NCBI RefSeq assembly: GCF_011297335.1
Contig: NZ_JAAOTJ010000018.1
Span: 1 to 64,000 of the forward strand
Source of the DNA: Catellatospora methionotrophica
GTDB taxonomy: Bacteria; Actinomycetota; Actinomycetes; Mycobacteriales; Micromonosporaceae
DNA: 64,000 nucleotides
Direction: 5' to 3'
The notes beneath the pieces are model-generated. The model saw only the letters and a program-made list of their open reading frames with translations. It searched no databases and was not told where the DNA came from. This document shows, one piece after another, positions 1 to 64,000 of the stretch (the stretch's first letter is position 1; every line of letters starts with the position of its first letter). Made by a program: the position numbers and the translations under genes.

Positions 1-398
1 AGGAGGATGAACAGGGGCAGGATGGCGACGGCGAAGGGGAACATGAGGCCGATGGCGAACAGGGTGAAGATGAGTTCGCGGCCTGCGAAGGCGAAGCGGG
101 CGAAGATGTAGGCGGCCATGGCGGAGGTGGTGACGACGACGGCCGCGGTGGCCAGTGCGATGAGGGTGCTGTTGGCGAGTTGTCGCCAGAAGACGGTGTC
201 GGCGAGGATGCTGGTGTAGTTGTCGGGTTGCCAGGGGTCGGGCCAGCCGAGCGGGTTGGTGGACAGTTGGCCGTTGTCTTTGAAGCCGCCGAGCACGCCG
301 AACCCGACGGGCACCACGATCAGCGCACCGATCACGATCGAGATCAGGTGCAGCAGCGTGCGCCGGGCGCGGACGACGGCGGCGACAGGTCGGCTCAT
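1..398 (-). CDS. Sugar ABC transporter permease, MalG-like (partial, 3' end outside window)
   Basis: This is the N-terminal about 132 residues of an inner-membrane permease of the CUT1 sugar ABC family; the rest lies left of base 1. The visible part has a short basic N-terminus, a first membrane helix (around LHLISIVIGALIVVPVGF), a periplasmic loop and a second helix block leading into an Ala/Phe-rich membrane segment, as in MalG-type permeases. The ATG at 398 overlaps the TGA of the upstream permease in an ATGA junction, so the two are translationally coupled. It should pair with that permease and the binding protein to import oligosaccharides. The EAA loop that contacts the ATPase is not in the window, and no ATPase gene is visible; CUT1 systems often share an MsmK-type ATPase encoded elsewhere. 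Confidence 0.85.
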   Translation of the reverse strand, partial: MSRPVAAVVRARRTLLHLISIVIGALIVVPVGFGVLGGFKDNGQLSTNPLGWPDPWQPDNYTSILADTVFWRQLANSTLIALATAAVVVTTSAMAAYIFARFAFAGRELIFTLFAIGLMFPFAVAILPLFIL

Positions 399-1396
399 CG
401 CTGGTCTCCCAGGGTGGTCAGCGCGCCCTCGGTGTCGCGGCGCAGCACGTAACGCTGGTAGAACAGCGCGAAGATGAGGCTGATCCCGAACATCACGATC
501 GAGATGGCGCTGGCGTAGCCGACTTCGAAGCGGCGGAAGCCGCGGTCGAACATGGTGACGGCCATGGTCTCGGAGGCGTGGATGGGTCCGCCGCCGGTGA
601 GGACCCAGACCATGTCGAACAGCTGGATGCTGCCGATGACCGACAGGAACACGCTGATCCGGATCGTCGGACCGAGCAGCGGCAGCGTGACGTGCCGGAA
701 CACCTGCCACGGCCCCGCCCCGTCGGTGGTGGCCGCCTCGGTCAGCTCCTGCGGGATGCCCTGACGGCCCGCCAGGTACAGGATCATGTGGAAACCGAAG
801 TACTTCCAGGAGATCACGAAGAACAGCGCATACAGCACGGTGCCGGGGTCGGCGAAGACCGCGCCGTCGAGCGCCTCGATGCCGAGCCACCCGGCGATCT
901 GCTGGCCGAGTCCCCGGTTCGGCGACAGCACCAGGGTGAACAGCACGGCGGTGGTGACCTCGGACAGCACGTACGGGGCGAAGAAGATGACGCGGTAGAT
1001 GCTGCGGCCCTTGAGCTTCTGGTTGAGCAGCATCGCCAGGGCCATCGACACCGGGAGCTGGATCAGCAGCGACAGGCCGATCAGGACCAGGGTGTGCCAC
1101 AGGTCCCCGAGGAACGTCGGATCGGTGAACGCGCGGGTGAAGTTGTCGACGCCGACGAAGTTCTCCGGCAGGCCGAAACCGTTCCACTTGTACAGGCTGG
1201 TGTAGCCCGCGACCACGATCGGGGTGACGACCAGTAGCAGGAACAGCACCAGCGCCGGGGTCAGGAACAGGGCGATCGTGACCAGTTGCTGCCACCGGGG
1301 CCGGCGGCCACGCCTGCGCGTGGCCGCCGGAACCTCTGCCGCGGAAAGCGTCTCCTGGTCACCCGGACGCTGTCCGGGCACCGTGGAAAGCTTCAT
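395..1396 (-). CDS. Sugar ABC transporter permease, MalF-like
   Basis: A 333-residue integral membrane permease of the CUT1 family, the usual size for the short MalF type. A basic, proline-rich N-terminal tail of about 30 residues precedes the first helix (LVTIALFLTPALVLFLLLVV). The EAA-type cytoplasmic loop is visible as 'ELTEAATTDGAGPWQVFRHVTLP', which docks the ATPase. The ATG at 1396 is chosen because it sits behind GGGAG with normal spacing and the protein then begins like its family; the longer reading frame runs into the binding-protein gene. It lies about 50 nt after the binding protein and overlaps the next permease by 4 nt, so it is the middle gene of a transport operon. Substrate is inferred from the neighbouring xylosidase to be xylo-oligosaccharides. 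Confidence 0.9.
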   Translation of the reverse strand: MKLSTVPGQRPGDQETLSAAEVPAATRRRGRRPRWQQLVTIALFLTPALVLFLLLVVTPIVVAGYTSLYKWNGFGLPENFVGVDNFTRAFTDPTFLGDLWHTLVLIGLSLLIQLPVSMALAMLLNQKLKGRSIYRVIFFAPYVLSEVTTAVLFTLVLSPNRGLGQQIAGWLGIEALDGAVFADPGTVLYALFFVISWKYFGFHMILYLAGRQGIPQELTEAATTDGAGPWQVFRHVTLPLLGPTIRISVFLSVIGSIQLFDMVWVLTGGGPIHASETMAVTMFDRGFRRFEVGYASAISIVMFGISLIFALFYQRYVLRRDTEGALTTLGDQR

Positions 1397-1445
1397 CGTG
1401 CCTGCTCCCGTCGTAGGAGACGGCCTGCCATCCCGCGGCGGCCGG

Positions 1446-2738
1446 TCACTGGCTCTTCGCCACCTTGGTGATGTCCTTGACGATCTGCTCCGGGGTCTTC
1501 GAACCCGCCACCAGTTCGGCGACGCTGTCGTTGACCTGCTGCCCCACGGCGGGCGGGTACGCCTGGTCGAGGTAGAGCTGGAACCCCGTCGCGCTGGCCA
1601 GGCTGGTCGCCACGACCTTGCTGTTGGGGTCCTTGATCGCGTCCGCGGCGTCCTTGACCGTCGGCAGCACCGCACCCGTCGCCGCCGACTTACGCTGATT
1701 CGCCGCGTCCAGCAGCACCTTCAGGAAATCGGTCGTCGACGCCGGAGCGTCCTTACCGACCACGAACCCGTTACCACCACCGAACGCCTCCGCCACGGTC
1801 CCCTTGCCACCATCGACCGCAGGAAAAGCGAAGTAACCCAGCTTGTCCCCCAGGCCCTTCTTACTCGTCGACGACGACGCCTGCACCGACGGAGCCCACT
1901 GCCCCATCAGCTCCAGCGCCGCACCACCATTGCCCATCGTCGCGGCCTGACCATCCGGCGACCCGTACTCCGCCCCCAGGAAACCCTTCTGGAACGGCTG
2001 CAGATCCACCAACTCCTTCAACCGCTGACCAGCCGCGATGAAATCCGGCGTATCGAAATTGTTGTCCTTGGCAGCCTGCTGAAGCGCTCCCAGACCACCG
2101 ATGCGCATAGCCAGGTACGCCCAGTAGAAGTGCCCCGGCCACTTCTCCTTGCCCGCCAGGGCGATCGGCACGATGCCCTTGCTCTTGATCGCCGACACCG
2201 TGGTCAGCAACTGCGCCCAACTCACCGGCAGGTCCGTGATACCCGCCTTGGCGAAAAGGTCCTTGTTGTACCAGAACCCGACCATGCCCACGTCGAACGG
2301 CACCCCGTAGATCTTCCCGTCGATCGTGAACGGCTGCACCGACGCGGGCAGCAGGCTGCCGATCCACGGCTGCACATCGGCCGTGATGTCCTTGACCAGT
2401 CCCGCGTCGACCTGCTGCTTGAGGACACCGCCACCCCAGGACTGGAACAGGTCGGGCGGGGACCCGGCCTGGGTCGCGGTGGTGAGTTTGGCCTTGAAGG
2501 CCTCGTTCTCCAGCGGCTGGATCACGACCTTGACGTTCGGGTGCGCGGTCTCGTACTCCTTGGCCATCGCCGCCCAGACCGGCAGCATCGGCTCCGTGTT
2601 CTGAATGTGCCACCAGTTGATGGTCTGCGGACCATCCGGATTGGTCGGCTCGTCGCTGCCGCAGGCGCTCAGCAGGTACGCGCCGGCGCCCGCACCGGCG
2701 ATGCCCAGCAGCGTTCGGCGGGAGAGGTGCGCTGTCAT
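1446..2738 (-). CDS. Extracellular sugar-binding lipoprotein of CUT1 ABC transporter
   Basis: A 430-residue solute-binding protein (SBP_bac_1 type) tethered to the outer face of the membrane. The N-terminus has a twin-arginine-like SRRTLLG, a hydrophobic stretch and a lipobox LSAC with the lipidated cysteine at residue 26. The mature protein has typical family features: an INWWHIQ opening strand, a hydrophobic hinge, and Trp/Tyr-rich sugar-contacting loops. It heads the operon with the two permeases. It is transcribed away from a GH43 beta-xylosidase, so it likely captures xylo-oligosaccharides released outside the cell. The ATG at 2738 is preceded by an AAGGGA ribosome-binding site. The exact ligand cannot be read from sequence. 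Confidence 0.92.
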   Translation of the reverse strand: MTAHLSRRTLLGIAGAGAGAYLLSACGSDEPTNPDGPQTINWWHIQNTEPMLPVWAAMAKEYETAHPNVKVVIQPLENEAFKAKLTTATQAGSPPDLFQSWGGGVLKQQVDAGLVKDITADVQPWIGSLLPASVQPFTIDGKIYGVPFDVGMVGFWYNKDLFAKAGITDLPVSWAQLLTTVSAIKSKGIVPIALAGKEKWPGHFYWAYLAMRIGGLGALQQAAKDNNFDTPDFIAAGQRLKELVDLQPFQKGFLGAEYGSPDGQAATMGNGGAALELMGQWAPSVQASSSTSKKGLGDKLGYFAFPAVDGGKGTVAEAFGGGNGFVVGKDAPASTTDFLKVLLDAANQRKSAATGAVLPTVKDAADAIKDPNSKVVATSLASATGFQLYLDQAYPPAVGQQVNDSVAELVAGSKTPEQIVKDITKVAKSQ

Positions 2739-3018
2739 GAGGCGTCCCTTCGCGATACGAATCAGGTGCTCGGGTGTGCCGAACGAGTCGGCGGGAGGTG
2801 CCCGGAGCCGGCCCGAAAGTTTCTGCCCGGGGGCCGGTATTTTCGCTTGATGGCGCGCACGTTACGACGTGTGAACGTGGTAGGTCAAGGGCTGTCGCAT
2901 CTCTACACGAACAGATACCGTGGGCGAGAATCCCATCGCCGGTACACCTGTTCTTTCGGCCTGTTTCCGGAAGGTCGCGAGGTCGCCGGAGAGACCAGGC
3001 GTCGCAGAGGAGCCGAAC
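2739..3018. promoter_or_regulatory. Divergent promoter region of the xylo-oligosaccharide unit, with GAAAGTTTC element
   Basis: These 280 bases separate the binding-protein gene (minus) from the GH43 gene (plus) and must carry both promoters. They hold a GAAAGTTTC half-palindrome at 2815-2823. GAAAnTTTC-like elements are known near xylan-utilisation genes in streptomycetes, where BxlR-type regulators act; assignment here is inference. A second palindrome-like stretch, ACGTTACGACGT, lies at about 2859-2870. A GAGGAG ribosome-binding site at about 3006-3011 serves the GH43 ATG at 3019. No regulator gene is adjacent. Confidence 0.45.
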
Positions 3019-4644
3019 ATGTCGACCGAGATCGCAGACGTGGCCACCGCCGCCCGGTCGATCCGCAACCCCGTCCTGACCGGATTCCACCCCGACCCCT
3101 CGATCCTGCGCGTCGAAGACGACTACTACCTGGCCACCTCCACCTTCGAGTGGTACCCCGGCGTCCGCGTCCACCACTCCCGCGACCTCATCCACTGGCG
3201 ACCCCTCGGCGGCATCGTCACCGAACGACGACTACTCGACCTACGCGGCTGCGGCGACTCCAACGGCATCTGGGCACCCGACCTCACCTGGCACGACGGC
3301 CAGTACCACCTCGTCTACAGCGACGTCGCCAGCTTCGCCAGCGGCTACTGGGACCCACAGAACCACCTCACCACCGCACCCGACATCACCGGCCCCTGGA
3401 CAGACCCCGTACGGCTGCACGCCCACGGCTTCGACGCCTCGCTGTTCCACGACGACGACGGCACGACCTGGCTGCTCAACATGAGCGCCGACTGGCGGCC
3501 GGGGCGCAACCGGTTCGGCGGCATCGAGATCCAGCAGTACGACCGCAGCGCGAAGCGCCTGGTCGGCGAGCGGCGGATCATCTTCACCGGCACCGCGGCG
3601 GGACTGACCGAGGGCCCGCACCTGTACCGCCACGACGGCTGGTACTGGCTGGTCACCGCCGAAGGCGGGACGAGCTGGGATCACCAGGTGACCGTGGCGC
3701 GTTCCCGGGACCTGTTCGGGCCGTACGAGGTCGATCCGGCGGGGCCGCTGCTGACCTCGGCCGGGCGGCCGGACCTGGCGCTGCAGAAGGCCGGGCACGG
3801 CAGCCTGGTGCGCACCCAGCACGGCGGCTGGTACCTCGCGCATCTGGTCGGGCGGCCGTACACGCCGCTGGGCAACTGCGTGCTCGGCCGGGAAACCGCG
3901 ATCCAGCAGGTCGACTGGCCGTCGGGCGGCTGGCCGAGCGTCCCCGGCGGCATCCCCGCCGACGAGATCAGCGCGCCCGGCCTGCCGGAGCACCCGTGGC
4001 CCGCCGAGGAGGTGACCGACCACTTCGAGGCACCGGAACTCGGCACGGCCTGGTCGACGCTGCGCCGCCCGGCGACGCCGGACTGGGTCGACCTGCGTTC
4101 CCGGCCGTCCCACCTGCGCGTCTACGGCGGGCAGTCACCGGTCGGTAAGCAGACCCCGAGCCTGGTCGCCCGCCGCGTCGGCGCGACGCGGTGCTCGCTG
4201 GAGACCGTCGTCGCGTTCGACCCGGCCGACCACCGGCAGCTGGCCGGGATCACCGGCTACTACAACACGCAGAACTGGTACTACGCCTACCTCACCCGGG
4301 CCGACGACGGCAGGCGCACGCTGGAGGTGCTCAGCTCGAACAGCGGCAAGCGCACCGCGCACCCGGCGCTGGCCGTCGACGTGACCGGGGTCGACCGGGT
4401 CGGGCTGCGGGTGGTGTTCGACGGGCCCGCGCTGCGGTTCGCGTACGACAGCGGCTCCGGCTGGCAGGAACTGCCGATGACGTTCGACGCGACGATCCTG
4501 TCCGACGAGCACGCCGCCCGAGAGGTCGACGGCGAACCCGCCGCGTGGGGCTTCACCGGCGCGTTCCTCGGCCTGTGGGTGCAGGACCTCGGCGCCGACG
4601 GCGCGTACGCCGACTTCGACCACGCCACCTACCTGGAAAGCTGA
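3019..4644 (+). CDS. GH43 beta-xylosidase (xylan 1,4-beta-xylosidase)
   Basis: A 541-residue glycoside hydrolase family 43 enzyme without a signal peptide, so it should cleave imported xylo-oligosaccharides in the cytoplasm. The N-terminal five-bladed propeller begins NPVLTGFHPDPS. The expected inverting triad is visible: Asp26 (HPDPS), Asp139 (GFDASLF) and Glu198 (GLTEGPH). Their spacing of 113 and 59 residues equals that of the well-studied XynB-type xylosidases (D15/D128/E187). From about residue 330 a GH43_C2 concanavalin-like beta-sandwich follows, which closes the active site in this subfamily. Some relatives also show alpha-L-arabinofuranosidase activity. The ATG at 3019 is chosen for its GAGGAG site and family-typical start. 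It is divergent from a sugar ABC transporter that probably feeds it. Confidence 0.92.
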   Translation: MSTEIADVATAARSIRNPVLTGFHPDPSILRVEDDYYLATSTFEWYPGVRVHHSRDLIHWRPLGGIVTERRLLDLRGCGDSNGIWAPDLTWHDGQYHLVYSDVASFASGYWDPQNHLTTAPDITGPWTDPVRLHAHGFDASLFHDDDGTTWLLNMSADWRPGRNRFGGIEIQQYDRSAKRLVGERRIIFTGTAAGLTEGPHLYRHDGWYWLVTAEGGTSWDHQVTVARSRDLFGPYEVDPAGPLLTSAGRPDLALQKAGHGSLVRTQHGGWYLAHLVGRPYTPLGNCVLGRETAIQQVDWPSGGWPSVPGGIPADEISAPGLPEHPWPAEEVTDHFEAPELGTAWSTLRRPATPDWVDLRSRPSHLRVYGGQSPVGKQTPSLVARRVGATRCSLETVVAFDPADHRQLAGITGYYNTQNWYYAYLTRADDGRRTLEVLSSNSGKRTAHPALAVDVTGVDRVGLRVVFDGPALRFAYDSGSGWQELPMTFDATILSDEHAAREVDGEPAAWGFTGAFLGLWVQDLGADGAYADFDHATYLES

Positions 4645-4656
4645 CGCGCGGGCGGT

Positions 4657-5250
4657 TCAGCCGATGCGCAGGCCGAGGGCCTGGGCGATGACCAGCGCCT
4701 GGGTGGCGTCGATGACCGCGTCGCGGAACTCGACCTCGTTCGGCTGCACCGCGGTCAGGTCACTGCCGCGCAGGTCGCAGCGGTTGAACTTGGCGCGGGT
4801 CAGGTGCGCGCCGGACAGGTCCACGGCGCTGATCGTCGCGCCGTCGCAGAGCGCGGAGGTCAGGTCGGCCTCACGCATGCGTACGCCGGAGAAGGTGACG
4901 CCACGCAGGTCGGCGTCGGACAGGTTGACGAACGACCAGTCGCCGCCGGTCACCCGCAGCGGGCGCAGCGTGCACTGCTCGAACACGCTGCCGGTCAGCT
5001 TGCAGCCGGTGAACTCGGCCTCGAACAGGTTGCAGCGCAGGAACTGGCAGCGCAGGAACGCGCTGTCGGCGTGCCGGGAGGCGTTGAACTTGACGTTGCC
5101 GAACACGCACTCCTCGAACACGGCGTTGCGGCTGGACAGCTCGGTCATGTCGACGTCACGGAAGGTGCACCGCACGAAGTGCCGGTCGGCCAGCTCGTCG
5201 CCGTACCAGTCCTCGCCGGAGAAGCTCGCGTCCTCGGTCACCTCAGCCAT
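4657..5250 (-). CDS. Pentapeptide-repeat protein
   Basis: A 197-residue protein made almost wholly of pentapeptide repeats with Leu or Phe at the centre of each unit (for example ADLTS, AHLTR, CDLRG, SDLTA). These fold into a right-handed quadrilateral beta-helix. Size and shape resemble the MfpA/Qnr group, which mimics B-form DNA and protects DNA gyrase, and the last 20 residues (ATQALVIAQALGLRIG) could form the C-terminal dimer helices. Gyrase binding is only an inference, since most pentapeptide proteins have no known role. The gene is convergent with the GH43 gene, with 12 nt between their stop codons. No transposon, integrase or resistance gene flanks it. Confidence 0.85.
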   Translation of the reverse strand: MAEVTEDASFSGEDWYGDELADRHFVRCTFRDVDMTELSSRNAVFEECVFGNVKFNASRHADSAFLRCQFLRCNLFEAEFTGCKLTGSVFEQCTLRPLRVTGGDWSFVNLSDADLRGVTFSGVRMREADLTSALCDGATISAVDLSGAHLTRAKFNRCDLRGSDLTAVQPNEVEFRDAVIDATQALVIAQALGLRIG

Positions 5251-5331
5251 CCCGCCACCCTACCCAGCCGACAGGCGCGGGCCGGACCGGCTGCCCGTGC
5301 CACCGCCGAGGGTCGGCGGTGGCACGGCTCG

Positions 5332-6603
5332 TCACACGGCGGCGGGCTGCGCCGCCGGGGCGGGGACCTGCTTCGCGGACGGGGCCGGGGCACGCAGGTG
5401 ACGGACCGCCGGGATCGCCAGCAGGGCCAGCGCGGCGGGCACGCCCAGCAGCGTCATGCCGTACAGCGTCTCGCGCAGGCCGATCGCCTGCGCGACCGGA
5501 CCGGCGACGGCCAGGCCCAGCGGCATCAGGCCCGCGGTCAGCAGGTAGTCGTAGGAGCTGACCCGCGACAGCGCGGCCTGCGGCACGTTGGCCTGCAACG
5601 ACGTCTCCCACAGGGTGAACGCCAGCGACACCGCCACGCCGGTCACGGCTTCCAGGGCGGCGATCACCGGGATCGTCGGACCGGCCCCGATGATCAGCGC
5701 CTGGCAGGACGCCACGGCCAGCGCGGCCGCGGCGATCACCAGCGGGCGGCTGAACCGCACCCGCAGCGCGACCACGTCACCGACGATGGAGCCGACGCCG
5801 AACGCCGCCACCACCACCGACCAGGCCGCCGCGCCGCCGAACTCCCGCTCCGACAGCACCGGCCCGAGCACGAACACCGACGGCAGCACCACCACGTGGT
5901 ATGCCGACAGCGCGCCGAGCATCGCCCATACCCAGGTGCGCGACCTGACCTCGGCGAAGCCCTCGCTCAGCTGCGCGAAGAAGCCGCCCTGCGGCGCGTC
6001 GGCGGGGTCCGCGGCGCGCGGGGTGAGCCGGGCCAGGAACGCGGCGCTGACCACGAAACTCAGCGCGTCGAGGGCGATCGCGCCGCCCGGCCCGAGCACC
6101 AGGATCAGGCCACCGGCCAGCGCCGGTCCGGCGACCAGGCCGGTCGACATGATCAGGCCGCGCAGCGCGTTGGCCTCCTGGAGCCGTTCGGGCCCGACGA
6201 TCAGCGGCATCAACCCGGCAGCCGCGGGCGCGAAGAACGCGTCGGCGGTGCCGAACACGGCCATCAGCACGACCAGATGCCAGACCTGTGCGGACCCGGC
6301 CAGCAGCAGCGCCGCGACCAGCGCCTGGGTGACGAAGCGGACCAGGTCGGAGACGAGCATGACCCGCTGGCGGGGCAGCCGGTCGGCCCATACGCCACCG
6401 GCGAGCGCGAAGACCAGGAACGGCACCAGCGTCGCCGCGCCGACCAGGCCCACGTCGGCCGCGCCCGCGCCGTCGATGGACAGCACCGCGAACGGGATCA
6501 CCACGAAGCTGATCCGGTCGCCGACCATGGACAGCGCCTGCCCGTAGAAGTAGCGGGCGAACTGGCGTTCCTCGCGCAGCACGGCCGGAATCAGCGACCC
6601 CAT
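5332..6603 (-). CDS. MFS transporter, EntS/MFS_3-like exporter
   Basis: A 423-residue, 12-helix major facilitator. The N-terminus FARYFYGQALSMVGDRIS and the loop GGVWADRLPRQRVM (motif A) match the MFS_3 group that includes the enterobactin exporter EntS and many drug exporters. A second conserved segment, 'FGTADAFFAPAAAGLMPLIV', is also typical. The C-terminal tail is cytoplasmic and Ala/Pro-rich. It stands alone: the next gene on the left is a pentapeptide-repeat protein and the gene on the right is a divergent lipoprotein, so the substrate cannot be inferred from context. The ATG at 6603 directly precedes MGSLIPAVLRE, a plausible cytoplasmic start. Confidence 0.88.
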   Translation of the reverse strand: MGSLIPAVLREERQFARYFYGQALSMVGDRISFVVIPFAVLSIDGAGAADVGLVGAATLVPFLVFALAGGVWADRLPRQRVMLVSDLVRFVTQALVAALLLAGSAQVWHLVVLMAVFGTADAFFAPAAAGLMPLIVGPERLQEANALRGLIMSTGLVAGPALAGGLILVLGPGGAIALDALSFVVSAAFLARLTPRAADPADAPQGGFFAQLSEGFAEVRSRTWVWAMLGALSAYHVVVLPSVFVLGPVLSEREFGGAAAWSVVVAAFGVGSIVGDVVALRVRFSRPLVIAAAALAVASCQALIIGAGPTIPVIAALEAVTGVAVSLAFTLWETSLQANVPQAALSRVSSYDYLLTAGLMPLGLAVAGPVAQAIGLRETLYGMTLLGVPAALALLAIPAVRHLRAPAPSAKQVPAPAAQPAAV

Positions 6604-6737
6604 GACGACCCTCTTCTCCGCTTGCGAGGACGGGCGGATGCGGCCGCGTACCTGCTGGTGACAGCCCCAGGCTAGGAGTCCGCGGGGTTGTCCGGCAACG
6701 TATTTCCGCGCGCCGCCGGGCCGTCTACGATGCGACG

Positions 6738-7286
6738 ATGGCCTCCCCGCGCCGCCACGTGGCGACCGTCACCCTGGTCCTGGCCGCCGCCGTCGCGCTG
6801 GCCTGCGGCGTCAAGCCGCAGCGCGCGGACGTCACCGGCAGCGCCGCCCCGTCGGCACCCGCCGCCTCCGTAGCGTCCGCACCGACGGCGAAGCTCGGCC
6901 AGAGCATCGAGACCAGCGGCGGGCTGGGCGACAACCGGGTCGCGTACACCGTCAGCAGGCTGGCCCGGCACACCGTCGCGCCGGACAGCGCGCTGGTGCG
7001 CCCGAGGAAGGGCGTGTTCGTCGCGATCACCGTCGAGGTGAAGGTGAGCGCGGGCAAGACGTACGCCTGCTTCTGCGACTTCGCGCTGGTCGCGGTGGAC
7101 GGCACGCTGTTCGAGCCGGTGCTGCCGTTCGGTTTCGACGCCGGGATGCAGTCGGTGACCCTCAACGCCGGGGAGAAGGCGGGCGGGGTCGTCGTGTTCG
7201 ACGTGCCCAAGGACGTCACCGACGGGGTACGCGTGCAGCTGCGCCCCGACATCACCAACGACGTACGCGGTTACTGGGCCGCCTGA
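6738..7286 (+). CDS. Secreted lipoprotein, DUF4352-like
   Basis: A 182-residue exported protein with a basic N-terminus, a hydrophobic core and lipobox ALAC (Cys23), followed by a low-complexity Ala/Pro/Ser linker to about residue 55. The remaining 125 residues read like the Ig-like DUF4352 fold found on actinobacterial lipoproteins: 'NRVAYTVSRLAR', 'FVAITVEVKV', a buried Cys pair (TYACFCDFAL) and a closing segment 'KAGGVVVFDVPKDV'. Function is unknown; such proteins are thought to be surface-exposed binding or sensing modules. It starts at the ATG at 6738 and its 3' end overlaps the convergent flavin-type oxidase gene by 16 nt. Confidence 0.7.
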   Translation: MASPRRHVATVTLVLAAAVALACGVKPQRADVTGSAAPSAPAASVASAPTAKLGQSIETSGGLGDNRVAYTVSRLARHTVAPDSALVRPRKGVFVAITVEVKVSAGKTYACFCDFALVAVDGTLFEPVLPFGFDAGMQSVTLNAGEKAGGVVVFDVPKDVTDGVRVQLRPDITNDVRGYWAA

Positions 7287-7792
7287 CGCCGCCAGAACTG
7301 GCGCGGGGCATAACCGTCGCGGCGCAGCCAGTGCTCGGTGTACACGATGCGCTCGGCCTCGACGAGCACCAGCGGCCCGGCGGGCGGCTCGTCCAGCGGC
7401 CGGGACCGCTCGACGTGGTCGCTCTGCCAGCGGAACGCCTCCCAGAAGTGGCCGAACTCCGCGTCGCCGGGCTCCAGCGACCGTGCCCGCCCGAACACCT
7501 GCGCGCCCCGGCTGCTGGCCTGCCCGACCAGCGGCGCGAACACGCCGATCGACACCCGTGGGTCGGCGGCGAGGTTGCGCATCTTCGGCGAGGTCGCCAC
7601 CGCCGTGAACATCAGCGCGAAGTCCAGGTGGTAGTAGCGGACCGGGGTGGCCAGCGGGCCGTCGGGGCCGGTGGTCGCCAGCACGCACATGTTCTGCGAG
7701 GACAGCAGGTTGAGGATGCGCTCTTCCAGCCGTACGCGGGGCAGCCGTTTCGTGGGCGACGGTCCGGCCAGCCAGGGGTTCGTCACAGCCAT
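7271..7792 (-). CDS. Pyridoxamine 5'-phosphate oxidase-like, FMN/F420-binding split-barrel protein
   Basis: A 173-residue split beta-barrel protein. 'RILNLLSSQNMCVLATTGPDGPLATPVRYYH' is the hallmark first strand pair of the PNPOx-like superfamily, followed by 'ALMFTAVATSPKMRNLAADPRVSIGVF', which lines the flavin pocket. Members bind FMN, F420 or heme and reduce small molecules or act in stress responses; true PNPOx activity is not supported because the full family signature is absent. The ATG at 7792 (MAVTNPWLAG) is preferred over upstream starts because the upstream extension is compositionally unlike a protein. It is convergent with the lipoprotein gene and about 80 nt downstream of the CadD-type gene on the same strand. 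Confidence 0.8.
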   Translation of the reverse strand: MAVTNPWLAGPSPTKRLPRVRLEERILNLLSSQNMCVLATTGPDGPLATPVRYYHLDFALMFTAVATSPKMRNLAADPRVSIGVFAPLVGQASSRGAQVFGRARSLEPGDAEFGHFWEAFRWQSDHVERSRPLDEPPAGPLVLVEAERIVYTEHWLRRDGYAPRQFWRRQAAQ

Positions 7793-7870
7793 GATCGAGT
7801 CTCGCACGGCCCCGGCCTGGCGGGGACACCGGTGCGCGGCGCAGCCGCCCCGCACAGGACGAGAGCGCGG

Positions 7871-8470
7871 TCAGCCGCCGGTGAGCAGCGGAGACTCCAG
7901 GATGATCAGTAAGCCGATGGCGATGAAGACGGCCGGCACGAGCCAGTGCCCGAAGCGCTCGATGAGCGGCACGACGCGCGGATGCGAGCCCAGCCACGCC
8001 GACGCGGCGCACCAGACGGCGACGAGGACGGCGAAGACCGCGACCGTGACGAGGCTGTCGGTCATGCCGACCGTGCGGAAGACGGGGGTGTAGACCGCGA
8101 TGTTGTCCGCGCCGTTGGCGAGGGTCACCCCGGCCACGGCCAGCGCGCTGGTCGCGACGGTGGGCGGCGGGCCGCCGTCGCCACGGGAGCGGATCGACTG
8201 GACCAGGCCGCGCACGCCCAGTGCCAGCGGGATGAGGCCGAGCAGCCCGACCCAGCGGTCGGGGATCACTGTGAGCCCGGCGGCGGCCAGCGCGGACGCG
8301 GCGACCAGGACGGCGATCCCGGCGTACTGACCGGCCCAGATCTCCCAGCGGCGCGGACGGCCGGTGGCGCGGCTGCCCAGGAACAGCACGGTGAGCACGA
8401 TCAGGTCGTCGACGTTGGTGCCCGCGAACAGCACGACCGCCGCGCCGACGGTTCCTGCCAGATGATCCAC
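7871..8470 (-). CDS. CadD-family cadmium resistance-type transporter
   Basis: A 199-residue membrane protein with about five or six helices and the family signature [15 protein letters not shown] near residue 17, repeated as [12 protein letters not shown] near residue 120, as expected for the inverted-repeat LysE/CadD superfamily. CadD proteins confer cadmium resistance in staphylococci, but many actinobacterial relatives have unknown substrates. No CadC-type ArsR regulator is adjacent. It is divergent from the M28 peptidase; the shared 123-base spacer is the most AT-rich stretch nearby and probably carries both promoters. Confidence 0.85.
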
Positions 8471-8593
8471 ACCGGAAGCCTACGGCCACGGGCACCCAGC
8501 GTGTCGAGTTCCACCTATTCAAATCTATCTACATTACGTTCTATCCTCCTCAGGACCGGCAACCCCGGCGCACTCGATCCCGAGGAGTACGGC
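8471..8593. promoter_or_regulatory. Divergent promoter region CadD-like / M28 peptidase
   Basis: The spacer is strongly AT-rich at about 8510-8556 compared with its surroundings, typical of actinomycete promoters. A GAGGAG ribosome-binding site at 8582-8587 lies 6 nt before the GTG at 8594 and sets the start of the peptidase. No clear inverted repeat was found. Confidence 0.4.
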
Positions 8594-10552
8594 GTGAGAA
8601 GAAACCCCCTCGTCCGCGGCATGGTGGTCCTGGCCATGGCGCTGGCCGGAGCCGTGGCCATCCCGGCCGCCCCGGCCCTGGCCCTGGCCCCGCCCGACAT
8701 CTCGCTCACCGACATCCGCACCCACCTGCAGCAGTTCCAGACGATCGCCAGCAGCAACGGCGGCAACCGCCGGTCCACCACGGCCGGTTACACCGCGTCG
8801 GTGAACTACGTCTTCAACGCGCTGAGCGCGGCGGGATACAGCGTCGTCAAGCAGCCCTGCACCTCGGGCTGCACCAGCGGCGCGGGGCCGAACGTGATCG
8901 CGGACTGGCCGGGCGGCGACGCCAACCAGGTGCTCATGCTGGGCGCGCACCTCGACAGCGTGTCCGCCGGTCCGGGCATCAACGACAACGCCTCGGGCTC
9001 CTCGATGCTGCTGGAGCTGGCGCTGACGCTGGCCGAGCAGAACCCGACGATGGTCAAGCACGTGCGGTTCGGCTGGTGGACCGACGAGGAGCAGGGCCTC
9101 AACGGCTCGGAGTTCTACGTCAACTCGCTGTCCTCGACCGAGCGCGCGAAGATCACCGGTTACCTGAACTTCGACATGGTCGCCTCCACCAACGGCGGCT
9201 ACTTCATCAACCGGATCTCCTCCAGCCTCGGGCAGACCATCAAGGCCTATTACGACGCGAACTTCCCGGGGCTGAACCCGGAGGAGAACGTCGAGGGCGC
9301 GGGGCGCTCCGACGACGCGTCGTTCAACGCGGCGGGCATCCAGACCAGCGGCATCGCCGCCGGCGCGAGCGCGAACAAGACGTCGGCGCAGGTCACCAAG
9401 TGGGGCGGCACGACCGGGGACTACGACCCCTGCTACCACGCCTCGTGTGACACGTTCCCGTCCAACATCAGCGACACGGTGCTGAACCGGGCCGCCGACG
9501 CGTCCGCGTACGCGGTGTGGACCCTCGCCGTGGGCACGCCCGCGGGCAACGACTTCTCGATGGCCGCGAGCCCGGCCTCCGCCAGCACCACCGCCGGTGG
9601 TTCGGTGACCTCGACCATCGGCACCACGGTCACCAACGGCAGCGCACAGTCGGTCGCCCTGTCCGCGTCCGGCCTGCCCAGCGGGGCGACCGCGTCGTTC
9701 AGCCCGGCCACGATCACCTCGGGCGGCACCTCGACGCTGACGATCGCGACCAGCGCGAGCACGCCGGTCGGCACGTACCCGGTGACGGTCACCGGCACCG
9801 GCAGCGCGGCGACACGGACCACGACGTTCACGCTGACCGTCGCCGGGCCGCCGGGCTGCTCGGCGACCAACCCGACCGACGTCACGATCATCGACCAGGG
9901 CACCGTCGAGTCGTCGATCGCGATCACCGGCTGCACCGGCAACGCCGGGGCGGCCAGCACGGTCGAGGTGCACATCGTGCACACGTACGTCGGTGACCTG
10001 ATCGTCAGCCTCGTCGCGCCGGACGGCAGCCTCTACACGCTGCGCAACAAGACCGGCGGCAGCGCCGACAACATCGACCAGACGTTCACCGTGAACCTGT
10101 CGAGCGAGGTCGCCAACGGCACCTGGAAGCTGCGCGTACAGGACGCCGGGCCGTCGGACGTGGGCTACGTCAACAGCTGGACGCTGAACCTGGGCGGCAC
10201 CCTGCCGCCGGGCTGCAGTGGCACCAACGCCGCCGACGTGACCATCGTCGACAACGCGACCGTCAACAGCCCGATCACGATCGCGGGCTGCTCCGGCAAC
10301 GCGTCGTCGACCTCGACCGCCGAGGTGCACATCGTGCACACGTACAAGGGCGACCTGGTGGTCACCCTGGTCGCGCCGGACGGCAGCACGTACGTGCTGC
10401 ACAACCGGGCCGGTGGCAGCGCCGACAACATCGACCAGACGTTCACCGTGAACCTGTCGGCCGAGGTGCGCAACGGCACCTGGAACCTGCGGGTGCAGGA
10501 CGCCGCGTCCGGCGACGTCGGCTACGTCAACAGCTGGACGCTCACCCTGTGA
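8594..10552 (+). CDS. Secreted M28 aminopeptidase with Ig-like domain and two P-domains
   Basis: A 652-residue exported zinc aminopeptidase. Residues 1-32 are a Sec signal peptide ([20 protein letters not shown]). Residues about 40-310 are a Streptomyces griseus aminopeptidase-like M28 domain with the expected ligands: His119 (LGAHLDS), Asp131, the Glu165-Glu166 base/ligand pair, Asp194 (FDMV) and a late His in YHASCDT. An Ig-like module of about 85 residues follows. Two tandem proprotein-convertase P-domains of about 105 residues each follow (both containing VHIVHTY, DGS and GYVNSWTL); they are clearly duplicated at DNA level, about 9865-10195 and 10207-10552. The GTG at 8594 is set by a strong GAGGAG. 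It probably trims peptides outside the cell. Confidence 0.93.
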
Positions 10553-10569
10553 CCGGCTGAGGAAACCCC

Positions 10570-10617
10570 GCTGCCCCGGGCCCGCACCGCCCGGGGCAGC
10601 GGCGCCCCCGATGGGGG
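10570..10617. terminator. Hairpin terminators between convergent genes
   Basis: A perfect 12-bp stem (10570-10581 with 10589-10600, loop of 7) is followed by a second short stem (10603-10608 with 10612-10617). They lie between the stop of the M28 gene and the end of the convergent GTPase gene. Neither has a T-tract, which is usual for actinomycete terminators. Confidence 0.7.
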
Positions 10618-10724
10618 CACGGCGGCACCCCCCAGGCGCCGCCGTGCCCCCACCACCGCGGGCACGTGCACGACCGCACCGGCGCGCCGCCCCTCCTGCG
10701 GCGCGCCGGATGGTCGCCCACTGC

Positions 10725-11312
10725 CTAGCCCGCGGCGTGCGCCCCCTGTGCCATCACCTGCTCCAGCAGGGTGACCAGGACGTCCTTGACCGACTCACGG
10801 CGGCGCGCGTCGCACAGCCGCACCGGCACGTGCGGATCGAGGTTGAGCGCCTGCTCCACCTCGTGCGACTGGTACACCCGCGCGCCCTCGAAGCAGTTCA
10901 CCGCCACCACGAACGGGGTGCCGCGCTGCTCGAAGTAGTCGATCGAGCCGAACGCGTCCTCCAGGCGGCGGGTGTCGGCCAGCACCACCGCGCCGATCGC
11001 CCCGTACGCCAGCTCGTCCCAGACGAACATGAAGCGCTCCTGGCCGGGCGTGCCGAACAGGTACAGCACCAGGTCGTCGTTGATGGTGATCCGGCCGAAG
11101 TCGAGCGCGACGGTCGTGGTCGTCTTCGTCTCCACCCCGGCGGTGTCGTCGACGCCGATGCTCTCGTCGGTGAGCAGTTCCTCGGTCAGCAGCGGCGAGA
11201 TCTCGCTGACCGCGCCGACCAGGGTGGTCTTGCCGACGCCGAACCCGCCCGCGACCAGGATCTTGAAGGCGGAGGGGATGCCGCCTTCGTCGTCATAGGG
11301 CTCGGATGCCAT
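10725..11312 (-). CDS. cvnD: Conservon GTP-binding protein (CvnD-like, MglA family)
   Basis: A 195-residue small GTPase. The P-loop GGFGVGKT is at residues 22-29 and the switch II motif GTPGQERF at 87-94. NKxD is degenerate (AVNCFEG), as usual in this group. It is the last gene of a four-gene conservon: histidine kinase, roadblock protein, DUF742 protein, GTPase. In Streptomyces such modules form membrane-linked complexes compared to eukaryotic G-protein-coupled systems and affect development and antibiotic production; the input signal here is unknown. Its start overlaps the DUF742 gene by 20 nt, so the two are translationally coupled. Confidence 0.93.
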   Translation of the reverse strand: MASEPYDDEGGIPSAFKILVAGGFGVGKTTLVGAVSEISPLLTEELLTDESIGVDDTAGVETKTTTTVALDFGRITINDDLVLYLFGTPGQERFMFVWDELAYGAIGAVVLADTRRLEDAFGSIDYFEQRGTPFVVAVNCFEGARVYQSHEVEQALNLDPHVPVRLCDARRRESVKDVLVTLLEQVMAQGAHAAG

Positions 11313-11700
11313 CGATGACCGCCTTGAGAATGTCCGGGCTGGGCAGCTGGTTGACGTTGACAGGGGCGCGCCGCCGGAGGAGGCGGCGTTCGAGCAGGTC
11401 GCTGAGCAGCACCCGGACCGTGCCCGCGGGCAGCCGGAGATACGAGGAGATCTCGGCCACCGACACGGGCCGCTGGCACACCGCCATGATCTCGGCGTAC
11501 ACGGTGCCCAGGCCGCCGTCGGAGGGCAGCGTGGGCCGGGTCGCCACGACGACCGCGATCAGGTCGAGGTCGCCGTGGCGGGGCCGGGTCCGGCCCGAGG
11601 TCATCGCGTACGGCCGGATCAGCGGTCCGGCCTCGTCGTCGACCCACAGCAGCCCGTCGCCGGGCAGGCCGTCCGGTTCGAGCGGCTGTGCCACGTTCAC
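11293..11700 (-). CDS. cvnC: Conservon DUF742 protein (CvnC-like)
   Basis: A 135-residue soluble protein with the DUF742 layout: an N-terminal segment GPLIRPYAMTSGRTRP typical of the family, a middle winged-helix-like part (RPVSVAEISSYLRLPAGTVRVLLSDLLERRLL), and a C-terminal helix (SPDILKAVIDGIRAL). CvnC partners are thought to bind the GTPase or kinase of the same module. It overlaps the roadblock gene by 4 nt and the GTPase gene by 20 nt. Confidence 0.93.
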   Translation of the reverse strand: MNVAQPLEPDGLPGDGLLWVDDEAGPLIRPYAMTSGRTRPRHGDLDLIAVVVATRPTLPSDGGLGTVYAEIMAVCQRPVSVAEISSYLRLPAGTVRVLLSDLLERRLLRRRAPVNVNQLPSPDILKAVIDGIRAL

Positions 11701-12110
11701 GGGTGGCTGCCGCGGGCCGGTGCGGTCAGATACTGGCCCACCCGCACCACGAGCATCGCCATCTCGTACGCCACCAGCCCGGCGTCGGCGTCCTTGCCCG
11801 CGACCACGGCCAGGCAGGCGCCGTTGCCCGCGGCCGTGACGAACAGGTAGCCGCCGTCCATCTCGATGATCGCCTGACGCGCCTTGCCCTTGCCGAACCG
11901 CCGCCCCGCCCCACGGGCCAGGCCGAACATGCTCGCGGCGACGGCGGCCAGGTGCTCGGCGTCCTCCCGGACCAGTTCCGCGGACGCGGCCATGAGCAGG
12001 CCGTCGGCGGACAGCACGATGGCCTTCTGGGCCTGCGCCACCCGCTCGACGAAATCGTCGGTGAGCCAGGCCAGGTCAGCCGCTGCTCTCGTCTTCTGCT
12101 CCACGGTCAT
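11697..12110 (-). CDS. cvnB: Conservon roadblock/LC7 protein (CvnB-like)
   Basis: A 137-residue roadblock/LC7-domain protein (LTDDFVERVAQAQKAIVLSADGLLMA opening, then the central LAAVAASMFGLA helix). In MglB-type systems this fold acts on the cognate GTPase; a similar role with the GTPase two genes downstream is expected. It overlaps the kinase by 4 nt and the DUF742 gene by 4 nt, so the conservon is one transcription unit. Confidence 0.93.
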   Translation of the reverse strand: MTVEQKTRAAADLAWLTDDFVERVAQAQKAIVLSADGLLMAASAELVREDAEHLAAVAASMFGLARGAGRRFGKGKARQAIIEMDGGYLFVTAAGNGACLAVVAGKDADAGLVAYEMAMLVVRVGQYLTAPARGSHP

Positions 12111-14863
12111 TCCCCTTCGCCTTGCCCTTCCTCGTGCCGCGGCGCTGTGCGCGGGCTCGGCCGTCGCGGCAGTGCGGGCCGGTCCTCAGGCTCCGGCTCG
12201 GGCTCACCCGGGCCGCGGGGTTCGTCGGTGGCGAGCTGTTCGGCGGCGATCCGGCCGCGTCGGCTCCCCTGCTGGTACGCCGAGATCAGGCTGTACACCT
12301 GCGACGCGGGGCGGTCGCCGGGCACGGCGGCGATGTCGGCGACCGCCGGCACCGGCGAGGGCGCACCCGCGGTCAGCCGCAGTTCCACTCCCGGCGGGCC
12401 GTCCGGCGGTTCGTCGTCGGCGTAACCGGATGCGTGCTGGTCGGCCAGGGGCACCGGGGGCACCGCAGGGCGGGCGCGTACGGGCAGGCCCGACGGGGTG
12501 TAGACGGTGCCCTCGACCGGGTCACGCGGGCTGGGCACCAGAACGCCGCCGGTCAGCTCGGCGTCGGAGGCGGAGCCGTTGACCCGGGCGCCGGTCGCGG
12601 CGGCAACGGGGGCGGCGGCGGCGTCTGCGGTCGCGGCGACGGCGGTCGCGGGCGTGACGGCCGGGCCGGCCGGGGACGGCGCGGTATCGGCTCCCGGTTC
12701 GCCGGCGGAGACTGCGCCAGGCTCTGCCGCGCTGTCCGGGGTGGGCGGCGCGGTATCGGCTCCCGGTTCGTCGGCGAAGACTGCGGCAGGCTCTGCCGCG
12801 CTGTCCGGGGTGGGCGGTGCGGGGCGGCGGGGCGTACGGACGGGCAGGTCGTTGGTCGGCCGGGGCGAGGCCGCGGTGCCGACGCGCTGGGTGCCGTCCT
12901 GCTCGCGCACGGGCAGCGTCGGGGCCGGTGGCGCGGCAGGGGCGGCCAGGACGCGGTGCTCGCCGCTGTCGCCGGGCGTCGGCGACCACGCGTCGGAGAC
13001 CAGGCTCGACGGGAGCAGCACGATCGCGGTGGTGCCGCCGCCCGGGGAGGCCTGCAGCCGCACTTTGATGTGGTGGCGCTCGGCGAGGCGGCCGACGACG
13101 TAAAGGCCGAGCCGCGGGGTGCCGGTGAGCAGGAACTCGGCGGGTTCGTGCAGCTGCGCATTGGCCTGTTCCAGGTCGGCGGCGGTCATCCCCAGGCCGT
13201 GGTCCTCGACCTCGATCACGTATCCGGCGCCGACCGCGGAGCCCCCGACGTTGACCAGGGTGTGCCGGGGCGAGAAGGCCAGCGCGTTCTCCATCAGCTC
13301 GGCCAGCAGGTGCACCACGTCGCCGACGGCGTGCCCGGCCAGCCCGGCTGCCTCGCTGGACAGCACGTTGACGCGGGGATACTCCTCGACCTCGGCGACC
13401 GCGGCGCGGATCACGTCGACGACCGGGATGGTGCGCCGCCAGCCCCGGCCGGGCACGGCTCCGGCCAGCACGATCAGGTTCTCGGCGTTGCGGCGCATCC
13501 GGGTGGCCAGGTGGTCGACCCGGAACAGCTCGTCGAGTTCGGCGGCGTCGGTGGCCCGGCGCTCCATCGCGTCGAGCATGGTCAGCTGGCGGTGCACCAG
13601 GGTCTGGCTGCGCCGGGCCAGGCTCAGGAACAGGTCCCGTACGCTGCGGCGCAGTTCGGCCTGCTCGACGGTGGCCCGGATGGCGGTCTCCTGTACGGCG
13701 TTGAACGCCTGGCCGACCTGGCCGATCTCGTCGTTGCCGAAGGCCAGCGGTGGCGCTTCGGCGACGACGTCGACCTCCTCCCCCGCCCGCAGCCGCCGCA
13801 CGACCCCGGGCAGCCGGGAGGTGGCGAGTTCGTCGGCGGCGTCGCGCAGCAGCCGCAGCTGGGTCACGATGGCGCGGGCCGTGGTGATCGACAGCACGAT
13901 CGAGGCGACGACGGCGATGAGGCCGAGGCCCGCGGCCAGGATCAGCCGCACGATGACCAGGATGGTCGGGCCCTTCGCGCGGACGATGGTCGCTTCGGCG
14001 AGGTCGATGTCGAGCTGCGCCAGCGCGCTCAGGGCCGGGTCGAACGCGGCCCGCCACTCGGCGGCGTCCACCGGGGGCGCCTCGTTGGCTCTGGCGCGCG
14101 CGACGACCAGGTCCTCGACCTGCTCCAGCCGGGTCAGCGCGGGCCCCTCCAGCACCGGCTGGTAGATCGCCTGGTCGTCGGGCAGCCCTTCCAGGCCGGT
14201 GGCGCGGATGTTGCGCTGCGCGCCGACGAGCCGGGCGAACTCGGCGGCGTCGGCGGCGGAGAAGCGGCCCGCGGCGAGCACGCCCGACATCAGCGCGTCC
14301 TCCTGCGACAGCAGCTCCCGGCCACGGGACATGATCAGCAGATGGCTGAGCTGGTCGTTGATGGCCTGGTCGTCGAAGCTGGCGATGGTCGCGAAGATGC
14401 GGTATCCGACGCCGATTGTCTTGGTGTAGTAGGCGACCGCGCCGGCCCGCTCGCCGGTGCGCTGGTCGACGTCGGCGCGCACCGGGCCGAGCCCGTCCAG
14501 CATCGCGCCCAGTTCGGCGATGTTGCGCTCGGCGACCGGGGTGGCCGCCCAGCCCGCCGTGGTGCCGCGGACCGATTCGCGGAAGCGGGCGGCGGCGGCG
14601 TCGGTGGTGGCGCGGGCGGTGGCCAGTTCGCTGCGCTGGGCGGTGTCCCCGGCGGCCAGGACCACGGCGGAGATGCGGCGTTCGGCCTGCAATGCGGCGA
14701 CCAGCGAGTCGGTCGGCCGGCCGACCTCCTGGTCCAGGGTGCTGATCCAGAACAGGTTGAGGCCTTCACGCATGGTGACGAACGCGGCGAAGGCCCACAG
14801 TGCGGCGAGTGAGGCGAGCAGGAAGGCGATCTTCGCCCGCAGGTTCGAGGTCCGGGAGCTCAT
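12107..14863 (-). CDS. cvnA: Conservon sensor histidine kinase with nitrate-sensing-like domain (CvnA-like)
   Basis: A 918-residue membrane kinase. Helix 1 (about residues 10-30) and a second helix near 305-330 flank an extracellular NIT-like helical sensor domain. A HAMP-like linker follows, then a helical region with candidate phosphoacceptor histidines (LVHRQL, VDHLATRMRRN) and an HATPase_c domain with N-box LMENALAFSP and G1 motif DHGLGMT. The last 300 residues are a Pro/Ala-rich tail with a 23-residue exact-length tandem duplication. The ATG at 14863 (MSSRTSNLR) is preferred over starts up to 84 nt upstream because it directly precedes the first membrane helix and follows GGTGGGAAAG. It is the first gene of the conservon. 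No P450 (CvnE) follows the module. Confidence 0.88.
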   Translation of the reverse strand: MSSRTSNLRAKIAFLLASLAALWAFAAFVTMREGLNLFWISTLDQEVGRPTDSLVAALQAERRISAVVLAAGDTAQRSELATARATTDAAAARFRESVRGTTAGWAATPVAERNIAELGAMLDGLGPVRADVDQRTGERAGAVAYYTKTIGVGYRIFATIASFDDQAINDQLSHLLIMSRGRELLSQEDALMSGVLAAGRFSAADAAEFARLVGAQRNIRATGLEGLPDDQAIYQPVLEGPALTRLEQVEDLVVARARANEAPPVDAAEWRAAFDPALSALAQLDIDLAEATIVRAKGPTILVIVRLILAAGLGLIAVVASIVLSITTARAIVTQLRLLRDAADELATSRLPGVVRRLRAGEEVDVVAEAPPLAFGNDEIGQVGQAFNAVQETAIRATVEQAELRRSVRDLFLSLARRSQTLVHRQLTMLDAMERRATDAAELDELFRVDHLATRMRRNAENLIVLAGAVPGRGWRRTIPVVDVIRAAVAEVEEYPRVNVLSSEAAGLAGHAVGDVVHLLAELMENALAFSPRHTLVNVGGSAVGAGYVIEVEDHGLGMTAADLEQANAQLHEPAEFLLTGTPRLGLYVVGRLAERHHIKVRLQASPGGGTTAIVLLPSSLVSDAWSPTPGDSGEHRVLAAPAAPPAPTLPVREQDGTQRVGTAASPRPTNDLPVRTPRRPAPPTPDSAAEPAAVFADEPGADTAPPTPDSAAEPGAVSAGEPGADTAPSPAGPAVTPATAVAATADAAAAPVAAATGARVNGSASDAELTGGVLVPSPRDPVEGTVYTPSGLPVRARPAVPPVPLADQHASGYADDEPPDGPPGVELRLTAGAPSPVPAVADIAAVPGDRPASQVYSLISAYQQGSRRGRIAAEQLATDEPRGPGEPEPEPEDRPALPRRPSPRTAPRHEEGQGEGE
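12681..12818. repeat. 69-bp tandem repeat, two copies, in the kinase tail
   Basis: Two adjacent 69-bp units (12681-12749 and 12750-12818) encode the 23-residue unit PPTPDSAAEPxAVxAxEPGADTA twice inside the disordered C-terminal tail of the conservon kinase. The copies differ at only a few bases, so the duplication is recent or homogenised. Confidence 0.85.
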
Positions 14864-15019
14864 CACTTTCCCACCGACGCTAGAGGGTGCCGACCGCGAC
14901 GGTCCGCGCCTGTCGGTGCTATGACCGCCACGCAAGGTGACTGACAACCAGCACTCAACACGACGCGGTCACCCCGCCGTCGCACCCCCTGTGCGACACC
15001 TCGGAAAGCCTGCGGACAG

Positions 15020-15045
15020 GTCCTAACGCGACGTCCTAACGCGAC
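15020..15045. repeat. 13-bp exact tandem duplication at the amidohydrolase stop codon
   Basis: GTCCTAACGCGAC occurs twice back to back. The right copy contains the TAG stop of the M20 gene and the left copy is in its 3' untranslated region, consistent with a slip-strand duplication. No function is implied. Confidence 0.7.
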
Positions 15046-16301
15046 ATACGTCGCCAGGCCAGCTCCGCCAGCAGCACCGCGCCGTCGGGTACCACCGCGT
15101 CGTCGTACCGGGCCTGGGCCGCGTGGTTGAGCGGCGCGGTCATCGGGTCCAGGCCGGGCGGGCACGCGCCGAGGTTGACGAACGCCCCGGGCACCTGCTC
15201 CAGCACGTACGACATGTCCTCGGCGCCCGCCTCCGGATTGGCCATCCAGGCGAAGCGGTCCGCACCGAACAGCTCCGCGGCGGTGGCCGCGGCGAACTCC
15301 GCCTCGCCGCCGTCGTTCACCGTCACCGGGTAGCCCGGCGTGTAGACGGCGTCGGCGGTGAGCCCGTGCGCGGCGGCGATGCCGTGCACGACGTCCAGCA
15401 CGCCCTGGCGTACGCGGTCGCGGGTCTCCGGCGAGAACGAGCGCAGCGTCGCGGCGAACACGGCCTGCGCCGGGATGACGTTCTCGGCGGTGCCCGCGTG
15501 GAAGCTGCCCACCGTGATGACGGCCGGGTCGAAGATGTCGATGCGCCGGGTGACGAACGTCTGCAGCGCGGTCACCATCTCGCACGCGGCCGGGATCGGG
15601 TCCTTGGCGAACTGGGGCGCGCTGCCGTGCCCGCCCGCGCCGTGCACGGTCACCCGCAGCGTGTCCGCGGCCGCCAGCATCGGCCCGCGCCGGGTGGAGA
15701 AGCGCCCGAACGGCTCGATCGCCGACAGCACGTGGATGCAGTACGCCGCCGCCGGGTGCTCGCCCGCGGCCGCCAGCAGGCCTTCGGCGATCATCGGCTC
15801 GGCCCCGCCCGGCCCCTCCTCGCCCGGCTGGAACATGAAGATCACGCTGCCGGGCAGCCGGTCGCGCACCCCGCTCAGCAGCCGGGCCGCGCCGACCAGC
15901 ATCGCCACGTGCAGGTCGTGCCCGCAGGCGTGCATGACCCCGTCGACCTCGGAGGCGTACTCCAGCCCGGTCAGCTCGGTCACCGGCAGCGCGTCCATGT
16001 CACCGCGCAGCAGCACCACCGGTCCGGGCAGGCCGCCGCGCAGCACGGCGACCACCGAGCTCAGCGAGCGACCTGTCGTGATCTCCAGCGGCAGCCCGTC
16101 GAGCGCCCGCAGCACCGCGTCCTGGGTCTGCGGCAGGTGCAGCCCGATCTCGGGCCGGCGGTGCACGGCCCGGCGCAGCGCGATCAGGTCGTCGGCGTGC
16201 TCGGTGACCGCGTCGCGGAACCCGGAGTCAGGGGTCGCGGGGCCGTCGTGGGCAGGGTCGGCGGTGGTGCCCGTGGCGGCGGGCGAGGCGAGGGTCGACA
16301 T
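15036..16301 (-). CDS. M20-family amidohydrolase (hippurate hydrolase / IAA-amino acid hydrolase-like)
   Basis: A 421-residue cytosolic metal-dependent amidase of the M20D group. Metal-site motifs appear in order: ACGHDLHVAML near residue 125, the base-containing PGEEGPGGAEP near 160 and a conserved His (CIHV) near 190. The dimerisation lid is centred on VHGAGGHGSAPQ, and the C-terminal motif is AEDMSYVLEQVPGAF. Substrates in this group are N-acyl or N-aroyl amino acids. The first 25 residues are low-complexity, so a start slightly downstream is possible. The gene lies between the conservon and an oxidoreductase on the same strand and has no obvious pathway partners. Confidence 0.88.
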   Translation of the reverse strand: MSTLASPAATGTTADPAHDGPATPDSGFRDAVTEHADDLIALRRAVHRRPEIGLHLPQTQDAVLRALDGLPLEITTGRSLSSVVAVLRGGLPGPVVLLRGDMDALPVTELTGLEYASEVDGVMHACGHDLHVAMLVGAARLLSGVRDRLPGSVIFMFQPGEEGPGGAEPMIAEGLLAAAGEHPAAAYCIHVLSAIEPFGRFSTRRGPMLAAADTLRVTVHGAGGHGSAPQFAKDPIPAACEMVTALQTFVTRRIDIFDPAVITVGSFHAGTAENVIPAQAVFAATLRSFSPETRDRVRQGVLDVVHGIAAAHGLTADAVYTPGYPVTVNDGGEAEFAAATAAELFGADRFAWMANPEAGAEDMSYVLEQVPGAFVNLGACPPGLDPMTAPLNHAAQARYDDAVVPDGAVLLAELAWRRMSR

Positions 16302-16354
16302 GGCGGCACGCTATCCGACCTCACCCGCCCGCGACAGGCCTCACGCCTGTCCGG

Positions 16355-17416
16355 TCAGGCTGGTCGCGGCACGCGGGAATCGTCGTGCCGTGCGATGTCC
16401 AGGTGCGTGGACAGGGCGCGCAGGAAGTCGGGCGCGTCGAAGATCTGCCCGGCCGAGGCGACGCCGGTCGCCGCCGTCCGGCCGTCGAGCAGGCGCTCGA
16501 CCGCCTCGACGGCCAGCGGCGCGCTGACGGCGTAGATGTCGCGGCCGGTGGCCACGACGCGACGTCGGGTGTCGCCGGAGCGCACGACGACGTCGACGGT
16601 GAACGTCTGCGCGGACCGGCCGCGCTCGTCGACCGCCGCCGGGGCGGGCGTCTCGGGCGCGGCCAGGTCCCGGGCGGCGTCGGCGGTCATGTACGTGCGC
16701 ACCTCGGGAATGGACAGGTGGCTGGGCACGGTGACCACGTCGGCCATGGTGAACCCGGCGAGCACGGTCCGGCGTCCGGTCGGTGCGGGGAAGTCCCACT
16801 CCACCGTCGGCAGGTCGCCGTCGGCGGCGTAGTACTCCAGCCGCCCGCCGGTGTGGCGCACGCGGCGGCCGTCGCGGCGCCGGTGGGACACGGTGCCGGA
16901 GACGCGGGTCCCGGCCGTCGGGTGCCAGCTGCTCAGCCCGTACGCGACGTGCGCCTCGTCGGCGGCCGTCCAGTCGCCCATCGCGGCCGTCACCAGCAGG
17001 TCGCCGAGTCCGCCGAAGAACGCCATCGCCGGGACCACCGCGACGCCCGCCGCGCGGGCCCGGTCGGCGTAGTGCGTGAACGTGTCCACGTTGGCTTCGA
17101 TCTCGGCCGCCACGTCCACGTACGCGATCCCGGCGCGCAGCGCGGCCTCGATCACCGGACCGGCCGTCGCGGCGAACGGGCCGGCGGCGTTGACGACCGC
17201 GGCCGCCCCGGTCAGCCCCCGGTCGAGCGAGGCGGCGTCGTCGGCCGACGCCACCCGGTATGCCGTCGCCGGATGCGCCGCCGCCAGCTCGCGGAGCCTG
17301 TCCTCGTCCCGGCCGAGCAGCAGCGGGACGAACCCGCGAGAGCGCAGTTCGGTCACCACGAACCGTCCGGTGTGTCCGTATGCGCCGAACACCGCGACCG
17401 TCTGGCCGGTACCCAT
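16355..17416 (-). CDS. Saccharopine dehydrogenase-like NAD(P)-binding oxidoreductase
   Basis: A 353-residue protein with an N-terminal Rossmann fold (TVAVFGAYGHTGRFVVTELRSRG, residues 5-27) typical of the saccharopine dehydrogenase NADP-binding/trans-acting enoyl reductase group. The conserved VVNAAGPFAATAGPVIEAALRAGIAYVDVAAE segment follows, where the second half normally reads 'YVDxxGE'. The actual reaction cannot be inferred. A GGAGGA site 7 nt before the ATG supports the start. It is divergent from the GlxA-type regulator gene that begins 105 nt away, which could control it. Confidence 0.8.
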   Translation of the reverse strand: MGTGQTVAVFGAYGHTGRFVVTELRSRGFVPLLLGRDEDRLRELAAAHPATAYRVASADDAASLDRGLTGAAAVVNAAGPFAATAGPVIEAALRAGIAYVDVAAEIEANVDTFTHYADRARAAGVAVVPAMAFFGGLGDLLVTAAMGDWTAADEAHVAYGLSSWHPTAGTRVSGTVSHRRRDGRRVRHTGGRLEYYAADGDLPTVEWDFPAPTGRRTVLAGFTMADVVTVPSHLSIPEVRTYMTADAARDLAAPETPAPAAVDERGRSAQTFTVDVVVRSGDTRRRVVATGRDIYAVSAPLAVEAVERLLDGRTAATGVASAGQIFDAPDFLRALSTHLDIARHDDSRVPRPA

Positions 17417-17520
17417 CAGTTGTTCCTCCGTACGCCTTGAAAGATCGACTGAGGAGATCCTGTCAGCGGCTGCCGGGCCCGGACAGTGTCTGGAACGCCA
17501 CGTGCCATACAGTTTCGGAC

Positions 17521-18477
17521 ATGAGCACGATCGCGGTCGCCGCCACCGACGGGATGCTGCACTTCGAGCTCGCGATGGCCTGCGAGATCTTCGTCCGCGA
17601 CCCCACCGGCCTGGCCGACCCCTGGTACGAGCTGGTGGTCTGCGGCGCGGGCCCGGTCCGGGCCGGGCGGTTCCACCTCGTGCCCGATCACGGCTGGGAC
17701 CGGCTCGCCCGCGCCGACACCGTGATCATCCCGGCCGTGGCCGACGTCGACGCGCCCGTGCCCCCGGACCTGCTCGACGCCGTACGCGCCGCGCACGCCG
17801 CGGGCGCCCGGCTGGTCTCTCTCTGCACCGGCGCGTTCGTCCTGGCCGCCGCCGGGGTGCTGGACGGGCTGCGGGCGACCACGCACTGGGCGCACACCGC
17901 CGAACTGGCCGCCCGCCACCCCCTGGTCGACGTCGACCCGGATGTGCTCTACGTCGACAACGGCGACGTGCTGGCGTCGGCGGGCAAGGCCGCCGCGATC
18001 GACCTGTGCCTGCACCTGATCCGCCGTGACCACGGCTCCACGGTCGCCAACGCCGTCGCCCGCCGCCTGGTCGTGCCCCCGCACCGCGACGGCGGACAGG
18101 CCCAGTACGTCAGCACGCCGGTGCCCGCCCGCGACGGCCATCCCCTCGCCGACCTGTTCGGCTGGGCGATGCAGCGGCTGGACCGCCCGCTGACCGTCGA
18201 GGACCTGGCCCGCCGGGCGAACATGAGCTCGCGCCACCTGGCCCGGCACTTCCGGTCGGCGACCGGCACCACCCCGCTGCAGTGGCTGTCCGCCCAGCGC
18301 ATCCGGCGGGCCCAGGAGCTGCTGGAGAACACCGACGACAGCATCGAGGCCATCGCGCGGGCGGCCGGCATGGGCACCGCCACGACCCTGCGCCGCCACT
18401 TCCACCAGAGCGTCGGCGTGCCGCCGGACGCCTATCGCCGCACCTTCCGCACCGCCTGGGTGGGGCCGGGGATCTGA
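17521..18477 (+). CDS. GlxA-family transcriptional regulator (DJ-1/PfpI + AraC)
   Basis: A 318-residue regulator. Residues 1-170 form a DJ-1/PfpI-like amidotransferase fold with the nucleophile-elbow segment VSLCTGAFVLAAAG, in which the usual cysteine is kept. Residues about 215-310 are an AraC/XylS double helix-turn-helix (MSSRHLARHFRSATGTTPLQWL and AGMGTATTLRRHFHQSVGV). The start at 17521 gives the family-typical N-terminus MSTIAVAATDGM. It probably regulates the divergent oxidoreductase or itself through the 104-base spacer; the ligand is unknown. Confidence 0.9.
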   Translation: MSTIAVAATDGMLHFELAMACEIFVRDPTGLADPWYELVVCGAGPVRAGRFHLVPDHGWDRLARADTVIIPAVADVDAPVPPDLLDAVRAAHAAGARLVSLCTGAFVLAAAGVLDGLRATTHWAHTAELAARHPLVDVDPDVLYVDNGDVLASAGKAAAIDLCLHLIRRDHGSTVANAVARRLVVPPHRDGGQAQYVSTPVPARDGHPLADLFGWAMQRLDRPLTVEDLARRANMSSRHLARHFRSATGTTPLQWLSAQRIRRAQELLENTDDSIEAIARAAGMGTATTLRRHFHQSVGVPPDAYRRTFRTAWVGPGI

Positions 18478-18562
18478 TGTAACGGCCTACCTGCTAGTAG
18501 ACCAGTTACCTATCAGTTGGGTAGGGTTACCTCATTCGATCACGCCACAGGAGGTTTGAGCG

Positions 18563-19045
18563 TTGGACGTCGAGCGCACCGCGTTACCGGGCATCGGGTT
18601 GCGGCACGAGTTCCAGACCAAACGGGGACAGCACGCGGCGGTGGTGTCGCACGTCTCCGGCCGGAGGGACATCGTGATCTACCACCCTGATGATCCCGAT
18701 ACCGCCGTGGCGACGTTGTCGCTCAACACCGACGAGGCCAACGGCGTCGCCGAACTGCTGGGGACCTCCCGGATCGTGGAGCGCCTGGACGACCTGCGCC
18801 GCCAGGTCGTCGGCCTGCTCACGGTGCAGGTGCCGGTCATCGCCGGCTCGCCGTTCGACGGGCGCACCCTCGGCGACTCCCAGGCCCGTACACGCACCGG
18901 CGCGTCCATCGTCGCGATCATCCGCGCCGGTGAGATCATCGCCAGCCCCCGCCCCGACTTCGTGTTCCACCCCGGCGACCTCGCCGTCGCGGTGGGCACC
19001 GCCGAGGGCACCGCCGCGGTCACCGACATCCTCAACAACGGCTGA
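18563..19045 (+). CDS. TrkA-C regulatory subunit of a cation/proton antiporter (KhtT-like)
   Basis: A 160-residue cytosolic protein. The N-terminal half (GIGLRHEFQTKRGQHAAVV) and the C-terminal TrkA-C (RCK_C) domain (GRTLGDSQARTRTGASIVAIIRAGE ... FHPGDLAVAVGTAEG) match KhtT-type gating subunits of monovalent cation/proton antiporters. The TTG start is set by AGGAGG at 18549-18554, 8 nt upstream. The gene ends 5 nt before the antiporter gene and they must be co-transcribed. In Bacillus the KhtTU pair exports potassium and is gated by ligands at the TrkA-C domain, including cyclic-di-AMP; that gating is only an inference here. Confidence 0.88.
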   Translation: MDVERTALPGIGLRHEFQTKRGQHAAVVSHVSGRRDIVIYHPDDPDTAVATLSLNTDEANGVAELLGTSRIVERLDDLRRQVVGLLTVQVPVIAGSPFDGRTLGDSQARTRTGASIVAIIRAGEIIASPRPDFVFHPGDLAVAVGTAEGTAAVTDILNNG

Positions 19046-19050
19046 CGCGT

Positions 19051-20307
19051 ATGCACGGAGCCGTCGTACTGATCGAAATCGGCGCGGTCATCCTCGCCCT
19101 GGGCCTGCTCGGCGCGGTGTCGCTGCGGGTCGGCATCTCCCCCATCCCCCTCTACCTGCTCGCCGGGCTCGCCTTCGGCAAGGGCGGCCTGCTGCCCATC
19201 GACGAGGCGGGCGACTTCGCCGCCACCGGCGCGGAGATCGGCGTCATCCTGCTGCTGTTCACGATGGGCCTGGAGTACACCGCGCCCGAACTGGTCAGCA
19301 CGCTGCGCCACAACGCCCCCGCCGGCCTGGTCGACCTGGTCCTGAACTCCGCGCCCGGCGTCATCGTCGCACTGGTCATGGGCTGGGGCCCGGTCGCGGC
19401 CGTCGCGCTGGGCGGCATCACCTACGTCACCTCGTCCGGCATCACCGCCAAGGTGCTCGCGGACCTGAACTGGCTGGGTAACCGCGAAGTGCCGATCGTG
19501 CTGTCGCTGCTGGTCTTCGAAGACCTGACCATGGCGATGTACCTGCCGATCCTGACGGCGATGCTGGCCGGGGCGAGCTTCGTGACCGGCCTGACCACGC
19601 TGGGCATCGCGGGCCTGACCATCACCGTCATCCTCGTCGTCGCGCTGAAGTTCGGCCGGTACGTGGAGAAGTTCGTCGCCTCGCCCAGCTCCGAGGTGCT
19701 GCTGCTCAAGGTGCTCGGCCTGACCGTGCTGGTCGCGGGCATCGCCCAGCAGCTGCAGGTGTCCGCCGCCGTCGGCGCGTTCCTGGTCGGCATCGCGCTG
19801 TCCGGGCCGCTGGCGCACACCGCGCGGGAGCTGCTCACGCCCCTGCGCGACGTGTTCGCGGCGGTCTTCTTCGTCTTCTTCGGCCTGCAGACCGACCCGA
19901 CGGCGCTGCCGCCGGTCGCCGGGATCGCCATCCTGCTGGCAGTGGCGGGCATCGCCACGAAGATGGCCACCGGCTGGTGGGCGGCCAAACGGGCGCACAT
20001 CAGCGTCGCGGGCCGCCTGCGGGCCGGAGTGGCGCTGCTGCCGCGCGGTGAGTTCAACATCGTCATCGCCGGTCTGGCCGTCGCCGCGGGCATCAACCCG
20101 CAGCTCGGCCCGCTGGCCGCGGCGTACGTGCTGATGCTGGCCGTGCTCGGCCCGCTGACCGCCCGCGGCGTCGAACCGCTGATCAACCGGATCAGCCGCC
20201 GCCGCCTCAACCGAGAACCCGCCGCGGCCCCGACCACCCCGTCCGAACCGGCCCACCTGCCCGGCCAGCGCGGCCCCGACCCCGACGCCTCCCCCGCCCA
20301 GGCCTGA
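19051..20307 (+). CDS. CPA2-family cation/proton antiporter (KefB/KhtU-like)
   Basis: A 418-residue membrane protein with about 12 helices. It opens LIEIGAVILALGLLGAVSLRVGISPIPLYLLAGLAFG and carries conserved helix-break motifs 'GITYVTSSGITAKVL' and 'LLVFEDLTMAMYLP' (the Glu-Asp expected in CPA2 antiporters). A conserved LLPRGEFNIVIAG follows near residue 330. There is no TrkA-N domain; the regulatory domain is supplied in trans by the gene 5 nt upstream. It most likely exchanges K+ or Na+ for protons. Its 3' end is followed by the long inverted repeat at 20354-20412. Confidence 0.92.
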   Translation: MHGAVVLIEIGAVILALGLLGAVSLRVGISPIPLYLLAGLAFGKGGLLPIDEAGDFAATGAEIGVILLLFTMGLEYTAPELVSTLRHNAPAGLVDLVLNSAPGVIVALVMGWGPVAAVALGGITYVTSSGITAKVLADLNWLGNREVPIVLSLLVFEDLTMAMYLPILTAMLAGASFVTGLTTLGIAGLTITVILVVALKFGRYVEKFVASPSSEVLLLKVLGLTVLVAGIAQQLQVSAAVGAFLVGIALSGPLAHTARELLTPLRDVFAAVFFVFFGLQTDPTALPPVAGIAILLAVAGIATKMATGWWAAKRAHISVAGRLRAGVALLPRGEFNIVIAGLAVAAGINPQLGPLAAAYVLMLAVLGPLTARGVEPLINRISRRRLNREPAAAPTTPSEPAHLPGQRGPDPDASPAQA

Positions 20308-20353
20308 CCGCCCAGGCCCGGACCGGCCGGGCCGACCACACCCGCCTTACCAC

Positions 20354-20412
20354 GACGTTGGCCTATCTGGATGAAGTCGATCTACAAAAAGTCATCCAGA
20401 TAGGCCAACGTC
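20354..20412. terminator. Perfect 21-bp inverted repeat, bidirectional terminator candidate
   Basis: Arms 20354-20374 and 20392-20412 are perfectly complementary over 21 bp with a 17-nt loop. The region is AT-richer than its surroundings and sits between the antiporter gene (plus) and a convergent DinB-like gene (minus), so it can stop transcription from both sides. There is no T-tract. Its perfection is unusual for a plain terminator. Confidence 0.75.
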
Positions 20413-20458
20413 TATTGCGAACGGGGTGGGCGCGCCAGCGGCACGGTTAGCGGGGTGG

Positions 20459-20974
20459 TCACTCCCAGAGGTAGGCGTGCCAGGGGCCGACCTCGGTGGT
20501 GTAGCGGGTGGCCAGGGCCTGGGTGATCTGGCCCAGGTGGACGTGGTCGTGGGTGGTCCAGGTGGTCAGGAGCTGGGCCAGGGTGACGGGGCCGAAGGCC
20601 GGGTGGGTGCCCTCGCGGTCCAGGTCGTCGGTGCTCAGGTCGAAGCCGCGCAGGGCGGCGACGTTCTCGGCGCGCAGGGTGCGGAACAGGTCGAGCAGTT
20701 CGGCGGTGCTGCGGTCGGCCGCGATCGCGACATGGCCGTCGCGGTCGAACGGGGTGAACGGCACCTTCGTGCCGTGGTCGAGGATGATCCGGGCGCGCGG
20801 GATCCAGTCGGTGCGCTCGCCGTGGATGAAGTGGCCGAGCACGTCGTGCGCGCTCCACTCGCCGTCGGCGGGCCGGTGCCGGGTCCAGCCGTCGCCGAGG
20901 TCACCGAGCAGCGCATCAAGAACATCGGGGGTACGGCTCAGCGCGGCGATCGCGTCCGGCAGCGGGAACGTCAT
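20459..20974 (-). CDS. DinB-like / maleylpyruvate isomerase-N-type protein
   Basis: A 171-residue four-helix-bundle protein. The pattern GEWSAHDVLGHFIHGERTDW, then TWTTHDHVHLGQI, provides the three metal-type histidines of the DinB/YfiT superfamily. Actinobacterial members often use mycothiol as a thiol cofactor; the substrate is unknown. The ATG at 20974 (MTFPLPDAI) is chosen; a TTG 18 nt upstream is also possible and neither has a strong ribosome-binding site. It is convergent with the antiporter gene across the 21-bp inverted repeat. Confidence 0.8.
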   Translation of the reverse strand: MTFPLPDAIAALSRTPDVLDALLGDLGDGWTRHRPADGEWSAHDVLGHFIHGERTDWIPRARIILDHGTKVPFTPFDRDGHVAIAADRSTAELLDLFRTLRAENVAALRGFDLSTDDLDREGTHPAFGPVTLAQLLTTWTTHDHVHLGQITQALATRYTTEVGPWHAYLWE

Positions 20975-20993
20975 GGCAGCCAGCCTAGCCAAG

Positions 20994-21182
20994 TCACCGG
21001 ACCCGCAACTGCTGGTCGATCTGGGTCACATCCGGGTCGGTGACCACCGGGTTGAGCGCGACCAGTGCGGGCACCGTCATCCCGTAGCGCCCGGCGATGG
21101 CAGTGAGCGTGTCACCGGCCCGCACCGTCGCCGGTCGGCCCGGTGCGGACCGCCGACCATCGCCGCAGCGCCACCGCGACAC
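20994..21182 (-). CDS. Short LysM-domain ORF, possibly a gene remnant
   Basis: The last 45 of 62 residues are a convincing LysM module (VRAGDTLTAIAGRYGMTVPALVALNP, ending DQQLRVR), a peptidoglycan/GlcNAc-binding fold. The first 17 residues are Arg-rich and unlike a signal peptide. The GTG at 21182 overlaps the only good ribosome-binding site (GGGGAGG), and a better-spaced GTG nearby is out of frame. This may be the surviving end of a larger LysM protein or a start I have misjudged. It lies between the DinB-like gene and a small membrane protein gene. Confidence 0.4.
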   Translation of the reverse strand: MSRWRCGDGRRSAPGRPATVRAGDTLTAIAGRYGMTVPALVALNPVVTDPDVTQIDQQLRVR

Positions 21183-21258
21183 CTCCCCGTGGTGCCGGGG
21201 ACCGGCCGGGACCGGTCCCGCACGTCCCAGGGTAGGCGGCGCGGTGGCGGATGAGGCG

Positions 21259-21480
21259 TCAGTCGACCGAGGCCAGCACCTTCTCGATCTTCCCGACGCG
21301 GGCCTGGAGGTCGGCCAGCTGGGCCGAGATCGCGGTCAGCTGCTCCGTGCCGGGTGCCTGCGCCGCCTTCGCCTTCGCGTTCTGCTGGCGGTGCCACAGC
21401 ACCATGCCGGTCACGGCGATGACCAGCATGCCGGCGGTCCAGATCACGCCCATGCTCATGGCCCATGACGAGTCGCCCAT
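21259..21480 (-). CDS. Small single-pass membrane protein with coiled-coil tail
   Basis: A 73-residue protein with one transmembrane helix (residues about 8-29, GVIWTAGMLVIAVTGMVLW) and a charged C-terminal amphipathic helix with coiled-coil-like heptads (LTAISAQLADLQARVGKIEKVL). Its start overlaps the stop of the ArsR-like regulator (TGATG), so the two are translationally coupled. I do not recognise the family. Confidence 0.7.
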   Translation of the reverse strand: MGDSSWAMSMGVIWTAGMLVIAVTGMVLWHRQQNAKAKAAQAPGTEQLTAISAQLADLQARVGKIEKVLASVD

Positions 21481-21803
21481 CAGCTCTGTCCTTCCTCGGT
21501 GGTGAGCGTGCGCGCGGCCAGCGCGATGCTCTGGGGGGTGAGTGTCACGGCGAACGGCACCGTGTCGTAGTACTTCATGGCCTTGCCGTCGTGGGACAGC
21601 TCGAACGCCGCGGTGACCAGGCCCGCCGCTTCCAGCTTGGCCAGGTGCAGTTGGAGCAGCGGCCGGCTGATGCCCAGTTCGCGGGCCAGCGCGCTCACGT
21701 AGTTGCGTCCGTGCGCCAGGGCGGCGATGACGCGCATCCGGTGCGGGTTGGCCAGTGTCGCCAGGATCCGTGCCAGTTCGTCGCCGCTGTGCGACGTCTC
21801 CAT
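21480..21803 (-). CDS. ArsR-like winged-helix transcriptional regulator
   Basis: A 107-residue regulator with an ArsR/HTH_20 fold: ILATLANPHRMRVIAALAHGRNYVSALARELGISRPLLQLHLAKLEAAGLV covers helices 1-4 and the wing follows at 'KYYDTVPFAV'. No metal-binding cysteines of ArsR/SmtB type are present, so it probably senses something other than metal. The ATG at 21803 (METSHSGDE) is preferred over one 18 nt upstream because AGGGGG precedes it closely. It is coupled to the small membrane protein gene, a pairing that suggests membrane-stress or transport regulation. Confidence 0.82.
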   Translation of the reverse strand: METSHSGDELARILATLANPHRMRVIAALAHGRNYVSALARELGISRPLLQLHLAKLEAAGLVTAAFELSHDGKAMKYYDTVPFAVTLTPQSIALAARTLTTEEGQS

Positions 21804-21900
21804 CAGGCCCCCTAGCGTCATCTTTCACCTGCAAGAAAAAACTAGCACGTGCCCGCAACCACTGTCGAGCGCAATAAACGACACTGGCCACCCGCGGCGT

Positions 21901-21961
21901 GATCGCTGTTTCGGGTCAGAACCTGGGGTCCAACCGCAGGTCCTGACCCGAAACGGCGATC
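21901..21961. terminator. 25-bp near-perfect inverted repeat
   Basis: Arms 21901-21925 and 21937-21961 pair over 25 bp with two mismatches, each a G-T wobble on one strand, and an 11-nt loop. It lies just downstream of the AraC-type gene (minus strand, ends 22015) and upstream of the ArsR-like gene, so it probably ends AraC-gene transcription. No T-tract is present. Confidence 0.7.
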
Positions 21962-22014
21962 ATCGCTCCGACGGCGCAACCCCGAGGTCCGCGTACTCGG
22001 CGGCTCGGCGCGGG

Positions 22015-22815
22015 TCAGCGAGCGGCGCGCAGTGCGCGCGGGGACAGGCCGAACTCGCGTCGGCAGGCCTTGTTGAAAGCCTGGAGATCGGCGATGCCCA
22101 CCGACGCGGCGACCGCCGGGATGGACAGGGTGGAGCGGCGCAGCAGGTGCTCGGCGCGCGACAGGCGACGGCGGCGCAGGTAGGCCACGACGGTGTCACC
22201 GGTCTCGGCCCGGAACAGCCGGGTCAGGTGGTTGTGCGAGACGCCCGCGTGCCGGGCGATCTCCGGCACCGACACCGGCTCGGCGAGCCTGGCTTCGAGG
22301 TATGCCATCGCGGCGGCGACCGCCGGATGCGGCTGCCCGGAACGGGTGTCCGGCACGGCGCGCGGAAGCCGGGCGACCCGCCACAGCACCGCCCACACCT
22401 CCGCGGCGGCCTGGCGCGGGTGGCGCGGGGCCGCCGCCACCGCCTGGCGCAGCATGCCCGACAGCGGTGCGGCCTGCGCTCCGGCGTCCTGCATCACCGA
22501 CACCGGCAGTGGCGCGCCCACGCGCGGCAGCCGCAGGTGGGCGTACAGGTGCTCGGAGCGGCCCCGGTAGTCGAAACGCACCTCGGCCCCGGGCGGAACC
22601 AGGCTCACGTGTCCGGGGCGGATCGAGTGCGTCACGCCGCCGACGGTCAGTTCGCCGCAGTAGCCGTACAGGTGCAGTTGCCACAGCTCGGGGAGCAGGA
22701 ACGACTCGCGGGCGACCGTGGTGCCGTGCACGCCGACGCCGATGTTGGCCACCTGCGGCGGGCCGTCCAGGTGCAGGCGCACGCTGCGGCCGCCGGGCTC
22801 CAGCAGCGCCGTCAT
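22015..22815 (-). CDS. AraC-family transcriptional regulator
   Basis: A 266-residue regulator. Residues 15-145 form a cupin-like ligand-binding domain (GYCGELTVGGVTHSIRPGHVSLVPPGAEVRFDYRG). Residues about 170-262 form the AraC double helix-turn-helix (SVPEIARHAGVSHNHLTRLFRAETGD and AASVGIADLQAFNKACRREFG). The ATG at 22815 is chosen because the upstream codons are not conserved-looking. It is divergent from the alpha-L-fucosidase gene across a 102-base spacer and probably controls it in response to a fucose-containing sugar; the ligand is inferred. Confidence 0.9.
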   Translation of the reverse strand: MTALLEPGGRSVRLHLDGPPQVANIGVGVHGTTVARESFLLPELWQLHLYGYCGELTVGGVTHSIRPGHVSLVPPGAEVRFDYRGRSEHLYAHLRLPRVGAPLPVSVMQDAGAQAAPLSGMLRQAVAAAPRHPRQAAAEVWAVLWRVARLPRAVPDTRSGQPHPAVAAAMAYLEARLAEPVSVPEIARHAGVSHNHLTRLFRAETGDTVVAYLRRRRLSRAEHLLRRSTLSIPAVAASVGIADLQAFNKACRREFGLSPRALRAAR

Positions 22816-22917
22816 GGTGAAAAAGTACCAGCAATGGTGAGCCTGACCCACGCGCTGCCAGGCGATCGAACCCTAGCCTTACCCATCGTCGACCAGAGAC
22901 AGTCAAGGAGCAGCACC

Positions 22918-24189
22918 GTGGCGATGCAGCCCTGGTTCGCCGAGGCCAAACTCGGCATCTTCCTCCACTGGGGGATCTACGCCGTCGACGGCACCCTGGA
23001 GTCGTGGGCCTTCTACGCCGGAGAGGTCCCGCACGAGCAGTACATGCGCCAGCGCGACGGCTTCGCGGGCGAGCACTACGACCCGCAGGCCTGGGCGGAG
23101 CTGTTCGCCCGGGTCGGGGCGCGCTACGCGGTGCTGACCGCCCGCCACCACGACGGCGTCGCGCTGTGGGACTCGGCCCAGGGCGGCCTGAACGTCGTCG
23201 AGCACACCCCGGCCGGACGGGACCTGATCGGCCCGTACGCCCGGGCGCTGCGCGAGCGCGGCCTGAAGGTGGGCCTGTACTACTCGCACTCGGACTGGAA
23301 CCACCCCGACTACCCGTCGGTGCGCAGCCAGGGCGAGGCGCAGCACGTCAACGACAGCCCGTGGGTCGCCCCGCAGGACGGCAGGCCCGACGACCCGCAG
23401 GCCTGGACCCGTTACCTGTCCTACCGCGACGGCCAGGTCGGCGAGCTGATCGACCGCTACCGCCCGGACCTGCTGTGGTTCGACGGCGAGTGGGAGCGCA
23501 GCGAGCAGCAGTGGCGGATGCGGGAACTGTCCGGCAAGATCCTGGACGCCGCTCCGCAGACCGTGCTCAACGCGCGGATGATGTCCTACGGCGACTACGC
23601 CACCCCCGAGCAGGGCATCCCGATGCAGGTCCCGGACGGGCCCTGGGAGCTGTGCCTGACCGTCAACGACTCGTGGGGATACCGCCACGGCGACACCAAC
23701 CACAAGTCGGTCGGCCAGCTGGTGCGCTACTTCACCGAGACCATCGGCCTGGGCGGCAACCTGCTGCTCGACCTCGGCCCCAGGGCCGACGGCACGATCC
23801 CGGCCGAGCAGGTCGCGCGGCTGGAGGGCCTGGGGGCGTGGATCGCCCGGCACGAGGCCGCCGTCTTCGGCACCGTCGCCGGGCTGCCCGCTGGTCACCA
23901 CTACGGCCCGAGCACGCTGGCCCCGGACCGCCGTACCCTGCACCTGGTCGTCTTCGGCGCCCCGGGCGAGACCATCGCGGTCAAGGGCCTGCGTACCCCG
24001 GTCAAGCGGGCGTACGTGCTGGGCTCCGGAGCCGAACTCGGCCACCGGGTGACCGGCGGGCTGGGCGAGGTGCCCGGCGTGACCTGGCTCGACGCCCCGG
24101 GCGCGGCCGACCTCGACGAGCACGCCACCGTCGTCACCGTCGAACTCGACGGCGAGCTGGACCTCTACCGCGGCACGGGCCGCGACTGA
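22918..24189 (+). CDS. GH29 alpha-L-fucosidase
   Basis: A 423-residue intracellular glycoside hydrolase. It opens 'WFAEAKLGIFLHWGIYAV', the GH29 signature, then TARHHDGVALWDS and YYSHSDWNHPDYP. The retaining nucleophile is Asp189 in LLWFDGEWE. The end of the (beta/alpha)8-like domain is marked by GGNLLLDLGPRADGTIP, followed by a C-terminal beta-sandwich from about residue 330. There is no signal peptide, so it acts on imported substrates. The GTG at 22918 is set by AAGGAG at 22905-22910, 7 nt upstream. It is divergent from the AraC regulator. Confidence 0.93.
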   Translation: MAMQPWFAEAKLGIFLHWGIYAVDGTLESWAFYAGEVPHEQYMRQRDGFAGEHYDPQAWAELFARVGARYAVLTARHHDGVALWDSAQGGLNVVEHTPAGRDLIGPYARALRERGLKVGLYYSHSDWNHPDYPSVRSQGEAQHVNDSPWVAPQDGRPDDPQAWTRYLSYRDGQVGELIDRYRPDLLWFDGEWERSEQQWRMRELSGKILDAAPQTVLNARMMSYGDYATPEQGIPMQVPDGPWELCLTVNDSWGYRHGDTNHKSVGQLVRYFTETIGLGGNLLLDLGPRADGTIPAEQVARLEGLGAWIARHEAAVFGTVAGLPAGHHYGPSTLAPDRRTLHLVVFGAPGETIAVKGLRTPVKRAYVLGSGAELGHRVTGGLGEVPGVTWLDAPGAADLDEHATVVTVELDGELDLYRGTGRD

Positions 24190-24329
24190 CCCGCCGCGAC
24201 ACCGCCCGCGACCGGCGGCGTGCCGTTGTGACGGCTGTCTCCACGGGCCGTGACGGGACGTCCGAAGTGTCCGTCATGGTGCTACGGTGACCCGCCCTCG
24301 ACCACCGACCGCACCGGAAACGAACGACG

Positions 24330-24956
24330 ATGCTGGCTCTCCTGCACACCTCGCAGGCCCACGTGCTCACCTTCGACCGCCTCCGCAGCGAGGAAGCGCC
24401 GACGCTGACGCTTTACCACATCGTCGCCGAGCACCTGCTCGACGATGCCCGCCGCCTCGGCGTGCCCGCGGTCGCCGAGCAGGTCGCCCAGCAGGTCGGC
24501 CTGGCCGCCGAGGCGGGAGCGCGGGCCGTGCTGTGCACCTGTTCCACCATCGGCGCGCTCGCCGAGCAGGCCGCAGCCACAGCGGGCATCCCCGTGCTGC
24601 GCGTCGACCGGCCGATGGCCGCCGCAGCGGTCGCCGCCGGTCCCCGGATCACAGTGCTGGCCGCGCTGGCCAGCACGCTCGCGCCGACCACGGCGCTGAT
24701 CGAGCAGGAGGCGGCCCGCGCGGGCCGCTCCGTGACGGTGTCCGCGCGGGTCATCTGCGGCGCGTGGGACCGTTTCGAGGCGGGCGACCTCGACGGTTAC
24801 CTCGACCGGATCGCCGCCGCGCTCGGCGAGGTCACCGACGCCGACGTGATCGTGCTGGCCCAGGCGTCGATGGCGCCCGCCGCCGAACGCAACGCGACGA
24901 CCGTGCCCGTGCTCGCCTCGCCGCGCCTGGGCCTGCGCGCCGCCGCCGCACTCTGA
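24330..24956 (+). CDS. Asp/Glu racemase-superfamily protein lacking the second catalytic cysteine
   Basis: A 208-residue protein of the Asp/Glu/hydantoin racemase superfamily. The first cysteine motif is present (AVLCTCSTIGAL near residue 68). The region that normally holds the second cysteine reads VIVLAQASMAPA, with Ala in place of Cys. With only one catalytic Cys a classical two-base racemase is unlikely, so it may be a decarboxylase, isomerase or binding variant such as the arylmalonate decarboxylase or maleate isomerase branches; this is inference. Neighbours (fucosidase upstream, small Cys protein downstream) do not reveal a substrate. Confidence 0.8.
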   Translation: MLALLHTSQAHVLTFDRLRSEEAPTLTLYHIVAEHLLDDARRLGVPAVAEQVAQQVGLAAEAGARAVLCTCSTIGALAEQAAATAGIPVLRVDRPMAAAAVAAGPRITVLAALASTLAPTTALIEQEAARAGRSVTVSARVICGAWDRFEAGDLDGYLDRIAAALGEVTDADVIVLAQASMAPAAERNATTVPVLASPRLGLRAAAAL

Positions 24957-25030
24957 CCAGGCGGTGGCGCGGGTGCCGACAATGGAGGGGCCCCGCCGCC
25001 CAGGTGGGCGACGCCACGGGAGGGCGACGT

Positions 25031-25258
25031 ATGACGCAGCACGAGCAGCCTGAGACGTGTGCCCAGTGCGGGCATCCGTTCGATCCGCACGCGCTGGTCA
25101 CCACGGCCGACGATCCGTCCGACGGCGGCATCATGCTGTGCCCGGTGCCCGGCTGCGAGTGCTTCTCCACCTGGGGCATGGAGGGCATGCCCACGGTCCG
25201 GGTCCCGGACCGGTTCGAGATCGCCTCGATCCGCGAGAAGATCCAGACTCAGGACTGA
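25031..25258 (+). CDS. Small cysteine-rich hypothetical protein
   Basis: A 75-residue protein with two Cys pairs, CAQC at 10-13 and CPVPGCEC at 37-44, that could form a zinc ribbon. The rest is acidic with a predicted C-terminal helix (FEIASIREKIQ). GGGAGGG precedes the ATG at 25031. Its 3' end overlaps the convergent TIGR02452 gene by 10 nt. I do not recognise the family. Confidence 0.65.
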   Translation: MTQHEQPETCAQCGHPFDPHALVTTADDPSDGGIMLCPVPGCECFSTWGMEGMPTVRVPDRFEIASIREKIQTQD

Positions 25259-26061
25259 GCCGCGCCGCCGAACACCCGCGCGAACGCCGCGTGCACCGGG
25301 GTGCCGGACAGGTTGTCGTAGATCGCGAAGATGACGCGGTCGAAGCGGTCCACGACGCCCAGCGCGTCCGCGAAGGCTCGCGCGACCACCGCCGGATCGT
25401 TGCGGAACACTCCGCAGCCCCACGCGCCGAGCACGAGGGTGCGGTGCCCGTGCGCGGCGGCCACGGTCAGCACCCGCGTCGCCCGGCGCAGCAGCACGGC
25501 GGGCACGTCGGGCAGATCATCGGCCTGGTTCCGGGCGATCGCGCCGAAGTTGGGCGCGGCCGCGGTCAGGAACGACGTGCGGTATGCCTCGTCGAGCAGG
25601 TTGCCCTTGTCGTCGCGGAACACCGGCACACCTGGCGAGTAGACGACCCGGTCGCTGTAGCGCAGGTCGCGCTGCGCGCGGTGGTAGGCGTAGAAGTCCG
25701 GGGCGGCCAGCAGGCTCGGGTAGAGGGCCGACGCGCGGGCGATGCTCTCCTCCTGCGCCTTCGCGCCGCCGAGGAAGCCGCCACCGGGGTTCTTCGCCGA
25801 GGCGAACACCAGGCACGCCGCCGCCGGACCGGCCCGGCGGGCGGCGACCAGCGTCGACTCCCGGGTCACCTCGATCACCGGCTGCGCCTCGCGGGCTCCG
25901 CTCGGGGTGAGCGCTTCGTCCGGCTCGTGGTGCCGGGTGCCCGCCACGGCCGCGCGTACCGCCGCTCCGATCGCGACGGTCGTGCCCGCCTCGTTGCGGT
26001 AGTCGCCCCGCTCGGCGATCTCCACCGTCTGCCGTGCGATCTCCCGCAGCCGCCCGCTCAC
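25249..26061 (-). CDS. TIGR02452-family protein with PARG/macro-domain-like signature
   Basis: A 270-residue protein of the microbial poly(ADP-ribose) glycohydrolase-like group. The catalytic signature GGG-FLGGAKA-QEE (GGG-x7-QEE) starts near residue 100, and the family end GAWGCGVFRNDP is near residue 215. Such proteins bind or hydrolyse ADP-ribose conjugates and may reverse ADP-ribosylation of nucleic acid or protein. The GTG at 26061 (MSGRLREIARQ) follows GGTGGCAGG and gives the family-typical N-terminus; longer starts run into the aldo/keto reductase region. No ADP-ribosyltransferase is visible nearby. Confidence 0.87.
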   Translation of the reverse strand: MSGRLREIARQTVEIAERGDYRNEAGTTVAIGAAVRAAVAGTRHHEPDEALTPSGAREAQPVIEVTRESTLVAARRAGPAAACLVFASAKNPGGGFLGGAKAQEESIARASALYPSLLAAPDFYAYHRAQRDLRYSDRVVYSPGVPVFRDDKGNLLDEAYRTSFLTAAAPNFGAIARNQADDLPDVPAVLLRRATRVLTVAAAHGHRTLVLGAWGCGVFRNDPAVVARAFADALGVVDRFDRVIFAIYDNLSGTPVHAAFARVFGGAAQS

Positions 26062-26134
26062 CCTGCCACCCCGTCCGTCTTCGCCACGACGGCAACGGTG
26101 ACAGGGCCGCCGCCCGGCGGCAACCGCATTGTGG

Positions 26135-26186
26135 AAGGGGTTGCTCGTTTCCGGACGACAAAGCGTCCCGAAACGAGCAACCCCTT
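26135..26186. terminator. 23-bp near-perfect inverted repeat
   Basis: Arms 26135-26157 and 26164-26186 pair over 23 bp with one mismatch and a 6-nt loop. It follows the aldo/keto reductase gene (minus strand, ends 26195) and precedes the TIGR02452 gene on the same strand. It is a likely terminator without a T-tract. Confidence 0.72.
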
Positions 26187-26194
26187 TCCCGACG

Positions 26195-27193
26195 TCAGCC
26201 GCGCAGGTCGGCGAGCAGTGATTCGACCTCGGCGAAGGCGTCGGCAGGCAGCGGGGTGCGGGCGAGCGGGGCGAAGTTCTCCTCGGCCTGGGCGACGGTG
26301 CGGCAGCCGGGGATGGGCAGGTTGTCGGGGCTGCGGGCGAGCAGCCAGCCGAGCGCGCCCTGGGTGAGGGTGCGCCCGTCGGCGGTGAGCGCGTCGCGGA
26401 CCCGGTCGACGCGGTTCGCCCACTCCGGCGTCGGCACGCCGGCGGTGAACCAGCGCAGCCACTCCGGGTTCCTGCCGCGTACGTCGTCGCCGCCGAGCGC
26501 CCCGGTGGCCCCGTGGTACTTGCCGGTGAGCAGGCCCATCGCGAGCGGTCCGCGGTTGAGCCCGGCCAGGTTCCAGGTCGCCAGCACGTCGACCATCGCG
26601 GCGTTGTCGTTGAGCACCGAGGTGTCGTACTGCACCGCGGCGCAGTGCGCCCCGGCCTCGGCGAACGCGGTCGCCCGCGCCGGGTCGTCGGTGCTCCAGC
26701 CGTACGCCCGGATGCGGCCCTGAGCGACCAGGCCTTCGAGGGTCTCCACCAGGTCGAGGGCCTGATCGACGGGCAGGTGGCCCAGGTGCAGCTGGTAGAG
26801 GTCCAGGTGGTCGGTGCCGAGCCGGTCGAGGATGCCGTCGAGGCAGCTGACGGCGTACGCGGGCGAGGCGTCCTCGCCGGTGGCCAGGCGGGTGCGCTCC
26901 TGCACGGTGAAGCCGAACTTGCTGGCGATGACCGCGCTGTCCCGCCGTCCGGCCAGGGCCTTGCCGAGCACCCGCTCGCTGTGGCCCGCACCGTAGTTGC
27001 TGGAGGTGTCGAACAGGGTGATGCCGTGGTCGAGGGCCGCGTGCACGGTGCGGATCGACTCGTCGTCGTCGACCTCGCCCCAGCCGTACGGCTGCCCGTC
27101 GTCGCCCCAGAGCGGGCCGCCGATCGCCCAGCAGCCCATGCCCAGCGCGCTGACCTCGATCCCGCTGCGGCCCAGTGTCCGTGTCGTCGTCAT
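26195..27193 (-). CDS. Aldo/keto reductase
   Basis: A 332-residue NADPH-dependent oxidoreductase with an (alpha/beta)8 barrel. It opens TRTLGRSGIEVSALGMGCW and has the catalytic Asp-Tyr region FDTSSNYGAGHSE, then IASKFGF with the Lys and DLYQLHLGHLPVD with the His-type position. The C-terminal NADPH-binding loop is IPGCRTVAQAEEN. Substrates are unknown. It is divergent from a MerR-family gene, and the perfect 20-bp palindrome at 27209-27228 between them marks it as the probable MerR target. The ATG at 27193 (MTTTRTLG) is the family-typical start. Confidence 0.9.
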   Translation of the reverse strand: MTTTRTLGRSGIEVSALGMGCWAIGGPLWGDDGQPYGWGEVDDDESIRTVHAALDHGITLFDTSSNYGAGHSERVLGKALAGRRDSAVIASKFGFTVQERTRLATGEDASPAYAVSCLDGILDRLGTDHLDLYQLHLGHLPVDQALDLVETLEGLVAQGRIRAYGWSTDDPARATAFAEAGAHCAAVQYDTSVLNDNAAMVDVLATWNLAGLNRGPLAMGLLTGKYHGATGALGGDDVRGRNPEWLRWFTAGVPTPEWANRVDRVRDALTADGRTLTQGALGWLLARSPDNLPIPGCRTVAQAEENFAPLARTPLPADAFAEVESLLADLRG

Positions 27194-27208
27194 GTGGATC
27201 AGCCTCAC

Positions 27209-27228
27209 ACCTGGAGCGCGCTCCAGGT
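27209..27228. promoter_or_regulatory. Perfect 20-bp MerR-type operator palindrome
   Basis: ACCTGGAGCGCGCTCCAGGT reads identically on both strands. It lies between the divergent aldo/keto reductase and MerR genes, in the place and with the CTGGAG...CTCCAG arms expected for a MerR-family operator between a widely spaced -35 and -10. Confidence 0.85.
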
Positions 27229-27245
27229 CAAGCTATGGTGGCGCG

Positions 27246-27617
27246 ATGAGCGCGTACACCCCCTCCGAGACGTCCCGGCGCAGCGGCTTCAGCCTGGACA
27301 CGCTGCGCTACTACGAGCGCATCGGCCTGCTCAGCGAGATCGACCGCACCCCCGGCGGGCAGCGGGTGTTCTCCGACGACGACCTGGGCTGGCTCGGGCT
27401 GCTGCGCTGCCTGCGCGACACCGGGATGCCGATCAACCAGATGTGCCGCTTCGCGGAGCTGGCCCGCACCGGCGAGCAGAGCATCGCCGACCGGGTGGAG
27501 CTGCTGCGCGCCCACGCGGCGGCCGCCGAGGAGCAGATGGCGCTGCTGGAGCGGCAGTACGGGCACCTGCGCGAGAAGATCCGCTACTACGAGAGCGTGC
27601 TGGCCGAAACGCCCTAG
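27246..27617 (+). CDS. MerR-family transcriptional regulator
   Basis: A 123-residue regulator. The N-terminal winged helix reads TSRRSGFSLDTLRYYERIGLLSEIDRTPGGQRVFSDDDLGWLGLLRCLRDTGM, and the rest is the dimerisation coiled coil (AAEEQMALLERQYGHLREKI). No metal-binding cysteine cluster is present, so it is closer to the small-molecule or redox-responsive branch. Its ATG at 27246 lies 18 nt after the operator palindrome. It ends 3 nt before the convergent GntR gene. Confidence 0.9.
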   Translation: MSAYTPSETSRRSGFSLDTLRYYERIGLLSEIDRTPGGQRVFSDDDLGWLGLLRCLRDTGMPINQMCRFAELARTGEQSIADRVELLRAHAAAAEEQMALLERQYGHLREKIRYYESVLAETP

Positions 27618-27620
27618 CCG

Positions 27621-28367
27621 TCAGCGCGGCGGCGCGCCCCACCGCACGGACACCTGGTTGACGGTGCGCTCGGCGCGCACCTGCATCTGCCCGCCCGCGA
27701 GCACGGCCCGGTCGACCACGCCGACCGCGCCGTCGCGGGTGCGCGTCACGCGGTCGCTGACCAGGACCGGGCTGTCCGCGCTCTGGTGCAGCAGGGCGGC
27801 TCCGGCCTCGCCGAGGGTGGCGGCGGCGATGCGCTCGGACGCCGAGGCGATCTCCATCCCGGCGTCGGCGAGCGCCGCGTACAGGGCCGTGGCGGTGAAG
27901 TCGACGCCGCGCACCAGTGGCGCGTACGGCTGGTCCACCCAGGACACCTGGTGGATCGCGGGCACCCCGTCGAGCAGCCGGAGCCGTTCCAGCCGCAGCG
28001 CCTTGGCGGTGCCGTCGCGCTCGCCCCACAGCGCGCTGGCCCAGGCGGGCATGGCGCGCAGGGAGCTGGACACGACCTCGGTGGTGACCTGGTGTCCCTG
28101 GTCACGCAGGTCGTCGACGAAGCTGCGCAGCGTGTCCAGCCGGTATGCGGGCCGCGCGGGCGCGACGAAGGTGCCCCGCCCGGCCTCGACCACGATCAGC
28201 CCGTCGTCGATCAGGGCCTGCAGCGCCTGCCGTGCCGTCGCCAGCGCCACGTCGTACCGCGCGCTCAGTTCCCGCTGCGCGGGCAGCGCCGTGCCCGGCG
28301 GGTACTCCCCGGCGCGGATGCGCTCGGCGAGGTCGGCGGCGATGACCCGGTAGCGGGGCCCGGCCAT
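27621..28367 (-). CDS. GntR-family regulator with UTRA ligand domain
   Basis: A 248-residue regulator. Residues 1-75 form a GntR winged helix (RYRVIAADLAERIRAGEYPPGTALPAQRELSARYDVALATARQALQALIDDGLIVVEAGRGTFV), and residues about 90-240 a UTRA domain of the HutC type. A CAGGAG site precedes the ATG at 28367. It is convergent with the MerR gene and lies upstream of trpBA on the same strand, but a 169-base spacer separates them. The ligand and target are not evident. Confidence 0.9.
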   Translation of the reverse strand: MAGPRYRVIAADLAERIRAGEYPPGTALPAQRELSARYDVALATARQALQALIDDGLIVVEAGRGTFVAPARPAYRLDTLRSFVDDLRDQGHQVTTEVVSSSLRAMPAWASALWGERDGTAKALRLERLRLLDGVPAIHQVSWVDQPYAPLVRGVDFTATALYAALADAGMEIASASERIAAATLGEAGAALLHQSADSPVLVSDRVTRTRDGAVGVVDRAVLAGGQMQVRAERTVNQVSVRWGAPPR

Positions 28368-28536
28368 GCGGTGGCTCCTGACGGTCGGCGGCGGGACCGC
28401 TCCAGTATCAGCGATCCCACCGCCACCGCGTCAGCCGCAGGTACGGCGTCGCGGCGCACGGGCCCGTTCCCGCCGCCCCCCGGTCGGCGGGGCAGCGCGT
28501 CCGGCACTGCCCTGACGGGCACGGCCCGCTGCCGGT

Positions 28537-29340
28537 TCAGCCGGAGGTCGCGTCCAGGGCGTCGCGCAGCGCGCGGACCTGCGCGCCCAACTCCTCGGGG
28601 GTCGCGCCGTCGAGCAGCCGACGCATCAGCGCCGAGGCGACCACGACGCCGTCGGCGGCGCGGGCTCCGGCGACCGCGTGCTCGGGGGTGGAGATGCCGA
28701 AGCCGAGCAGTACGGGCAGGTCGCCGTGCGGCTTGAGGCGGGCCGCGAACTCTCCGGCCGACGCGGGCAGCTCGGCCCGCTCGCCGGTGGTGACCATCGC
28801 GGTCATGGCGTAGACGAAGCCTCGGCTGCGGGCCGCGACCTCCCGCAGTCGCGACGGCGAGCCGCTGGGCGCGGCGACCAGGACCAGGTCGACCTCCGCT
28901 GCGGCGGCGGCCTGCTCCAGCTCGCCCAGTTCCTCCAGGGGCAGGTCGGGCACGATCAGCCCGCGCACCCCGGCCTCGGCCAGCGCGGCGCAGAACCGCG
29001 CGTGGCCCTCGCGGGCCACCAGGTGGTAGTAGGTCATCACGATGAGCGGCACGGGCAGGCTCACCTCGCGCAGGTCGGCGAGGATGCCGCGGACCGTCGC
29101 GCCCCGGTGCAGGGCCCGTTCGGAGGCCTCCTGCACGGTCGGCCCGTCGATCATCGGGTCGGAGAACGGCAGCCCGATCTCGATGGCGTCGGCACCGGCG
29201 TCGGCGTACGCCCGCAGGTGGTCGGTCCAGTCGGCGCTGATGCCGCCGGTCACGTAGGGCACTAGCAGTCCGCGCCCGGCGTCGCGGCGTTCCCGCAGGT
29301 GCGGGCCGACGGCCACGCCGCGGACGGTGGTGGTGGTCAC
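28537..29340 (-). CDS. trpA: Tryptophan synthase alpha subunit
   Basis: A 267-residue TIM barrel that cleaves indole-3-glycerol phosphate to indole and glyceraldehyde 3-phosphate and passes indole to TrpB. The catalytic Glu54 is in IEIGLPFSDP and Asp65 in PMIDGPT, the same 11-residue spacing as E49/D60 in E. coli; the C-terminal phosphate loop GFGISTPEHA is also present. The GTG at 29340 overlaps the TGA of trpB (GTGA), so the two are coupled for equal expression. No other trp gene is in the window. Confidence 0.96.
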   Translation of the reverse strand: MTTTTVRGVAVGPHLRERRDAGRGLLVPYVTGGISADWTDHLRAYADAGADAIEIGLPFSDPMIDGPTVQEASERALHRGATVRGILADLREVSLPVPLIVMTYYHLVAREGHARFCAALAEAGVRGLIVPDLPLEELGELEQAAAAAEVDLVLVAAPSGSPSRLREVAARSRGFVYAMTAMVTTGERAELPASAGEFAARLKPHGDLPVLLGFGISTPEHAVAGARAADGVVVASALMRRLLDGATPEELGAQVRALRDALDATSG

Positions 29341-30581
29341 GGGATCTCCATCAGGGTGTTGGTGTCCTTGTCGCCGCGGCCGGACAGGGTGATCAGCACG
29401 GTCGCGCCGGGGGGCAGTTCGCCGTCGCGGGCGGCGCGCAGCACCCAGGCGACGGCGTGCGCGGACTCCAGCGCGGGCAGGATGCCCTCGCTGCGGGCCA
29501 GCCGCCGTACCGCGTCGATGACCTCGCCGTCGGTGACGGTGACGTAGCGCGCCCGGCCGAGGTCGTGCAGGTGGGCGTGCTCGGGGCCGATGCCGGGGTA
29601 GTCCAGGCCCGCGGCGACGGACTCGGCTTCCAGGATCTGGCCGTGCTCGTCCTGGATCGCGTACGACCGGTGGCCGTGCAGGACCGCGACCTTGCCGCCG
29701 GAGATCGCCGCGCCGCCGGCGGCCTCGACGCCGATCAGCTTCGCCGGCGTGCCCGCGAACCCGGCGAAGGTGCCCGCGGCGTTGGAGCCGCCGCCGACGC
29801 AGGCCACGACGTAGTCGGGGATCGCGGCGGGCAGTTCGGCGGCACACTGGGCGCGGGCCTCGTCGCCGATGACCCGCTGGAACTCGCGCACCATCCACGG
29901 GTACGGGTGCGGGCCCATCACCGAGCCGAGGCAGTAGTAGGCCTCGTCGGCGCAGGTCACCCAGTGCCGCATCGCTTCGCTGGTGGCGTCCTTGAGCGTA
30001 CGGCTGCCGCTGGTGACCTCGACCACCTCCGCGCCGAGCAGGCGCATCCGGTGCACGTTGAGCGCCTGGCGGGCCATGTCCTTGCCGCCCATGAACACGG
30101 TGGCCCGCAGCCCGAGCAGCGCGGCGGCCGTGGCGGTGGCCACGCCGTGCTGGCCCGCGCCGGTCTCGGCCAGCAGCCGGGTGCGTCCCATCCGGCGGGC
30201 CAGCAGCGCCTGACCGAGCACGTTGTTGATCTTGTGGGAGCCGGTGTGGGCCAGGTCCTCGCGCTTGAGCAGCACGGAGACGCCGAGTTCGGTGGACAGG
30301 TTCCAGGCCGGGGTGACCGGGGTCGGGCGGCCTGCGTACACGGTGAGCAGCCGGTCGAGGTCGCGGCGGAAGCCAGCGTCGGCCCACGCCTCGCGGAATG
30401 CCTCCTCGACCTCGGCGCAGGCCGGGATGAGCGCTTCGGGCACGTAACGGCCCCCGTACTCGCCGAACCGGCCGGCGGCGCCCGGGTCGTGCATCAGCCC
30501 TGCGGCGGGCAGCAGCGCGGGCAGGCCCGCGGCGGTGATGGCACCCACAGTTCCTCCAACTGTTCTAGAACTGTTGTCCAT
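29337..30581 (-). CDS. trpB: Tryptophan synthase beta subunit
   Basis: A 414-residue PLP enzyme that condenses indole with serine to tryptophan. The PLP lysine is Lys117 in HTGSHKINN, preceded by LLKREDL; the glycine-rich phosphate loop CVGGGSNAAG is near residue 265. The start is uncertain. The ATG at 30581 gives an extra N-terminal 30 residues and no clear ribosome-binding site. A GTG at 30548 lies 3 nt after a strong GGAGGA (30552-30557), and an ATG at 30494 (MHDPGAAGRFG) would also match the family start. Upstream of the GTG is the repeat AACTGTTCTAGAACTGTT. It forms an operon with trpA. Confidence 0.94.
   Translation of the reverse strand: MDNSSRTVGGTVGAITAAGLPALLPAAGLMHDPGAAGRFGEYGGRYVPEALIPACAEVEEAFREAWADAGFRRDLDRLLTVYAGRPTPVTPAWNLSTELGVSVLLKREDLAHTGSHKINNVLGQALLARRMGRTRLLAETGAGQHGVATATAAALLGLRATVFMGGKDMARQALNVHRMRLLGAEVVEVTSGSRTLKDATSEAMRHWVTCADEAYYCLGSVMGPHPYPWMVREFQRVIGDEARAQCAAELPAAIPDYVVACVGGGSNAAGTFAGFAGTPAKLIGVEAAGGAAISGGKVAVLHGHRSYAIQDEHGQILEAESVAAGLDYPGIGPEHAHLHDLGRARYVTVTDGEVIDAVRRLARSEGILPALESAHAVAWVLRAARDGELPPGATVLITLSGRGDKDTNTLMEIP
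30557..30576. promoter_or_regulatory. Operator-like CTAG-centred repeat at the trpB start
   Basis: CAACTGTTCTAGAACTGTTG combines a 10-bp palindrome (GTTCTAGAAC) with a direct repeat of AACTGTT. It covers the first codons if trpB starts at 30581, or lies just before the ribosome-binding site if the start is at 30548. Either way it could be a repressor site or leader element; no function is proven. Confidence 0.35.
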
Positions 30582-30595
30582 AGTGGCACAGCGAA

Positions 30596-30624
30596 GGGCC
30601 GCCCCGCCAGTCGCGGGACGGCCC
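30596..30624. terminator. Hairpin terminator of the ATPase operon
   Basis: Arms 30596-30607 and 30613-30624 pair over 12 bp with one mismatch and a 5-nt loop, 15 nt after the end of the dual-ATPase gene and before trpB. It separates the two transcription units. Confidence 0.65.
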
Positions 30625-30638
30625 TGTCACGGGGGTGC

Positions 30639-33600
30639 TCAGCGCTTGGCGCGCTCGACGACCTCCTCCGTGGTCAGCGGGCTCTTCGGGTGGTGGCTCA
30701 GGCACAGCGAGCCGCGCATCTTGCGGAACGCGAAGCCCTCCCCCGAGGCGTAGAACTCCCCGGTGCCCAGGCGCGAGATGTCCGGCACATCCACGCCCTT
30801 GGCCCGCGCCATCTCCCGCGCCGCCTCGATCTGCGCCGGGGCGTTGAGCAGCCCGAAGAACTGCGTCGCGGCGTTGCCCGCGATCCGGTTGTGCAGCCCC
30901 TTCGGGGCCTGCGTGGCGAAGACCAGGCCCAGGCCGTACTTACGGGCCTGCGAGGCCAGCGCCAGGGTGCTCTGCGTACACGCGGTCAGCGGGCCGGACG
31001 GGGCGAGGGTCTGCGCCTCGTCCATCACCAGCAGCCCGCCCAGCGGCCGGTCGCCCGCCGGGTTCTTCTTGATCCACGCGAACAGCGCCAGTTGCAGCTG
31101 GTTGACGAAGCTCTGCCGCTGCTGCTCCGAGGGCAGCCCGACCAGGCTGATCACCGACACCCGGGCGCGCTTGCCGGGCGCGGGCGTCAGCAGCAGGCCC
31201 GGATCGGCGGGCGCGCCACCACCGCCGAACAGGGCGTCGGTCACCATAGCCGCGGTCAGGTTCTGCGACAGCTCGAACGCGATCTTCTCGGCGTCCTCGA
31301 GCTGGCTCACCCCGTCCGGCAACGCGCTGAGCACCCCGACGAAGGCGCGGATGCCCTCGCCGCCGCTGCGGGCGAAGTGCCGCAGTGCCTCGTTGAGCAC
31401 CGCCTGCCCGCGCAGTGCCTTGGCCGTGCTGCCGTCGACCTTGGCGCGCGGCGCGAGGCTGGCCACCGCCGCGTCGATGGCCGCCCCGAACTCGTCGGCG
31501 TCGTCGCGGATCGTCGCGAACTCCGGCAGCGGCTGGAACGTCAGCGGCCGCCCCGCCTCCCGCCGCGGCGTCCACACCACGACGTCGGTGTTGGCCAGGT
31601 ACTCCGCCGAGCGGGCCGCGTCGCCGTCCGACCAGCCCGCGGGCGGCTCCGGCCAGGGATCGCCGAGCCGGGCCAGGTCGTTGTTCGGGTCCAGCACGAT
31701 CGTGGACACGCCCTGCAGCGCGCACTCCTCGATCAGCCGCCGGATCAACACCGTCTTGCCCGACCCGCTGCCCGCGAAGATCGCGGTGTGCTTGCGCAGC
31801 GACTCCAGGTCCAGCCGCACCGGCTCGCCGTCGTCGAACCCGGCCCCCAGCGTGATCGTGTGCGCCGCCGCGACAGAGGGGGCCGCCGGCGCCCCGGCCC
31901 CGCCCGGCGTCGGCGTCAGGTGGACCGCGCGGCGGCGCTCTCCCGCCTCCGCCGCCATGGCGATCTCGGCCACGACCTCGCCGAGCACCGTACGCAGCAG
32001 CATCGTGCGGCCCGCCGGACGGCGCGCGGCCAGCCAGGCCGCCAGCCCGCTGTCGCGTTCGGACAGCAGCTGGCGCAGCGCGACGAACGTACGCAGGTCG
32101 TCCTCGCCGAGGCTCAGCCGGGCCCCGCCGTCCAGGGCGAACGCCTTCAGCGCCTCCTGGGTCTTCGCGCCCTTGTTCCAGTCGGCGTTACGCAGCAGGA
32201 ACAGCTTGCGCTTGCCGATGCCCCGGCTCAGACCCGCGCTGGTCCGGGCCGCCTGCAGGCGCGACAGCGCGGCGATCGCGTTGGTGTGCGCGATGGCCCG
32301 GAACGACCAGTGCTGCTCGTCCTCGGTGGCCTCGTCGAGGCTGCGGCGCAGCCGGGCGTGCAGCGGCACCTTGCCGCCCTGCGGCGGATCCACCCGGAAA
32401 GCCCGCCCCGCCTCCCCGAGCTCCTCGATCCACGCGGCCAGCCCGGCGGTCAGCAGCTCCGGCATCTCGCCGTCCTCGGTCGCGCCGGTCAGCGCCGACA
32501 CCACGTCAGCCGACTCGCGCAGCTCCGCGAAACGCCGGTCGAGCTTGTCGTCCAGCACCTCGTCGGCGGGCGGCAGGATCACCTGCTGCTCGGGGTCGCT
32601 GAAGCCGCCCAGCTCGCGTGCCGAACCCTCCCGCAGGCAGGCCTGCACGTGGTCGTTGATCCGGTTGATGAGCAGCCTCGGGGTGAACACCGTCGCCTCC
32701 GCGAACGCCGCCTCCCGCACCGGCCACGTCGGGTACGGCGGCACGAAGCCCTGCTCGGCGAAGCGCACCGCGAACCGCTTCGCGACGATGTCGCGAGCGA
32801 TGTCGGCGCTGGCGATGCCCTTGAGCGTCACCGGCTCGCGGAACCGGTCGGCGACCGACTTGGTGGCCCGGGTGCGGATCAGCGTCCACGTCGACGGCAG
32901 GCAGGCCAGCACCGTCAGCGTGCGCCGGGTGCTCTGCCGCAGCGCCATCAGCCCATCCGCGATCTGGTTGATCAGCTGCGTCTGCTCGGCGCTCTCCTCG
33001 CCGGCCTCCTTGCCCACGGTGGAGTTCCACAGCTGGGCGACCAGCGTGTCGATCTGGTCGATGGCGACCACCGTGGGACCGGTCAGCGCCAGCAGCTGCG
33101 ACATCTCCTGCATGACCAGCTGCGGCGGCTTCTGCACCGGATGGATGCCCCACTGCTGCCGCTCGCCGGGCTCCATCTCCTGCATCGACTGCAGGTACGT
33201 GTACCCGACGTCCTGCGCGGCCGGGTCACCCGCCGCACCGAGCAGCGCCAGCGCCCGCGCCGTGTGGTGACAGGCCATGCCGACGGGCCCGTCGAAACGG
33301 CGCAGCGCCGCGGCGAACTCGTCGAGATGCGCGCGGGTGAGCGGGGCACGGCCCGTGACGGCAGCCGTCGCCGCCTCGGGGACCTCCGCCGCCGTACACA
33401 GCCGGTCCAGGAACACCGACAGCTGGCTGCCCTGGCCGAGATGGTCGCGCTGCAGGCCGTTGATCACCGCGAGGGTGGCGCTGGACCAGAACGCGGCCCC
33501 GTCCAGCAGCCCGACGAGGAAGAAGTAGCCGCCGCCGAGCTGGGTCTGCTCGCGGATCCAGCCCAGCAGGTGGGTCTTGCCCGAGCCCGGCTGGCCCTGC

Positions 33601-33785
33601 ATGGCGACACCGATCGGGCTGCCGTCGGGGCTGCGCCGGGCGTCGTCGAGCCCGTGCAGGATGTGCCGCACCACGTCGGCGTGCAGGGCCTCGACGTGGA
33701 AGGGCGAGCCGCGCCAGACGTCGTCGGGCACCGGCGCGACGTCGAACCGCAGGTTCGACAGCGCCCGGCGCTGGTCCGGGTTCAC
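30639..33785 (-). CDS. Dual P-loop ATPase: AAA-like N-terminal module fused to HerA/FtsK-like C-terminal module
   Basis: A 1048-residue cytosolic protein with two separate nucleotide-binding modules. The first has Walker A GQPGSGKT at residues 64-71 and Walker B VVAIDQID near 239-246, and looks like a STAND/ORC-type ATPase. The second has Walker A GSGSGKT near 671-677 and Walker B LLVMDEAQ near 918-925, resembling the HerA/DUF87 group of DNA-pumping ATPases. The middle is helical. It is the third gene of an operon with a DUF559 protein and a winged-helix-like protein, joined by GTGA and ATGA overlaps. A DNA-translocating motor acting with a nuclease is the natural reading, as in HerA-nuclease repair or defence pairs. 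I do not recognise the exact family. Confidence 0.8.
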   Translation of the reverse strand: MNPDQRRALSNLRFDVAPVPDDVWRGSPFHVEALHADVVRHILHGLDDARRSPDGSPIGVAMQGQPGSGKTHLLGWIREQTQLGGGYFFLVGLLDGAAFWSSATLAVINGLQRDHLGQGSQLSVFLDRLCTAAEVPEAATAAVTGRAPLTRAHLDEFAAALRRFDGPVGMACHHTARALALLGAAGDPAAQDVGYTYLQSMQEMEPGERQQWGIHPVQKPPQLVMQEMSQLLALTGPTVVAIDQIDTLVAQLWNSTVGKEAGEESAEQTQLINQIADGLMALRQSTRRTLTVLACLPSTWTLIRTRATKSVADRFREPVTLKGIASADIARDIVAKRFAVRFAEQGFVPPYPTWPVREAAFAEATVFTPRLLINRINDHVQACLREGSARELGGFSDPEQQVILPPADEVLDDKLDRRFAELRESADVVSALTGATEDGEMPELLTAGLAAWIEELGEAGRAFRVDPPQGGKVPLHARLRRSLDEATEDEQHWSFRAIAHTNAIAALSRLQAARTSAGLSRGIGKRKLFLLRNADWNKGAKTQEALKAFALDGGARLSLGEDDLRTFVALRQLLSERDSGLAAWLAARRPAGRTMLLRTVLGEVVAEIAMAAEAGERRRAVHLTPTPGGAGAPAAPSVAAAHTITLGAGFDDGEPVRLDLESLRKHTAIFAGSGSGKTVLIRRLIEECALQGVSTIVLDPNNDLARLGDPWPEPPAGWSDGDAARSAEYLANTDVVVWTPRREAGRPLTFQPLPEFATIRDDADEFGAAIDAAVASLAPRAKVDGSTAKALRGQAVLNEALRHFARSGGEGIRAFVGVLSALPDGVSQLEDAEKIAFELSQNLTAAMVTDALFGGGGAPADPGLLLTPAPGKRARVSVISLVGLPSEQQRQSFVNQLQLALFAWIKKNPAGDRPLGGLLVMDEAQTLAPSGPLTACTQSTLALASQARKYGLGLVFATQAPKGLHNRIAGNAATQFFGLLNAPAQIEAAREMARAKGVDVPDISRLGTGEFYASGEGFAFRKMRGSLCLSHHPKSPLTTEEVVERAKR

Positions 33786-34444
33786 TGCGCCTCGATCGTC
33801 AACAGGTGCTTGTCCTCCCCGCCGATGTGGATCGCGGCGGCGCGGTCCTCGGCGGTGAGCGTCTTCTGGTTGTCCTCGGGGACCAGCACGATGGTGCGCG
33901 CCACCGCCATCTTCATCAGCGCCGCGTCGACCTCGGCGGCGGACACCCCGGACAGCTCCTTACGCAGGTCGGTGAGGCTGACCCAGGCCTGCGGCGCGTC
34001 GGCGAGCTTGTCGTACGCGACGCGCACCCGCTTCTCCAGCCCGCGCTTGACCACCGGCTTGACCTTGACGACCGGCTGCGGGACAGGCGGCGCGGTGCTG
34101 GCCGTGAACAGGTCGGGCAGGCTCAGCTCGGCCCGGCGCAGGTACCGGTCCACGGCCCCGAGCAGCGCGTGCAGCGCCGGGTACGCGGGTCCCGCGCCCT
34201 TGACGAAATCCGAGGTCAGTTCCTCCTTGCACTGCGCCCAGCCCTTGTCGGTCAGCTCGTGCACCAGCGCGCCCTTGACTCCCTTGCGCTTGGTGGCGAA
34301 GCCGTTCTCGACCAGGGCACGGCTGTCCGCCCCCTGGATCGAGAAGCCTTCATAGCGCTCCCGCAGCTCGGTGTTGGAGACTTCACGGGCCTCCGACATC
34401 AGCAGCAGCAGGCACGCCTTCTCCGAGGGCTTGAGCTTGGTCAT
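33782..34444 (-). CDS. Probable DNA-binding adaptor with two winged-helix-like regions
   Basis: A 220-residue soluble protein. Residues 1-75 (LKPSEKACLLLLMSEAREVSNTELRERYEGFSI...) and about 130-200 (DKLADAPQAWVSLTDLRKELSGVSAAEVDAALMKMAVARTIVLVPEDN) each read like a winged helix, separated by a Pro/Val-rich linker. No catalytic motif is visible. The ATG at 34444 overlaps the stop of the DUF559 gene (ATGA), and its own stop overlaps the ATPase GTG start (GTGA), so it is made in fixed ratio with both. It is probably a specificity or adaptor subunit. The family is not recognised. Confidence 0.7.
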   Translation of the reverse strand: MTKLKPSEKACLLLLMSEAREVSNTELRERYEGFSIQGADSRALVENGFATKRKGVKGALVHELTDKGWAQCKEELTSDFVKGAGPAYPALHALLGAVDRYLRRAELSLPDLFTASTAPPVPQPVVKVKPVVKRGLEKRVRVAYDKLADAPQAWVSLTDLRKELSGVSAAEVDAALMKMAVARTIVLVPEDNQKTLTAEDRAAAIHIGGEDKHLLTIEAQ

Positions 34445-35586
34445 CTGTTCTCCTTGTGCGCGTCGGTGCGTCGGGATCGGAGGTACTGCTCCAGGTGTGC
34501 CAGCACCTGGCCGCGTTCGTGGAGCACCTGGTCGTTGGTGAACCGCAGCACGGCGAAGCCGTCGAGCTGCAGCAGCACGTCGCGGCGGCGGTCGTGGGCG
34601 AACTTGTGGGGTCCCCGGTGCTCGTCGCCGTCGATCTCCACGGCGCACCGCTCGTCGGGCCAGACCAGGTCGATGACGTAGTGCGGACGGGCCGGGTAGC
34701 GGCGGTTCCAGCTCCGGCCGACGGCCCAGGCCGCCTCTACCAGGGCCGCCTCCAGCGCGGTCTCGGCGGCGCTGTCCGCTCGCGGGCGTCCTTCGACGGG
34801 CGGGAAGGTCAGCGTCGCCGGAGCCGGGCCGGGTCCAGCTCCGGGTCCCTCGGTGACGGTCGCGGCCAGCGCGGCGACGTGCTCGGGCAGCCGCACCGGG
34901 TGGACGGTGACCGGTCCCGCCGCGGGCAGCTCGCCGCCGGTCAGCCACACCGCGAAGCCGCCGTGCGCGGCCAGCCAGTCACCGGCGGCGGCCAGCGCCC
35001 GCTGCTGCGGGACCGCGAGCACGCCGGGCACCTCGACCAGCAGCGCCACGTACGGGCGCCGGTAGCTCTCCCCGAGCACCCGGGCCAGCCCGGTGGCCCG
35101 CACCTCGGGCGCGAACCGGCCCGCGATCGGCCGCCGCCGCGGCACCGGCCCGGCCTGGTCGTCCTCCGCCCACCCGTCCGGGCCGACCGAGGAGGTGGGG
35201 GTGACGGTGGTGGCCACGCGACGCCTGTCCGGTAGCGCGCGCAGCGCCTGCTCGGCCAGGTCGGCCAGGAACGGCCCGAAGTGGCGGGTCGTGGCCGCGA
35301 CTTCGGCGGCCAGTGCCCGGACCGCGGGCACGCCCGCCCCGCCGGGTCCTTCGAGGTGCTCGGCCGTGGGCAGCCAGGCGGGGAACAGCCTGAGGGCGGC
35401 TGTCTCCAGCTCGTCCAGGGCGCACGCGACGACCTCGGCGGCGGCTGCCGAGACGGGCGGGCGGAAGGTCAGCACCGCGGGTGCGTCCTCGGGCAGCGGG
35501 CTCATTGCCAGCTCGATCATCTCCGTGGACGCGCCCCGCAGGCGGGTGACCCGGCCTGCGGATGACTGCGTCCAATGTGGCGTCAT
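34441..35586 (-). CDS. DUF559-type protein with PD-(D/E)XK-like C-terminus
   Basis: A 381-residue protein, first gene of the operon. Its C-terminal 100 residues match DUF559, a family related to Vsr-type nucleases: YVIDLVWPDERCAVEIDGDEH gives the D...E-x-D/E metal-site pattern, then HDRRRDVLLQLDGFAVLRFTND. The first 260 residues are of unknown fold. A nuclease that acts with the dual ATPase is the simplest hypothesis. The ATG at 35586 (MTPHWTQ) is chosen; other in-frame starts lie upstream and downstream (MIELAMSPL at about 35520). A frameshifted pseudogene lies just upstream. Confidence 0.72.
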   Translation of the reverse strand: MTPHWTQSSAGRVTRLRGASTEMIELAMSPLPEDAPAVLTFRPPVSAAAAEVVACALDELETAALRLFPAWLPTAEHLEGPGGAGVPAVRALAAEVAATTRHFGPFLADLAEQALRALPDRRRVATTVTPTSSVGPDGWAEDDQAGPVPRRRPIAGRFAPEVRATGLARVLGESYRRPYVALLVEVPGVLAVPQQRALAAAGDWLAAHGGFAVWLTGGELPAAGPVTVHPVRLPEHVAALAATVTEGPGAGPGPAPATLTFPPVEGRPRADSAAETALEAALVEAAWAVGRSWNRRYPARPHYVIDLVWPDERCAVEIDGDEHRGPHKFAHDRRRDVLLQLDGFAVLRFTNDQVLHERGQVLAHLEQYLRSRRTDAHKENR

Positions 35587-35701
35587 GCCCTGAGATCTCC
35601 CAGCTGCGACTCCTGGTGATTCTGTCGCTGCACTGGGTAGACGGCAACCGGACATTCGGCCCGAGACAACGCTGTCGGGCCGCGAAGACTGCCGGTTCGT
35701 C

Positions 35702-36119
35702 CTATCCCGATCCCCCGGACAGTTGCCCGATCAGGGTGCGCGACCACGACTCGGCCAGGGACGGCTCGCCGTTCATCGCACGTACCAGCGCCCGGCGGGT
35801 GCGCATCGAACGACCGAGGTCGACCAGCGCGAAGGCCTCGGCCAGTGCCTGGCGGGTCTGCTCGTCCCGCTGCGGGCCGGGCGTGTCGGCCAGCCAGTGC
35901 CGGGCCGGAACGTCCGGGTCAGCTTGACCTGTTCATTGCCGAGGAAGCACCAGACGTCGTTGTCGAGCGACACGTTGCACACCGCCCGCGCGGGCAGTTC
36001 GCGGGTCCACCGGCGTACCCCAGGGACGGCGGGGTGGGCCCGTCGATCAGGCAGCCGGCCAGTCGCAGGTGACCACATCCCAGCGGAAGGGCAGGTTCGG
36101 CGTGGACACGCCGGTCATC
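35702..36119 (-). pseudogene. Frameshifted hypothetical gene
   Basis: A coding-quality sequence is split over three frames. The first piece starts at the ATG at 36119 (MTGVSTPNLPFRWDVVTCDW) and hits a TGA after 23 codons. The next frame carries RELPARAVCNVSLDNDVWCFLG and 'NEQVKLTRTFRP'. The last carries ARHWLADTPGPQRDEQTRQA through LGRSMRTRRALVRAMNGEP and ends at the TAG at 35702-35704. Joined, they give a protein of about 135 residues. I do not recognise the family. At least two indels make it a pseudogene, or possibly sequencing errors. It accounts for most of the gap between the DUF559 gene and the M23 gene; 35587-35701 and 36120-36160 hold nothing else I can support. Confidence 0.6.
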
Positions 36120-36160
36120 GCAGGGGGTGGCCGGGGCACCGCATCCGGTAATCCGGCGGC

Positions 36161-36865
36161 TCAGGAGCCGTAGACCTCTTCGAGTTCGAGTTCGAAGTCG
36201 ACGCCGTGCTTCTTGAACCAGGTCATCGGGTCGTGTGCGACGCCGTCGACGTGGATCTCCAGGTGCAGGTGGGTGCCGTAGGAGTAGCCGGTGTTGCCGG
36301 TCAGGCCGATGACGTCCCCGGCCTGCACCCGGTCACCGGGCTTGACCAGCACCCGGCTGGAGTGCCCGTACAGGGTCTGCAGGCCGTGCCCGTGGTCGAC
36401 CATGATCGAGTTGCCGTAGCCGCCGTTCCAGCCGGCCTGTACCACCACGCCCCCGCGCACCGCCATGTACGGCGTGCCCTCGGGCAGCCCGGCCAGGTCG
36501 AGCCCGCGGTGCGGCCGCCCCCAGCGCATGCCGTAGCGGGAGCTGAGCGTGTAGTCGTGCAGCGGCAGCACCCACGCGTCGGGGGCTCCCTGACTGAAGG
36601 ACGTGCTGAGCTGGCGGTCGCCGCGGTTGGGGCGGGCGGCGATGTCACCGCGTGCGGACTCGGCGTACGCCGCCAGGTGGTCGCCGCCGGGGTCGGCCTT
36701 GGCGTCGGGCACGACGGCCGCCGCGCCGAAGGCGACGATCCCCGCACCGGCGGCAGCGGTGGCCAGCACCGTGACGTATCTGCTGCGCGACGGTGTGCCC
36801 GCACGACGCCGCCCGCAATAGCGGTCGGCCTCCCTGACCAGCTCTGGCCGATAGCGCACGACCAC
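36161..36865 (-). CDS. M23-family metallopeptidase (LytM-like)
   Basis: A 234-residue membrane-anchored peptidoglycan hydrolase. A short cytoplasmic tail is followed by one helix (residues about 29-52, YVTVLATAAAGAGIVAFGAA). Residues about 100-220 are the peptidase domain with zinc ligands His119 and Asp123 (RPHRGLDL) and the HLHLE motif (His199, His201), as in LytM. The GTG at 36865 gives MVVRYRPEL; a second GTG 6 nt downstream is equally possible. It probably cleaves cross-link peptides or acts as an activator. The gene stands alone, with an AT-rich promoter region before it. Confidence 0.9.
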   Translation of the reverse strand: MVVRYRPELVREADRYCGRRRAGTPSRSRYVTVLATAAAGAGIVAFGAAAVVPDAKADPGGDHLAAYAESARGDIAARPNRGDRQLSTSFSQGAPDAWVLPLHDYTLSSRYGMRWGRPHRGLDLAGLPEGTPYMAVRGGVVVQAGWNGGYGNSIMVDHGHGLQTLYGHSSRVLVKPGDRVQAGDVIGLTGNTGYSYGTHLHLEIHVDGVAHDPMTWFKKHGVDFELELEEVYGS

Positions 36866-37002
36866 ACCCTTCGGTCACGTCGGGCGCCGGTCGGTCCGGA
36901 GCCCCTTCTCGGCGAGTCGCCGGGGATGGCACTGCTGGACAACCTAACCAAATCGGGCACTAGACACAAGTCACTAAGTATGCCAAAAATGCTTCATAAA
37001 CC
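36866..37002. promoter_or_regulatory. AT-rich promoter region of the M23 gene
   Basis: The 137-base gap is AT-rich between about 36937 and 37002, a clear contrast with neighbouring DNA, and lies upstream of the M23 gene on the minus strand. It also carries the 3' end of the zincin-like gene. I could not fix the -35 and -10 boxes with confidence. Confidence 0.35.
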
Positions 37003-37734
37003 CTAAAGCGACTCACGTTCCGCTGCTGCCCATCGATAACGCAGGCCCTTCGTCAGGTAGGCGCGCGGGTTCGGGTCGACGTGCCGAGCCCAGGCCGGTT
37101 TGCGCTCGCCGCGCAGCTGGGCGTACACCGCCAGCGCATAGCCGAAGGTCCGCTCGCTCAGGTAGCCCAGCGAACTGGTCCGCCAGCCACCCGCGTGGCC
37201 GGTGTACCGGAACGCGGCGTTGGCGTTGAAGATGCCCAGCCCGAAGTAGACGGTCAGCAGGTCGGTCAGCTGCTCCTCGTCGGCGCGCACCCCGATGCGG
37301 CCCTCGCCGATCAGCCGCTCGTGGCCGAGTTCGTGCGCGATGGTCGCGACCAGCGCCATCGGGTCGGCGGCCTGCGCCGCACTCACCGAGATGACCCCGC
37401 GCCCGTTGCGGCGCACGTACTCCCCCGCCGCCCCGGCGAAGCGCTGCCCGAACGCGGGCAGGCTCGCCAGGAGTTCCTGCTCCGCGGGGTCGGCCGCCTC
37501 GTACACGAAGTCGACGCGGGCCGGGTCGACACCCATGTGCGCGCACAGCATGCCGAACACCTGGCGCACATCGCTCTCGGTGCCCGCGTACGCGCCGGGA
37601 AAGAACTCGTCAGTGGGCAGAATCACCGGCCCGTGCAGACGATTCGCGCCGAACTCGGCGCCGAGCCAGCCCAGCGACGCCTCCACCCACTGGGCCGCTT
37701 CCGGATCGATCGGGCATTTCGGCTTGCCCCACAT
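37003..37734 (-). CDS. Hypothetical protein with HELGH zincin-like motif
   Basis: A 243-residue protein without a signal peptide. The central segment LVATIAHELGHERLIGEGRIG contains HExxH, the zinc-binding core of metallopeptidases, and an Asp/Glu-rich run (RADEEQLTDLLTVYFG) follows 18 residues later, where a third ligand is expected. The first 100 residues are of unknown fold. It could be a cytosolic metalloprotease of a rare family. AGGAGG lies 9 nt before the ATG at 37734. The downstream neighbour on the same strand is the M23 gene, about 138 nt away, probably in a separate unit. Confidence 0.7.
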   Translation of the reverse strand: MWGKPKCPIDPEAAQWVEASLGWLGAEFGANRLHGPVILPTDEFFPGAYAGTESDVRQVFGMLCAHMGVDPARVDFVYEAADPAEQELLASLPAFGQRFAGAAGEYVRRNGRGVISVSAAQAADPMALVATIAHELGHERLIGEGRIGVRADEEQLTDLLTVYFGLGIFNANAAFRYTGHAGGWRTSSLGYLSERTFGYALAVYAQLRGERKPAWARHVDPNPRAYLTKGLRYRWAAAERESL

Positions 37735-37948
37735 GGTCGATCGCCTCCTGTTCTCGGTGCGGCGCGCAGGATAGCGTGCCCGCGCCAGTCCCCGGGACCT
37801 CGTTCAGCGAAAGCACAGAAACCCGACGCACGATGGCCGCGCTTCACCCGAAACCGCAGAGCCCCGTCGCCGTTGTCTCGATTGATTACGGGGGTTTGGC
37901 CCGCGGTGGCATCGGGAAGCAACGATGCACCGAGACAGTGGAGGCATG

Positions 37949-38320
37949 ATGGCAACGCTGGAAGGCACGCTCGACAAGGCACAGCTCGGCGTGCTGCTGA
38001 AGGCCCGCTACGACGAGACCGCCGAGCAGCTGCGAGTGCAGAGCGAGTCCGTCCGGCAGTTGCGGCGCTCCGGCGACCAGGGCCCCGGCGACGTCGCCGA
38101 CGCGGGCACCATGGTCTCCGACACCGAGCAGCAGGACCTGCTCACCGCGGCCCTCGACGACCACATGCGCAAGCTGACCGACGCGCTCGCCCGGTTCGAG
38201 AGCGGCGCGCTGGGCACCTGCGACAGCTGCGGGCAGGAGATCCCGCTCGCACGCATGGAGATCATGCCCTGGTCGACCCACTGCGTGAAGTGCCAGGCGG
38301 CCGCCGAGCGCTGGCGCTGA
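37949..38320 (+). CDS. DksA/TraR-type zinc finger protein
   Basis: A 123-residue protein with an N-terminal coiled-coil hairpin (LGVLLKARYDETAEQLRVQSESVRQL ... LLTAALDDHMRKLTDALARFESG) and a C-terminal four-cysteine zinc finger, CDSCGQ ... CVKCQA, typical of DksA/TraR proteins that reach the RNA polymerase secondary channel. Actinobacterial relatives may modulate stringent-type responses; the acidic tip residues needed for that were not clearly found. GGAGG precedes the ATG at 37949; an ATG 3 nt earlier is possible. It is convergent with the ABC ATPase gene, across a strong terminator. Confidence 0.87.
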   Translation: MATLEGTLDKAQLGVLLKARYDETAEQLRVQSESVRQLRRSGDQGPGDVADAGTMVSDTEQQDLLTAALDDHMRKLTDALARFESGALGTCDSCGQEIPLARMEIMPWSTHCVKCQAAAERWR

Positions 38321-38333
38321 CCGCCCCCGACAT

Positions 38334-38364
38334 GAAGGCCCGCCCCTCACCGGGGCGGGCCTTC
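38334..38364. terminator. Bidirectional 13-bp hairpin terminator
   Basis: Arms 38334-38346 and 38352-38364 are perfectly complementary over 13 bp with a 5-nt loop. It separates the DksA-type gene from the convergent ABC ATPase gene. Confidence 0.85.
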
Positions 38365-38372
38365 GCCATCGG

Positions 38373-39881
38373 TCAGGCTGCGGCGGGCGCGGCGTGGATG
38401 AGCCGGATGACGCGCTGGCTGACCGTGTCGTAGTCGTGGTCGTTGGGCAGCTCGCCGCGTACGGCCGCCTCGCCCATCACCACGATCCGGTCGGCCAGCG
38501 TGACGACCTCGGGCAGGTCCGACGAGATGAGCAGGATGGCCATGCCCTGTCCGGCCAGCCGGGCGATCAGCTCGTGGAACGCGGCCTTGGTGCGCACGTC
38601 GATGCCGACGGTGGGCTCGTCGACGATGAGGATGTCGCAGCTGGCGGCCAGCCACTTGGCGAGGCTGACCTTCTGCTGGTTGCCGCCGGACAGCTGCCCG
38701 GCGAGCTGGGTCGGCGAGGCGGCGCGGATGCCGAGCAGCCTGGTGTACTCGGCGACGACGTCGCGTTCGGCCTTGTCGCCGATGAGGCCGAAGCGGGCCA
38801 GCCGCCGCCACACGGTCACCCCGACGTTGCGGGTGATCGGCTGCTCCAGGAACAGGCCCTCGCCCTTGCGGTCCTCGGGCACGTAGCCGATGCGGTGGCG
38901 GCGCAGCGCCTGCCCGACGTCGCGGATGCGCACCGGCACGCCGTGCACCCGGACCTCGCCGCCGGTGATCTCGTCCAGGCCGAGCAGCGCCTTGGCCAGC
39001 TCGGTGCGGCCCGCGCCGACCAGGCCGTACAGGCCGAGGATCTCGCCGCGGGCCACGCGCAGGCTGACGTCGCGGTGGCCGTGGCGGGTGCTGAGCCCGG
39101 CCAGCTCCAGCGCCGGGGTCGCGTCGCGGTCCACGGTGCGGGCGGCGAGTTCGACCGAGGCGTACGCCCGGCCGACCATCAGGTCCACGATCTCGTCGCG
39201 GGTGTATCCGGACAGCGGCTGCGCCTGCGCCACGCTGCGCCCGTCGCGCAGCACGGTGACCGTGTCGGCGACGGCGAACACCTCTTCGAGCTTGTGGCTG
39301 ACCAGCACGACGGCGTGGCCGGTGGCGGTCAGTTTGCGCACGATGGCGTAGAGCCGGTCGGCCTCGTCGCCGGTCAGCGACGCCGTCGGCTCGTCGAGCA
39401 GCAGCACCCGGGTGTCCACCGACAGCGCCTTGGCGATCTCGACCAGTTGCGCCTGCGCCACCGACAGCTCCGCGACTTTCGTGTCCGGGTCCAGGTCGAG
39501 GTCGAGCAGGTCAAGGCACCGGCGGGACTGCTCGCGCATCCGGGCCCGGTCGACCATGCCCAGCCGGTTCGGCAGGTGCTGCAGGGCGATGTTCTCCGCG
39601 ATGGAGAACTCGGGCACCAGGTTGCGTTCCTGGTGCACCACGCCGATGCCCGCGTGCAGCGCTTCGAGCGGGCTGGCGAAGTGCATGTCGCGGCCGTCGA
39701 GCACGACCCGCCCGGCGTCGGGGCGGTAGACCCCGGTCAGGAGCTTGACCAGGGTGCTCTTGCCCGCGCCGTTCTCGCCGAGCAGGGCGTGCACGCTGCC
39801 TGCGGCCAGTGTCAGGGTCGCGCCGTCGAGCGCGCGTACGCCCGGGAAGGATTTGGTCAGGCCCTCGGCCAGCAGCATCAT
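38373..39881 (-). CDS. CUT2 sugar ABC transporter ATP-binding protein (RbsA/XylG-like)
   Basis: A 502-residue cytosolic ATPase with two fused nucleotide-binding domains, as in ribose/xylose CUT2 importers. The first has Walker A GENGAGKST at 35-43, signature 'LSVAQAQLVEIAKAL' and Walker B 'LLLDEPTASL'. The second has a degenerate Walker A (LVGAGRTELAKAL), as usual in this family, and signature 'SGGNQQKVSLAKWLA'. It is the last gene of the operon binding protein-permease-permease-ATPase and overlaps the second permease by 4 nt (ATGA). Confidence 0.95.
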   Translation of the reverse strand: MMLLAEGLTKSFPGVRALDGATLTLAAGSVHALLGENGAGKSTLVKLLTGVYRPDAGRVVLDGRDMHFASPLEALHAGIGVVHQERNLVPEFSIAENIALQHLPNRLGMVDRARMREQSRRCLDLLDLDLDPDTKVAELSVAQAQLVEIAKALSVDTRVLLLDEPTASLTGDEADRLYAIVRKLTATGHAVVLVSHKLEEVFAVADTVTVLRDGRSVAQAQPLSGYTRDEIVDLMVGRAYASVELAARTVDRDATPALELAGLSTRHGHRDVSLRVARGEILGLYGLVGAGRTELAKALLGLDEITGGEVRVHGVPVRIRDVGQALRRHRIGYVPEDRKGEGLFLEQPITRNVGVTVWRRLARFGLIGDKAERDVVAEYTRLLGIRAASPTQLAGQLSGGNQQKVSLAKWLAASCDILIVDEPTVGIDVRTKAAFHELIARLAGQGMAILLISSDLPEVVTLADRIVVMGEAAVRGELPNDHDYDTVSQRVIRLIHAAPAAA

Positions 39882-40894
39882 GACGACCTCCGGGAGAGCT
39901 TGGCCCGGATCGCGCCGGACAGCACCACGCCGAGCACGACCGCGCCGACGATGAGGTCGACCCAGCGCCGGTTGATGGCGAACTGGGCCTGCGCGACGTC
40001 GACCAGGCGCACGATGAACGCGGCCAGGCAGGTGCCCAGCACGCTGACCACGCCGCCGGCCAGCGCGACGCCGCCGATGATCGGCGCGGCGAAGCTGGGC
40101 AGCAGTAGGTCGTCGCCGATGGTGGCGTTGACCGAGCCGGACTGGGCCAGGGTCAGCACCGCGGCGACCCCGGCCAGCAGCCCGGACAGGGCGTGCGCGA
40201 GCACGATGGACCGGTCGTTGGACACCCCCGACAGCCGGGCCGCGAACGGGCTGCCGCCGCTGGCCAGCAGGTGGCGTCCGGGCACGGTGCGGGCGAAGAA
40301 GAACCAGACCATGGCGGCGACCGCGCAGGCGATCAGGAACACCACCGGCAGCCCGAGCACCGAAGCCTGCCCGAGCTCGGCGAGCCCGGCGGAGTAGTCC
40401 TGGTAGGTGCCGGGGCCGTTGACGCCGTAGCGCAGCCCGTCGATGATCGTCATGGTCGCCAGGGTCACGATGAACGCGTTGATCCTGGTGAACACGACCA
40501 GCAGGCCGTTGCCCAGACCGACGGCCGCGCCGAGCAGCATCGCCCCGGCCACCGCGAGCGGGGCGGGCAGCCCGGCCTCCAGCATGGCCCAGGCGGCGAC
40601 CATGGCGCAGAAGCCGGTGAGCACGCCGACCGACAGGTTCATCTGGCCGATGGCCAGCACCACCATCTGCGCCAACCCGATGATCATCGGTACGGCGAGG
40701 AAGCGGAAGAACGCCGCGAGGGTGCCCGCGGACAGCATGTTGCCGTCGGTGGTCAGCGTCAGCGCCACGAAGCCGATGACGGCGAGGGTGACCAGGGTGA
40801 ACTCGGAGGTGCGCACGGTGCGCCGCAGCCTGCTCGGGGGTGCGGCGGGCGGGCCGGCGGGCCGGGTCGTGGTGGTCTCGACGGTGCTGGTCAT
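39878..40894 (-). CDS. CUT2 sugar ABC transporter permease 2 (RbsC-like)
   Basis: A 338-residue permease with about 9-10 helices. It has the conserved 'AQMVVLAIGQMNLSVG' and 'FIVTLATMTIIDGLRYGVNG' segments of the RbsC/XylH family, and a Pro-rich cytoplasmic N-terminus. It pairs with the preceding permease gene as a heterodimer. The ATG at 40894 overlaps the TGA of the upstream permease. Confidence 0.93.
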   Translation of the reverse strand: MTSTVETTTTRPAGPPAAPPSRLRRTVRTSEFTLVTLAVIGFVALTLTTDGNMLSAGTLAAFFRFLAVPMIIGLAQMVVLAIGQMNLSVGVLTGFCAMVAAWAMLEAGLPAPLAVAGAMLLGAAVGLGNGLLVVFTRINAFIVTLATMTIIDGLRYGVNGPGTYQDYSAGLAELGQASVLGLPVVFLIACAVAAMVWFFFARTVPGRHLLASGGSPFAARLSGVSNDRSIVLAHALSGLLAGVAAVLTLAQSGSVNATIGDDLLLPSFAAPIIGGVALAGGVVSVLGTCLAAFIVRLVDVAQAQFAINRRWVDLIVGAVVLGVVLSGAIRAKLSRRSS

Positions 40895-41934
40895 GCCGGG
40901 ACCCCCCGCCGCTCGGCGAGCACGTGCCGCACCCGGTCCAGCGACAGCGCGGCCAGCAGGACCAGGCCGATGTAGAGCTTGAGCTCGTCGACCTGGAACT
41001 GCAGCAGGTTCAGGCCCTTGTAGATGACCTGGGTGATGGCGGTGCCGAGCACCGTGCCGAGCACGCTGACCGCGCCGCCGACCAGCAGCGTGCCGCCGAG
41101 CACCGGGGCCAGGAACGACGGCAGCAGGAAGCCGTCGCCGACCCCGGCGGAGAAGGAGCCGTTGTTGGCCGACAGCAGGAACCCGGCGAGCCCGGCGAGC
41201 AGCCCGGACAGGGCGTGCGCCTGGATGGTGCGCAGCCGCACCGGGATGCCGGACAGCTGCGCGGCCTTGGCGTTGGAACCGGCCATCAGCACCTCGCGGC
41301 CGGTGCGCGACCACCGGAACAGCAGGCCCACCACCAGCACCGCGATGAGCGCGATCGGGGCGAGCAGCGGGATCTCCGGCCCGCACACGTCGCCGGCGCA
41401 GTAGTCGGCGAAGGTGTCGGTGCGCAGCGCGGACATGCCCGCGGGCAGGCCGTTGAAGGCGACGCCGTCGGTGAACGTGGCGTACAGCAGCGAGACCAGG
41501 CCGATCAGGGCGAAGTCCAGGGCCAGGGTGACCACGAACGAGTTGACCCCGGTGTGGGCGATGATGAGCCCGGCGAGCGCGCCGAGCAGCGCGCCCATGG
41601 CCAGTCCCCCGGCCAGCGCCAGGATCAGCGGGGCGTCGAGGCGGTCGTGCAGCAGTCCGGAGGCGAAGGCGCTCATCGCGGCCATGCGGCCCACGGCCAT
41701 GTTCATGTGGCCCAGGGAGAGCACGGCGAGCTGGGAGAGCCCGACGACGGCGTACACGCTGATGTCGGCCTGCATGGGCACCAGCGTCAGCTGGGTGTTG
41801 AGGAAGGCGGGCCGCAGTGTGGTGAACAGCGCGATCAGCGCGATCAGCAGCACGACGAGCCCGATCCGGGGGTTGGCCCACAGCGGCAGGCGCGCGGGCG
41901 GCGGCTGCTCGGGGGTGGTGTCCTCTTGCTTCAC
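40891..41934 (-). CDS. CUT2 sugar ABC transporter permease 1 (RbsC-like)
   Basis: A 347-residue permease. It carries LSQLAVLSLGHMNMAVGRMAAMSAF and NSFVVTLALDFALIGLVSLLY, and a short Pro-rich N-terminus. The GTG at 41934 is set by a GGAGAG ribosome-binding site; an earlier ATG would read into a Pro/Arg-rich non-coding-like stretch. Between this gene and the binding-protein gene lies a 14-bp hairpin that could lower permease expression relative to the binding protein. Confidence 0.92.
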   Translation of the reverse strand: MKQEDTTPEQPPPARLPLWANPRIGLVVLLIALIALFTTLRPAFLNTQLTLVPMQADISVYAVVGLSQLAVLSLGHMNMAVGRMAAMSAFASGLLHDRLDAPLILALAGGLAMGALLGALAGLIIAHTGVNSFVVTLALDFALIGLVSLLYATFTDGVAFNGLPAGMSALRTDTFADYCAGDVCGPEIPLLAPIALIAVLVVGLLFRWSRTGREVLMAGSNAKAAQLSGIPVRLRTIQAHALSGLLAGLAGFLLSANNGSFSAGVGDGFLLPSFLAPVLGGTLLVGGAVSVLGTVLGTAITQVIYKGLNLLQFQVDELKLYIGLVLLAALSLDRVRHVLAERRGVPA

Positions 41935-41992
41935 TGCACTCTCCGGGGGTGGGGCGCGCCCCGGCCGCGTGGGGGTGGGGCCGGGGCGCGGA

Positions 41993-42028
41993 GCCGTCGG
42001 CCGGGGCCCGCTCGCCCCGGCCGACGGC
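41993..42028. terminator. Attenuating 14-bp hairpin between binding protein and permease genes
   Basis: Arms 41993-42006 and 42015-42028 pair perfectly over 14 bp with an 8-nt loop, 3 nt after the binding-protein stop. Partial termination or 3' protection here would make the binding protein more abundant than the permeases, as in many ABC operons. Confidence 0.65.
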
Positions 42029-42031
42029 CGT

Positions 42032-43081
42032 CTACTTGGCGCAGGTGAGGTACTTGCTGTCGAAGTCGGACTTGAGCGAGTCGGTCTTGGCCTGGCGGTC
42101 GGCGTCGTAGGTGGCGACGTTGGCCGTGGTGACCACGAACGAGCCGGAGTCGATGATGACACCGGGCGTGGCCATGGTGCAGCCCTCGGACAGCTTCACC
42201 AGCGCGTACGAACCGACGTAGGCCTGGCCGACCGGGTTCTGCAGCACGGTCGCGGCGACCTCGCCGGCCTTGATGCCCGCGATGATGGTCGGGTCGTCGT
42301 CGATGGCGATCACCTTGATCGGCAGCTTGGCCTGCTTGACGCCGCCCGCCGCGGCCACGGCCGGGTTGTAGGCGGTGGTGACGATCGCGTTGACCTGGCT
42401 GCCCTTGGCTGCCAGCAGGTCGGCGACGGCCTTCTGCGCGGTCTGCAGGTCCTTGTCGATGTCGGTGATGGTGTCCAGCAGCTTGACCTTGCCGCCGGTC
42501 TCGTCGACGGCTTTGCTCACTCCCGCGATGCGCCGCTGGGTGTTGGAGTCGACCTTGTTGCCGGTCAGGTGGACCAGGTTGCCCTGCCCGCCCATGGCCT
42601 CCACGGCCGCCTTGGCCGCCTTGTACGCCGCCTCCTGCACGTCGGTGGACAGGCAGAAGTCGGCCAGGTTCTTGTCACCGGCCGGGCAGGACGCCAGCGA
42701 GCCGACGTGGAAGCCCTGCTTCTTGAGGTTCTCGAAGGTGGAGTTGATGCTCTCCGGCGCGACGCCGAAGATGCCGAAGGCGTTGTAGCCCTGCGCGGCC
42801 AGCGAGGTGAGCACGTCGTTCTGCTTGGTCTGGTCCCAGCCCGCGGTCTCGTTGAAGGTGACGTCACCGAACGCGAAGTCGGTCTTGGCCTTGCCGCCGG
42901 CGTCCTTCCACGGCTGGAAGTACGGGTGCGCGCCGCCGGGGACCAGCGCCACCTTCACCTGGGCGGCGGTGAGCGCGCTCGCGCCGCCCGCCGGGGTCTC
43001 TTCCTTCTTGGTGCAGGCCGACGCCGCGATCACCAAAGCGAGCACGCCGACGGTGGAGCCCAGTCGAACAAACGGCCTCAT
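42032..43081 (-). CDS. CUT2 sugar-binding lipoprotein (periplasmic-binding-protein type 1)
   Basis: A 349-residue lipoprotein with a signal peptide and lipobox ASAC (Cys23). The mature part has the two alpha/beta lobes of the RbsB/LacI-like fold: VKVALVPGGAHPYFQPWKDA, then VKVIAIDDDPTIIAGIKAGEV in the second lobe. It opens the four-gene import operon. Ligand preference (ribose, xylose, galactose or another monosaccharide) cannot be read. Its promoter carries GAAATCCTATAGGATATTTC, also found before the GH95-like gene, which links this importer to the secreted enzymes. Confidence 0.93.
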   Translation of the reverse strand: MRPFVRLGSTVGVLALVIAASACTKKEETPAGGASALTAAQVKVALVPGGAHPYFQPWKDAGGKAKTDFAFGDVTFNETAGWDQTKQNDVLTSLAAQGYNAFGIFGVAPESINSTFENLKKQGFHVGSLASCPAGDKNLADFCLSTDVQEAAYKAAKAAVEAMGGQGNLVHLTGNKVDSNTQRRIAGVSKAVDETGGKVKLLDTITDIDKDLQTAQKAVADLLAAKGSQVNAIVTTAYNPAVAAAGGVKQAKLPIKVIAIDDDPTIIAGIKAGEVAATVLQNPVGQAYVGSYALVKLSEGCTMATPGVIIDSGSFVVTTANVATYDADRQAKTDSLKSDFDSKYLTCAK

Positions 43082-43118
43082 GCCGAGTTCCTTCCCTAGT
43101 CAGGCACTTCGAGCTGTC

Positions 43119-43138
43119 GAAATCCTATAGGATATTTC
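43119..43138. promoter_or_regulatory. Operator centred on ATCCTATAGGAT, copy 1
   Basis: GAAATCCTATAGGATATTTC lies 38 nt upstream of the CUT2 binding-protein start (minus strand). The core ATCCTATAGGAT (43122-43133) is a perfect 12-bp palindrome. Seventeen bases are identical to the second copy at 56703-56719. The TA-centred palindrome resembles sites of GntR (FCD type) or similar sugar regulators; no such regulator gene is adjacent. Confidence 0.75.
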
Positions 43139-43231
43139 CTAGATGTTTACTCGGTCACGTAGCGGCAGTCAAGCCCTGATCCGTAACGACCTGATCGAAC
43201 ATGGAAATACGAAAACGCTTCCTAGGCAACG

Positions 43232-43270
43232 CTTCGCCGCCCCCGCGAAACGTTCGCGGGGGCGGCGAAG
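43232..43270. terminator. 16-bp perfect hairpin terminator after the GH99-like gene
   Basis: Arms 43232-43247 and 43255-43270 pair perfectly over 16 bp with a 7-nt loop, 18 nt after the GH99-like gene ends on the minus strand. It isolates that gene from the ABC operon promoter. Confidence 0.85.
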
Positions 43271-43288
43271 TGGAGGAACGGCGCCGGG

Positions 43289-44788
43289 TCAGGCGGTGAT
43301 GATGTCGAACTTCTCCCAGCCGCCGACAGCGGTGCGGTTGGCGACCAGGGCCGCCGCGCCCGCGTTCTCGGCCGCGACGTACCGGTTGTTGGCCGTGGCC
43401 AGCAGGCTGACGCTGCCGTCGCTGTTGGCCACGACCCGGAACGTCTCCCAGGCCCCGGACGACACCGCGTTGGCGATCAGCGGGGCGGTGTTGTCGGCGT
43501 GGGTGAACCGGCTGTTGATCCGGGCGCGCAGCGCGATGAGGCCGCCGCCCAGGTCGACCCGGTCGAACTGCTCCCACGGGCCGACCGCGGTGCGGTTGGC
43601 GATCAGCGGGGCCGCGCCCGCGTTGTCGGCCGCCACGTACCGGTTGTTGACGCGGGCGCGCAGGCTCACCACCGTCGAGGTCGTCGGCGGCGGCGGGCTG
43701 TAGCGGTCCACCCAGTACTTGGTGCGGGTGAGGTAGGCCGTCTCGGCCGCGGCCCCGGTGAGGCCGTACGCGCCCGAGTAGGTCTGGTAGCCGTTGCCGC
43801 CCGGCGGGGAGGCGCTGGCCGGTTCGATCACCGAGCCCTCGTGCCACTCGTTGAACGAGGTGATCGACACCCAGCTCGGCGGGCCCCCGTTGGCCGCGGA
43901 CAGGACGTTGCCCCACTCGCGGTCGTAGGTCGCCCCGTTGTCGCGCCCGAGCGTGGGCGTGGTGTTGCCGGGCACGGCCCGGTCGTCGATGTAGCCGGGA
44001 CCCACCGACGGAGCCCAGACCAGGCCGTTGGCCTTGCAGAAGGCGCTGGCGTCGGCCCAGCCCGGCGCGGTCGCCCCCGCGATCGCGTCGTAGGTGTACA
44101 TGCCGCCGAACCCGGCCACCTTCGAGGTGTCCGTCGTCTGCGCCAGGATGATGTTGCCGCCGCGCAGCGGCGCGATCGGGGCCCAGTCGGTGACGCGCAG
44201 GCTCTCGAACACGTAGAACGCGGGCCGGTTGCCGTGCGCGGCGTCGCGGTAGTACGCCGGGTGCGAGCCGTAGCGGCTGTTGAGGTAGTTGACGTCGGTG
44301 ACGGTGGACGCGGCGGTGCGCCCGGCGTAGGGCTCCATGTGCCAGGCGACCTTGACGCCGTACTGGTTCGCGGCGTTGAGCACGCCGGGGACCAGGCGGT
44401 CCTCGTAGGAGTTCTGGCCCCACCAGCTGTACACGATGACGCCGACCCCGGCCTGGGCGATCCAGGCCATGTGCTGGTTCACGGCCCCGGCGTAGTCACC
44501 GGAGTCGTACGCGCCGAGCTTCGGGTACAGGTTCGCCCCGATCGCGTTCGGCGGCGTGAACCCGCCCTGCTGCCAGTGCCGGTACGAGCCGTTCACGGCC
44601 GGGTTGCCGTACCAGGAGTAGTAGAAGATGTGCACGTTGGACGCCAGCGGCGCGGCCGCCGCCTGGGCGGCCGCGAGGACGGGTGCCGCCACCGGCGGGG
44701 GCGCTGACGCCGCGGGTGTCCCCGACAGCGCCAGCGCCAGCCCGACGGCCGGCAGCAGGACGGACCAGGTCCGCCTGTTGCGTTTCAT
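43289..44788 (-). CDS. Secreted GH99-like glycoside hydrolase with C-terminal beta-trefoil
   Basis: A 499-residue exported enzyme. A Sec signal (VLLPAVGLALALSGTPAASA) is followed by a linker and then a TIM barrel that opens VHIFYYSWYGNPAVNGSYRHW, the start typical of GH99 endo-alpha-mannosidase/mannanase-like proteins. 'GVGVIVYSWWGQNSYED', 'WHMEPYAGRT' and 'ITSFNEWHEGSVIEPA' line the barrel ends and supply candidate Glu residues. Residues about 372-499 are a three-lobed fascin-like beta-trefoil (NNRYVAA repeats) that probably binds sugar. The ATG at 44788 follows a GGGAAAG site. It is the last gene of the five-gene secreted-enzyme run. Confidence 0.82.
   Translation of the reverse strand: MKRNRRTWSVLLPAVGLALALSGTPAASAPPPVAAPVLAAAQAAAAPLASNVHIFYYSWYGNPAVNGSYRHWQQGGFTPPNAIGANLYPKLGAYDSGDYAGAVNQHMAWIAQAGVGVIVYSWWGQNSYEDRLVPGVLNAANQYGVKVAWHMEPYAGRTAASTVTDVNYLNSRYGSHPAYYRDAAHGNRPAFYVFESLRVTDWAPIAPLRGGNIILAQTTDTSKVAGFGGMYTYDAIAGATAPGWADASAFCKANGLVWAPSVGPGYIDDRAVPGNTTPTLGRDNGATYDREWGNVLSAANGGPPSWVSITSFNEWHEGSVIEPASASPPGGNGYQTYSGAYGLTGAAAETAYLTRTKYWVDRYSPPPPTTSTVVSLRARVNNRYVAADNAGAAPLIANRTAVGPWEQFDRVDLGGGLIALRARINSRFTHADNTAPLIANAVSSGAWETFRVVANSDGSVSLLATANNRYVAAENAGAAALVANRTAVGGWEKFDIITA
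43292..43676. repeat. Fascin-like beta-trefoil module, copy A
   Basis: This DNA encodes a three-lobed module (each lobe about 42 residues with NNRYVAA/ENAGA..LIANR and GxWExF) that recurs in the PQQ dehydrogenase gene (about 44818-45207) and the GH95-like gene (about 53503-53886). Long stretches match at DNA level, so the modules have been shuffled or homogenised. Confidence 0.7.
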
Positions 44789-44814
44789 GATCTTTCCCTT
44801 CCGGGGCGATCGGG

Positions 44815-47643
44815 TTACTGCGTGATCAGGTCGAACTTCTCCCAGGGACCGATGGCGGCACGGTTGGCGATCAGCGGCTCGGCGCCGTTGTTCTCGGCGA
44901 CGACGTACATGCCGTTGACGGTCGCGCGCAGGCTCACGCTGCCGTCGGAGTTGTTGACCAGCGTGAACGTCTCCCACGACCCGGCCGAGGCCCGGTTGGC
45001 CAGCAGCGCGCCCGCCCCGGCGTTCTCCGCGCAGACGAACATGTTGTTGGCCTTCGAGCGCAGCGCGTAGTTGCCGCCGCCCAGGCTGACCAGGTCGTAG
45101 CGCTGCGTGGTGCCGACGGTGGCCGCGTTGGCGATCAGCGCGGTGGTGGCGTTGGCCGCCGTCACGTACTGGTTGTTGGCCCGTGCCCGCCACGCCACGA
45201 CCGGGGTGCTCGGCGTGCCCGTGGTGAAGGTGAACGAGTCGACGTCGAACAGGTTGCCCGCGCCGCCCTTGAACACCAGGTACAGCGTCGTCGATCCCGA
45301 CGGCGCGCCGGACAGGTTCGCGGTGACGTTGGTGAACGTCTCCCAACTGCCGGTCACCGGCACCGTGACGGTGCCGAGCAGGGTCCCGGTCGCCGAGCCG
45401 GTGCGCACCTCGATGGTGCCGCCCGCGCCCGCCGAGGAGACCCGCGCCGTGAACTGCGTCGCGTTGCCCACGATGTACGGGGTGTACGCGATCCAGTCGT
45501 TGTTCTCGATGAAGCCGGCGGTGCGCCCGCCCTCGGCCGCCGCGTGGTCGGCCGGCTGCACGCCCGAGGTCGTGCCGTAGTGCTCACCCTGGCGCTTCTT
45601 CGGCTGCAGGGTGCGGGTGCTGCGCGAGGTCAGCCCGCCGTTGTCGGTGTAGGCCGCGTCGATGACGCCGAAGATGTTCGCCGCGGCGTCGTGCTCGCCG
45701 TCGACCGGGATGGTGATGGTGCCCGAGCAGCCCGTCTTCGAGGTGATCTGGTGGGCGTGGCTGTCGTGGCCCAGCGAGTACGTCACCGTCACCCGGGCAC
45801 AGTTGATCGTCCCGTCCTCGGGGTCGCTGACACTGACCGTGAACGGCACCGTGTCGCCGAAGCTGAACAGCTGGCCGTTGCCGGGCGTGGTCAGGTTGAT
45901 CGTCGGGGCCGCGTTGCCGACCGTGACGACCAGGCTCGCCGTGCCGGACAGGCCGCCCGGATCGGTGACCTTCAGGGTCGGGCTGTACGTGCCGTTGGCG
46001 GTGTACGTCTTGGTCGGGTTGGCCGCCGTCGACGTGGTGCCGTCGCCGAACGTCCACAGGTAGCTCAGCGCCCCGCCCTCCGGGTCGGAGCTGCCCGCCG
46101 AGGAGAAGTTGACCGTCAGCGGGCTCGGCCCGGAGGTCTTGTCCGCCGCGGCCTTGGCGACCGGGCTGCGGTTGCCGCCGCCGATGTACTCGATGCGGAA
46201 CAGGCCCTGGTTGTTGGAGCCGGTGCCGTAGTCGAGCACGTACAGCGCCCCGTCGGCGCCGAAGGCCATGTCCATGACCTGGGTGCCGGTCCACGGGAAC
46301 GCCGAGATCTCACCGGGCGTGCCGTCGGCGTTGAGCGCGATCGCCTTGATCCAGCGGCGGCCGTACTCACCGGCGAAGTAGCGCCCGTCCAGCGACTGCG
46401 GGAACTTCACCGTCGAGGTCGACGACGCGTTGAACCGGTACACCGGACCGCCCATCGGCGACTCGGAGCCGCCGCCGAACTCAGCCGGGGTGCCCGCGTC
46501 ACCGCCGTAGCGGATCCAGCTCGGGCGGGCGGCGGGCAGGGTGCCCTGGCCGGTGTTGCGGAACGAGTTGTTCGCCGGAGCGCCGCAGTTGTACTTCGGC
46601 CCGGTGGCGTTGGTGGAGAAGTTCCACTCGTTGTACGTCTCACTGGAGGTGTTCGTGCCGGTGCAGTACGGCCAGCCGTAGTTGCCCGCCGAGGTGATCC
46701 GGTTGAACTCGACCTGCCCGCTCGGGCCCCGGTTGGCGTCCGTGGTGCCCGAGTCCGGGCCGTAGTCGCCGAGGTAGACGACGCCGGTGGGCTTGTCGAC
46801 GCTCATCCGGAACGGGTTGCGGAAGCCCATCGCGTAGATCTCGGGCCGGGTGTTGGCGGTGCCGGGCGCGAACAGGTTGCCCGACGGGATGGTGTAGCTG
46901 CCGTCGGCCTGCGGCTTGATACGCAGGAGCTTGCCGCGCAGGTCGTTGGTGTTGCCCGAGGACCGCTGCGCGTCGAACTGCGGGTTGCGGTTGGTCCGCT
47001 CGTCGATCGGGCTGTACCCGGCCGACTCGAACGGGTTCGTGTCGTCGCCGGTGGTCAGGTAGAGGTTCCCGGCGGCGTCGAAGTCGATGTCGCCGCCGAC
47101 GTGGCAGCACTGGCCGCGGTCGTTGTCGACCTGCATGGTGATGCGCTCGCTGCCGGTGTTGACGGTGTCGTCGGCGTTGAGGGTGAACCGGGACAGCCGC
47201 AGGTGGCCTTTCCACGGCGCGAAGTCCGCGGCGGTGCCGGTGACCGGGGCGTCGCCGCCGGGGGTGCTCAGCGGCGGCGAGTAGTACACCCAGATGTAGC
47301 GGTTGCTGGCGAAGTTCGGGTCGACCGCGATGCCCTGCAGACCCTCCTCGTCATGGGTGTACACCGACAGCTTGGCGGCCTGCTTGGTGTTGCCGTTGAC
47401 GTCGGTGACCCGGATCGTGCCGTCACGCGCCGTGTGGATCACCGAGCGGTTGGGCAGTACTGCCAGCGACATCGGCTCACCCAGCTCGGCCGAGCCGGTG
47501 GCCAGGGACACCTGCTGGTAGTCGGCGGCCGGGATCGGCGCGGCCTGGGCGGCGGGGGCTGCCGCCGTGACGGACACCGCGACGCTCGCGGTGAGGGTGG
47601 CGGCGGCGGTGAGCCACAGCCGCCAGCGAGGAATCTTCCTCAT
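44815..47643 (-). CDS. Secreted PQQ-dependent sugar dehydrogenase with PKD, CBM6-like and beta-trefoil modules
   Basis: A 942-residue exported protein. After a signal peptide (to about residue 35), residues 40-450 form a six-bladed propeller of the soluble glucose/sorbosone dehydrogenase family: EGLQGIAVDPNFASNRYIWVYY, CCHVGGDIDFDAAGNLYLTTGD, NTRPEIYAMGFRNPFRMSVD and NYGWPYC. A PKD domain (about 460-545, GDGTTSTAANPTKTYTANGTY), an Ig-like region, a CBM6-like module (about 650-780) and a beta-trefoil (about 790-942) follow. Family members oxidise sugar hydroxyls with PQQ, though many relatives lack proven activity. No PQQ biosynthesis gene is in the window. It lies 26 nt upstream of the GH99-like gene. 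Confidence 0.85.
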   Translation of the reverse strand: MRKIPRWRLWLTAAATLTASVAVSVTAAAPAAQAAPIPAADYQQVSLATGSAELGEPMSLAVLPNRSVIHTARDGTIRVTDVNGNTKQAAKLSVYTHDEEGLQGIAVDPNFASNRYIWVYYSPPLSTPGGDAPVTGTAADFAPWKGHLRLSRFTLNADDTVNTGSERITMQVDNDRGQCCHVGGDIDFDAAGNLYLTTGDDTNPFESAGYSPIDERTNRNPQFDAQRSSGNTNDLRGKLLRIKPQADGSYTIPSGNLFAPGTANTRPEIYAMGFRNPFRMSVDKPTGVVYLGDYGPDSGTTDANRGPSGQVEFNRITSAGNYGWPYCTGTNTSSETYNEWNFSTNATGPKYNCGAPANNSFRNTGQGTLPAARPSWIRYGGDAGTPAEFGGGSESPMGGPVYRFNASSTSTVKFPQSLDGRYFAGEYGRRWIKAIALNADGTPGEISAFPWTGTQVMDMAFGADGALYVLDYGTGSNNQGLFRIEYIGGGNRSPVAKAAADKTSGPSPLTVNFSSAGSSDPEGGALSYLWTFGDGTTSTAANPTKTYTANGTYSPTLKVTDPGGLSGTASLVVTVGNAAPTINLTTPGNGQLFSFGDTVPFTVSVSDPEDGTINCARVTVTYSLGHDSHAHQITSKTGCSGTITIPVDGEHDAAANIFGVIDAAYTDNGGLTSRSTRTLQPKKRQGEHYGTTSGVQPADHAAAEGGRTAGFIENNDWIAYTPYIVGNATQFTARVSSAGAGGTIEVRTGSATGTLLGTVTVPVTGSWETFTNVTANLSGAPSGSTTLYLVFKGGAGNLFDVDSFTFTTGTPSTPVVAWRARANNQYVTAANATTALIANAATVGTTQRYDLVSLGGGNYALRSKANNMFVCAENAGAGALLANRASAGSWETFTLVNNSDGSVSLRATVNGMYVVAENNGAEPLIANRAAIGPWEKFDLITQ
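44818..45207. repeat. Fascin-like beta-trefoil module, copy B
   Basis: Second copy of the module, C-terminal in the PQQ dehydrogenase. It shares near-identical stretches with copy C, for example the segment encoding CAENAGA..LLANRASAGSWETF. Confidence 0.7.
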
Positions 47644-47668
47644 GGGTTTCCTTCCGGGGGTGGGGGTG

Positions 47669-47702
47669 CCCCTCGGCGCGCGGGGGCTTGCGCGCCGAGG
47701 GG
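47669..47702. terminator. 12-bp hairpin after the ThuA-DUF1080 gene
   Basis: Arms 47669-47680 and 47691-47702 pair over 12 bp with a 10-nt loop, just after the ThuA-DUF1080 gene on the minus strand. It is probably a partial terminator within the enzyme run. Confidence 0.6.
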
Positions 47703-47720
47703 GTGGAGCGGGAACTTCCG

Positions 47721-49835
47721 TCAACTTCCGTAGACGTCGAGCTCCCAGATCGAGTAGCCGTACTGGGTGAGGGCGCGCTGGGTGCCGTTGACGCGCACGT
47801 AGCGGCCGGTACCGGTGACGTTGACGTCGTCGACGCCGCCGTCGCTGGTGGTGGTGGAGTAGACGGTGGTCCAGGTGGCGTTGTCGGGCGAGGTCTGGAT
47901 CTGGTACGCCTTGCCGTAGGCGGCCTCCCAGCTGATCCGGACCCGGCTGACGCTCTTGCTCGCGCCGAGGTCCACCGAGATCCACTGCGGGTCGGCGTAG
48001 GCGCTGCCCCAGCGGGTGCCGGTGTTGCCGTCGACGGCGTTCGCGCCGTTGTGCGCGCTGCCGGGCTCCACGCTGGAGACGGTCACCGGGCGGTTGCGCG
48101 ACAGCAGGACCGGGCCGGTCCCGGCGGGGGTGCCGTAGACGTTGAAGTCCCACAGCGAGTAGCCCCACTGGGTGGCCCGCGCCGTGCCGTTCATGCGCAC
48201 GTAGCGGCCGGTGCCGGTCAGGCTCACGTCGTCCACGCCGCCGTCGCCGGTGGTGGTGGAGTAGACCGTGGTCCAGGTGGCGTTGTCGGGCGAGGTCTGG
48301 AGCTGGTAGCCGCGCCCGTAGGCGGTCTCCCAGTTCAGCCGGACCCGGGTCAGGTTGTACGAGGCGCCCAGGTCCACGGTGATCGACTGCGGGTCGGTGT
48401 ACAGGCTGCTCCACCGGCTGGCGGAGTTGCCGTCCACGGCGTTGGCGGCGACGTTGGCCCCGGCCTCGGTGCTGGAGGCGGTGACCGGCTTGCCCTGGGC
48501 GATGTCGGTGGCCGGCGGCTGGCTGCCGTCGGTCTTGATGCGGATGTTGCGGTAGTTGATGTCCGCGCCCGCGCCGTCGTTCTGCACGCCGATGTAGCCG
48601 GTCGCGATCGCCCGGGTGCTGTTGTAGTCGTTGATCTTCACGCCGTTGAGCCAGATCTCGACCCGCTGCCCGTGCAGCCCGATCTCATAGGTGTTCCACT
48701 GGCCGGGCGGGTTGAGCGCGGCGGCGCGGGCGGTGGTGTTGGGCGCCTGGAAGCTGTACACGCTGCCGGTGGTGCGGCTCGGGTCGGCGTCGGTGGCGTC
48801 GATCTGGATCTCGTGACCGGCGTTGACCGGCCCCCACGGGTCGTTGAGGGGGTCGGGGAAGCCGATGAACACCCCGCCGTTGTCGTCGCCCGGCATCATC
48901 CAGTCGAGCTTCAGGGAGTAGTTGCTGTAGGTGCGCACCGGGAACCACAGCAGGCCCATGCCGCCGAACGAGGTCAGCGTCTCGTTGGCAAGGGTGAACC
49001 CGCCGGGACCGGCCATCCGCCACTGGTTGAGGCTGGCCTGCGTGCCGTCGAAGATCGCCGTGTAGCCGGTCTCCGGGCGGCAGTCGGCGGGCTTGGACCC
49101 GGCCGCGATCTGGATGCCGCCGAGCAGCATGGTGCGGAAGTTCGCGTCGGCGTAGGTCTCCTCGGTGTGGCCGAGGCCGGTGTACCAGGAGCGCCCGCCG
49201 CCGTAGTTCTGGCACCAGGTGATCGGGTGGTCGCCCATGGTGCCGCCGCTGTACGACGACTCGACCAGGCTGGCCAGCACCTTCACGTTGGCCCGCGGGC
49301 TGGCGCGGTAGTTGTACCACTCGTCGGTGCGGGTCCAGGTCGGCGGCAGGTGCGAGGTGGAGATGTTCGACCGGTCCTCGACCCGGATGGTCGCCTGCTG
49401 GGTCGCCGGGTGCGACGAGAAGTACGCGCCGACCAGGCCGCCGTACCAGGCCCAGTCGTATTCGGTGTCGGCCGCCGCGTGCACGCCGACGTAGCCGCCG
49501 CCCGCGGCGATGTAGCTCTGGAACGCGGCCTCCTGGGTCGCGTTGAGCACGTCGCCGGTCGTCGACAGCCAGATGACCGCCTGGTACTGGGCCAGGTTGG
49601 CGGTGGTGAACTGGGCGGCGTCCTCGGTCGCGGTGACCGTGAAGCCGTTGGCCGTGCCCAGCGCCTGGATCGCGGCGATGCCGTTGGGGATGGCGGAGTG
49701 GCGGAAACCGGCCGTCTTGGAGAAGACCAGCACCTTGGTCAGCGGCGCGGCCTGCGCCGTGGCAGGCAGCGCCAGCGCCGCCGACCCGACCGCCAGGGCG
49801 AGGCCGGTGAGCAGGGACAGAAACCTTCTGCGCAT
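47721..49835 (-). CDS. Secreted ThuA domain - DUF1080 (3-keto-disaccharide hydrolase) protein with two F5/8 type C modules
   Basis: A 704-residue exported protein with a signal peptide ending near ATAQA. Residues about 33-245 are a ThuA-like domain (KVLVFSKTAGFRHSAIPNGIAAI ... GGGYVGVHAAADTEYDW ... YTGLGHTEETY). Residues about 255-440 are a DUF1080 concanavalin-like domain (FTLANETLTSFGGMGLLWF, 'DDNGGVFIGFPDP', GHEIQIDATDAD); this family includes 3-keto-glycoside hydrolases. Two F5/8 type C (CBM32-like) domains fill the rest. The ThuA-DUF1080 pair is often found with sugar dehydrogenases. It lies between two PQQ dehydrogenase genes, suggesting cleavage of oxidised glycosides. Substrate is inferred. 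Confidence 0.85.
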   Translation of the reverse strand: MRRRFLSLLTGLALAVGSAALALPATAQAAPLTKVLVFSKTAGFRHSAIPNGIAAIQALGTANGFTVTATEDAAQFTTANLAQYQAVIWLSTTGDVLNATQEAAFQSYIAAGGGYVGVHAAADTEYDWAWYGGLVGAYFSSHPATQQATIRVEDRSNISTSHLPPTWTRTDEWYNYRASPRANVKVLASLVESSYSGGTMGDHPITWCQNYGGGRSWYTGLGHTEETYADANFRTMLLGGIQIAAGSKPADCRPETGYTAIFDGTQASLNQWRMAGPGGFTLANETLTSFGGMGLLWFPVRTYSNYSLKLDWMMPGDDNGGVFIGFPDPLNDPWGPVNAGHEIQIDATDADPSRTTGSVYSFQAPNTTARAAALNPPGQWNTYEIGLHGQRVEIWLNGVKINDYNSTRAIATGYIGVQNDGAGADINYRNIRIKTDGSQPPATDIAQGKPVTASSTEAGANVAANAVDGNSASRWSSLYTDPQSITVDLGASYNLTRVRLNWETAYGRGYQLQTSPDNATWTTVYSTTTGDGGVDDVSLTGTGRYVRMNGTARATQWGYSLWDFNVYGTPAGTGPVLLSRNRPVTVSSVEPGSAHNGANAVDGNTGTRWGSAYADPQWISVDLGASKSVSRVRISWEAAYGKAYQIQTSPDNATWTTVYSTTTSDGGVDDVNVTGTGRYVRVNGTQRALTQYGYSIWELDVYGS
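47724..48505. repeat. Tandem F5/8 type C modules, copy A
   Basis: Two adjacent F5/8 type C domains of about 125 residues each end the ThuA-DUF1080 protein. They match, at DNA level, the pair that ends the larger PQQ dehydrogenase (about 49903-50682), including the phrases VTASSTEAGANVAANAVDG and WITVDLGASYN. Confidence 0.7.
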
Positions 49836-49859
49836 CGTTGCTCCTTCGAGAGAGGGTGC

Positions 49860-49888
49860 GCCGGAGGCGACGGACGGCCGCCTCCGGC
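49860..49888. terminator. 10-bp hairpin after the larger PQQ dehydrogenase gene
   Basis: Arms 49860-49869 and 49879-49888 pair perfectly over 10 bp with a 9-nt loop, 12 nt after the stop of the larger dehydrogenase gene (minus strand). Confidence 0.55.
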
Positions 49889-49899
49889 ACGAATAGGGG

Positions 49900-52800
49900 T
49901 CAGGACCCGTAGACGTCGAACTCCCACAGCGAGTAGCCCCACTGGGTGGCCCGGGCCGTGCCGTTGATCCGCACGTAGCGGCCCGCGCCGGACACGGTCA
50001 GGTCGTCGACGCCGCCGTTGCCGGTGGTGGTGGACGAGACCGTGGTCCAGGTGCTGTTGTCGTTGGAGACCTGCACCTGGTAGGCCGTGGCGTACGCGGT
50101 CTCCCAGTTCAGGACCACGCGGCTGACGTTGCGGGTCTGGCCGAGGTCGACGGTGATCCACTGCGGGTCGGCGTAGAGGCTGCTCCACCGGGTGGTGGTG
50201 CTGCCGTCCACGACGTTGCCGGGCACGTTGGCCCCGGCCTCGGTGCTGGACGCCGTCACCGGCCGGTTGCGCGACAGCAGGGTCGCGCCGCTGGCCGGGG
50301 TCCCGTAGACGTTCAGGTCGAACAGCGAGTAGCCGTACTGGGTCAGGCCGCGCGCGGTGCCGTAGACGCGCACGTAGCGGCCGGTGCCGGTGACGTTGAC
50401 GTCGTCGATGCCGCCGTCGCCGGTGGCCGTCGAGAACACCGACGTCCACGCGCTGTTGTCCGGCGATACCTCGACCCGGTAGGCCTTGCCGTACGCGGCC
50501 TCCCAGTTGATCCGGACCCGGTTGACGTTGTACGACGCGCCCAGGTCCACGGTGATCCACTGCGGGTCGGCGTACAGGCTGCTCCAGCGGGTGGCGGCGT
50601 TGCCGTCGACCGCGTTGGCGGCCACGTTCGCACCCGCCTCCGTGCTGGACGCCGTCACCAGGCGGCCCTGCGCCAGGTCCTGGCCGCCGGTCGGCGGGGT
50701 GCTGCCGACGCCGCTGCCGACGAACGTGTAGCTGTCCACGTCGTACAGCGCGCCGGTGCCCGACCCGGTGAACACCAGGTACAGGTCGTGCGTGCCGTCG
50801 TCGGGCTTCGTCACCGGGGCGGTGACCTCGGTGTAGTTGTCCCAGCCGCCGGTGCCGGGCACGGTGACCCGGGCGACCTCGGGACCGGTGACCGAGTCGT
50901 ACCGGAAGGACAGCACGCCGCCCGCTCCGGCCGAGGAGACCCGCGCCTTGACGCTGGTGATGCCCTTCAGGCTGACGCCGTGGTGGCGTACGCTCTCGCC
51001 GTTCTGGATGTCGCCCAGCCGCTTGCCGCCCTCGGCGGCGGCCTGGTCGACCACCTTGGGACCGTTGAGGGTCACGTAGTGCTCGGCCTGCCACTGCTTG
51101 GGCCACAGGGTGAGCTGCTGCTCGCCGGTCAGCGGCACGGTGCCGGACGCGCCCCGGTCGGTGTAGCTGCCCCGGACGACGAAGAACTGCACCGCGTCGA
51201 GCCCGGCGTGGATCGGGCCGGTGTTGAAGGTGAAGCCGCAACCGGTGCCCTGGCCCTCCTCGTGCGCGTGTTCCTGGTGCCCGAGCGCGACCCGGACGAC
51301 GACGTTGCCGCAGGCGATGGTGCCGTCCTGGGCGTCGGTCGACGCGGCGGTCGCGGTGACGTCGTCGCCCCAGCCGTAGATGCCGCCGTTGGGGATCGAG
51401 CCGACGGTGGTCACCGGCCGGTTGTTGCCGACCACGATGGGGATCTGGACGCTGCCCGACCGGCCGGTGCCGTCGTTGACCGTCAGCCGGGCCCGCTTGT
51501 CGCCGACCGTCGTGTACGTGTACGACGGGTTCGCCGCCGTGGAGTCGGTGGTGCCGTTGCTGTCGAAGTCCCAGGCGTAGGTCAGCGGGTCGCCGTCGGG
51601 GTCGCTGCTGCCCGCGCTGGAGAAGGTCACCGCGAGCGGCGCGAGGCCGTTGTCGCGGTTGGCCGTGGCCACGGCGATCGGCGAGCGCCCGCCCGCCACG
51701 TAGTTGATTTTGTACAGGCCCGCCGCGGCGTCGCCGGAGAAGTAGCCGTTGCCGTATTCGAGCAGGTAGAGCGACCCGTCGGGGCCGAACTCCATGTCGA
51801 TCGGGTGCACCAGCTGCATGCCGGACACCACCGGCTCGATGACCGTCGGGTTGCCGGTGACCGGGTTGCCGTTGTCGAACTGGACCTCCTTGATCCAGTT
51901 GCGGCAGTACTCGGTGATGATCAGCTTGTTGTCGTAGTAGGCCGGCCACTTCACCGTGGAGTTCAGGTTCGGGTTGTAGTGGTAGACCTCGGCGTGGTTG
52001 GGCGAGCCGCAGCCGCCCGGGTTGTCCAGCGCGGGCCACTCGCGGCTGCCGCCGTGCTGCTCCCAGACCAGGGCGGGCTTGGTCGGCGGGAGCTGCTGCA
52101 GGCCGGTGTTGCGCGGGGAGTTGTTGACCGGGCCGGTGGCCCCGCCGCACGGGAACCAGCCGCGCGGGGCGTTGGCCGCGAAGTCCCAGTCGTTGTAGGC
52201 GACGTTCGGGCCGCCGCAGTAGGGCCAGCCGTAGTTGCCGGGGCCGGTGGCGCGGTTGTACTCGTCGTAGGCGGCCGGGCCCCGGTTGGCGACGGTCGCC
52301 CCGGCGTCCGGTCCGACCTCGCCCCAGTACAGGGTGTTGCCGGCCTGCTTGTCGACCCAGATCCGGTACGGGTTGCGGTTGCCCATGGTGTAGATCTCGG
52401 GCCGGGTGTTGGCCGTGCCCTGCGCGAACAGGTTCCCGGCCGGGATGGTGTACGTCCCGTTGCTCTCCGGGTGGATGCGGTTGATCTTCCCGCGCAGGTC
52501 GTTGGTGTTGCCCGAGGTGCGCTGGGCGTCGTACTGCGCGTCGCGCGAGGTGCGCTCGTCGATGGGGGCCATGCCCGCGGAGTCGCCGCCGGAGTTGGTG
52601 TTGTCACCCACCGCGAAGTACAGGTTGTTGTTGCTGTCCCAGGTCATCGAGCCCGCGGAATGGCAGCACAGCCGCCGCTCGGTCGGCCACTCGATGAGCT
52701 TGGTCTCGCTCGCCGCGTCCAGCACGTTGGTGGACGTGTTGAAGGTGAACCGGGAGATCCGGTTGACCAGCGGCGTGGCCACCGGGGAGTAGAACAGGTA

Positions 52801-53175
52801 CACCCAGCGGTTGCTGGTGAACTGCGGGTGCAGCGTGATGCCGATCAGGCCGTCCTCGAACCGGGCGTCGAGCTGCAGTGTCAGCGCCACGGTGGTGGAG
52901 TTGGTGGCCGGGTTGTAGAGCCGGACCTGACCGCCGCCGGAGCTGGTGCCCCGGTTGATGTAGAGGACCTTGCCGTCGGGCAGCACGGACAGCTCGATCG
53001 GCTCGCCCATGGACAGTCCGCCGTCCAGCTTCACCTTCTCGAAGCTGGAGGTGGCGGGCGGCGCGGCGGCGGCCGGCGCGGGGATCGCGACGACGTTGAC
53101 GACCGCGGCCGCCACGCTCGCGAGCATCATCAGGGCCAGGCCCGCGGCCAGGCGCGGGCGGGTACTTCGAGGCAT
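49900..53175 (-). CDS. Secreted PQQ-dependent sugar dehydrogenase with PKD, CBM6-like and two F5/8 type C modules
   Basis: A 1091-residue exported protein. A signal peptide (to about residue 38) precedes a propeller domain (about 45-490): ARFEDGLIGITLHPQFTSNRWVYLF, LCCHSAGSMTWDSNNNLYFAVGDN, NTRPEIYTMGNRNPYRIWVD, NYGWPYCGG. A PKD domain (about 500-580), an Ig-like region with HQEHAHEEG, a CBM6-like module (about 700-840) and two F5/8 type C domains follow. It is a paralogue of the dehydrogenase at 44815-47643, with a different C-terminal binding module. The ATG at 53175 (MPRSTRPRLAAG) gives a normal signal peptide. No PQQ synthesis genes are nearby, so the cofactor must come from elsewhere. 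Confidence 0.85.
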   Translation of the reverse strand: MPRSTRPRLAAGLALMMLASVAAAVVNVVAIPAPAAAAPPATSSFEKVKLDGGLSMGEPIELSVLPDGKVLYINRGTSSGGGQVRLYNPATNSTTVALTLQLDARFEDGLIGITLHPQFTSNRWVYLFYSPVATPLVNRISRFTFNTSTNVLDAASETKLIEWPTERRLCCHSAGSMTWDSNNNLYFAVGDNTNSGGDSAGMAPIDERTSRDAQYDAQRTSGNTNDLRGKINRIHPESNGTYTIPAGNLFAQGTANTRPEIYTMGNRNPYRIWVDKQAGNTLYWGEVGPDAGATVANRGPAAYDEYNRATGPGNYGWPYCGGPNVAYNDWDFAANAPRGWFPCGGATGPVNNSPRNTGLQQLPPTKPALVWEQHGGSREWPALDNPGGCGSPNHAEVYHYNPNLNSTVKWPAYYDNKLIITEYCRNWIKEVQFDNGNPVTGNPTVIEPVVSGMQLVHPIDMEFGPDGSLYLLEYGNGYFSGDAAAGLYKINYVAGGRSPIAVATANRDNGLAPLAVTFSSAGSSDPDGDPLTYAWDFDSNGTTDSTAANPSYTYTTVGDKRARLTVNDGTGRSGSVQIPIVVGNNRPVTTVGSIPNGGIYGWGDDVTATAASTDAQDGTIACGNVVVRVALGHQEHAHEEGQGTGCGFTFNTGPIHAGLDAVQFFVVRGSYTDRGASGTVPLTGEQQLTLWPKQWQAEHYVTLNGPKVVDQAAAEGGKRLGDIQNGESVRHHGVSLKGITSVKARVSSAGAGGVLSFRYDSVTGPEVARVTVPGTGGWDNYTEVTAPVTKPDDGTHDLYLVFTGSGTGALYDVDSYTFVGSGVGSTPPTGGQDLAQGRLVTASSTEAGANVAANAVDGNAATRWSSLYADPQWITVDLGASYNVNRVRINWEAAYGKAYRVEVSPDNSAWTSVFSTATGDGGIDDVNVTGTGRYVRVYGTARGLTQYGYSLFDLNVYGTPASGATLLSRNRPVTASSTEAGANVPGNVVDGSTTTRWSSLYADPQWITVDLGQTRNVSRVVLNWETAYATAYQVQVSNDNSTWTTVSSTTTGNGGVDDLTVSGAGRYVRINGTARATQWGYSLWEFDVYGS

Positions 53176-53499
53176 GGGTCGCTCCGGATCAGTGGGGGTC
53201 GGCTGGTGCGGGACGGGGACCGAAGGGGTGCGCGACCGTCCCGGCGACCGGCCACTGATCTGGCGCGGAGCACGGTGGATCTCGGCGATGGGTGCCATGA
53301 CGCGTTCCCTCGGGGTCGGGCGTCCGGGCGGTCCGTGACGTGCCGCCCGTGGAGGCGGAACGCCCGGTGCCGTCCGGGCCACCGGGTTCCCGCTGGGTGT
53401 GCGGGAACCCGGACGGTCGGCTCGGAGCCGGGTCGCCGAATGCTCGGCTCCGAAGTGGCGTATGCGCAGGGCCGGAGCTGGTCCGGCCCTGCGCGGGGC
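53176..53499. other. 324-base spacer with three tandem hairpins
   Basis: This spacer lies between the larger PQQ dehydrogenase (start 53175) and the GH95-like gene (end 53500), both minus strand. It contains three inverted repeats. The last is a perfect 13-bp stem (53464-53476 with 53482-53494) right after the GH95-like stop. Next is a 9-bp stem around 53418-53450, and then an 11-bp stem (53382-53392 with 53402-53412). No further gene is supported. Together they look like a strong terminator array followed by the dehydrogenase promoter. Confidence 0.6.
53464..53494. terminator. 13-bp perfect hairpin terminator after the GH95-like gene
   Basis: Arms 53464-53476 and 53482-53494 pair perfectly with a 5-nt loop, 5 nt beyond the stop of the GH95-like gene. 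Confidence 0.8.
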
Positions 53500-56400
53500 T
53501 CAGAGTGTGATCATTTCGAACTTCTCCCAGGGGCCGATGGACGCGCGGTTGGCGACGAGCGCCGCAGCGCCGCCGTTCTCGGCCACCACGTACTGGTTGT
53601 TGACGGTGGCGCGCAGGCTCACCGTGTTGTCGGCGTTGCGCACCAGGGCGAAGGTCTCCCAGGAGCCCGCTGAGGCCCGGTTGGCCAGCAGCGGGTTGGC
53701 TCCGGCGTTCTCCGCGCAGACGAACTGGCTGTTCGACCGGGCGCGCAGCGCGATGTTGCCGTTGCCGAGGTCGCTCACCTGGAACTGCTGCGCCGTGCCG
53801 ACCGTGGCCGCGTTGGCGATCAGGGCCGTGGTGGCGTTGGCCGCGGTGACGTACTGCCCGTTGGCCTGGGCTTTCAGGGCGACGTAGCCGGTGGCGGGTG
53901 GGGTGCCGCCGGTGGTGATGCGCAGCGCGTCCACGATCGCGACGGCCGTGGCCTTGTTGACGATCCGGATGGTGTGCTGCCCGTTGCTCAGCCCGGTCTT
54001 CGACCAGACGACCGCCTGCGCCTGCCGGGCGCCGGAGACGTACAGGTTGACGTTGGCCTGGAGCACGTTGTCCAGGTACACGTCGACGTTGCCCATGTCG
54101 CCGTTGCGCTCGGACAGGTACTCGATCCCGGTGCCGGTGAACGTGTACGAGGCCGCGGCGTTGACGGTGTTGGTGTGGTGGGTGTCGTCGTTGTAGTCGC
54201 CGTAGCCCCGGGCGGTGGTGTGGTACCAGCCCGCGTCGTAGGTCAGGTCGGTGTCGTTGACGAGCCCGCCGCCACCGCCGCCGCCGGGAGTGCCCAGGCC
54301 CAGCGTCGAAGCCGTGTTGAGCAGTGACTTCTGGGCGTTGTTGGCGGTGCCGGTCAGCGTGGTGGCGCTGTAGGTCGACAGCGGCTTCGCGGTGCGCTCG
54401 ACCACGTACACCGTGTTCGCGGCGGTGGCGAAGCTGACCTCGGCCGCCGAGGACGTGGTGATGATCGCGTTGTCGGACGTGCGGCGCACCTGGACCTGCT
54501 GGGTGCCCCACGGGTTGACGACGGTGGCGTTCTTGCCGAACTGGCTGCGCAGCCCGACGTACTTGACCTCACCGGCCTCGCGCTCCGAGCTGACCAGGAA
54601 GCCGTCCTTGGCCAGCAGGGTGAACTTGCCGACGAAGGAGGAGGCGGTGGGCGGCGCCGGGAACACCCTGATCTTGTCGTTGTAGCTCTGCAGCAGCGAC
54701 TCGTTCATGGCGACCAGGTGGATGCCCAGGTACTCGAACACCCCGTTGGTGTTGTTGGTCATGCCGTTGGGGTAGTTCTGGTAGCGCTGCAGCATGGTCC
54801 GCATGCCGTTGAACGCCTGGTCGCCCAGGCCCAGGCGGGCCGCCTGCGCGTGGTCGTTGGCCCACACGTTGGCGTACGGGTTGGGCCGCACGTTCCACGT
54901 GTTGACCGCGGTGTTGTAGTCGGAGAAGCCGATGCCGGTGCGGTCGTAGGGCCAGATCAGCTCGGCCGACACGTTCTCACCGTTGCGGACCTGCGACGAC
55001 GGCGGGTCGTGCGGCAGGTAGGCGTTGTTGCTCAGCTGGTACGGCCACAGGTTGTCGACCAGGTTCTGCCAGCCCGCGCGCAGCCCACTGTCCAGGCCGA
55101 GCTGCGTGCTGACCTGGATGGTCAGCGGGGCCAGCAGCCGCACCGCGGCCAGGTCGGTGATCGCGTTGCGCACGTCCCAGTAGGTCTCGTGGGCATTGCT
55201 GTTGACCATCTGGTACTTGCCGTTGATCAGCTGGAACCGGTTCTGGTAGAACCGCAGCGCGTCCTTCATGTACGGGTACACGGTGTTCTGCAGGTACGCG
55301 GTGTCGTTGGTGTACCGGTACTGCAGGTACATGTTGTACGCGACCTCGGTGCCGGTGGAGTAGATGTCGTTGACGTAGTCGCTGCCCACGGTGCCGCGGG
55401 CGTTGCCGTCCCAGCCCATCGTCTCGGGCACCCACAGCGAGTCGGTGCCGTACCTGGTCTGCGTGTACGCCTTGAGCGCGGTGTAGTTGCGGCTGTAGAG
55501 CCGGTTGAACACCGCCATCATGTCGGCGTGGTTGCTGGCCAGGAACGAGTTGTAGACGTCGCGCTGGTTCCAGTACCAGTAGCCGTTGCTCCACTTGGTC
55601 TGGTCGCCGGTGGCCCGGAACACGCCGTTGATGAAGTGCACCGGGTAGTTGCCGTACCCGCCCGCCGCGATCATGTACGTGGACAGGTAGTACACGTTCT
55701 CCAGGTAGTCGGCGTCGCCGGCGGCGTTCGAGTACTGCACGAACGACCTGCCCCAGAAGCTGTGCCACCAGTTCTTGTAGTTCGTGAACGTGGTGTTGTA
55801 TCCCGTCGACTTGGCCGAGGCGAGCTGGTTCTTGGCTTGCGCGACCGAGTCCAGGCCGGGCGAGTTGATTCGGCTGGCCGCGGTGAACCAGATGGTGTAA
55901 CTCGACGACGGCGTGATCGACAGCCGCACCCGGGTGCCGTTGACCACCGAGGCGCTGTAGGACGCGCCCTCGACGGTCGCGGCGAAGGTGTAGCCGAAGT
56001 TGTTCGGGTCGGCCTGGCCGCGGCTGAACCAGGCTGCCGACGAGTCGCTGCCGGTGGACACGGTGCGCCAGGTCGTCAGGTTGGGCACGTCGGCGCTGTT
56101 GGAGACCCCGTTCGGGTCCCACAGGCTCAGCTCCAGCGTCGCGGCCGACACCCCGCCACGGGTGTCGTCGACGTGGATGCCCATCACCTCGGAGTTGGGC
56201 GCACCCATGATCGTGACGGTGCGGTTGCTGTCGTACTTCGTGCTCAGCGTGCCGTCGTACAGCGACAGTCGCTGGGAGAAGGTGCTCGACCCGGCGTCCA
56301 GCGCGGGGCTGGTGTTGAAGTTGAGCTGGCCGGCCGCGAACGCCGACTGCTGCGACAGGTCGACGCCGGAGACCTGCGCGGTGATGCCGTTCTGGGACCA

Positions 56401-56643
56401 GACCATGGCCCCGGTGCGGCCGTTGCCGACGGTGAGCCCGTGCAGCGGGTTGGTGTTCTGGCGGTGGTAGACGAGGTCGTGCTTGGACAGGTAGCCGGCG
56501 TAGTTGACGTTGAGGGCGCCGGTGGCGGAGTTGAACGCGGCATCGGTCGGCGATGCCAGGGCGGGCGCGGCGGGGACGGCAGCGCCCAGGCCTGCGGCGA
56601 CGACCGCCGCCAGGGCCAGGCGTAACGACTTGCTGAGGTTCAT
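53500..56643 (-). CDS. Secreted GH95-like (alpha/alpha-barrel) glycoside hydrolase with galactose-binding-like and beta-trefoil modules
   Basis: A 1047-residue exported protein. A signal peptide (LALAAVVAAGLGAAVPAAPALA) precedes a beta-sandwich (about 50-290) that opens NTNPLHGLTVGNGRTGAMVW, as in GH95 and related clan enzymes. An alpha/alpha barrel follows (about 300-660) with YWYWNQRDVYNSF, GWDGNARGTVG and NAHETYWDVRNAITDLAAVRLL. Then come a Gly-rich linker, a galactose-binding-like domain (about 815-925) and a beta-trefoil (about 930-1047). GH95 includes alpha-L-fucosidases and alpha-L-galactosidases; the exact activity is not certain and related barrels are possible. The shared TATCCTATAGGATA element lies about 64 nt upstream of the start. 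Confidence 0.75.
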   Translation of the reverse strand: MNLSKSLRLALAAVVAAGLGAAVPAAPALASPTDAAFNSATGALNVNYAGYLSKHDLVYHRQNTNPLHGLTVGNGRTGAMVWSQNGITAQVSGVDLSQQSAFAAGQLNFNTSPALDAGSSTFSQRLSLYDGTLSTKYDSNRTVTIMGAPNSEVMGIHVDDTRGGVSAATLELSLWDPNGVSNSADVPNLTTWRTVSTGSDSSAAWFSRGQADPNNFGYTFAATVEGASYSASVVNGTRVRLSITPSSSYTIWFTAASRINSPGLDSVAQAKNQLASAKSTGYNTTFTNYKNWWHSFWGRSFVQYSNAAGDADYLENVYYLSTYMIAAGGYGNYPVHFINGVFRATGDQTKWSNGYWYWNQRDVYNSFLASNHADMMAVFNRLYSRNYTALKAYTQTRYGTDSLWVPETMGWDGNARGTVGSDYVNDIYSTGTEVAYNMYLQYRYTNDTAYLQNTVYPYMKDALRFYQNRFQLINGKYQMVNSNAHETYWDVRNAITDLAAVRLLAPLTIQVSTQLGLDSGLRAGWQNLVDNLWPYQLSNNAYLPHDPPSSQVRNGENVSAELIWPYDRTGIGFSDYNTAVNTWNVRPNPYANVWANDHAQAARLGLGDQAFNGMRTMLQRYQNYPNGMTNNTNGVFEYLGIHLVAMNESLLQSYNDKIRVFPAPPTASSFVGKFTLLAKDGFLVSSEREAGEVKYVGLRSQFGKNATVVNPWGTQQVQVRRTSDNAIITTSSAAEVSFATAANTVYVVERTAKPLSTYSATTLTGTANNAQKSLLNTASTLGLGTPGGGGGGGLVNDTDLTYDAGWYHTTARGYGDYNDDTHHTNTVNAAASYTFTGTGIEYLSERNGDMGNVDVYLDNVLQANVNLYVSGARQAQAVVWSKTGLSNGQHTIRIVNKATAVAIVDALRITTGGTPPATGYVALKAQANGQYVTAANATTALIANAATVGTAQQFQVSDLGNGNIALRARSNSQFVCAENAGANPLLANRASAGSWETFALVRNADNTVSLRATVNNQYVVAENGGAAALVANRASIGPWEKFEMITL
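53503..53886. repeat. Fascin-like beta-trefoil module, copy C
   Basis: Third copy, C-terminal in the GH95-like enzyme. It shares ATTALIANAATVGT and VAENGGAAALVANRASIGPW-type segments with the other two. Confidence 0.7.
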
Positions 56644-56859
56644 GGGGGAAAACCTCCGCGAAAAAGGGGGGCAGATTTCCGGCGTGTTACCGGACCGTGT
56701 ATGAAATATCCTATAGGATAGATGAAGATCAGGTTAAGACATGTCGCTACTTGTATCGAAATTGGTGACCTCAGTGGAAATGTGAGCGATCCTGTTGTCT
56801 TGCACCGACTCTGGGCCGCCCGACCCGGTCACCGCAGCGCCTACGTCACCCGCGTCACC
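56644..56859. other. Spacer between the GH95-like gene and the ebo-type operon
   Basis: This 216-base gap holds the promoter and operator of the GH95-like gene and the 3' end of the polyprenyl synthetase unit. It is AT-richer from about 56700 to 56770. No gene is supported. Confidence 0.5.
56703..56720. promoter_or_regulatory. Operator centred on ATCCTATAGGAT, copy 2
   Basis: TATCCTATAGGATA (56707-56720) is a perfect 14-bp palindrome about 64 nt upstream of the GH95-like start. GAAATATCCTATAGGAT (56703-56719) is identical, on the opposite strand, to the copy before the CUT2 transporter operon. This implies co-regulation by one sugar-responsive repressor. Confidence 0.75.
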
Positions 56860-57942
56860 TCACACCGATCTGCTCGCCACGAAGTCGGCCAGCGCCCCCA
56901 GCGCCTGCCGCGACTCCTCCGCCACCTCCAGGAACTCCAGCGCCCGCAGCGACTCGGCGCGGGCCGCCTCGATCCGCTCCTCCACCGCCGCCAGCGCCCC
57001 CGACTCGGCCATCACGGCGCGTACCTGGGCAGCGCCCGCCTCGTCCAGACCCGCGTCGCCCACGTGTGCCGACAGCACCGCACGCGAACGCACATCCCCC
57101 CGCGCGAACGCCTCCGCCAGCAGCGTCGTCGGTTTGGCCTGGCGCAGGTCGTCCAGCACCGACTTGCCCGTGCGCGCCGGGTCGCCGAACACCCCGAGCA
57201 CGTCGTCGCGCAGCTGGAACGCCTCGCCCAGCGGCTCCCCGAACGCCGCCAGCCCGTCCAGCACCGCGTCCGACGCCCCGGCCAGCACGGCGCCGATCTG
57301 CAGCGGCCGCACCACCGAGTACCGGGCCGTCTTCAGCTGCATCACCCGCGCCGCGCGCTGGCGCGCCCCGGACCCGAAGTCGCCCATGGCCTGCGCGACG
57401 ACCTCCAGGTACTCCCCCGCCACGGCCTCGGCCCGCATCACCGCGAACAGCCGCTGCGCCTGCGCCAGCCGCACGGGCGTGGCCGGGCACCCGGCCAGCA
57501 GCTCCTCGGCCCACATGGCGCACAGGTCCCCGCACAGCAGCGCGGTGTTGCGCCCGAACGAGCGCGCGTCACCGCGCCAGCCGTGCGCGGCGTGCGCGGC
57601 GGCGAACTCCTCGTGCATCGAAGGCTGCCCCCGGCGGCGGCTGCCCGCGTCGATGATGTCGTCGTGGATCAGCGCGAAGCAGTGGAACAGCTCCAGCGCC
57701 GCCCCGGCCGTCACGGCGGCCTGGTCCTCGCCCCGCTCCTCAGGCGCGGCCACCCCGCGCCAGCCCCAGTAGCAGAATGCCGGCCGCAGCCGCTTGCCCC
57801 CGGTGAGGATGAACCGCCGCACCGTGTCCAGCATCGGCCGCAGATCATCGTCGGGCCACAGCAGCCGCTGCCCGTCCACGAACCCGGCCAGCACGGCGTC
57901 GATCCTGGCCGCCAACGGCGTAGGCGCGGGCGCGACCGTCAC
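56860..57942 (-). CDS. Polyprenyl synthetase (trans-isoprenyl diphosphate synthase)
   Basis: A 360-residue cytosolic enzyme that chains isopentenyl diphosphate onto an allylic primer. The first Asp-rich motif is DDIID (residues 94-98) with the Arg pair two residues on (GSRRRGQPS); the second is RDDVLGVFGD. FARM-type residues before the first motif (LELFHCFALIHDD) suggest a medium chain, with length not fixed. It is the last gene of the ebo-type operon and overlaps the EboF-like gene by 4 nt (GTGA). It may supply the prenyl chain used by the UbiA enzyme. The GTG at 57942 gives a family-typical start. Confidence 0.92.
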   Translation of the reverse strand: MTVAPAPTPLAARIDAVLAGFVDGQRLLWPDDDLRPMLDTVRRFILTGGKRLRPAFCYWGWRGVAAPEERGEDQAAVTAGAALELFHCFALIHDDIIDAGSRRRGQPSMHEEFAAAHAAHGWRGDARSFGRNTALLCGDLCAMWAEELLAGCPATPVRLAQAQRLFAVMRAEAVAGEYLEVVAQAMGDFGSGARQRAARVMQLKTARYSVVRPLQIGAVLAGASDAVLDGLAAFGEPLGEAFQLRDDVLGVFGDPARTGKSVLDDLRQAKPTTLLAEAFARGDVRSRAVLSAHVGDAGLDEAGAAQVRAVMAESGALAAVEERIEAARAESLRALEFLEVAEESRQALGALADFVASRSV

Positions 57943-59312
57943 GGCGCACCACCCGCCAAACGCAGGAGCAGGGACTTGACGTCGGTGGCGAGGATCCGGT
58001 CGACGGCGGGGTCGGGGTCGGTGCACAGCAGGACCGGGGCGTCGTCGGCACCGGGCGGGAGCAGGCCGTGCGAGCCGCGGATCGCGTCCGCGCCCGCGTC
58101 CAGGCCGACCACGTTCATGCGGTATCGCATGCCGAGCTTCTTGCGCACCAGCGCCTTGGCCGCACGGCCCTTCGCCGCCCCCGGCCCGGCCGGGTCGAAC
58201 AGCAGCTCAGCGGGGTCGTAGCCGGGCTTGCGGTGGATCTCCACGTGGGTGGCGAAGTCCGGCGCGCGGGCGTCGTCGAGCCAGTAGTAGTAGGTGAACC
58301 AGGAGTCCGGCTCGGCCAGCAGCACCAACTCACCGCTGCGCGCGTGGTCCAGGCCCTGGCCCGCCTTGCCGGACTCGTCGAGCACCTGCCCGACGCCGGG
58401 CAGCTCGGCGCACAGCTTCGCGACCGCGGCGACGTCGGCCGGGTCGCGCACGTACACGTGCGCGATCTGGTGGTCGGCGACCGCGAAGGCACGGGAGGTG
58501 TACGGATCCAGGTACTCCATGCCGTCCTGGGTGTGCACGGTGAGCAGCCCGGCGGCCCGCAGTGCCCGGTTGACGTGCACGGGGCGGGACACGTCGGTGA
58601 TGCCGTACTCCGACAGCACGACCACGGTAGCCCCGCGGGCGGCGGCCGCGTCGAGCAGCGGGCCCAGCGTCGCGTCCAGCTCGGCGGCGGCCGCGGCGGC
58701 CTGCGGGGCGGACGGGCCGAAGCGCTGCAGGTCGTAGTCGAGGTGCGGGACGTATACCAGGGTCAGGTCCGGGTCGCGGGTCGCCATGACGTGCACGGCC
58801 GCCGCGGCGATCCAGGCCGACGACGCGATGCCCGCGCCCGGCCCCCAGTAGCTGAACAGCGGGAACGTCGGCAGTTCGTCGTGCAGCTCGGGCGGGACCG
58901 TGTAGCAGTCGGGCTCCTTGCGGCCGTCCGCGCGGTAGATCGGCCGGGGCGTGATCGTCCAGTCGACGTCCGCGCCCATGGCGTACCACCAGCAGATGTT
59001 GGCCACGGTGTAACCGGGCCGCTCGCGGCGCAGCGCGTCCCAGACCCGCTCGCCCTCGACCAGCGCGTGGCTCTGCCGCCACAGCAGCACCTCGCCGAGG
59101 TCACGGAAGTACCAGCCGTTGCCGACGATCCCGTGCCCGGCCGGGGCCTCACCGGTGAGGAACGTGGCCTGCACCGAGCAGGTGACGGCGGGCACGACCG
59201 GGTCGAGCCGGGCGGTGAACCCGCCGGAGAACGCGGCCCGCAGCCGCGGCATGTGCGCCAGCAGCCGGGGCGTCAGCCCGACGACGTTCAGCACGACGAG
59301 TGGTTTGTTCAC
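57939..59312 (-). CDS. eboF: EboF-like alkaline phosphatase/nucleotide pyrophosphatase-family protein
   Basis: A 457-residue protein of the alkaline phosphatase superfamily. It opens VVLNVVGLTPRLLAHMPRL and has the active-site region PVVPAVTCSVQATFLTGEAPAGHGIVGNGWYFRDLGEVLLWRQ. Further metal-site segments are 'DLTLVYVPHLDYDLQRFGP' and 'VVVLSEYGITDV'. These match the EboF group of ebo clusters. It may remove phosphate or nucleotide groups from a traffic substrate. The GTG at 59312 overlaps the EboE-like stop, and its own stop overlaps the polyprenyl synthetase start. Confidence 0.88.
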   Translation of the reverse strand: MNKPLVVLNVVGLTPRLLAHMPRLRAAFSGGFTARLDPVVPAVTCSVQATFLTGEAPAGHGIVGNGWYFRDLGEVLLWRQSHALVEGERVWDALRRERPGYTVANICWWYAMGADVDWTITPRPIYRADGRKEPDCYTVPPELHDELPTFPLFSYWGPGAGIASSAWIAAAAVHVMATRDPDLTLVYVPHLDYDLQRFGPSAPQAAAAAAELDATLGPLLDAAAARGATVVVLSEYGITDVSRPVHVNRALRAAGLLTVHTQDGMEYLDPYTSRAFAVADHQIAHVYVRDPADVAAVAKLCAELPGVGQVLDESGKAGQGLDHARSGELVLLAEPDSWFTYYYWLDDARAPDFATHVEIHRKPGYDPAELLFDPAGPGAAKGRAAKALVRKKLGMRYRMNVVGLDAGADAIRGSHGLLPPGADDAPVLLCTDPDPAVDRILATDVKSLLLRLAGGAP

Positions 59313-60427
59313 GAGACCCCCAGGGCGGCGAACTGGTCGCGGGCGAAGGCCAGCTCGGCGGCGATGCCCTCGGCCAGCCCGGCGTCGTCGGTGGGACGGG
59401 CCGAGGCAGGCAGCACGTCCCAGGTGTACGTCTCGACCTCGAAGTGGTCGCAGTCGCTGTTGGTGAGCAGCGCCGCCAGCCCTTCGCGCAGCACGGTGGA
59501 GCTGGTGCGCAGCGGGTCGAGCGCGGCGGCGTGCAGCGGCGCGTGGAAGTGGATGCGCCACGGGCCGGGCGCGTCGGAGGCCAGGGCCTGCGGCAGGTCG
59601 TCGAAGCGCTCCCCGGCCGAGCTGCGGGTCTGGTGCAGGAAACGCGGCTCGGCGTACGCCGCCAGCACCTGCCGGGCCGCCACCGGGTCCTCGACCTCCA
59701 GCGCCTGCGACACCTGCACCTTGACCACGGACACCCCGGCCGCCTTGAGCTTGGCGACCGCGTCGACCGGGTCCTCCCAGCCGCAGGCCAGGTGCGCCAG
59801 GTCGACGCAGACGCCCAGGTGCTCGCTGGCCACCGCGGACAGCGCAGCGACGGCCTGGTCGGTGGACTCGACCACGCAGCCGGGTTCGGGCTCCAGCGCG
59901 ACCCGGATCGGCCGCTCGCCCCGGGCCAGGCCCGCGGCCAGCTCGTCGAGCTGCGCCTTGGCGGCCCGGAACCGGCGGCGGTCCCACGGCTCGCGCCAGG
60001 CCAGCGGCAGCGTCGAGATCGAGCCGCGCGCGGCGTCGTCGGGCAGCAGCTCCGCCAGCACCAGCGCCAGATCCAGGGTGTAGCGCAGGCGGCGCGGGTC
60101 GGTCCAGTCGGGCAGGTACACGTCGTGCTTGACCACCGGGGCCTGGAACGCCTGGTACGGGAAGCCGTTGAGGGTCACCGTCTCCAGCCCGCGCGCGGTC
60201 AGCTCGCGGCGCAGTTTCGCGCGCAGCTCCGGCTGCTCGGCCAGGGCGCGGGCGACCGGGGCGGCCAGCCACAGGCCCAGGCCCAGCACGTCGACGCCGA
60301 GCCGTTCGCGCACCGGCACCGCGAAGCGGTCCAGCTGCGACAGCACCCCGTCGAAGTCCTCCGCGGCGTGCACGTTCGTGCAGTACGCCAGGTGCACCGT
60401 CGCACCGTCGGCGTCGCGCAGCCGCAT
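59309..60427 (-). CDS. eboE: EboE-like TIM-barrel protein
   Basis: A 372-residue protein of the sugar-phosphate isomerase/epimerase superfamily. It begins 'HLAYCTNVHAAEDFDGVLSQL', and carries 'LNGFPYQAFQAPVVKHDVYLPDW', 'VALEPEPGCVVE' and 'GVCVDLAHLACGWEDP' with candidate metal ligands, all consistent with metabolite-traffic protein EboE. The true reaction is not known. The ATG at 60427 overlaps the TatD-family stop (TGATG), and its end overlaps the EboF-like GTG by 4 nt. Confidence 0.88.
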   Translation of the reverse strand: MRLRDADGATVHLAYCTNVHAAEDFDGVLSQLDRFAVPVRERLGVDVLGLGLWLAAPVARALAEQPELRAKLRRELTARGLETVTLNGFPYQAFQAPVVKHDVYLPDWTDPRRLRYTLDLALVLAELLPDDAARGSISTLPLAWREPWDRRRFRAAKAQLDELAAGLARGERPIRVALEPEPGCVVESTDQAVAALSAVASEHLGVCVDLAHLACGWEDPVDAVAKLKAAGVSVVKVQVSQALEVEDPVAARQVLAAYAEPRFLHQTRSSAGERFDDLPQALASDAPGPWRIHFHAPLHAAALDPLRTSSTVLREGLAALLTNSDCDHFEVETYTWDVLPASARPTDDAGLAEGIAAELAFARDQFAALGVS

Positions 60428-61275
60428 CACGAACCCCCGCGCAGGATCGAGTTGCCCGCGAAGGTGGCCGCGGTGTCGGCCTCGTCGAGGTCGAGGCGGC
60501 CGGACTGGCCGTAGAACGCGACCGGGTTGCGCCACAGCACCCGGTCGACGTCGTCGTCGCTGAAACCGGCCGCCAGCATCGCCTCACCCGTGCGCAGCGT
60601 GAGCAGCGGATCGGACTTGCCCCAGTCGGCGGCGGAGTTGACCAGCATCCGCTCCAGGCCGTACTCGCGCAGGATGGCGACCATCCGGTCCGGCGACATC
60701 TTCGTGTCGGGGTAGATGGAGAAGCCCATCCAGCAGCCCGAACCGGCGACCTCCGCGACCGTCGGCTCGTTCAGGTGGTCCAGCACGACCAGACCGGGGT
60801 CGATGCCGGACTCCTTGACCACGTCGAGGCTGCGCCGGGTGCCGACGACCTTGTCCCGGTGCGGGGTGTGCACCAGCGCGGGGAGCCCGTGCTCGCGGGC
60901 CAGCTCCAGATGCGCCGCGAACACCTCGTCCTCCTCGGGCGTCATCGAGTCGTACCCGGTCTCGCCGACCGCCACGACCCGGTCCTTGTCCAGGTAGCGC
61001 GGCAGCAGGGCCAGCACCTCGCGGCAGCGCGGGTCGTTGGCCTCCTTCGGGTTCAGCGCGATGGTGCAGTGGTGCGCGATCCCGTACTGGCTGGCCCGGA
61101 AAGGCTCCCACCCGATGAGCGCGTCGAAGTAGTCGGTGAACGAGCCGGTGTTGGTGCGCGGCTGGCCGAGCCAGAAAGCCGGCTCGACCAGCGCTCGCAC
61201 CCCGGCCGCCGCCATCCGCTCATAGTCGTCGGTGGTGCGCGAGGTCATGTGGATGTGCGGATCGAAGATGCGCAT
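60427..61275 (-). CDS. eboB: TatD-family hydrolase (EboB-like)
   Basis: A 282-residue metal-dependent hydrolase. The HxH motif is DPHIHM (residues 5-10). Further ligands are Glu in VVAVGETGYDSM, His in 'ALVHTPHRDKV' and 'LVVLDHLNE', and Asp in VNSAADWGKSDP, as in TatD nucleases. The ebo version is EboB; its substrate is unknown. The ATG at 61275 overlaps the upstream stop (TGATG), and its stop overlaps the EboE-like start. Confidence 0.9.
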   Translation of the reverse strand: MRIFDPHIHMTSRTTDDYERMAAAGVRALVEPAFWLGQPRTNTGSFTDYFDALIGWEPFRASQYGIAHHCTIALNPKEANDPRCREVLALLPRYLDKDRVVAVGETGYDSMTPEEDEVFAAHLELAREHGLPALVHTPHRDKVVGTRRSLDVVKESGIDPGLVVLDHLNEPTVAEVAGSGCWMGFSIYPDTKMSPDRMVAILREYGLERMLVNSAADWGKSDPLLTLRTGEAMLAAGFSDDDVDRVLWRNPVAFYGQSGRLDLDEADTAATFAGNSILRGGS

Positions 61276-62579
61276 CAATGCAGCCTCTCCAGAAGGTCGA
61301 CGGCGTCGTCGGGCATGGTGCGGCCGGCCGCCTCGCGCTCGCGGCGCAGCGCCGCGAGCATCCGGCCCAGCTCGGCGTCGGCCCGCTGCGGGAGTCCGTC
61401 GACGCCGGACAGCGGCAGGCCCATGAACACGCTCTTGAGCACGCCCTGGCGCCATTCGGCGTCGGGCAGGTCCCGGGCGGCGGGGCCGAGCGCGGCGGCC
61501 ACCAGCCGGGTGTCGTTGCTGCGCAACGCGTCGCGGACCAGGTCCGGTTGCGGGCAGGCCAGCAGCACGGCCCGCTTCTCCTCGTTGTCGCCGTAGCGGT
61601 ACAGCTCCGCGGCCTCGTCCGGGCTCAGGGTGACCGCGCCGAGCAGGCGCACCCGGACGTCCTCGGCGGCGGCCCGGCCGACCTTGCGGCGGGCCGCGCT
61701 CAGCAGCGTCGCGAGCGCCGCGGGCTCGCGTTCGAGCTGGTCGAGCGCGTCGCCGAGCCACTGCGCGGCGCGCAGGAAGGTCAGCGAGCGGGCGGCGACG
61801 TCGGGTGCGGCGTGGGAGTGCCGGGGCAGCTCGACGGCGACCAGGCCGCGGTAGCCGGTCTCGGCCAGCGCCCGCAGCACCGGCGGGAAGTCGATCTCGC
61901 CTTCGCCGAACTCCAGGTGCTCGTGCACGCCCCGGCGCATGTCGTCGATCTGGACGTTGACCAGGTGCGGTCCGGCGATCCGGACGCTCTCGGCGACACC
62001 CTGCGGCTCGTTGGCACGGCAGTGCCCGATGTCGAGGGTCAGTTTGAGGTCGGCCCCGACCAGGTCGCGCAGCCGCGCCCAGTCGGCCAGCGTCTCGACG
62101 AGCATGCCGGGCTCGGGCTCGAAGCCCGCCGCGACCCCGCGCTCGGCGGCGTAGGCAACGACCTCGGCGCAGCCCTCGGCCAGCAGCTGCCAGGCGACCT
62201 CGGCGGACACGTGCGCCGGACGCACCCCGGCCCAGAACGACACCGCCTCGGCGCCCAGCCCGGCGGCGATGTCGATCGCGCGTTTGAGGAAGTCGATCCG
62301 GCGCTCGGCGTCGTCGTGCAGGAACGTCGGCGCGTGCTTGCGCCGCGGGTCGAGCAGGTAACGCGCCCCGGTCTCCACGACCACGCCCAGCTCACGCTCG
62401 GCGAGCAGCCGCGCGGTCCGCGCGACCTGGTCTTTCACATCGGTGGCGTACGGGTCCAGGTGCGCGTGGTCGAGCGTCAGCGCGACGCCCGCGTAGCCCA
62501 CCTCGGCGATGACGTCGAGCGCGTCGGCCAGCCGGTGGTTGGCGAATCCGTTGGTGCCGTAGCCGAAGCGCAGGCTCAT
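61275..62579 (-). CDS. Fusion of a sugar-phosphate isomerase-like TIM barrel with an EboA domain
   Basis: A 434-residue protein. Residues 1-270 form a xylose isomerase-like TIM barrel (SLRFGYGTNGFANHRLADALDVIAEVGYAGVALTLDHAHL, then 'GFEPEPGMLVETLADW', 'LKLTLDIGHCRANEPQG'). Residues about 300-434 match EboA: RYGDNEEKRAVLLACPQPD, 'ALRSNDTRLVAAALGPAARD', WRQGVLKSVFMGLPLSGVDGL and MLAALRREREAAGR. In the described ebo operons EboA is usually a separate protein, so this is a fused form. It overlaps the UbiA gene by 4 nt and the TatD-family gene by 1 nt. Confidence 0.88.
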   Translation of the reverse strand: MSLRFGYGTNGFANHRLADALDVIAEVGYAGVALTLDHAHLDPYATDVKDQVARTARLLAERELGVVVETGARYLLDPRRKHAPTFLHDDAERRIDFLKRAIDIAAGLGAEAVSFWAGVRPAHVSAEVAWQLLAEGCAEVVAYAAERGVAAGFEPEPGMLVETLADWARLRDLVGADLKLTLDIGHCRANEPQGVAESVRIAGPHLVNVQIDDMRRGVHEHLEFGEGEIDFPPVLRALAETGYRGLVAVELPRHSHAAPDVAARSLTFLRAAQWLGDALDQLEREPAALATLLSAARRKVGRAAAEDVRVRLLGAVTLSPDEAAELYRYGDNEEKRAVLLACPQPDLVRDALRSNDTRLVAAALGPAARDLPDAEWRQGVLKSVFMGLPLSGVDGLPQRADAELGRMLAALRREREAAGRTMPDDAVDLLERLH

Positions 62580-63418
62580 GTCGCTGACACCTTCCTCGCG
62601 AGCTTGGCTGCGGCCGGGGCGGCGGTCGCAACCACGGCTCCGACCAGCGGTTTCCCGTCCCGTGCGATGAGTGCGCCCTGCAGCGCGGGCAGCGAGGTGA
62701 TGCCCGCCCCGACCGCGGCGCGCACCCGTGCCGCGTCGGGGTGGCGCAGCACCTCGCGCTGGGCCTTGCCGAAGCGGGTGGCGTACCAGCCCGCCAGCAC
62801 CGCGGGCAGCCAGCCGCCGCCCCGGCCCGCCGCGTGCGTGGCCACGGCGGCGGTCGCGGTCATGGTCAGCGCGGGCAGCACCCGGTCGGTCCCGCTGACC
62901 TCGCGCCGCGACAGCGCGGTCACCGCGTAGGTGTGCGCCGCGACGGCCAGCGCCGGGCGGGCGGCCTTGCGCAGGTCACCGGTGCTCGCGCCGAGCAGCA
63001 CGTCCAGTCCCCGGCACAGCGCCATCCCGGCGGGCCCGGCCGGGGAGTTCTTCCACTTGATGTCGTACGCCCACACCGCCCCGGCGAGCAGGCCCGCAGT
63101 GGCCAGGGTCTTCTTGCCGCCACTGGCTGCGGCCAGGGCCAGCCCGGCGACGGTGAGGCCGCCCGCGATGGCCAGCGCGGTGTCGGGGCTGATCCGCCCG
63201 GACGGGATGGGCCGCTCGGGCCGCTCGACGGCGTCGAGTTCCCGGTCGGCCCAGTCGTTGGCGGCCATGCCGCCCCAGTACAGGCACACCGAGGCGGCGG
63301 CGATCCCGGCCGTGCGCGCGTCGAGAGTGCCTGCCGCGGTGGCGCCGGCGACGGCGTCGCCGGGCACCGACAGCGCGGCCGGTGCCCGGACCAGCTGCGC
63401 CAGGTCACGCAGCCTCAT
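62576..63418 (-). CDS. eboC: UbiA-family prenyltransferase (EboC-like)
   Basis: A 280-residue membrane protein with about eight helices. The first Asp-rich motif NDWADRELD (Asn54, Asp55, Asp58, Asp62) followed by VERPERPIPSGRIS is the UbiA signature for binding the prenyl diphosphate. The second motif is less clear around YDIKWKNSPAGPAGM. In ebo clusters EboC prenylates an unknown acceptor. The polyprenyl synthetase five genes downstream could supply its donor. The ATG at 63418 overlaps the inositol-phosphate synthase stop (ATGA). Confidence 0.9.
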   Translation of the reverse strand: MRLRDLAQLVRAPAALSVPGDAVAGATAAGTLDARTAGIAAASVCLYWGGMAANDWADRELDAVERPERPIPSGRISPDTALAIAGGLTVAGLALAAASGGKKTLATAGLLAGAVWAYDIKWKNSPAGPAGMALCRGLDVLLGASTGDLRKAARPALAVAAHTYAVTALSRREVSGTDRVLPALTMTATAAVATHAAGRGGGWLPAVLAGWYATRFGKAQREVLRHPDAARVRAAVGAGITSLPALQGALIARDGKPLVGAVVATAAPAAAKLARKVSAT

Positions 63419-64000
63419 GACGGGTCTCCGCCGGGTTCGGCCCGGCGGGTGTCCGGGCCGTGCTGCTCGCCCGAGCCAACCGGCACGGCCCACCCCTGTA
63501 CCCACTCGCACAGGTCGCGCCACTGCTCGGCCAGGCCGTGCGGCACGTCGCCGATCGGGTCCTTGAAGAAGAAGGCCAGCTGCGGCAGCGGCCCGGACAG
63601 GCCCTGGGCGTGGGCGGCGGCGGTGAGCCGGGCCAGGTCCAGGACCAGCGGGGCGGCCAGTGCGGAGTCGCAGCCGTGCCAGGTGAACTCCAGCCGCATC
63701 CGGCTGCCCAGGAAGCCGCTGAACGTGATCAGGTCCCAGGCCGTCTTCAGGTCGCCGATGTCGGGCACGTAGTCGATGCGGGTGTGCCCCTCGGGCTCGT
63801 AGCCCAGCGTCTCCCGCAGCACCCGCTGCTTGCTGGCGACCTTGGCCGCGTTGGCCTCCGGCCGGGCCAGCGTCGCGCCGTCGCCGCCGCCGAGCAGGTT
63901 CGTGCCCGACCAGGACCGGACCTGCAGGTTGCGCATCGCGAACATCGGCGCGAGCACCGACTTGAGCAGGGTCTCGCCGGTCTTGCCGTCGCTGCCCGCG
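63415..64000 (-). CDS. myo-Inositol-1(3)-phosphate synthase (partial, 5' end outside window)
   Basis: The C-terminal about 194 residues of an NAD-dependent sugar-phosphate cyclase. 'GSDGKTGETLLKSVLAPMF' is the hallmark active-site loop, followed by RNLQVRSWSGTNLLGGGDGATL and a Lys (AAKVASKQRVLRETLGY), all typical of inositol-phosphate synthases, which turn glucose 6-phosphate into myo-inositol phosphate. The start lies right of base 64000. It overlaps the UbiA gene by 4 nt and so belongs to the ebo-type operon, where it could supply a phosphoinositol acceptor or head group. It may not be the housekeeping copy. Confidence 0.88.
   Translation of the reverse strand, partial: AGSDGKTGETLLKSVLAPMFAMRNLQVRSWSGTNLLGGGDGATLARPEANAAKVASKQRVLRETLGYEPEGHTRIDYVPDIGDLKTAWDLITFSGFLGSRMRLEFTWHGCDSALAAPLVLDLARLTAAAHAQGLSGPLPQLAFFFKDPIGDVPHGLAEQWRDLCEWVQGWAVPVGSGEQHGPDTRRAEPGGDPS

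Follow-up and report, generated by a model that had tools for sequence, protein, structure and literature searches.

The question raised by this locus is what could be made by an ebo-type operon that carries both an inositol-phosphate synthase and a polyprenyl synthetase. Analysis of the window, a stretch of 64,000 nucleotides from Catellatospora methionotrophica, confirmed the seven genes of the original prediction, all on the minus strand and overlapping by 4, 4, 1, 1, 4, and 4 nt. The first gene, ino1, encodes an Ino1-like inositol-phosphate synthase (399 amino acids [aa]; PF07994 and PF01658) at positions 64614 to 63415, of which 63415 to 64000 lie inside the window; its start, 614 bases past the window end, was read from the same contig (C10, locus L007). 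It is followed by the genes for EboC, a UbiA-type prenyltransferase of the SCO3242 family (62576 to 63418; 280 aa; NF045897), a TIM-EboA fusion (61275 to 62579; 434 aa) with PF01261 at residues 22 to 271 and an EboA domain (NF035938) at residues 307 to 429, the TatD-like hydrolase EboB (60427 to 61275; 282 aa; PF01026), the xylose-isomerase-like TIM barrel EboE (59309 to 60427; 372 aa; NF035939), the phosphodiesterase/phosphatase-type hydrolase EboF (57939 to 59312; 457 aa; PF01663), and a polyprenyl synthetase (56860 to 57942; 360 aa; PF00348).

EboE scored 406.2 bits against the NF035939 equivalog model (cutoff, 250) and the EboA domain scored 119 bits against NF035938 (cutoff, 50). EboB and EboF homologs were recognized by their Pfam families, and profiles made from the window EboB and EboF matched 72 and 77, respectively, of 80 non-actinobacterial ebo loci (the best 80 of 580). 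The occurrence of EboE, EboA-domain, EboB, EboC, and EboF homologs in one operon bears out the assignment to the ebo type. EboD, a member of the six-gene form, was absent from the Catellatospora operon in a PF01761 search of the genome and in a search with an EboD profile. Since operons without eboD have already been described (PMC5133447, PMC6282210), the Catellatospora operon is a variant of the five-gene core and not the six-gene form. As judged by sequence, the locus is an actinobacterial variant of the ebo operon, and the polyprenyl synthetase and a TIM barrel, here fused to EboA, are its additions.

Comparison of ebo loci revealed mutual exclusion of Ino1 and EboD. Ino1 was matched in 26 of 30 loci of the actinobacterial phylum and EboD in 1; in Micromonosporaceae (60 of 100 listed places), the counts were 59 and 0 of 60; in other phyla (the best 80 of 580), they were 0 and 75 of 80. 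None of these 170 loci (30 from the phylum, 60 from the family, and the best 80 of 580 from other phyla) contained both. Where Ino1 and EboC were both present, they shared a strand without exception (26/26 phylum and 59/59 family loci), mostly at a distance of at most 300 bp (22/26 and 54/59). The phylum set consisted of 29 retrieved loci and L007 (L068, with a weak EboE match and no other ebo gene, was dropped). The family set comprised Catellatospora copies and otherwise higher-scoring places over the cutoff. The loci from other phyla were ranked by likeness to the EboE of an EboD-type operon and are therefore biased toward the EboD type. Gene presence means a profile match above set thresholds, and "near" means inside the retrieved stretch, mostly about 10 kb per side; six loci (L043, L045, L048, L054, L055, and L067) with a split EboC or TIM frame were used unmended. 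Among the first actinobacterial loci, only L047 matched the EboD profile. A full Ino1 was missing from some actinobacterial loci (L040, L045, L067, and L220). Two of eight genomes with EboD-type operons had an Ino1 gene, in neither case among the ebo genes of the retrieved loci. A DHQ-synthase-type gene (PF01761) beside ebo was found in only one of 27 ebo genomes (G301), whose single Ino1 gene lies away from ebo; the other 26, including the window genome, gave no such match.

The window Ino1 scored 164 bits with PF07994 and 108 bits with PF01658, both over the cutoff, and aligned with PDB entry 1u1i, the Ino1 of Archaeoglobus, with an E value of 2.3e-70. The catalytic positions are common to both proteins; the activity of the cluster enzyme is a prediction. 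All eight catalytic positions were intact in 85 of 85 cluster copies. The score against TIGR03450, the mycothiol-type actinobacterial INO1 model, was 30.3 bits, far below the cutoff of 638. In place of EboD, the operon has, next to EboC, an Ino1 that is divergent yet retains its catalytic residues. The earlier description of two added genes stands for the polyprenyl synthetase and fails for Ino1, which stands in for EboD. EboD and Ino1 would form unlike rings (C7 without phosphate and C6 with phosphate, respectively), so the exchange may have changed the product.

The polyprenyl synthetase scored best against the solved structures of a farnesyl diphosphate (FPP) synthase (8f8f) and a geranylgeranyl diphosphate (GGPP) synthase (3lk5), which suggests a C15-C20 product. 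It was present in 42 of 60 Micromonosporaceae loci (60 of 100 listed). Among the 30 phylum loci, 5 had it; three of these belong to Micromonosporaceae, and one carries the gene on the other strand. In all 41 family loci with both genes, it lay downstream of EboF, at most 300 bp away and in the same orientation. Ten genus relatives had it in all 10 copies of this operon and in 0 of 11 copies of their second ebo operon. The gene is not a random neighbor; a fixed place in all actinobacterial ebo operons was rejected on these counts. The polyprenyl synthetase is a lineage-level addition.

EboC scored 357.8 bits against NF045897, "SCO3242 family prenyltransferase" (cutoff, 260), and 132.2 bits against the EboC equivalog NF035940 (cutoff, 250). 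Asn54, Asp55, Asp58, and Asp62 of the NDxxDxxxD Mg-diphosphate motif were invariant in Ino1-type and canonical EboC proteins, and no second DxxxD motif was prominent among the conserved columns. The two types differed at four positions, including 139 (D in 83/85 Ino1-type and N in 67/71 canonical proteins), 162 (H in 84/85 versus Y or F in 71/71), and 247 (Q in 84/85 versus D or N in 71/71). Position 139 lies three residues past an Arg that matches, by spacing, R145 of Ubi-297, a proposed acceptor-binding residue (PMC9235831). The differences may be plain phylogeny. In the three Chloroflexota relatives with the top NF045897 scores, the four readable positions had canonical letters; their surroundings, in one case a contig of just 3.6 kb, yielded no EboD and no Ino1. 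NF045897 was over its cutoff in 0 of 251 Chloroflexota genomes. Ino1-type operons in Chloroflexota were sought at four lower-scoring places, with neighbor genes scanned at two of them, and rejected: three were partial ebo sets in which no EboD or Ino1 was found, and one was a usual EboD operon.

Around the operon lie genes for a sugar importer and for secreted enzymes that act on sugars, an association that is new here. All flanking genes lie on the minus strand. They encode a GH95/DUF5703-like glycosidase with a lectin-like C terminus (53500 to 56643), whose GH95 assignment is weak because the catalytic model gave 28.5 bits against a cutoff of 27; a glucose/sorbosone-dehydrogenase (GSDH) domain with PKD, CBM6, and two F5/8 C domains (49900 to 53382); ThuA and 3-keto-disaccharide hydrolase with F5/8 C domains (47721 to 49835); a second GSDH-PKD-CBM6 protein (44815 to 48414; start uncertain, the listed reading frame overlapping the gene at 47721 to 49835); and a sugar ABC importer consisting of an ATPase, two permeases, and a binding protein (38373 to 43081). 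Sugar-gene profiles were run on the canonical loci in one separate scan. The palindrome TCCTATAGGA occurs at four places in the genome, three of them at the ebo locus: at 56709 to 56718, where it precedes the start of the GH95-like gene by 66 bp; at 43123 to 43132, upstream of the importer genes; and at C10:64785-64794, outside the window and 171 bp upstream of ino1. We propose it as a candidate operator common to the ebo operon and the sugar genes. No paper in the literature searched combined three of the four subjects ThuA, UbiA, inositol, and "sorbosone dehydrogenase," although other wordings or papers are possible.

On balance, we somewhat favor a pathway in which Ino1 and the epimerase-like TIM barrel supply a cyclitol that EboC prenylates, giving a lipid-tailed cyclitol for an envelope step. 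Ino1 would convert glucose 6-phosphate to inositol phosphate; EboD elsewhere may start from sedoheptulose 7-phosphate and would form another cyclitol. Isomerization or dehydration of the ring would fall to the TIM barrel and EboE, and the polyprenyl synthetase would make a C15-C20 diphosphate. EboC would join chain and ring in the membrane, with EboF and EboB hydrolyzing phosphate or other substituents. The resulting lipid-tailed cyclitol would be needed at a step in the membrane or envelope during the operation of certain exported pathways, namely, scytonemin maturation in Nostoc and extracellular sugar oxidation and hydrolysis in Catellatospora. Support comes from the mutual exclusion of Ino1 and EboD, the strand and spacing of Ino1 relative to EboC, its intact catalytic positions and separate grouping, the type-specific EboC residues, the location of the polyprenyl synthetase behind EboF, and the candidate operator in common with the sugar genes. 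The prenylated product proposed earlier is retained as the putative simplest product of the gene set. Several observations count against a prenylated cyclitol: Ubi-297, a canonical EboC relative, prenylates quinoline acids in vitro (PMC9235831), the second ebo operon of the genus has no polyprenyl synthetase, and some actinobacterial loci have no full Ino1.

It is possible, though unlikely, that the ring supplied by Ino1 is dehydrated by the TIM barrels to an aromatic ring before prenylation, which would make the product a meroterpenoid, namely, a phenol or quinol with a prenyl chain. The TIM part matches the IolE inosose dehydratase model weakly (30.9 bits; cutoff, 290), and an IolE structure is its second-best match by sequence. 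Ubi-297 farnesylated aromatic quinolines, accepting 6 of 14 aromatic acceptors and refusing phenols and catechols; the sections of that study covered here do not mention a cyclitol acceptor (PMC9235831). The BE-40644 route of Actinoplanes combines a cyclitol maker with a farnesylating UbiA-superfamily enzyme and includes a dehydration of the cyclitol; it uses EEVS instead of Ino1, and its UbiA enzyme is distinct from EboC (PMC5133447). No EEVS-type (DHQ-synthase superfamily) cyclase was found in the Catellatospora ebo cluster by the PF01761 search. Against an aromatic product, the best PDB fold matches of the TIM-EboA model (pLDDT, 96.5) are ketose 3-epimerases, and none of the seven operon proteins matched an oxidase family that could aromatize the ring. 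The fusion itself is not general: Catellatospora loci (L007, L058, and 21 of 21 others) have it, as does L065, from the same order, but TIM and EboA are separate genes in the remaining loci that have both. TIM-EboA hybrids in Actinobacteria are already in print (PMC5133447).

Less probable still is that no prenylated cyclitol is formed, with Ino1 and the TIM barrel making a free cyclitol or sugar and EboC and the other Ebo proteins acting as a membrane traffic machine. Nostoc ebo mutants retain the scytonemin monomer intracellularly (PMC6282210), "metabolite traffic protein" is the NCBIfam name for EboE and for proteins of the EboA family, and the locus is associated with secreted sugar enzymes. 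However, EboC retains its Mg-diphosphate motif, the operon has acquired a prenyl-chain maker, and many invariant Asp, Glu, and His residues are retained in EboB, EboE, EboF, and the TIM barrel. An attempt to assign EboA a function from its fold was dropped: the helical model was confident (pLDDT, 96.0), but its best PDB match had an E value of only 0.84.

That Ino1 merely boosts the inositol supply, e.g., for mycothiol or phosphatidylinositol, in a role unrelated to EboC, is very unlikely. Its sequence is that of an inositol-phosphate synthase, and in one genome (G237) the cluster copy is the only Ino1 found; however, 25 of 27 ebo genomes have at least two Ino1 matches, and the cluster enzymes form a group separate from housekeeping Ino1s, tied to EboC and never found with EboD. 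This grouping and the locus counts also rule out Ino1 as a random neighbor (26/30 phylum and 59/60 family loci, the latter 60 of 100 listed). We give similarly little credence to a product that is a redox lipid, namely, a quinol built from sugar by way of inositol and bearing a prenyl tail, which would accept electrons from the adjacent secreted GSDH-type dehydrogenases. Pyrroloquinoline quinone (PQQ) is the usual cofactor of the GSDH enzyme family. PqqC was found in 4 of 28 ebo-bearing genomes, so PQQ is probably not made in most such cells.

The general isoprenoid-cyclitol hypothesis for ebo was published in 2016 (PMC5133447). Compared with the eboABCDEF clusters of eustigmatophyte plastids, Cyanobacteria, Bacteroidota, and others, the Catellatospora operon shares the EboA domain, EboB, EboC, EboE, and EboF; it lacks EboD and has Ino1, the extra TIM barrel fused to EboA, and the polyprenyl synthetase (PMC5133447). 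The five genes of the Nostoc punctiforme cluster are homologous, with eboD outside the cluster proper, and their function was tested by deletion (PMC6282210). Actinobacterial ebo clusters are in print for Saccharomonospora, beside Ubi-297, in a paper in which the word "inositol" does not occur (PMC9235831). The calcium-dependent antibiotic (CDA) region of Streptomyces coelicolor contains SCO3242, a "putative transferase," and SCO3243, a "myo-inositol phosphate synthase" (PMC3610822). The former gave its name to the NCBIfam family that includes the window EboC, and the latter carries the name of an inositol-phosphate synthase like Ino1, but the Catellatospora operon is flanked by sugar genes. 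In the ebo and cyclase papers searched, the phrase "inositol phosphate synthase" did not occur, other wordings or papers being possible.

The ebo genes occur in a wide range of phyla, and algal plastids have them as well. A natural swap of EboD for another enzyme that makes a cyclitol from a sugar phosphate is independent evidence that the EboD product is a cyclitol, and together with the lipid-chain maker of this family, it favors a lipid-tailed ring sugar as the product of ebo clusters. Ino1 is also the easier biochemical handle, because its substrate and product are well known. The putative shared operator predicts when the ebo operon turns on, and comparison of lipids with and without the inducing sugar could reveal the product.

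Analysis of the minus strand from 64614 to 56860 revealed seven genes whose neighbours overlap by 1 to 4 nt, bearing out the ebo-type arrangement claimed in the original prediction. The first gene, encoding the inositol-phosphate synthase Ino1 (PF07994, PF01658), begins beyond the window, in the adjoining stretch of this contig (L007), which matches the window exactly where the two overlap. The others encode EboC (UbiA-type, SCO3242 family), a fusion of a xylose-isomerase-like TIM barrel with an EboA domain, EboB (TatD-like), EboE (assigned to its family by profile), EboF (PF01663) and, ending at 56860, a polyprenyl synthetase. The EboE profile NF035939 matched in 27 of 396 phylum genomes (26 above the cut-off; 10 of 246 genera), and the EboC profile NF045897 scored above its cut-off in 88 of 150 Micromonosporaceae genomes. 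The latter search gave at least two EboC copies above the cut-off in 11/11 genomes of the genus, the window genome included. All 21 EboC copies fetched from the ten genus relatives lie inside an ebo operon, and both operons are retained in these relatives. The second operon of the window genome (L058, G000:C9:146200-158015) carries Ino1 and the fused TIM-EboA; the contig ends 147 bp past its EboF match, so the presence of a polyprenyl synthetase cannot be judged there.

Ino1 had been predicted to be an extra gene of the operon. Loci were searched with profiles built from the window proteins and their relatives, the EboD profile being seeded from the sole actinobacterial locus with a DHQ-synthase-type gene. 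Ino1, EboD and neither gene were counted at 26, 1 and 3 of the 30 phylum loci; at 59, 0 and 1 of the 60 family loci (from 100 listed over the cut-off); and at 0, 75 and 5 of the 80 loci from other phyla (the best 80 of 580, ranked by likeness to EboD-type EboE; phylum taken from record titles). No locus in these three sets had both genes. At one of the five other-phyla loci with neither (L136), the contig end falls inside EboD. One exception without Ino1 (L040) belongs to a genome whose other ebo operon (L043) carries it, and another (L045) has only an Ino1 fragment (96 bits), a full cluster-type Ino1 lying elsewhere in the genome (L100). Two further loci appear decayed (L067 in G244, an exception in the Ino1 count) or reduced (L220 in G414, without Ino1, EboA, EboB and EboF). 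Whole-genome searches agree with these locus counts: a PF01761 match adjoins ebo in G301 alone of the 27 genomes, and the sole Ino1 of that genome is on another contig. The exclusion applies per operon, not per genome, because 2 of 8 EboD-type genomes have an Ino1 gene elsewhere. The extra TIM barrel tracks Ino1 (26/30 phylum, 60/60 family and 0/80 other-phyla loci). In actinobacterial ebo operons, Ino1 thus stands in for EboD rather than being added to them. At L099 and L101, an Ino1-like gene has a TIM-barrel gene nearby (adjacent and about 5 kb off, respectively), and the profiles found no other ebo gene at either locus.

Searching for solved structures revealed 1u1i (Archaeoglobus Ino1) as nearest to cluster Ino1 (E 2.3e-70). 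The equivalents of 1u1i D225, N255, D261, K274, K278, K306, D332 and K367, presumably the catalytic positions, as point-mutant structure entries help to suggest, are kept in 85/85 cluster copies, and cluster Ino1 looks able to catalyze its reaction. In a 52-row tree, the 22 chosen cluster-type copies form one group (96/92), separate from the nearest non-ebo relatives and from housekeeping copies (100/100), although the program warns of long branches meeting where this group joins.

Comparison of 85 actinobacterial and 71 canonical EboC copies revealed a common motif, NDxxDxxxDxxERPxRxxPSG, and four positions that differ by type: 14 (A in 85/85 actinobacterial versus N in 69/71 canonical copies), 139 (D in 83/85 versus N in 67/71), 162 (H in 84/85 versus Y or F in 71/71) and 247 (Q in 84/85 versus D or N in 71/71). 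Position 139 lies three residues past Arg136, which by spacing in a Maribacter copy corresponds to R145 of Ubi-297, a canonical relative in which this residue is proposed to bind the acceptor (PMC9235831). The type-specific letters fit a changed acceptor. They could also reflect shared descent, on the side of which Chloroflexota EboC relatives hold canonical letters wherever the four positions are readable. Three such relatives of actinobacterial EboC (L253, L254 and L255) lie in partial ebo sets, with neither EboD nor Ino1 found near EboC. The sole actinobacterial locus found with EboD (L047 in G301) has canonical-type EboC letters (N, V, F and D at 14, 139, 162 and 247); an FMN-dependent dehydrogenase-family gene follows its EboF, and our guess is a type 2 IPP isomerase.

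The possibility that the polyprenyl synthetase is a random neighbour fails within the family, where 42/60 loci carry the gene; in 41/41 of these that also have EboF, it comes after EboF on that gene's strand, no more than 300 bp away. Outside the family, the gene is near ebo in 2/30 phylum loci: in L039 it precedes Ino1 and shares its strand, and in L066 it lies on the opposite strand. In the ten genus relatives, it is present in 10/10 copies of the window-type operon and 0/11 of the second. The product is likely C15 to C20, because FPP and GGPP synthases are the best-scoring solved structures and 36/45 copies have ALIHDDI(M/L/I)D in the DDxxD region.

The window operon adjoins a gene for a GH95-like enzyme; the window also holds two GSDH-PKD-CBM6 genes (GSDH, glucose/sorbosone-dehydrogenase domain), a gene combining ThuA with 3-keto-disaccharide hydrolase and, beyond these, a sugar ABC importer. 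Another ThuA gene, divergent, lies upstream of the operon (L007:13031-14200). From their domain make-up, the neighbouring sugar enzymes would be secreted. GSDH, ThuA or 3-keto-disaccharide hydrolase genes occur in the fetched flanks of 19/30 phylum and 39/60 family loci, against 6/80 other-phyla loci. ThuA matches number 0 to 13 per genome (27 genomes); chance nearness to ebo is therefore unlikely. PqqC was found in 4/28 ebo-bearing genomes. ThuA and GSDH genes also adjoin Bacteroidota ebo loci of Arenibacter (L147), Allomuricauda (L153) and Flagellimonas (L173).

The 8.39-Mb assembly holds four copies of the palindrome TCCTATAGGA, against about one per genome expected by our arithmetic from base composition; the reversed control gave 0. 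Three sites are at the ebo locus: upstream of the sugar ABC importer (43123-43132), upstream of the GH95-like gene (56709-56718) and 171 bp upstream of ino1 (C10:64785-64794). The fourth (C5:64824-64833) closely precedes lactate-utilisation genes as well as the conserved portion of a divergent dehydratase-like gene. The surrounding region (L257, G000:C5:56000-74000) encodes a GntR/FCD regulator, an SDR, an enolase-type dehydratase and the lactate-utilisation genes; its L-fuconolactonase-like gene scored 198 bits against a cut-off of 400. In genus copies of the window-type operon, the palindromes stand amid less conserved flanks; the one just past the polyprenyl synthetase is kept in 10/10, and that upstream of ino1 is exact in 7/10, with 1 to 2 mismatches in the other three. 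Exact matches were absent from L058 and from the 11 second operons of the relatives; among the remaining fetched loci, a site is present in one alone, L150 from Pedobacter. TCCTATAGGA is a probable operator of a sugar regulon. This ebo copy therefore very probably belongs to a deoxysugar or glycan regulon; L-fucose as its sugar is a guess from gene names.

Nostoc deletions suggest a role of ebo in moving a precursor to the periplasm (PMC6282210); the window operon has secreted-type sugar enzyme neighbours. Two unlike kinds of enzyme, each making a ring sugar from a sugar phosphate, replace one another beside the same prenyltransferase, EboC. This alternation favours the 2016 proposal of an isoprenoid-cyclitol product (PMC5133447), in whose main text the word "inositol" is absent. 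The gene sets extend that proposal: the operon brings its own ring maker, joined in the Micromonosporaceae by its own prenyl maker.
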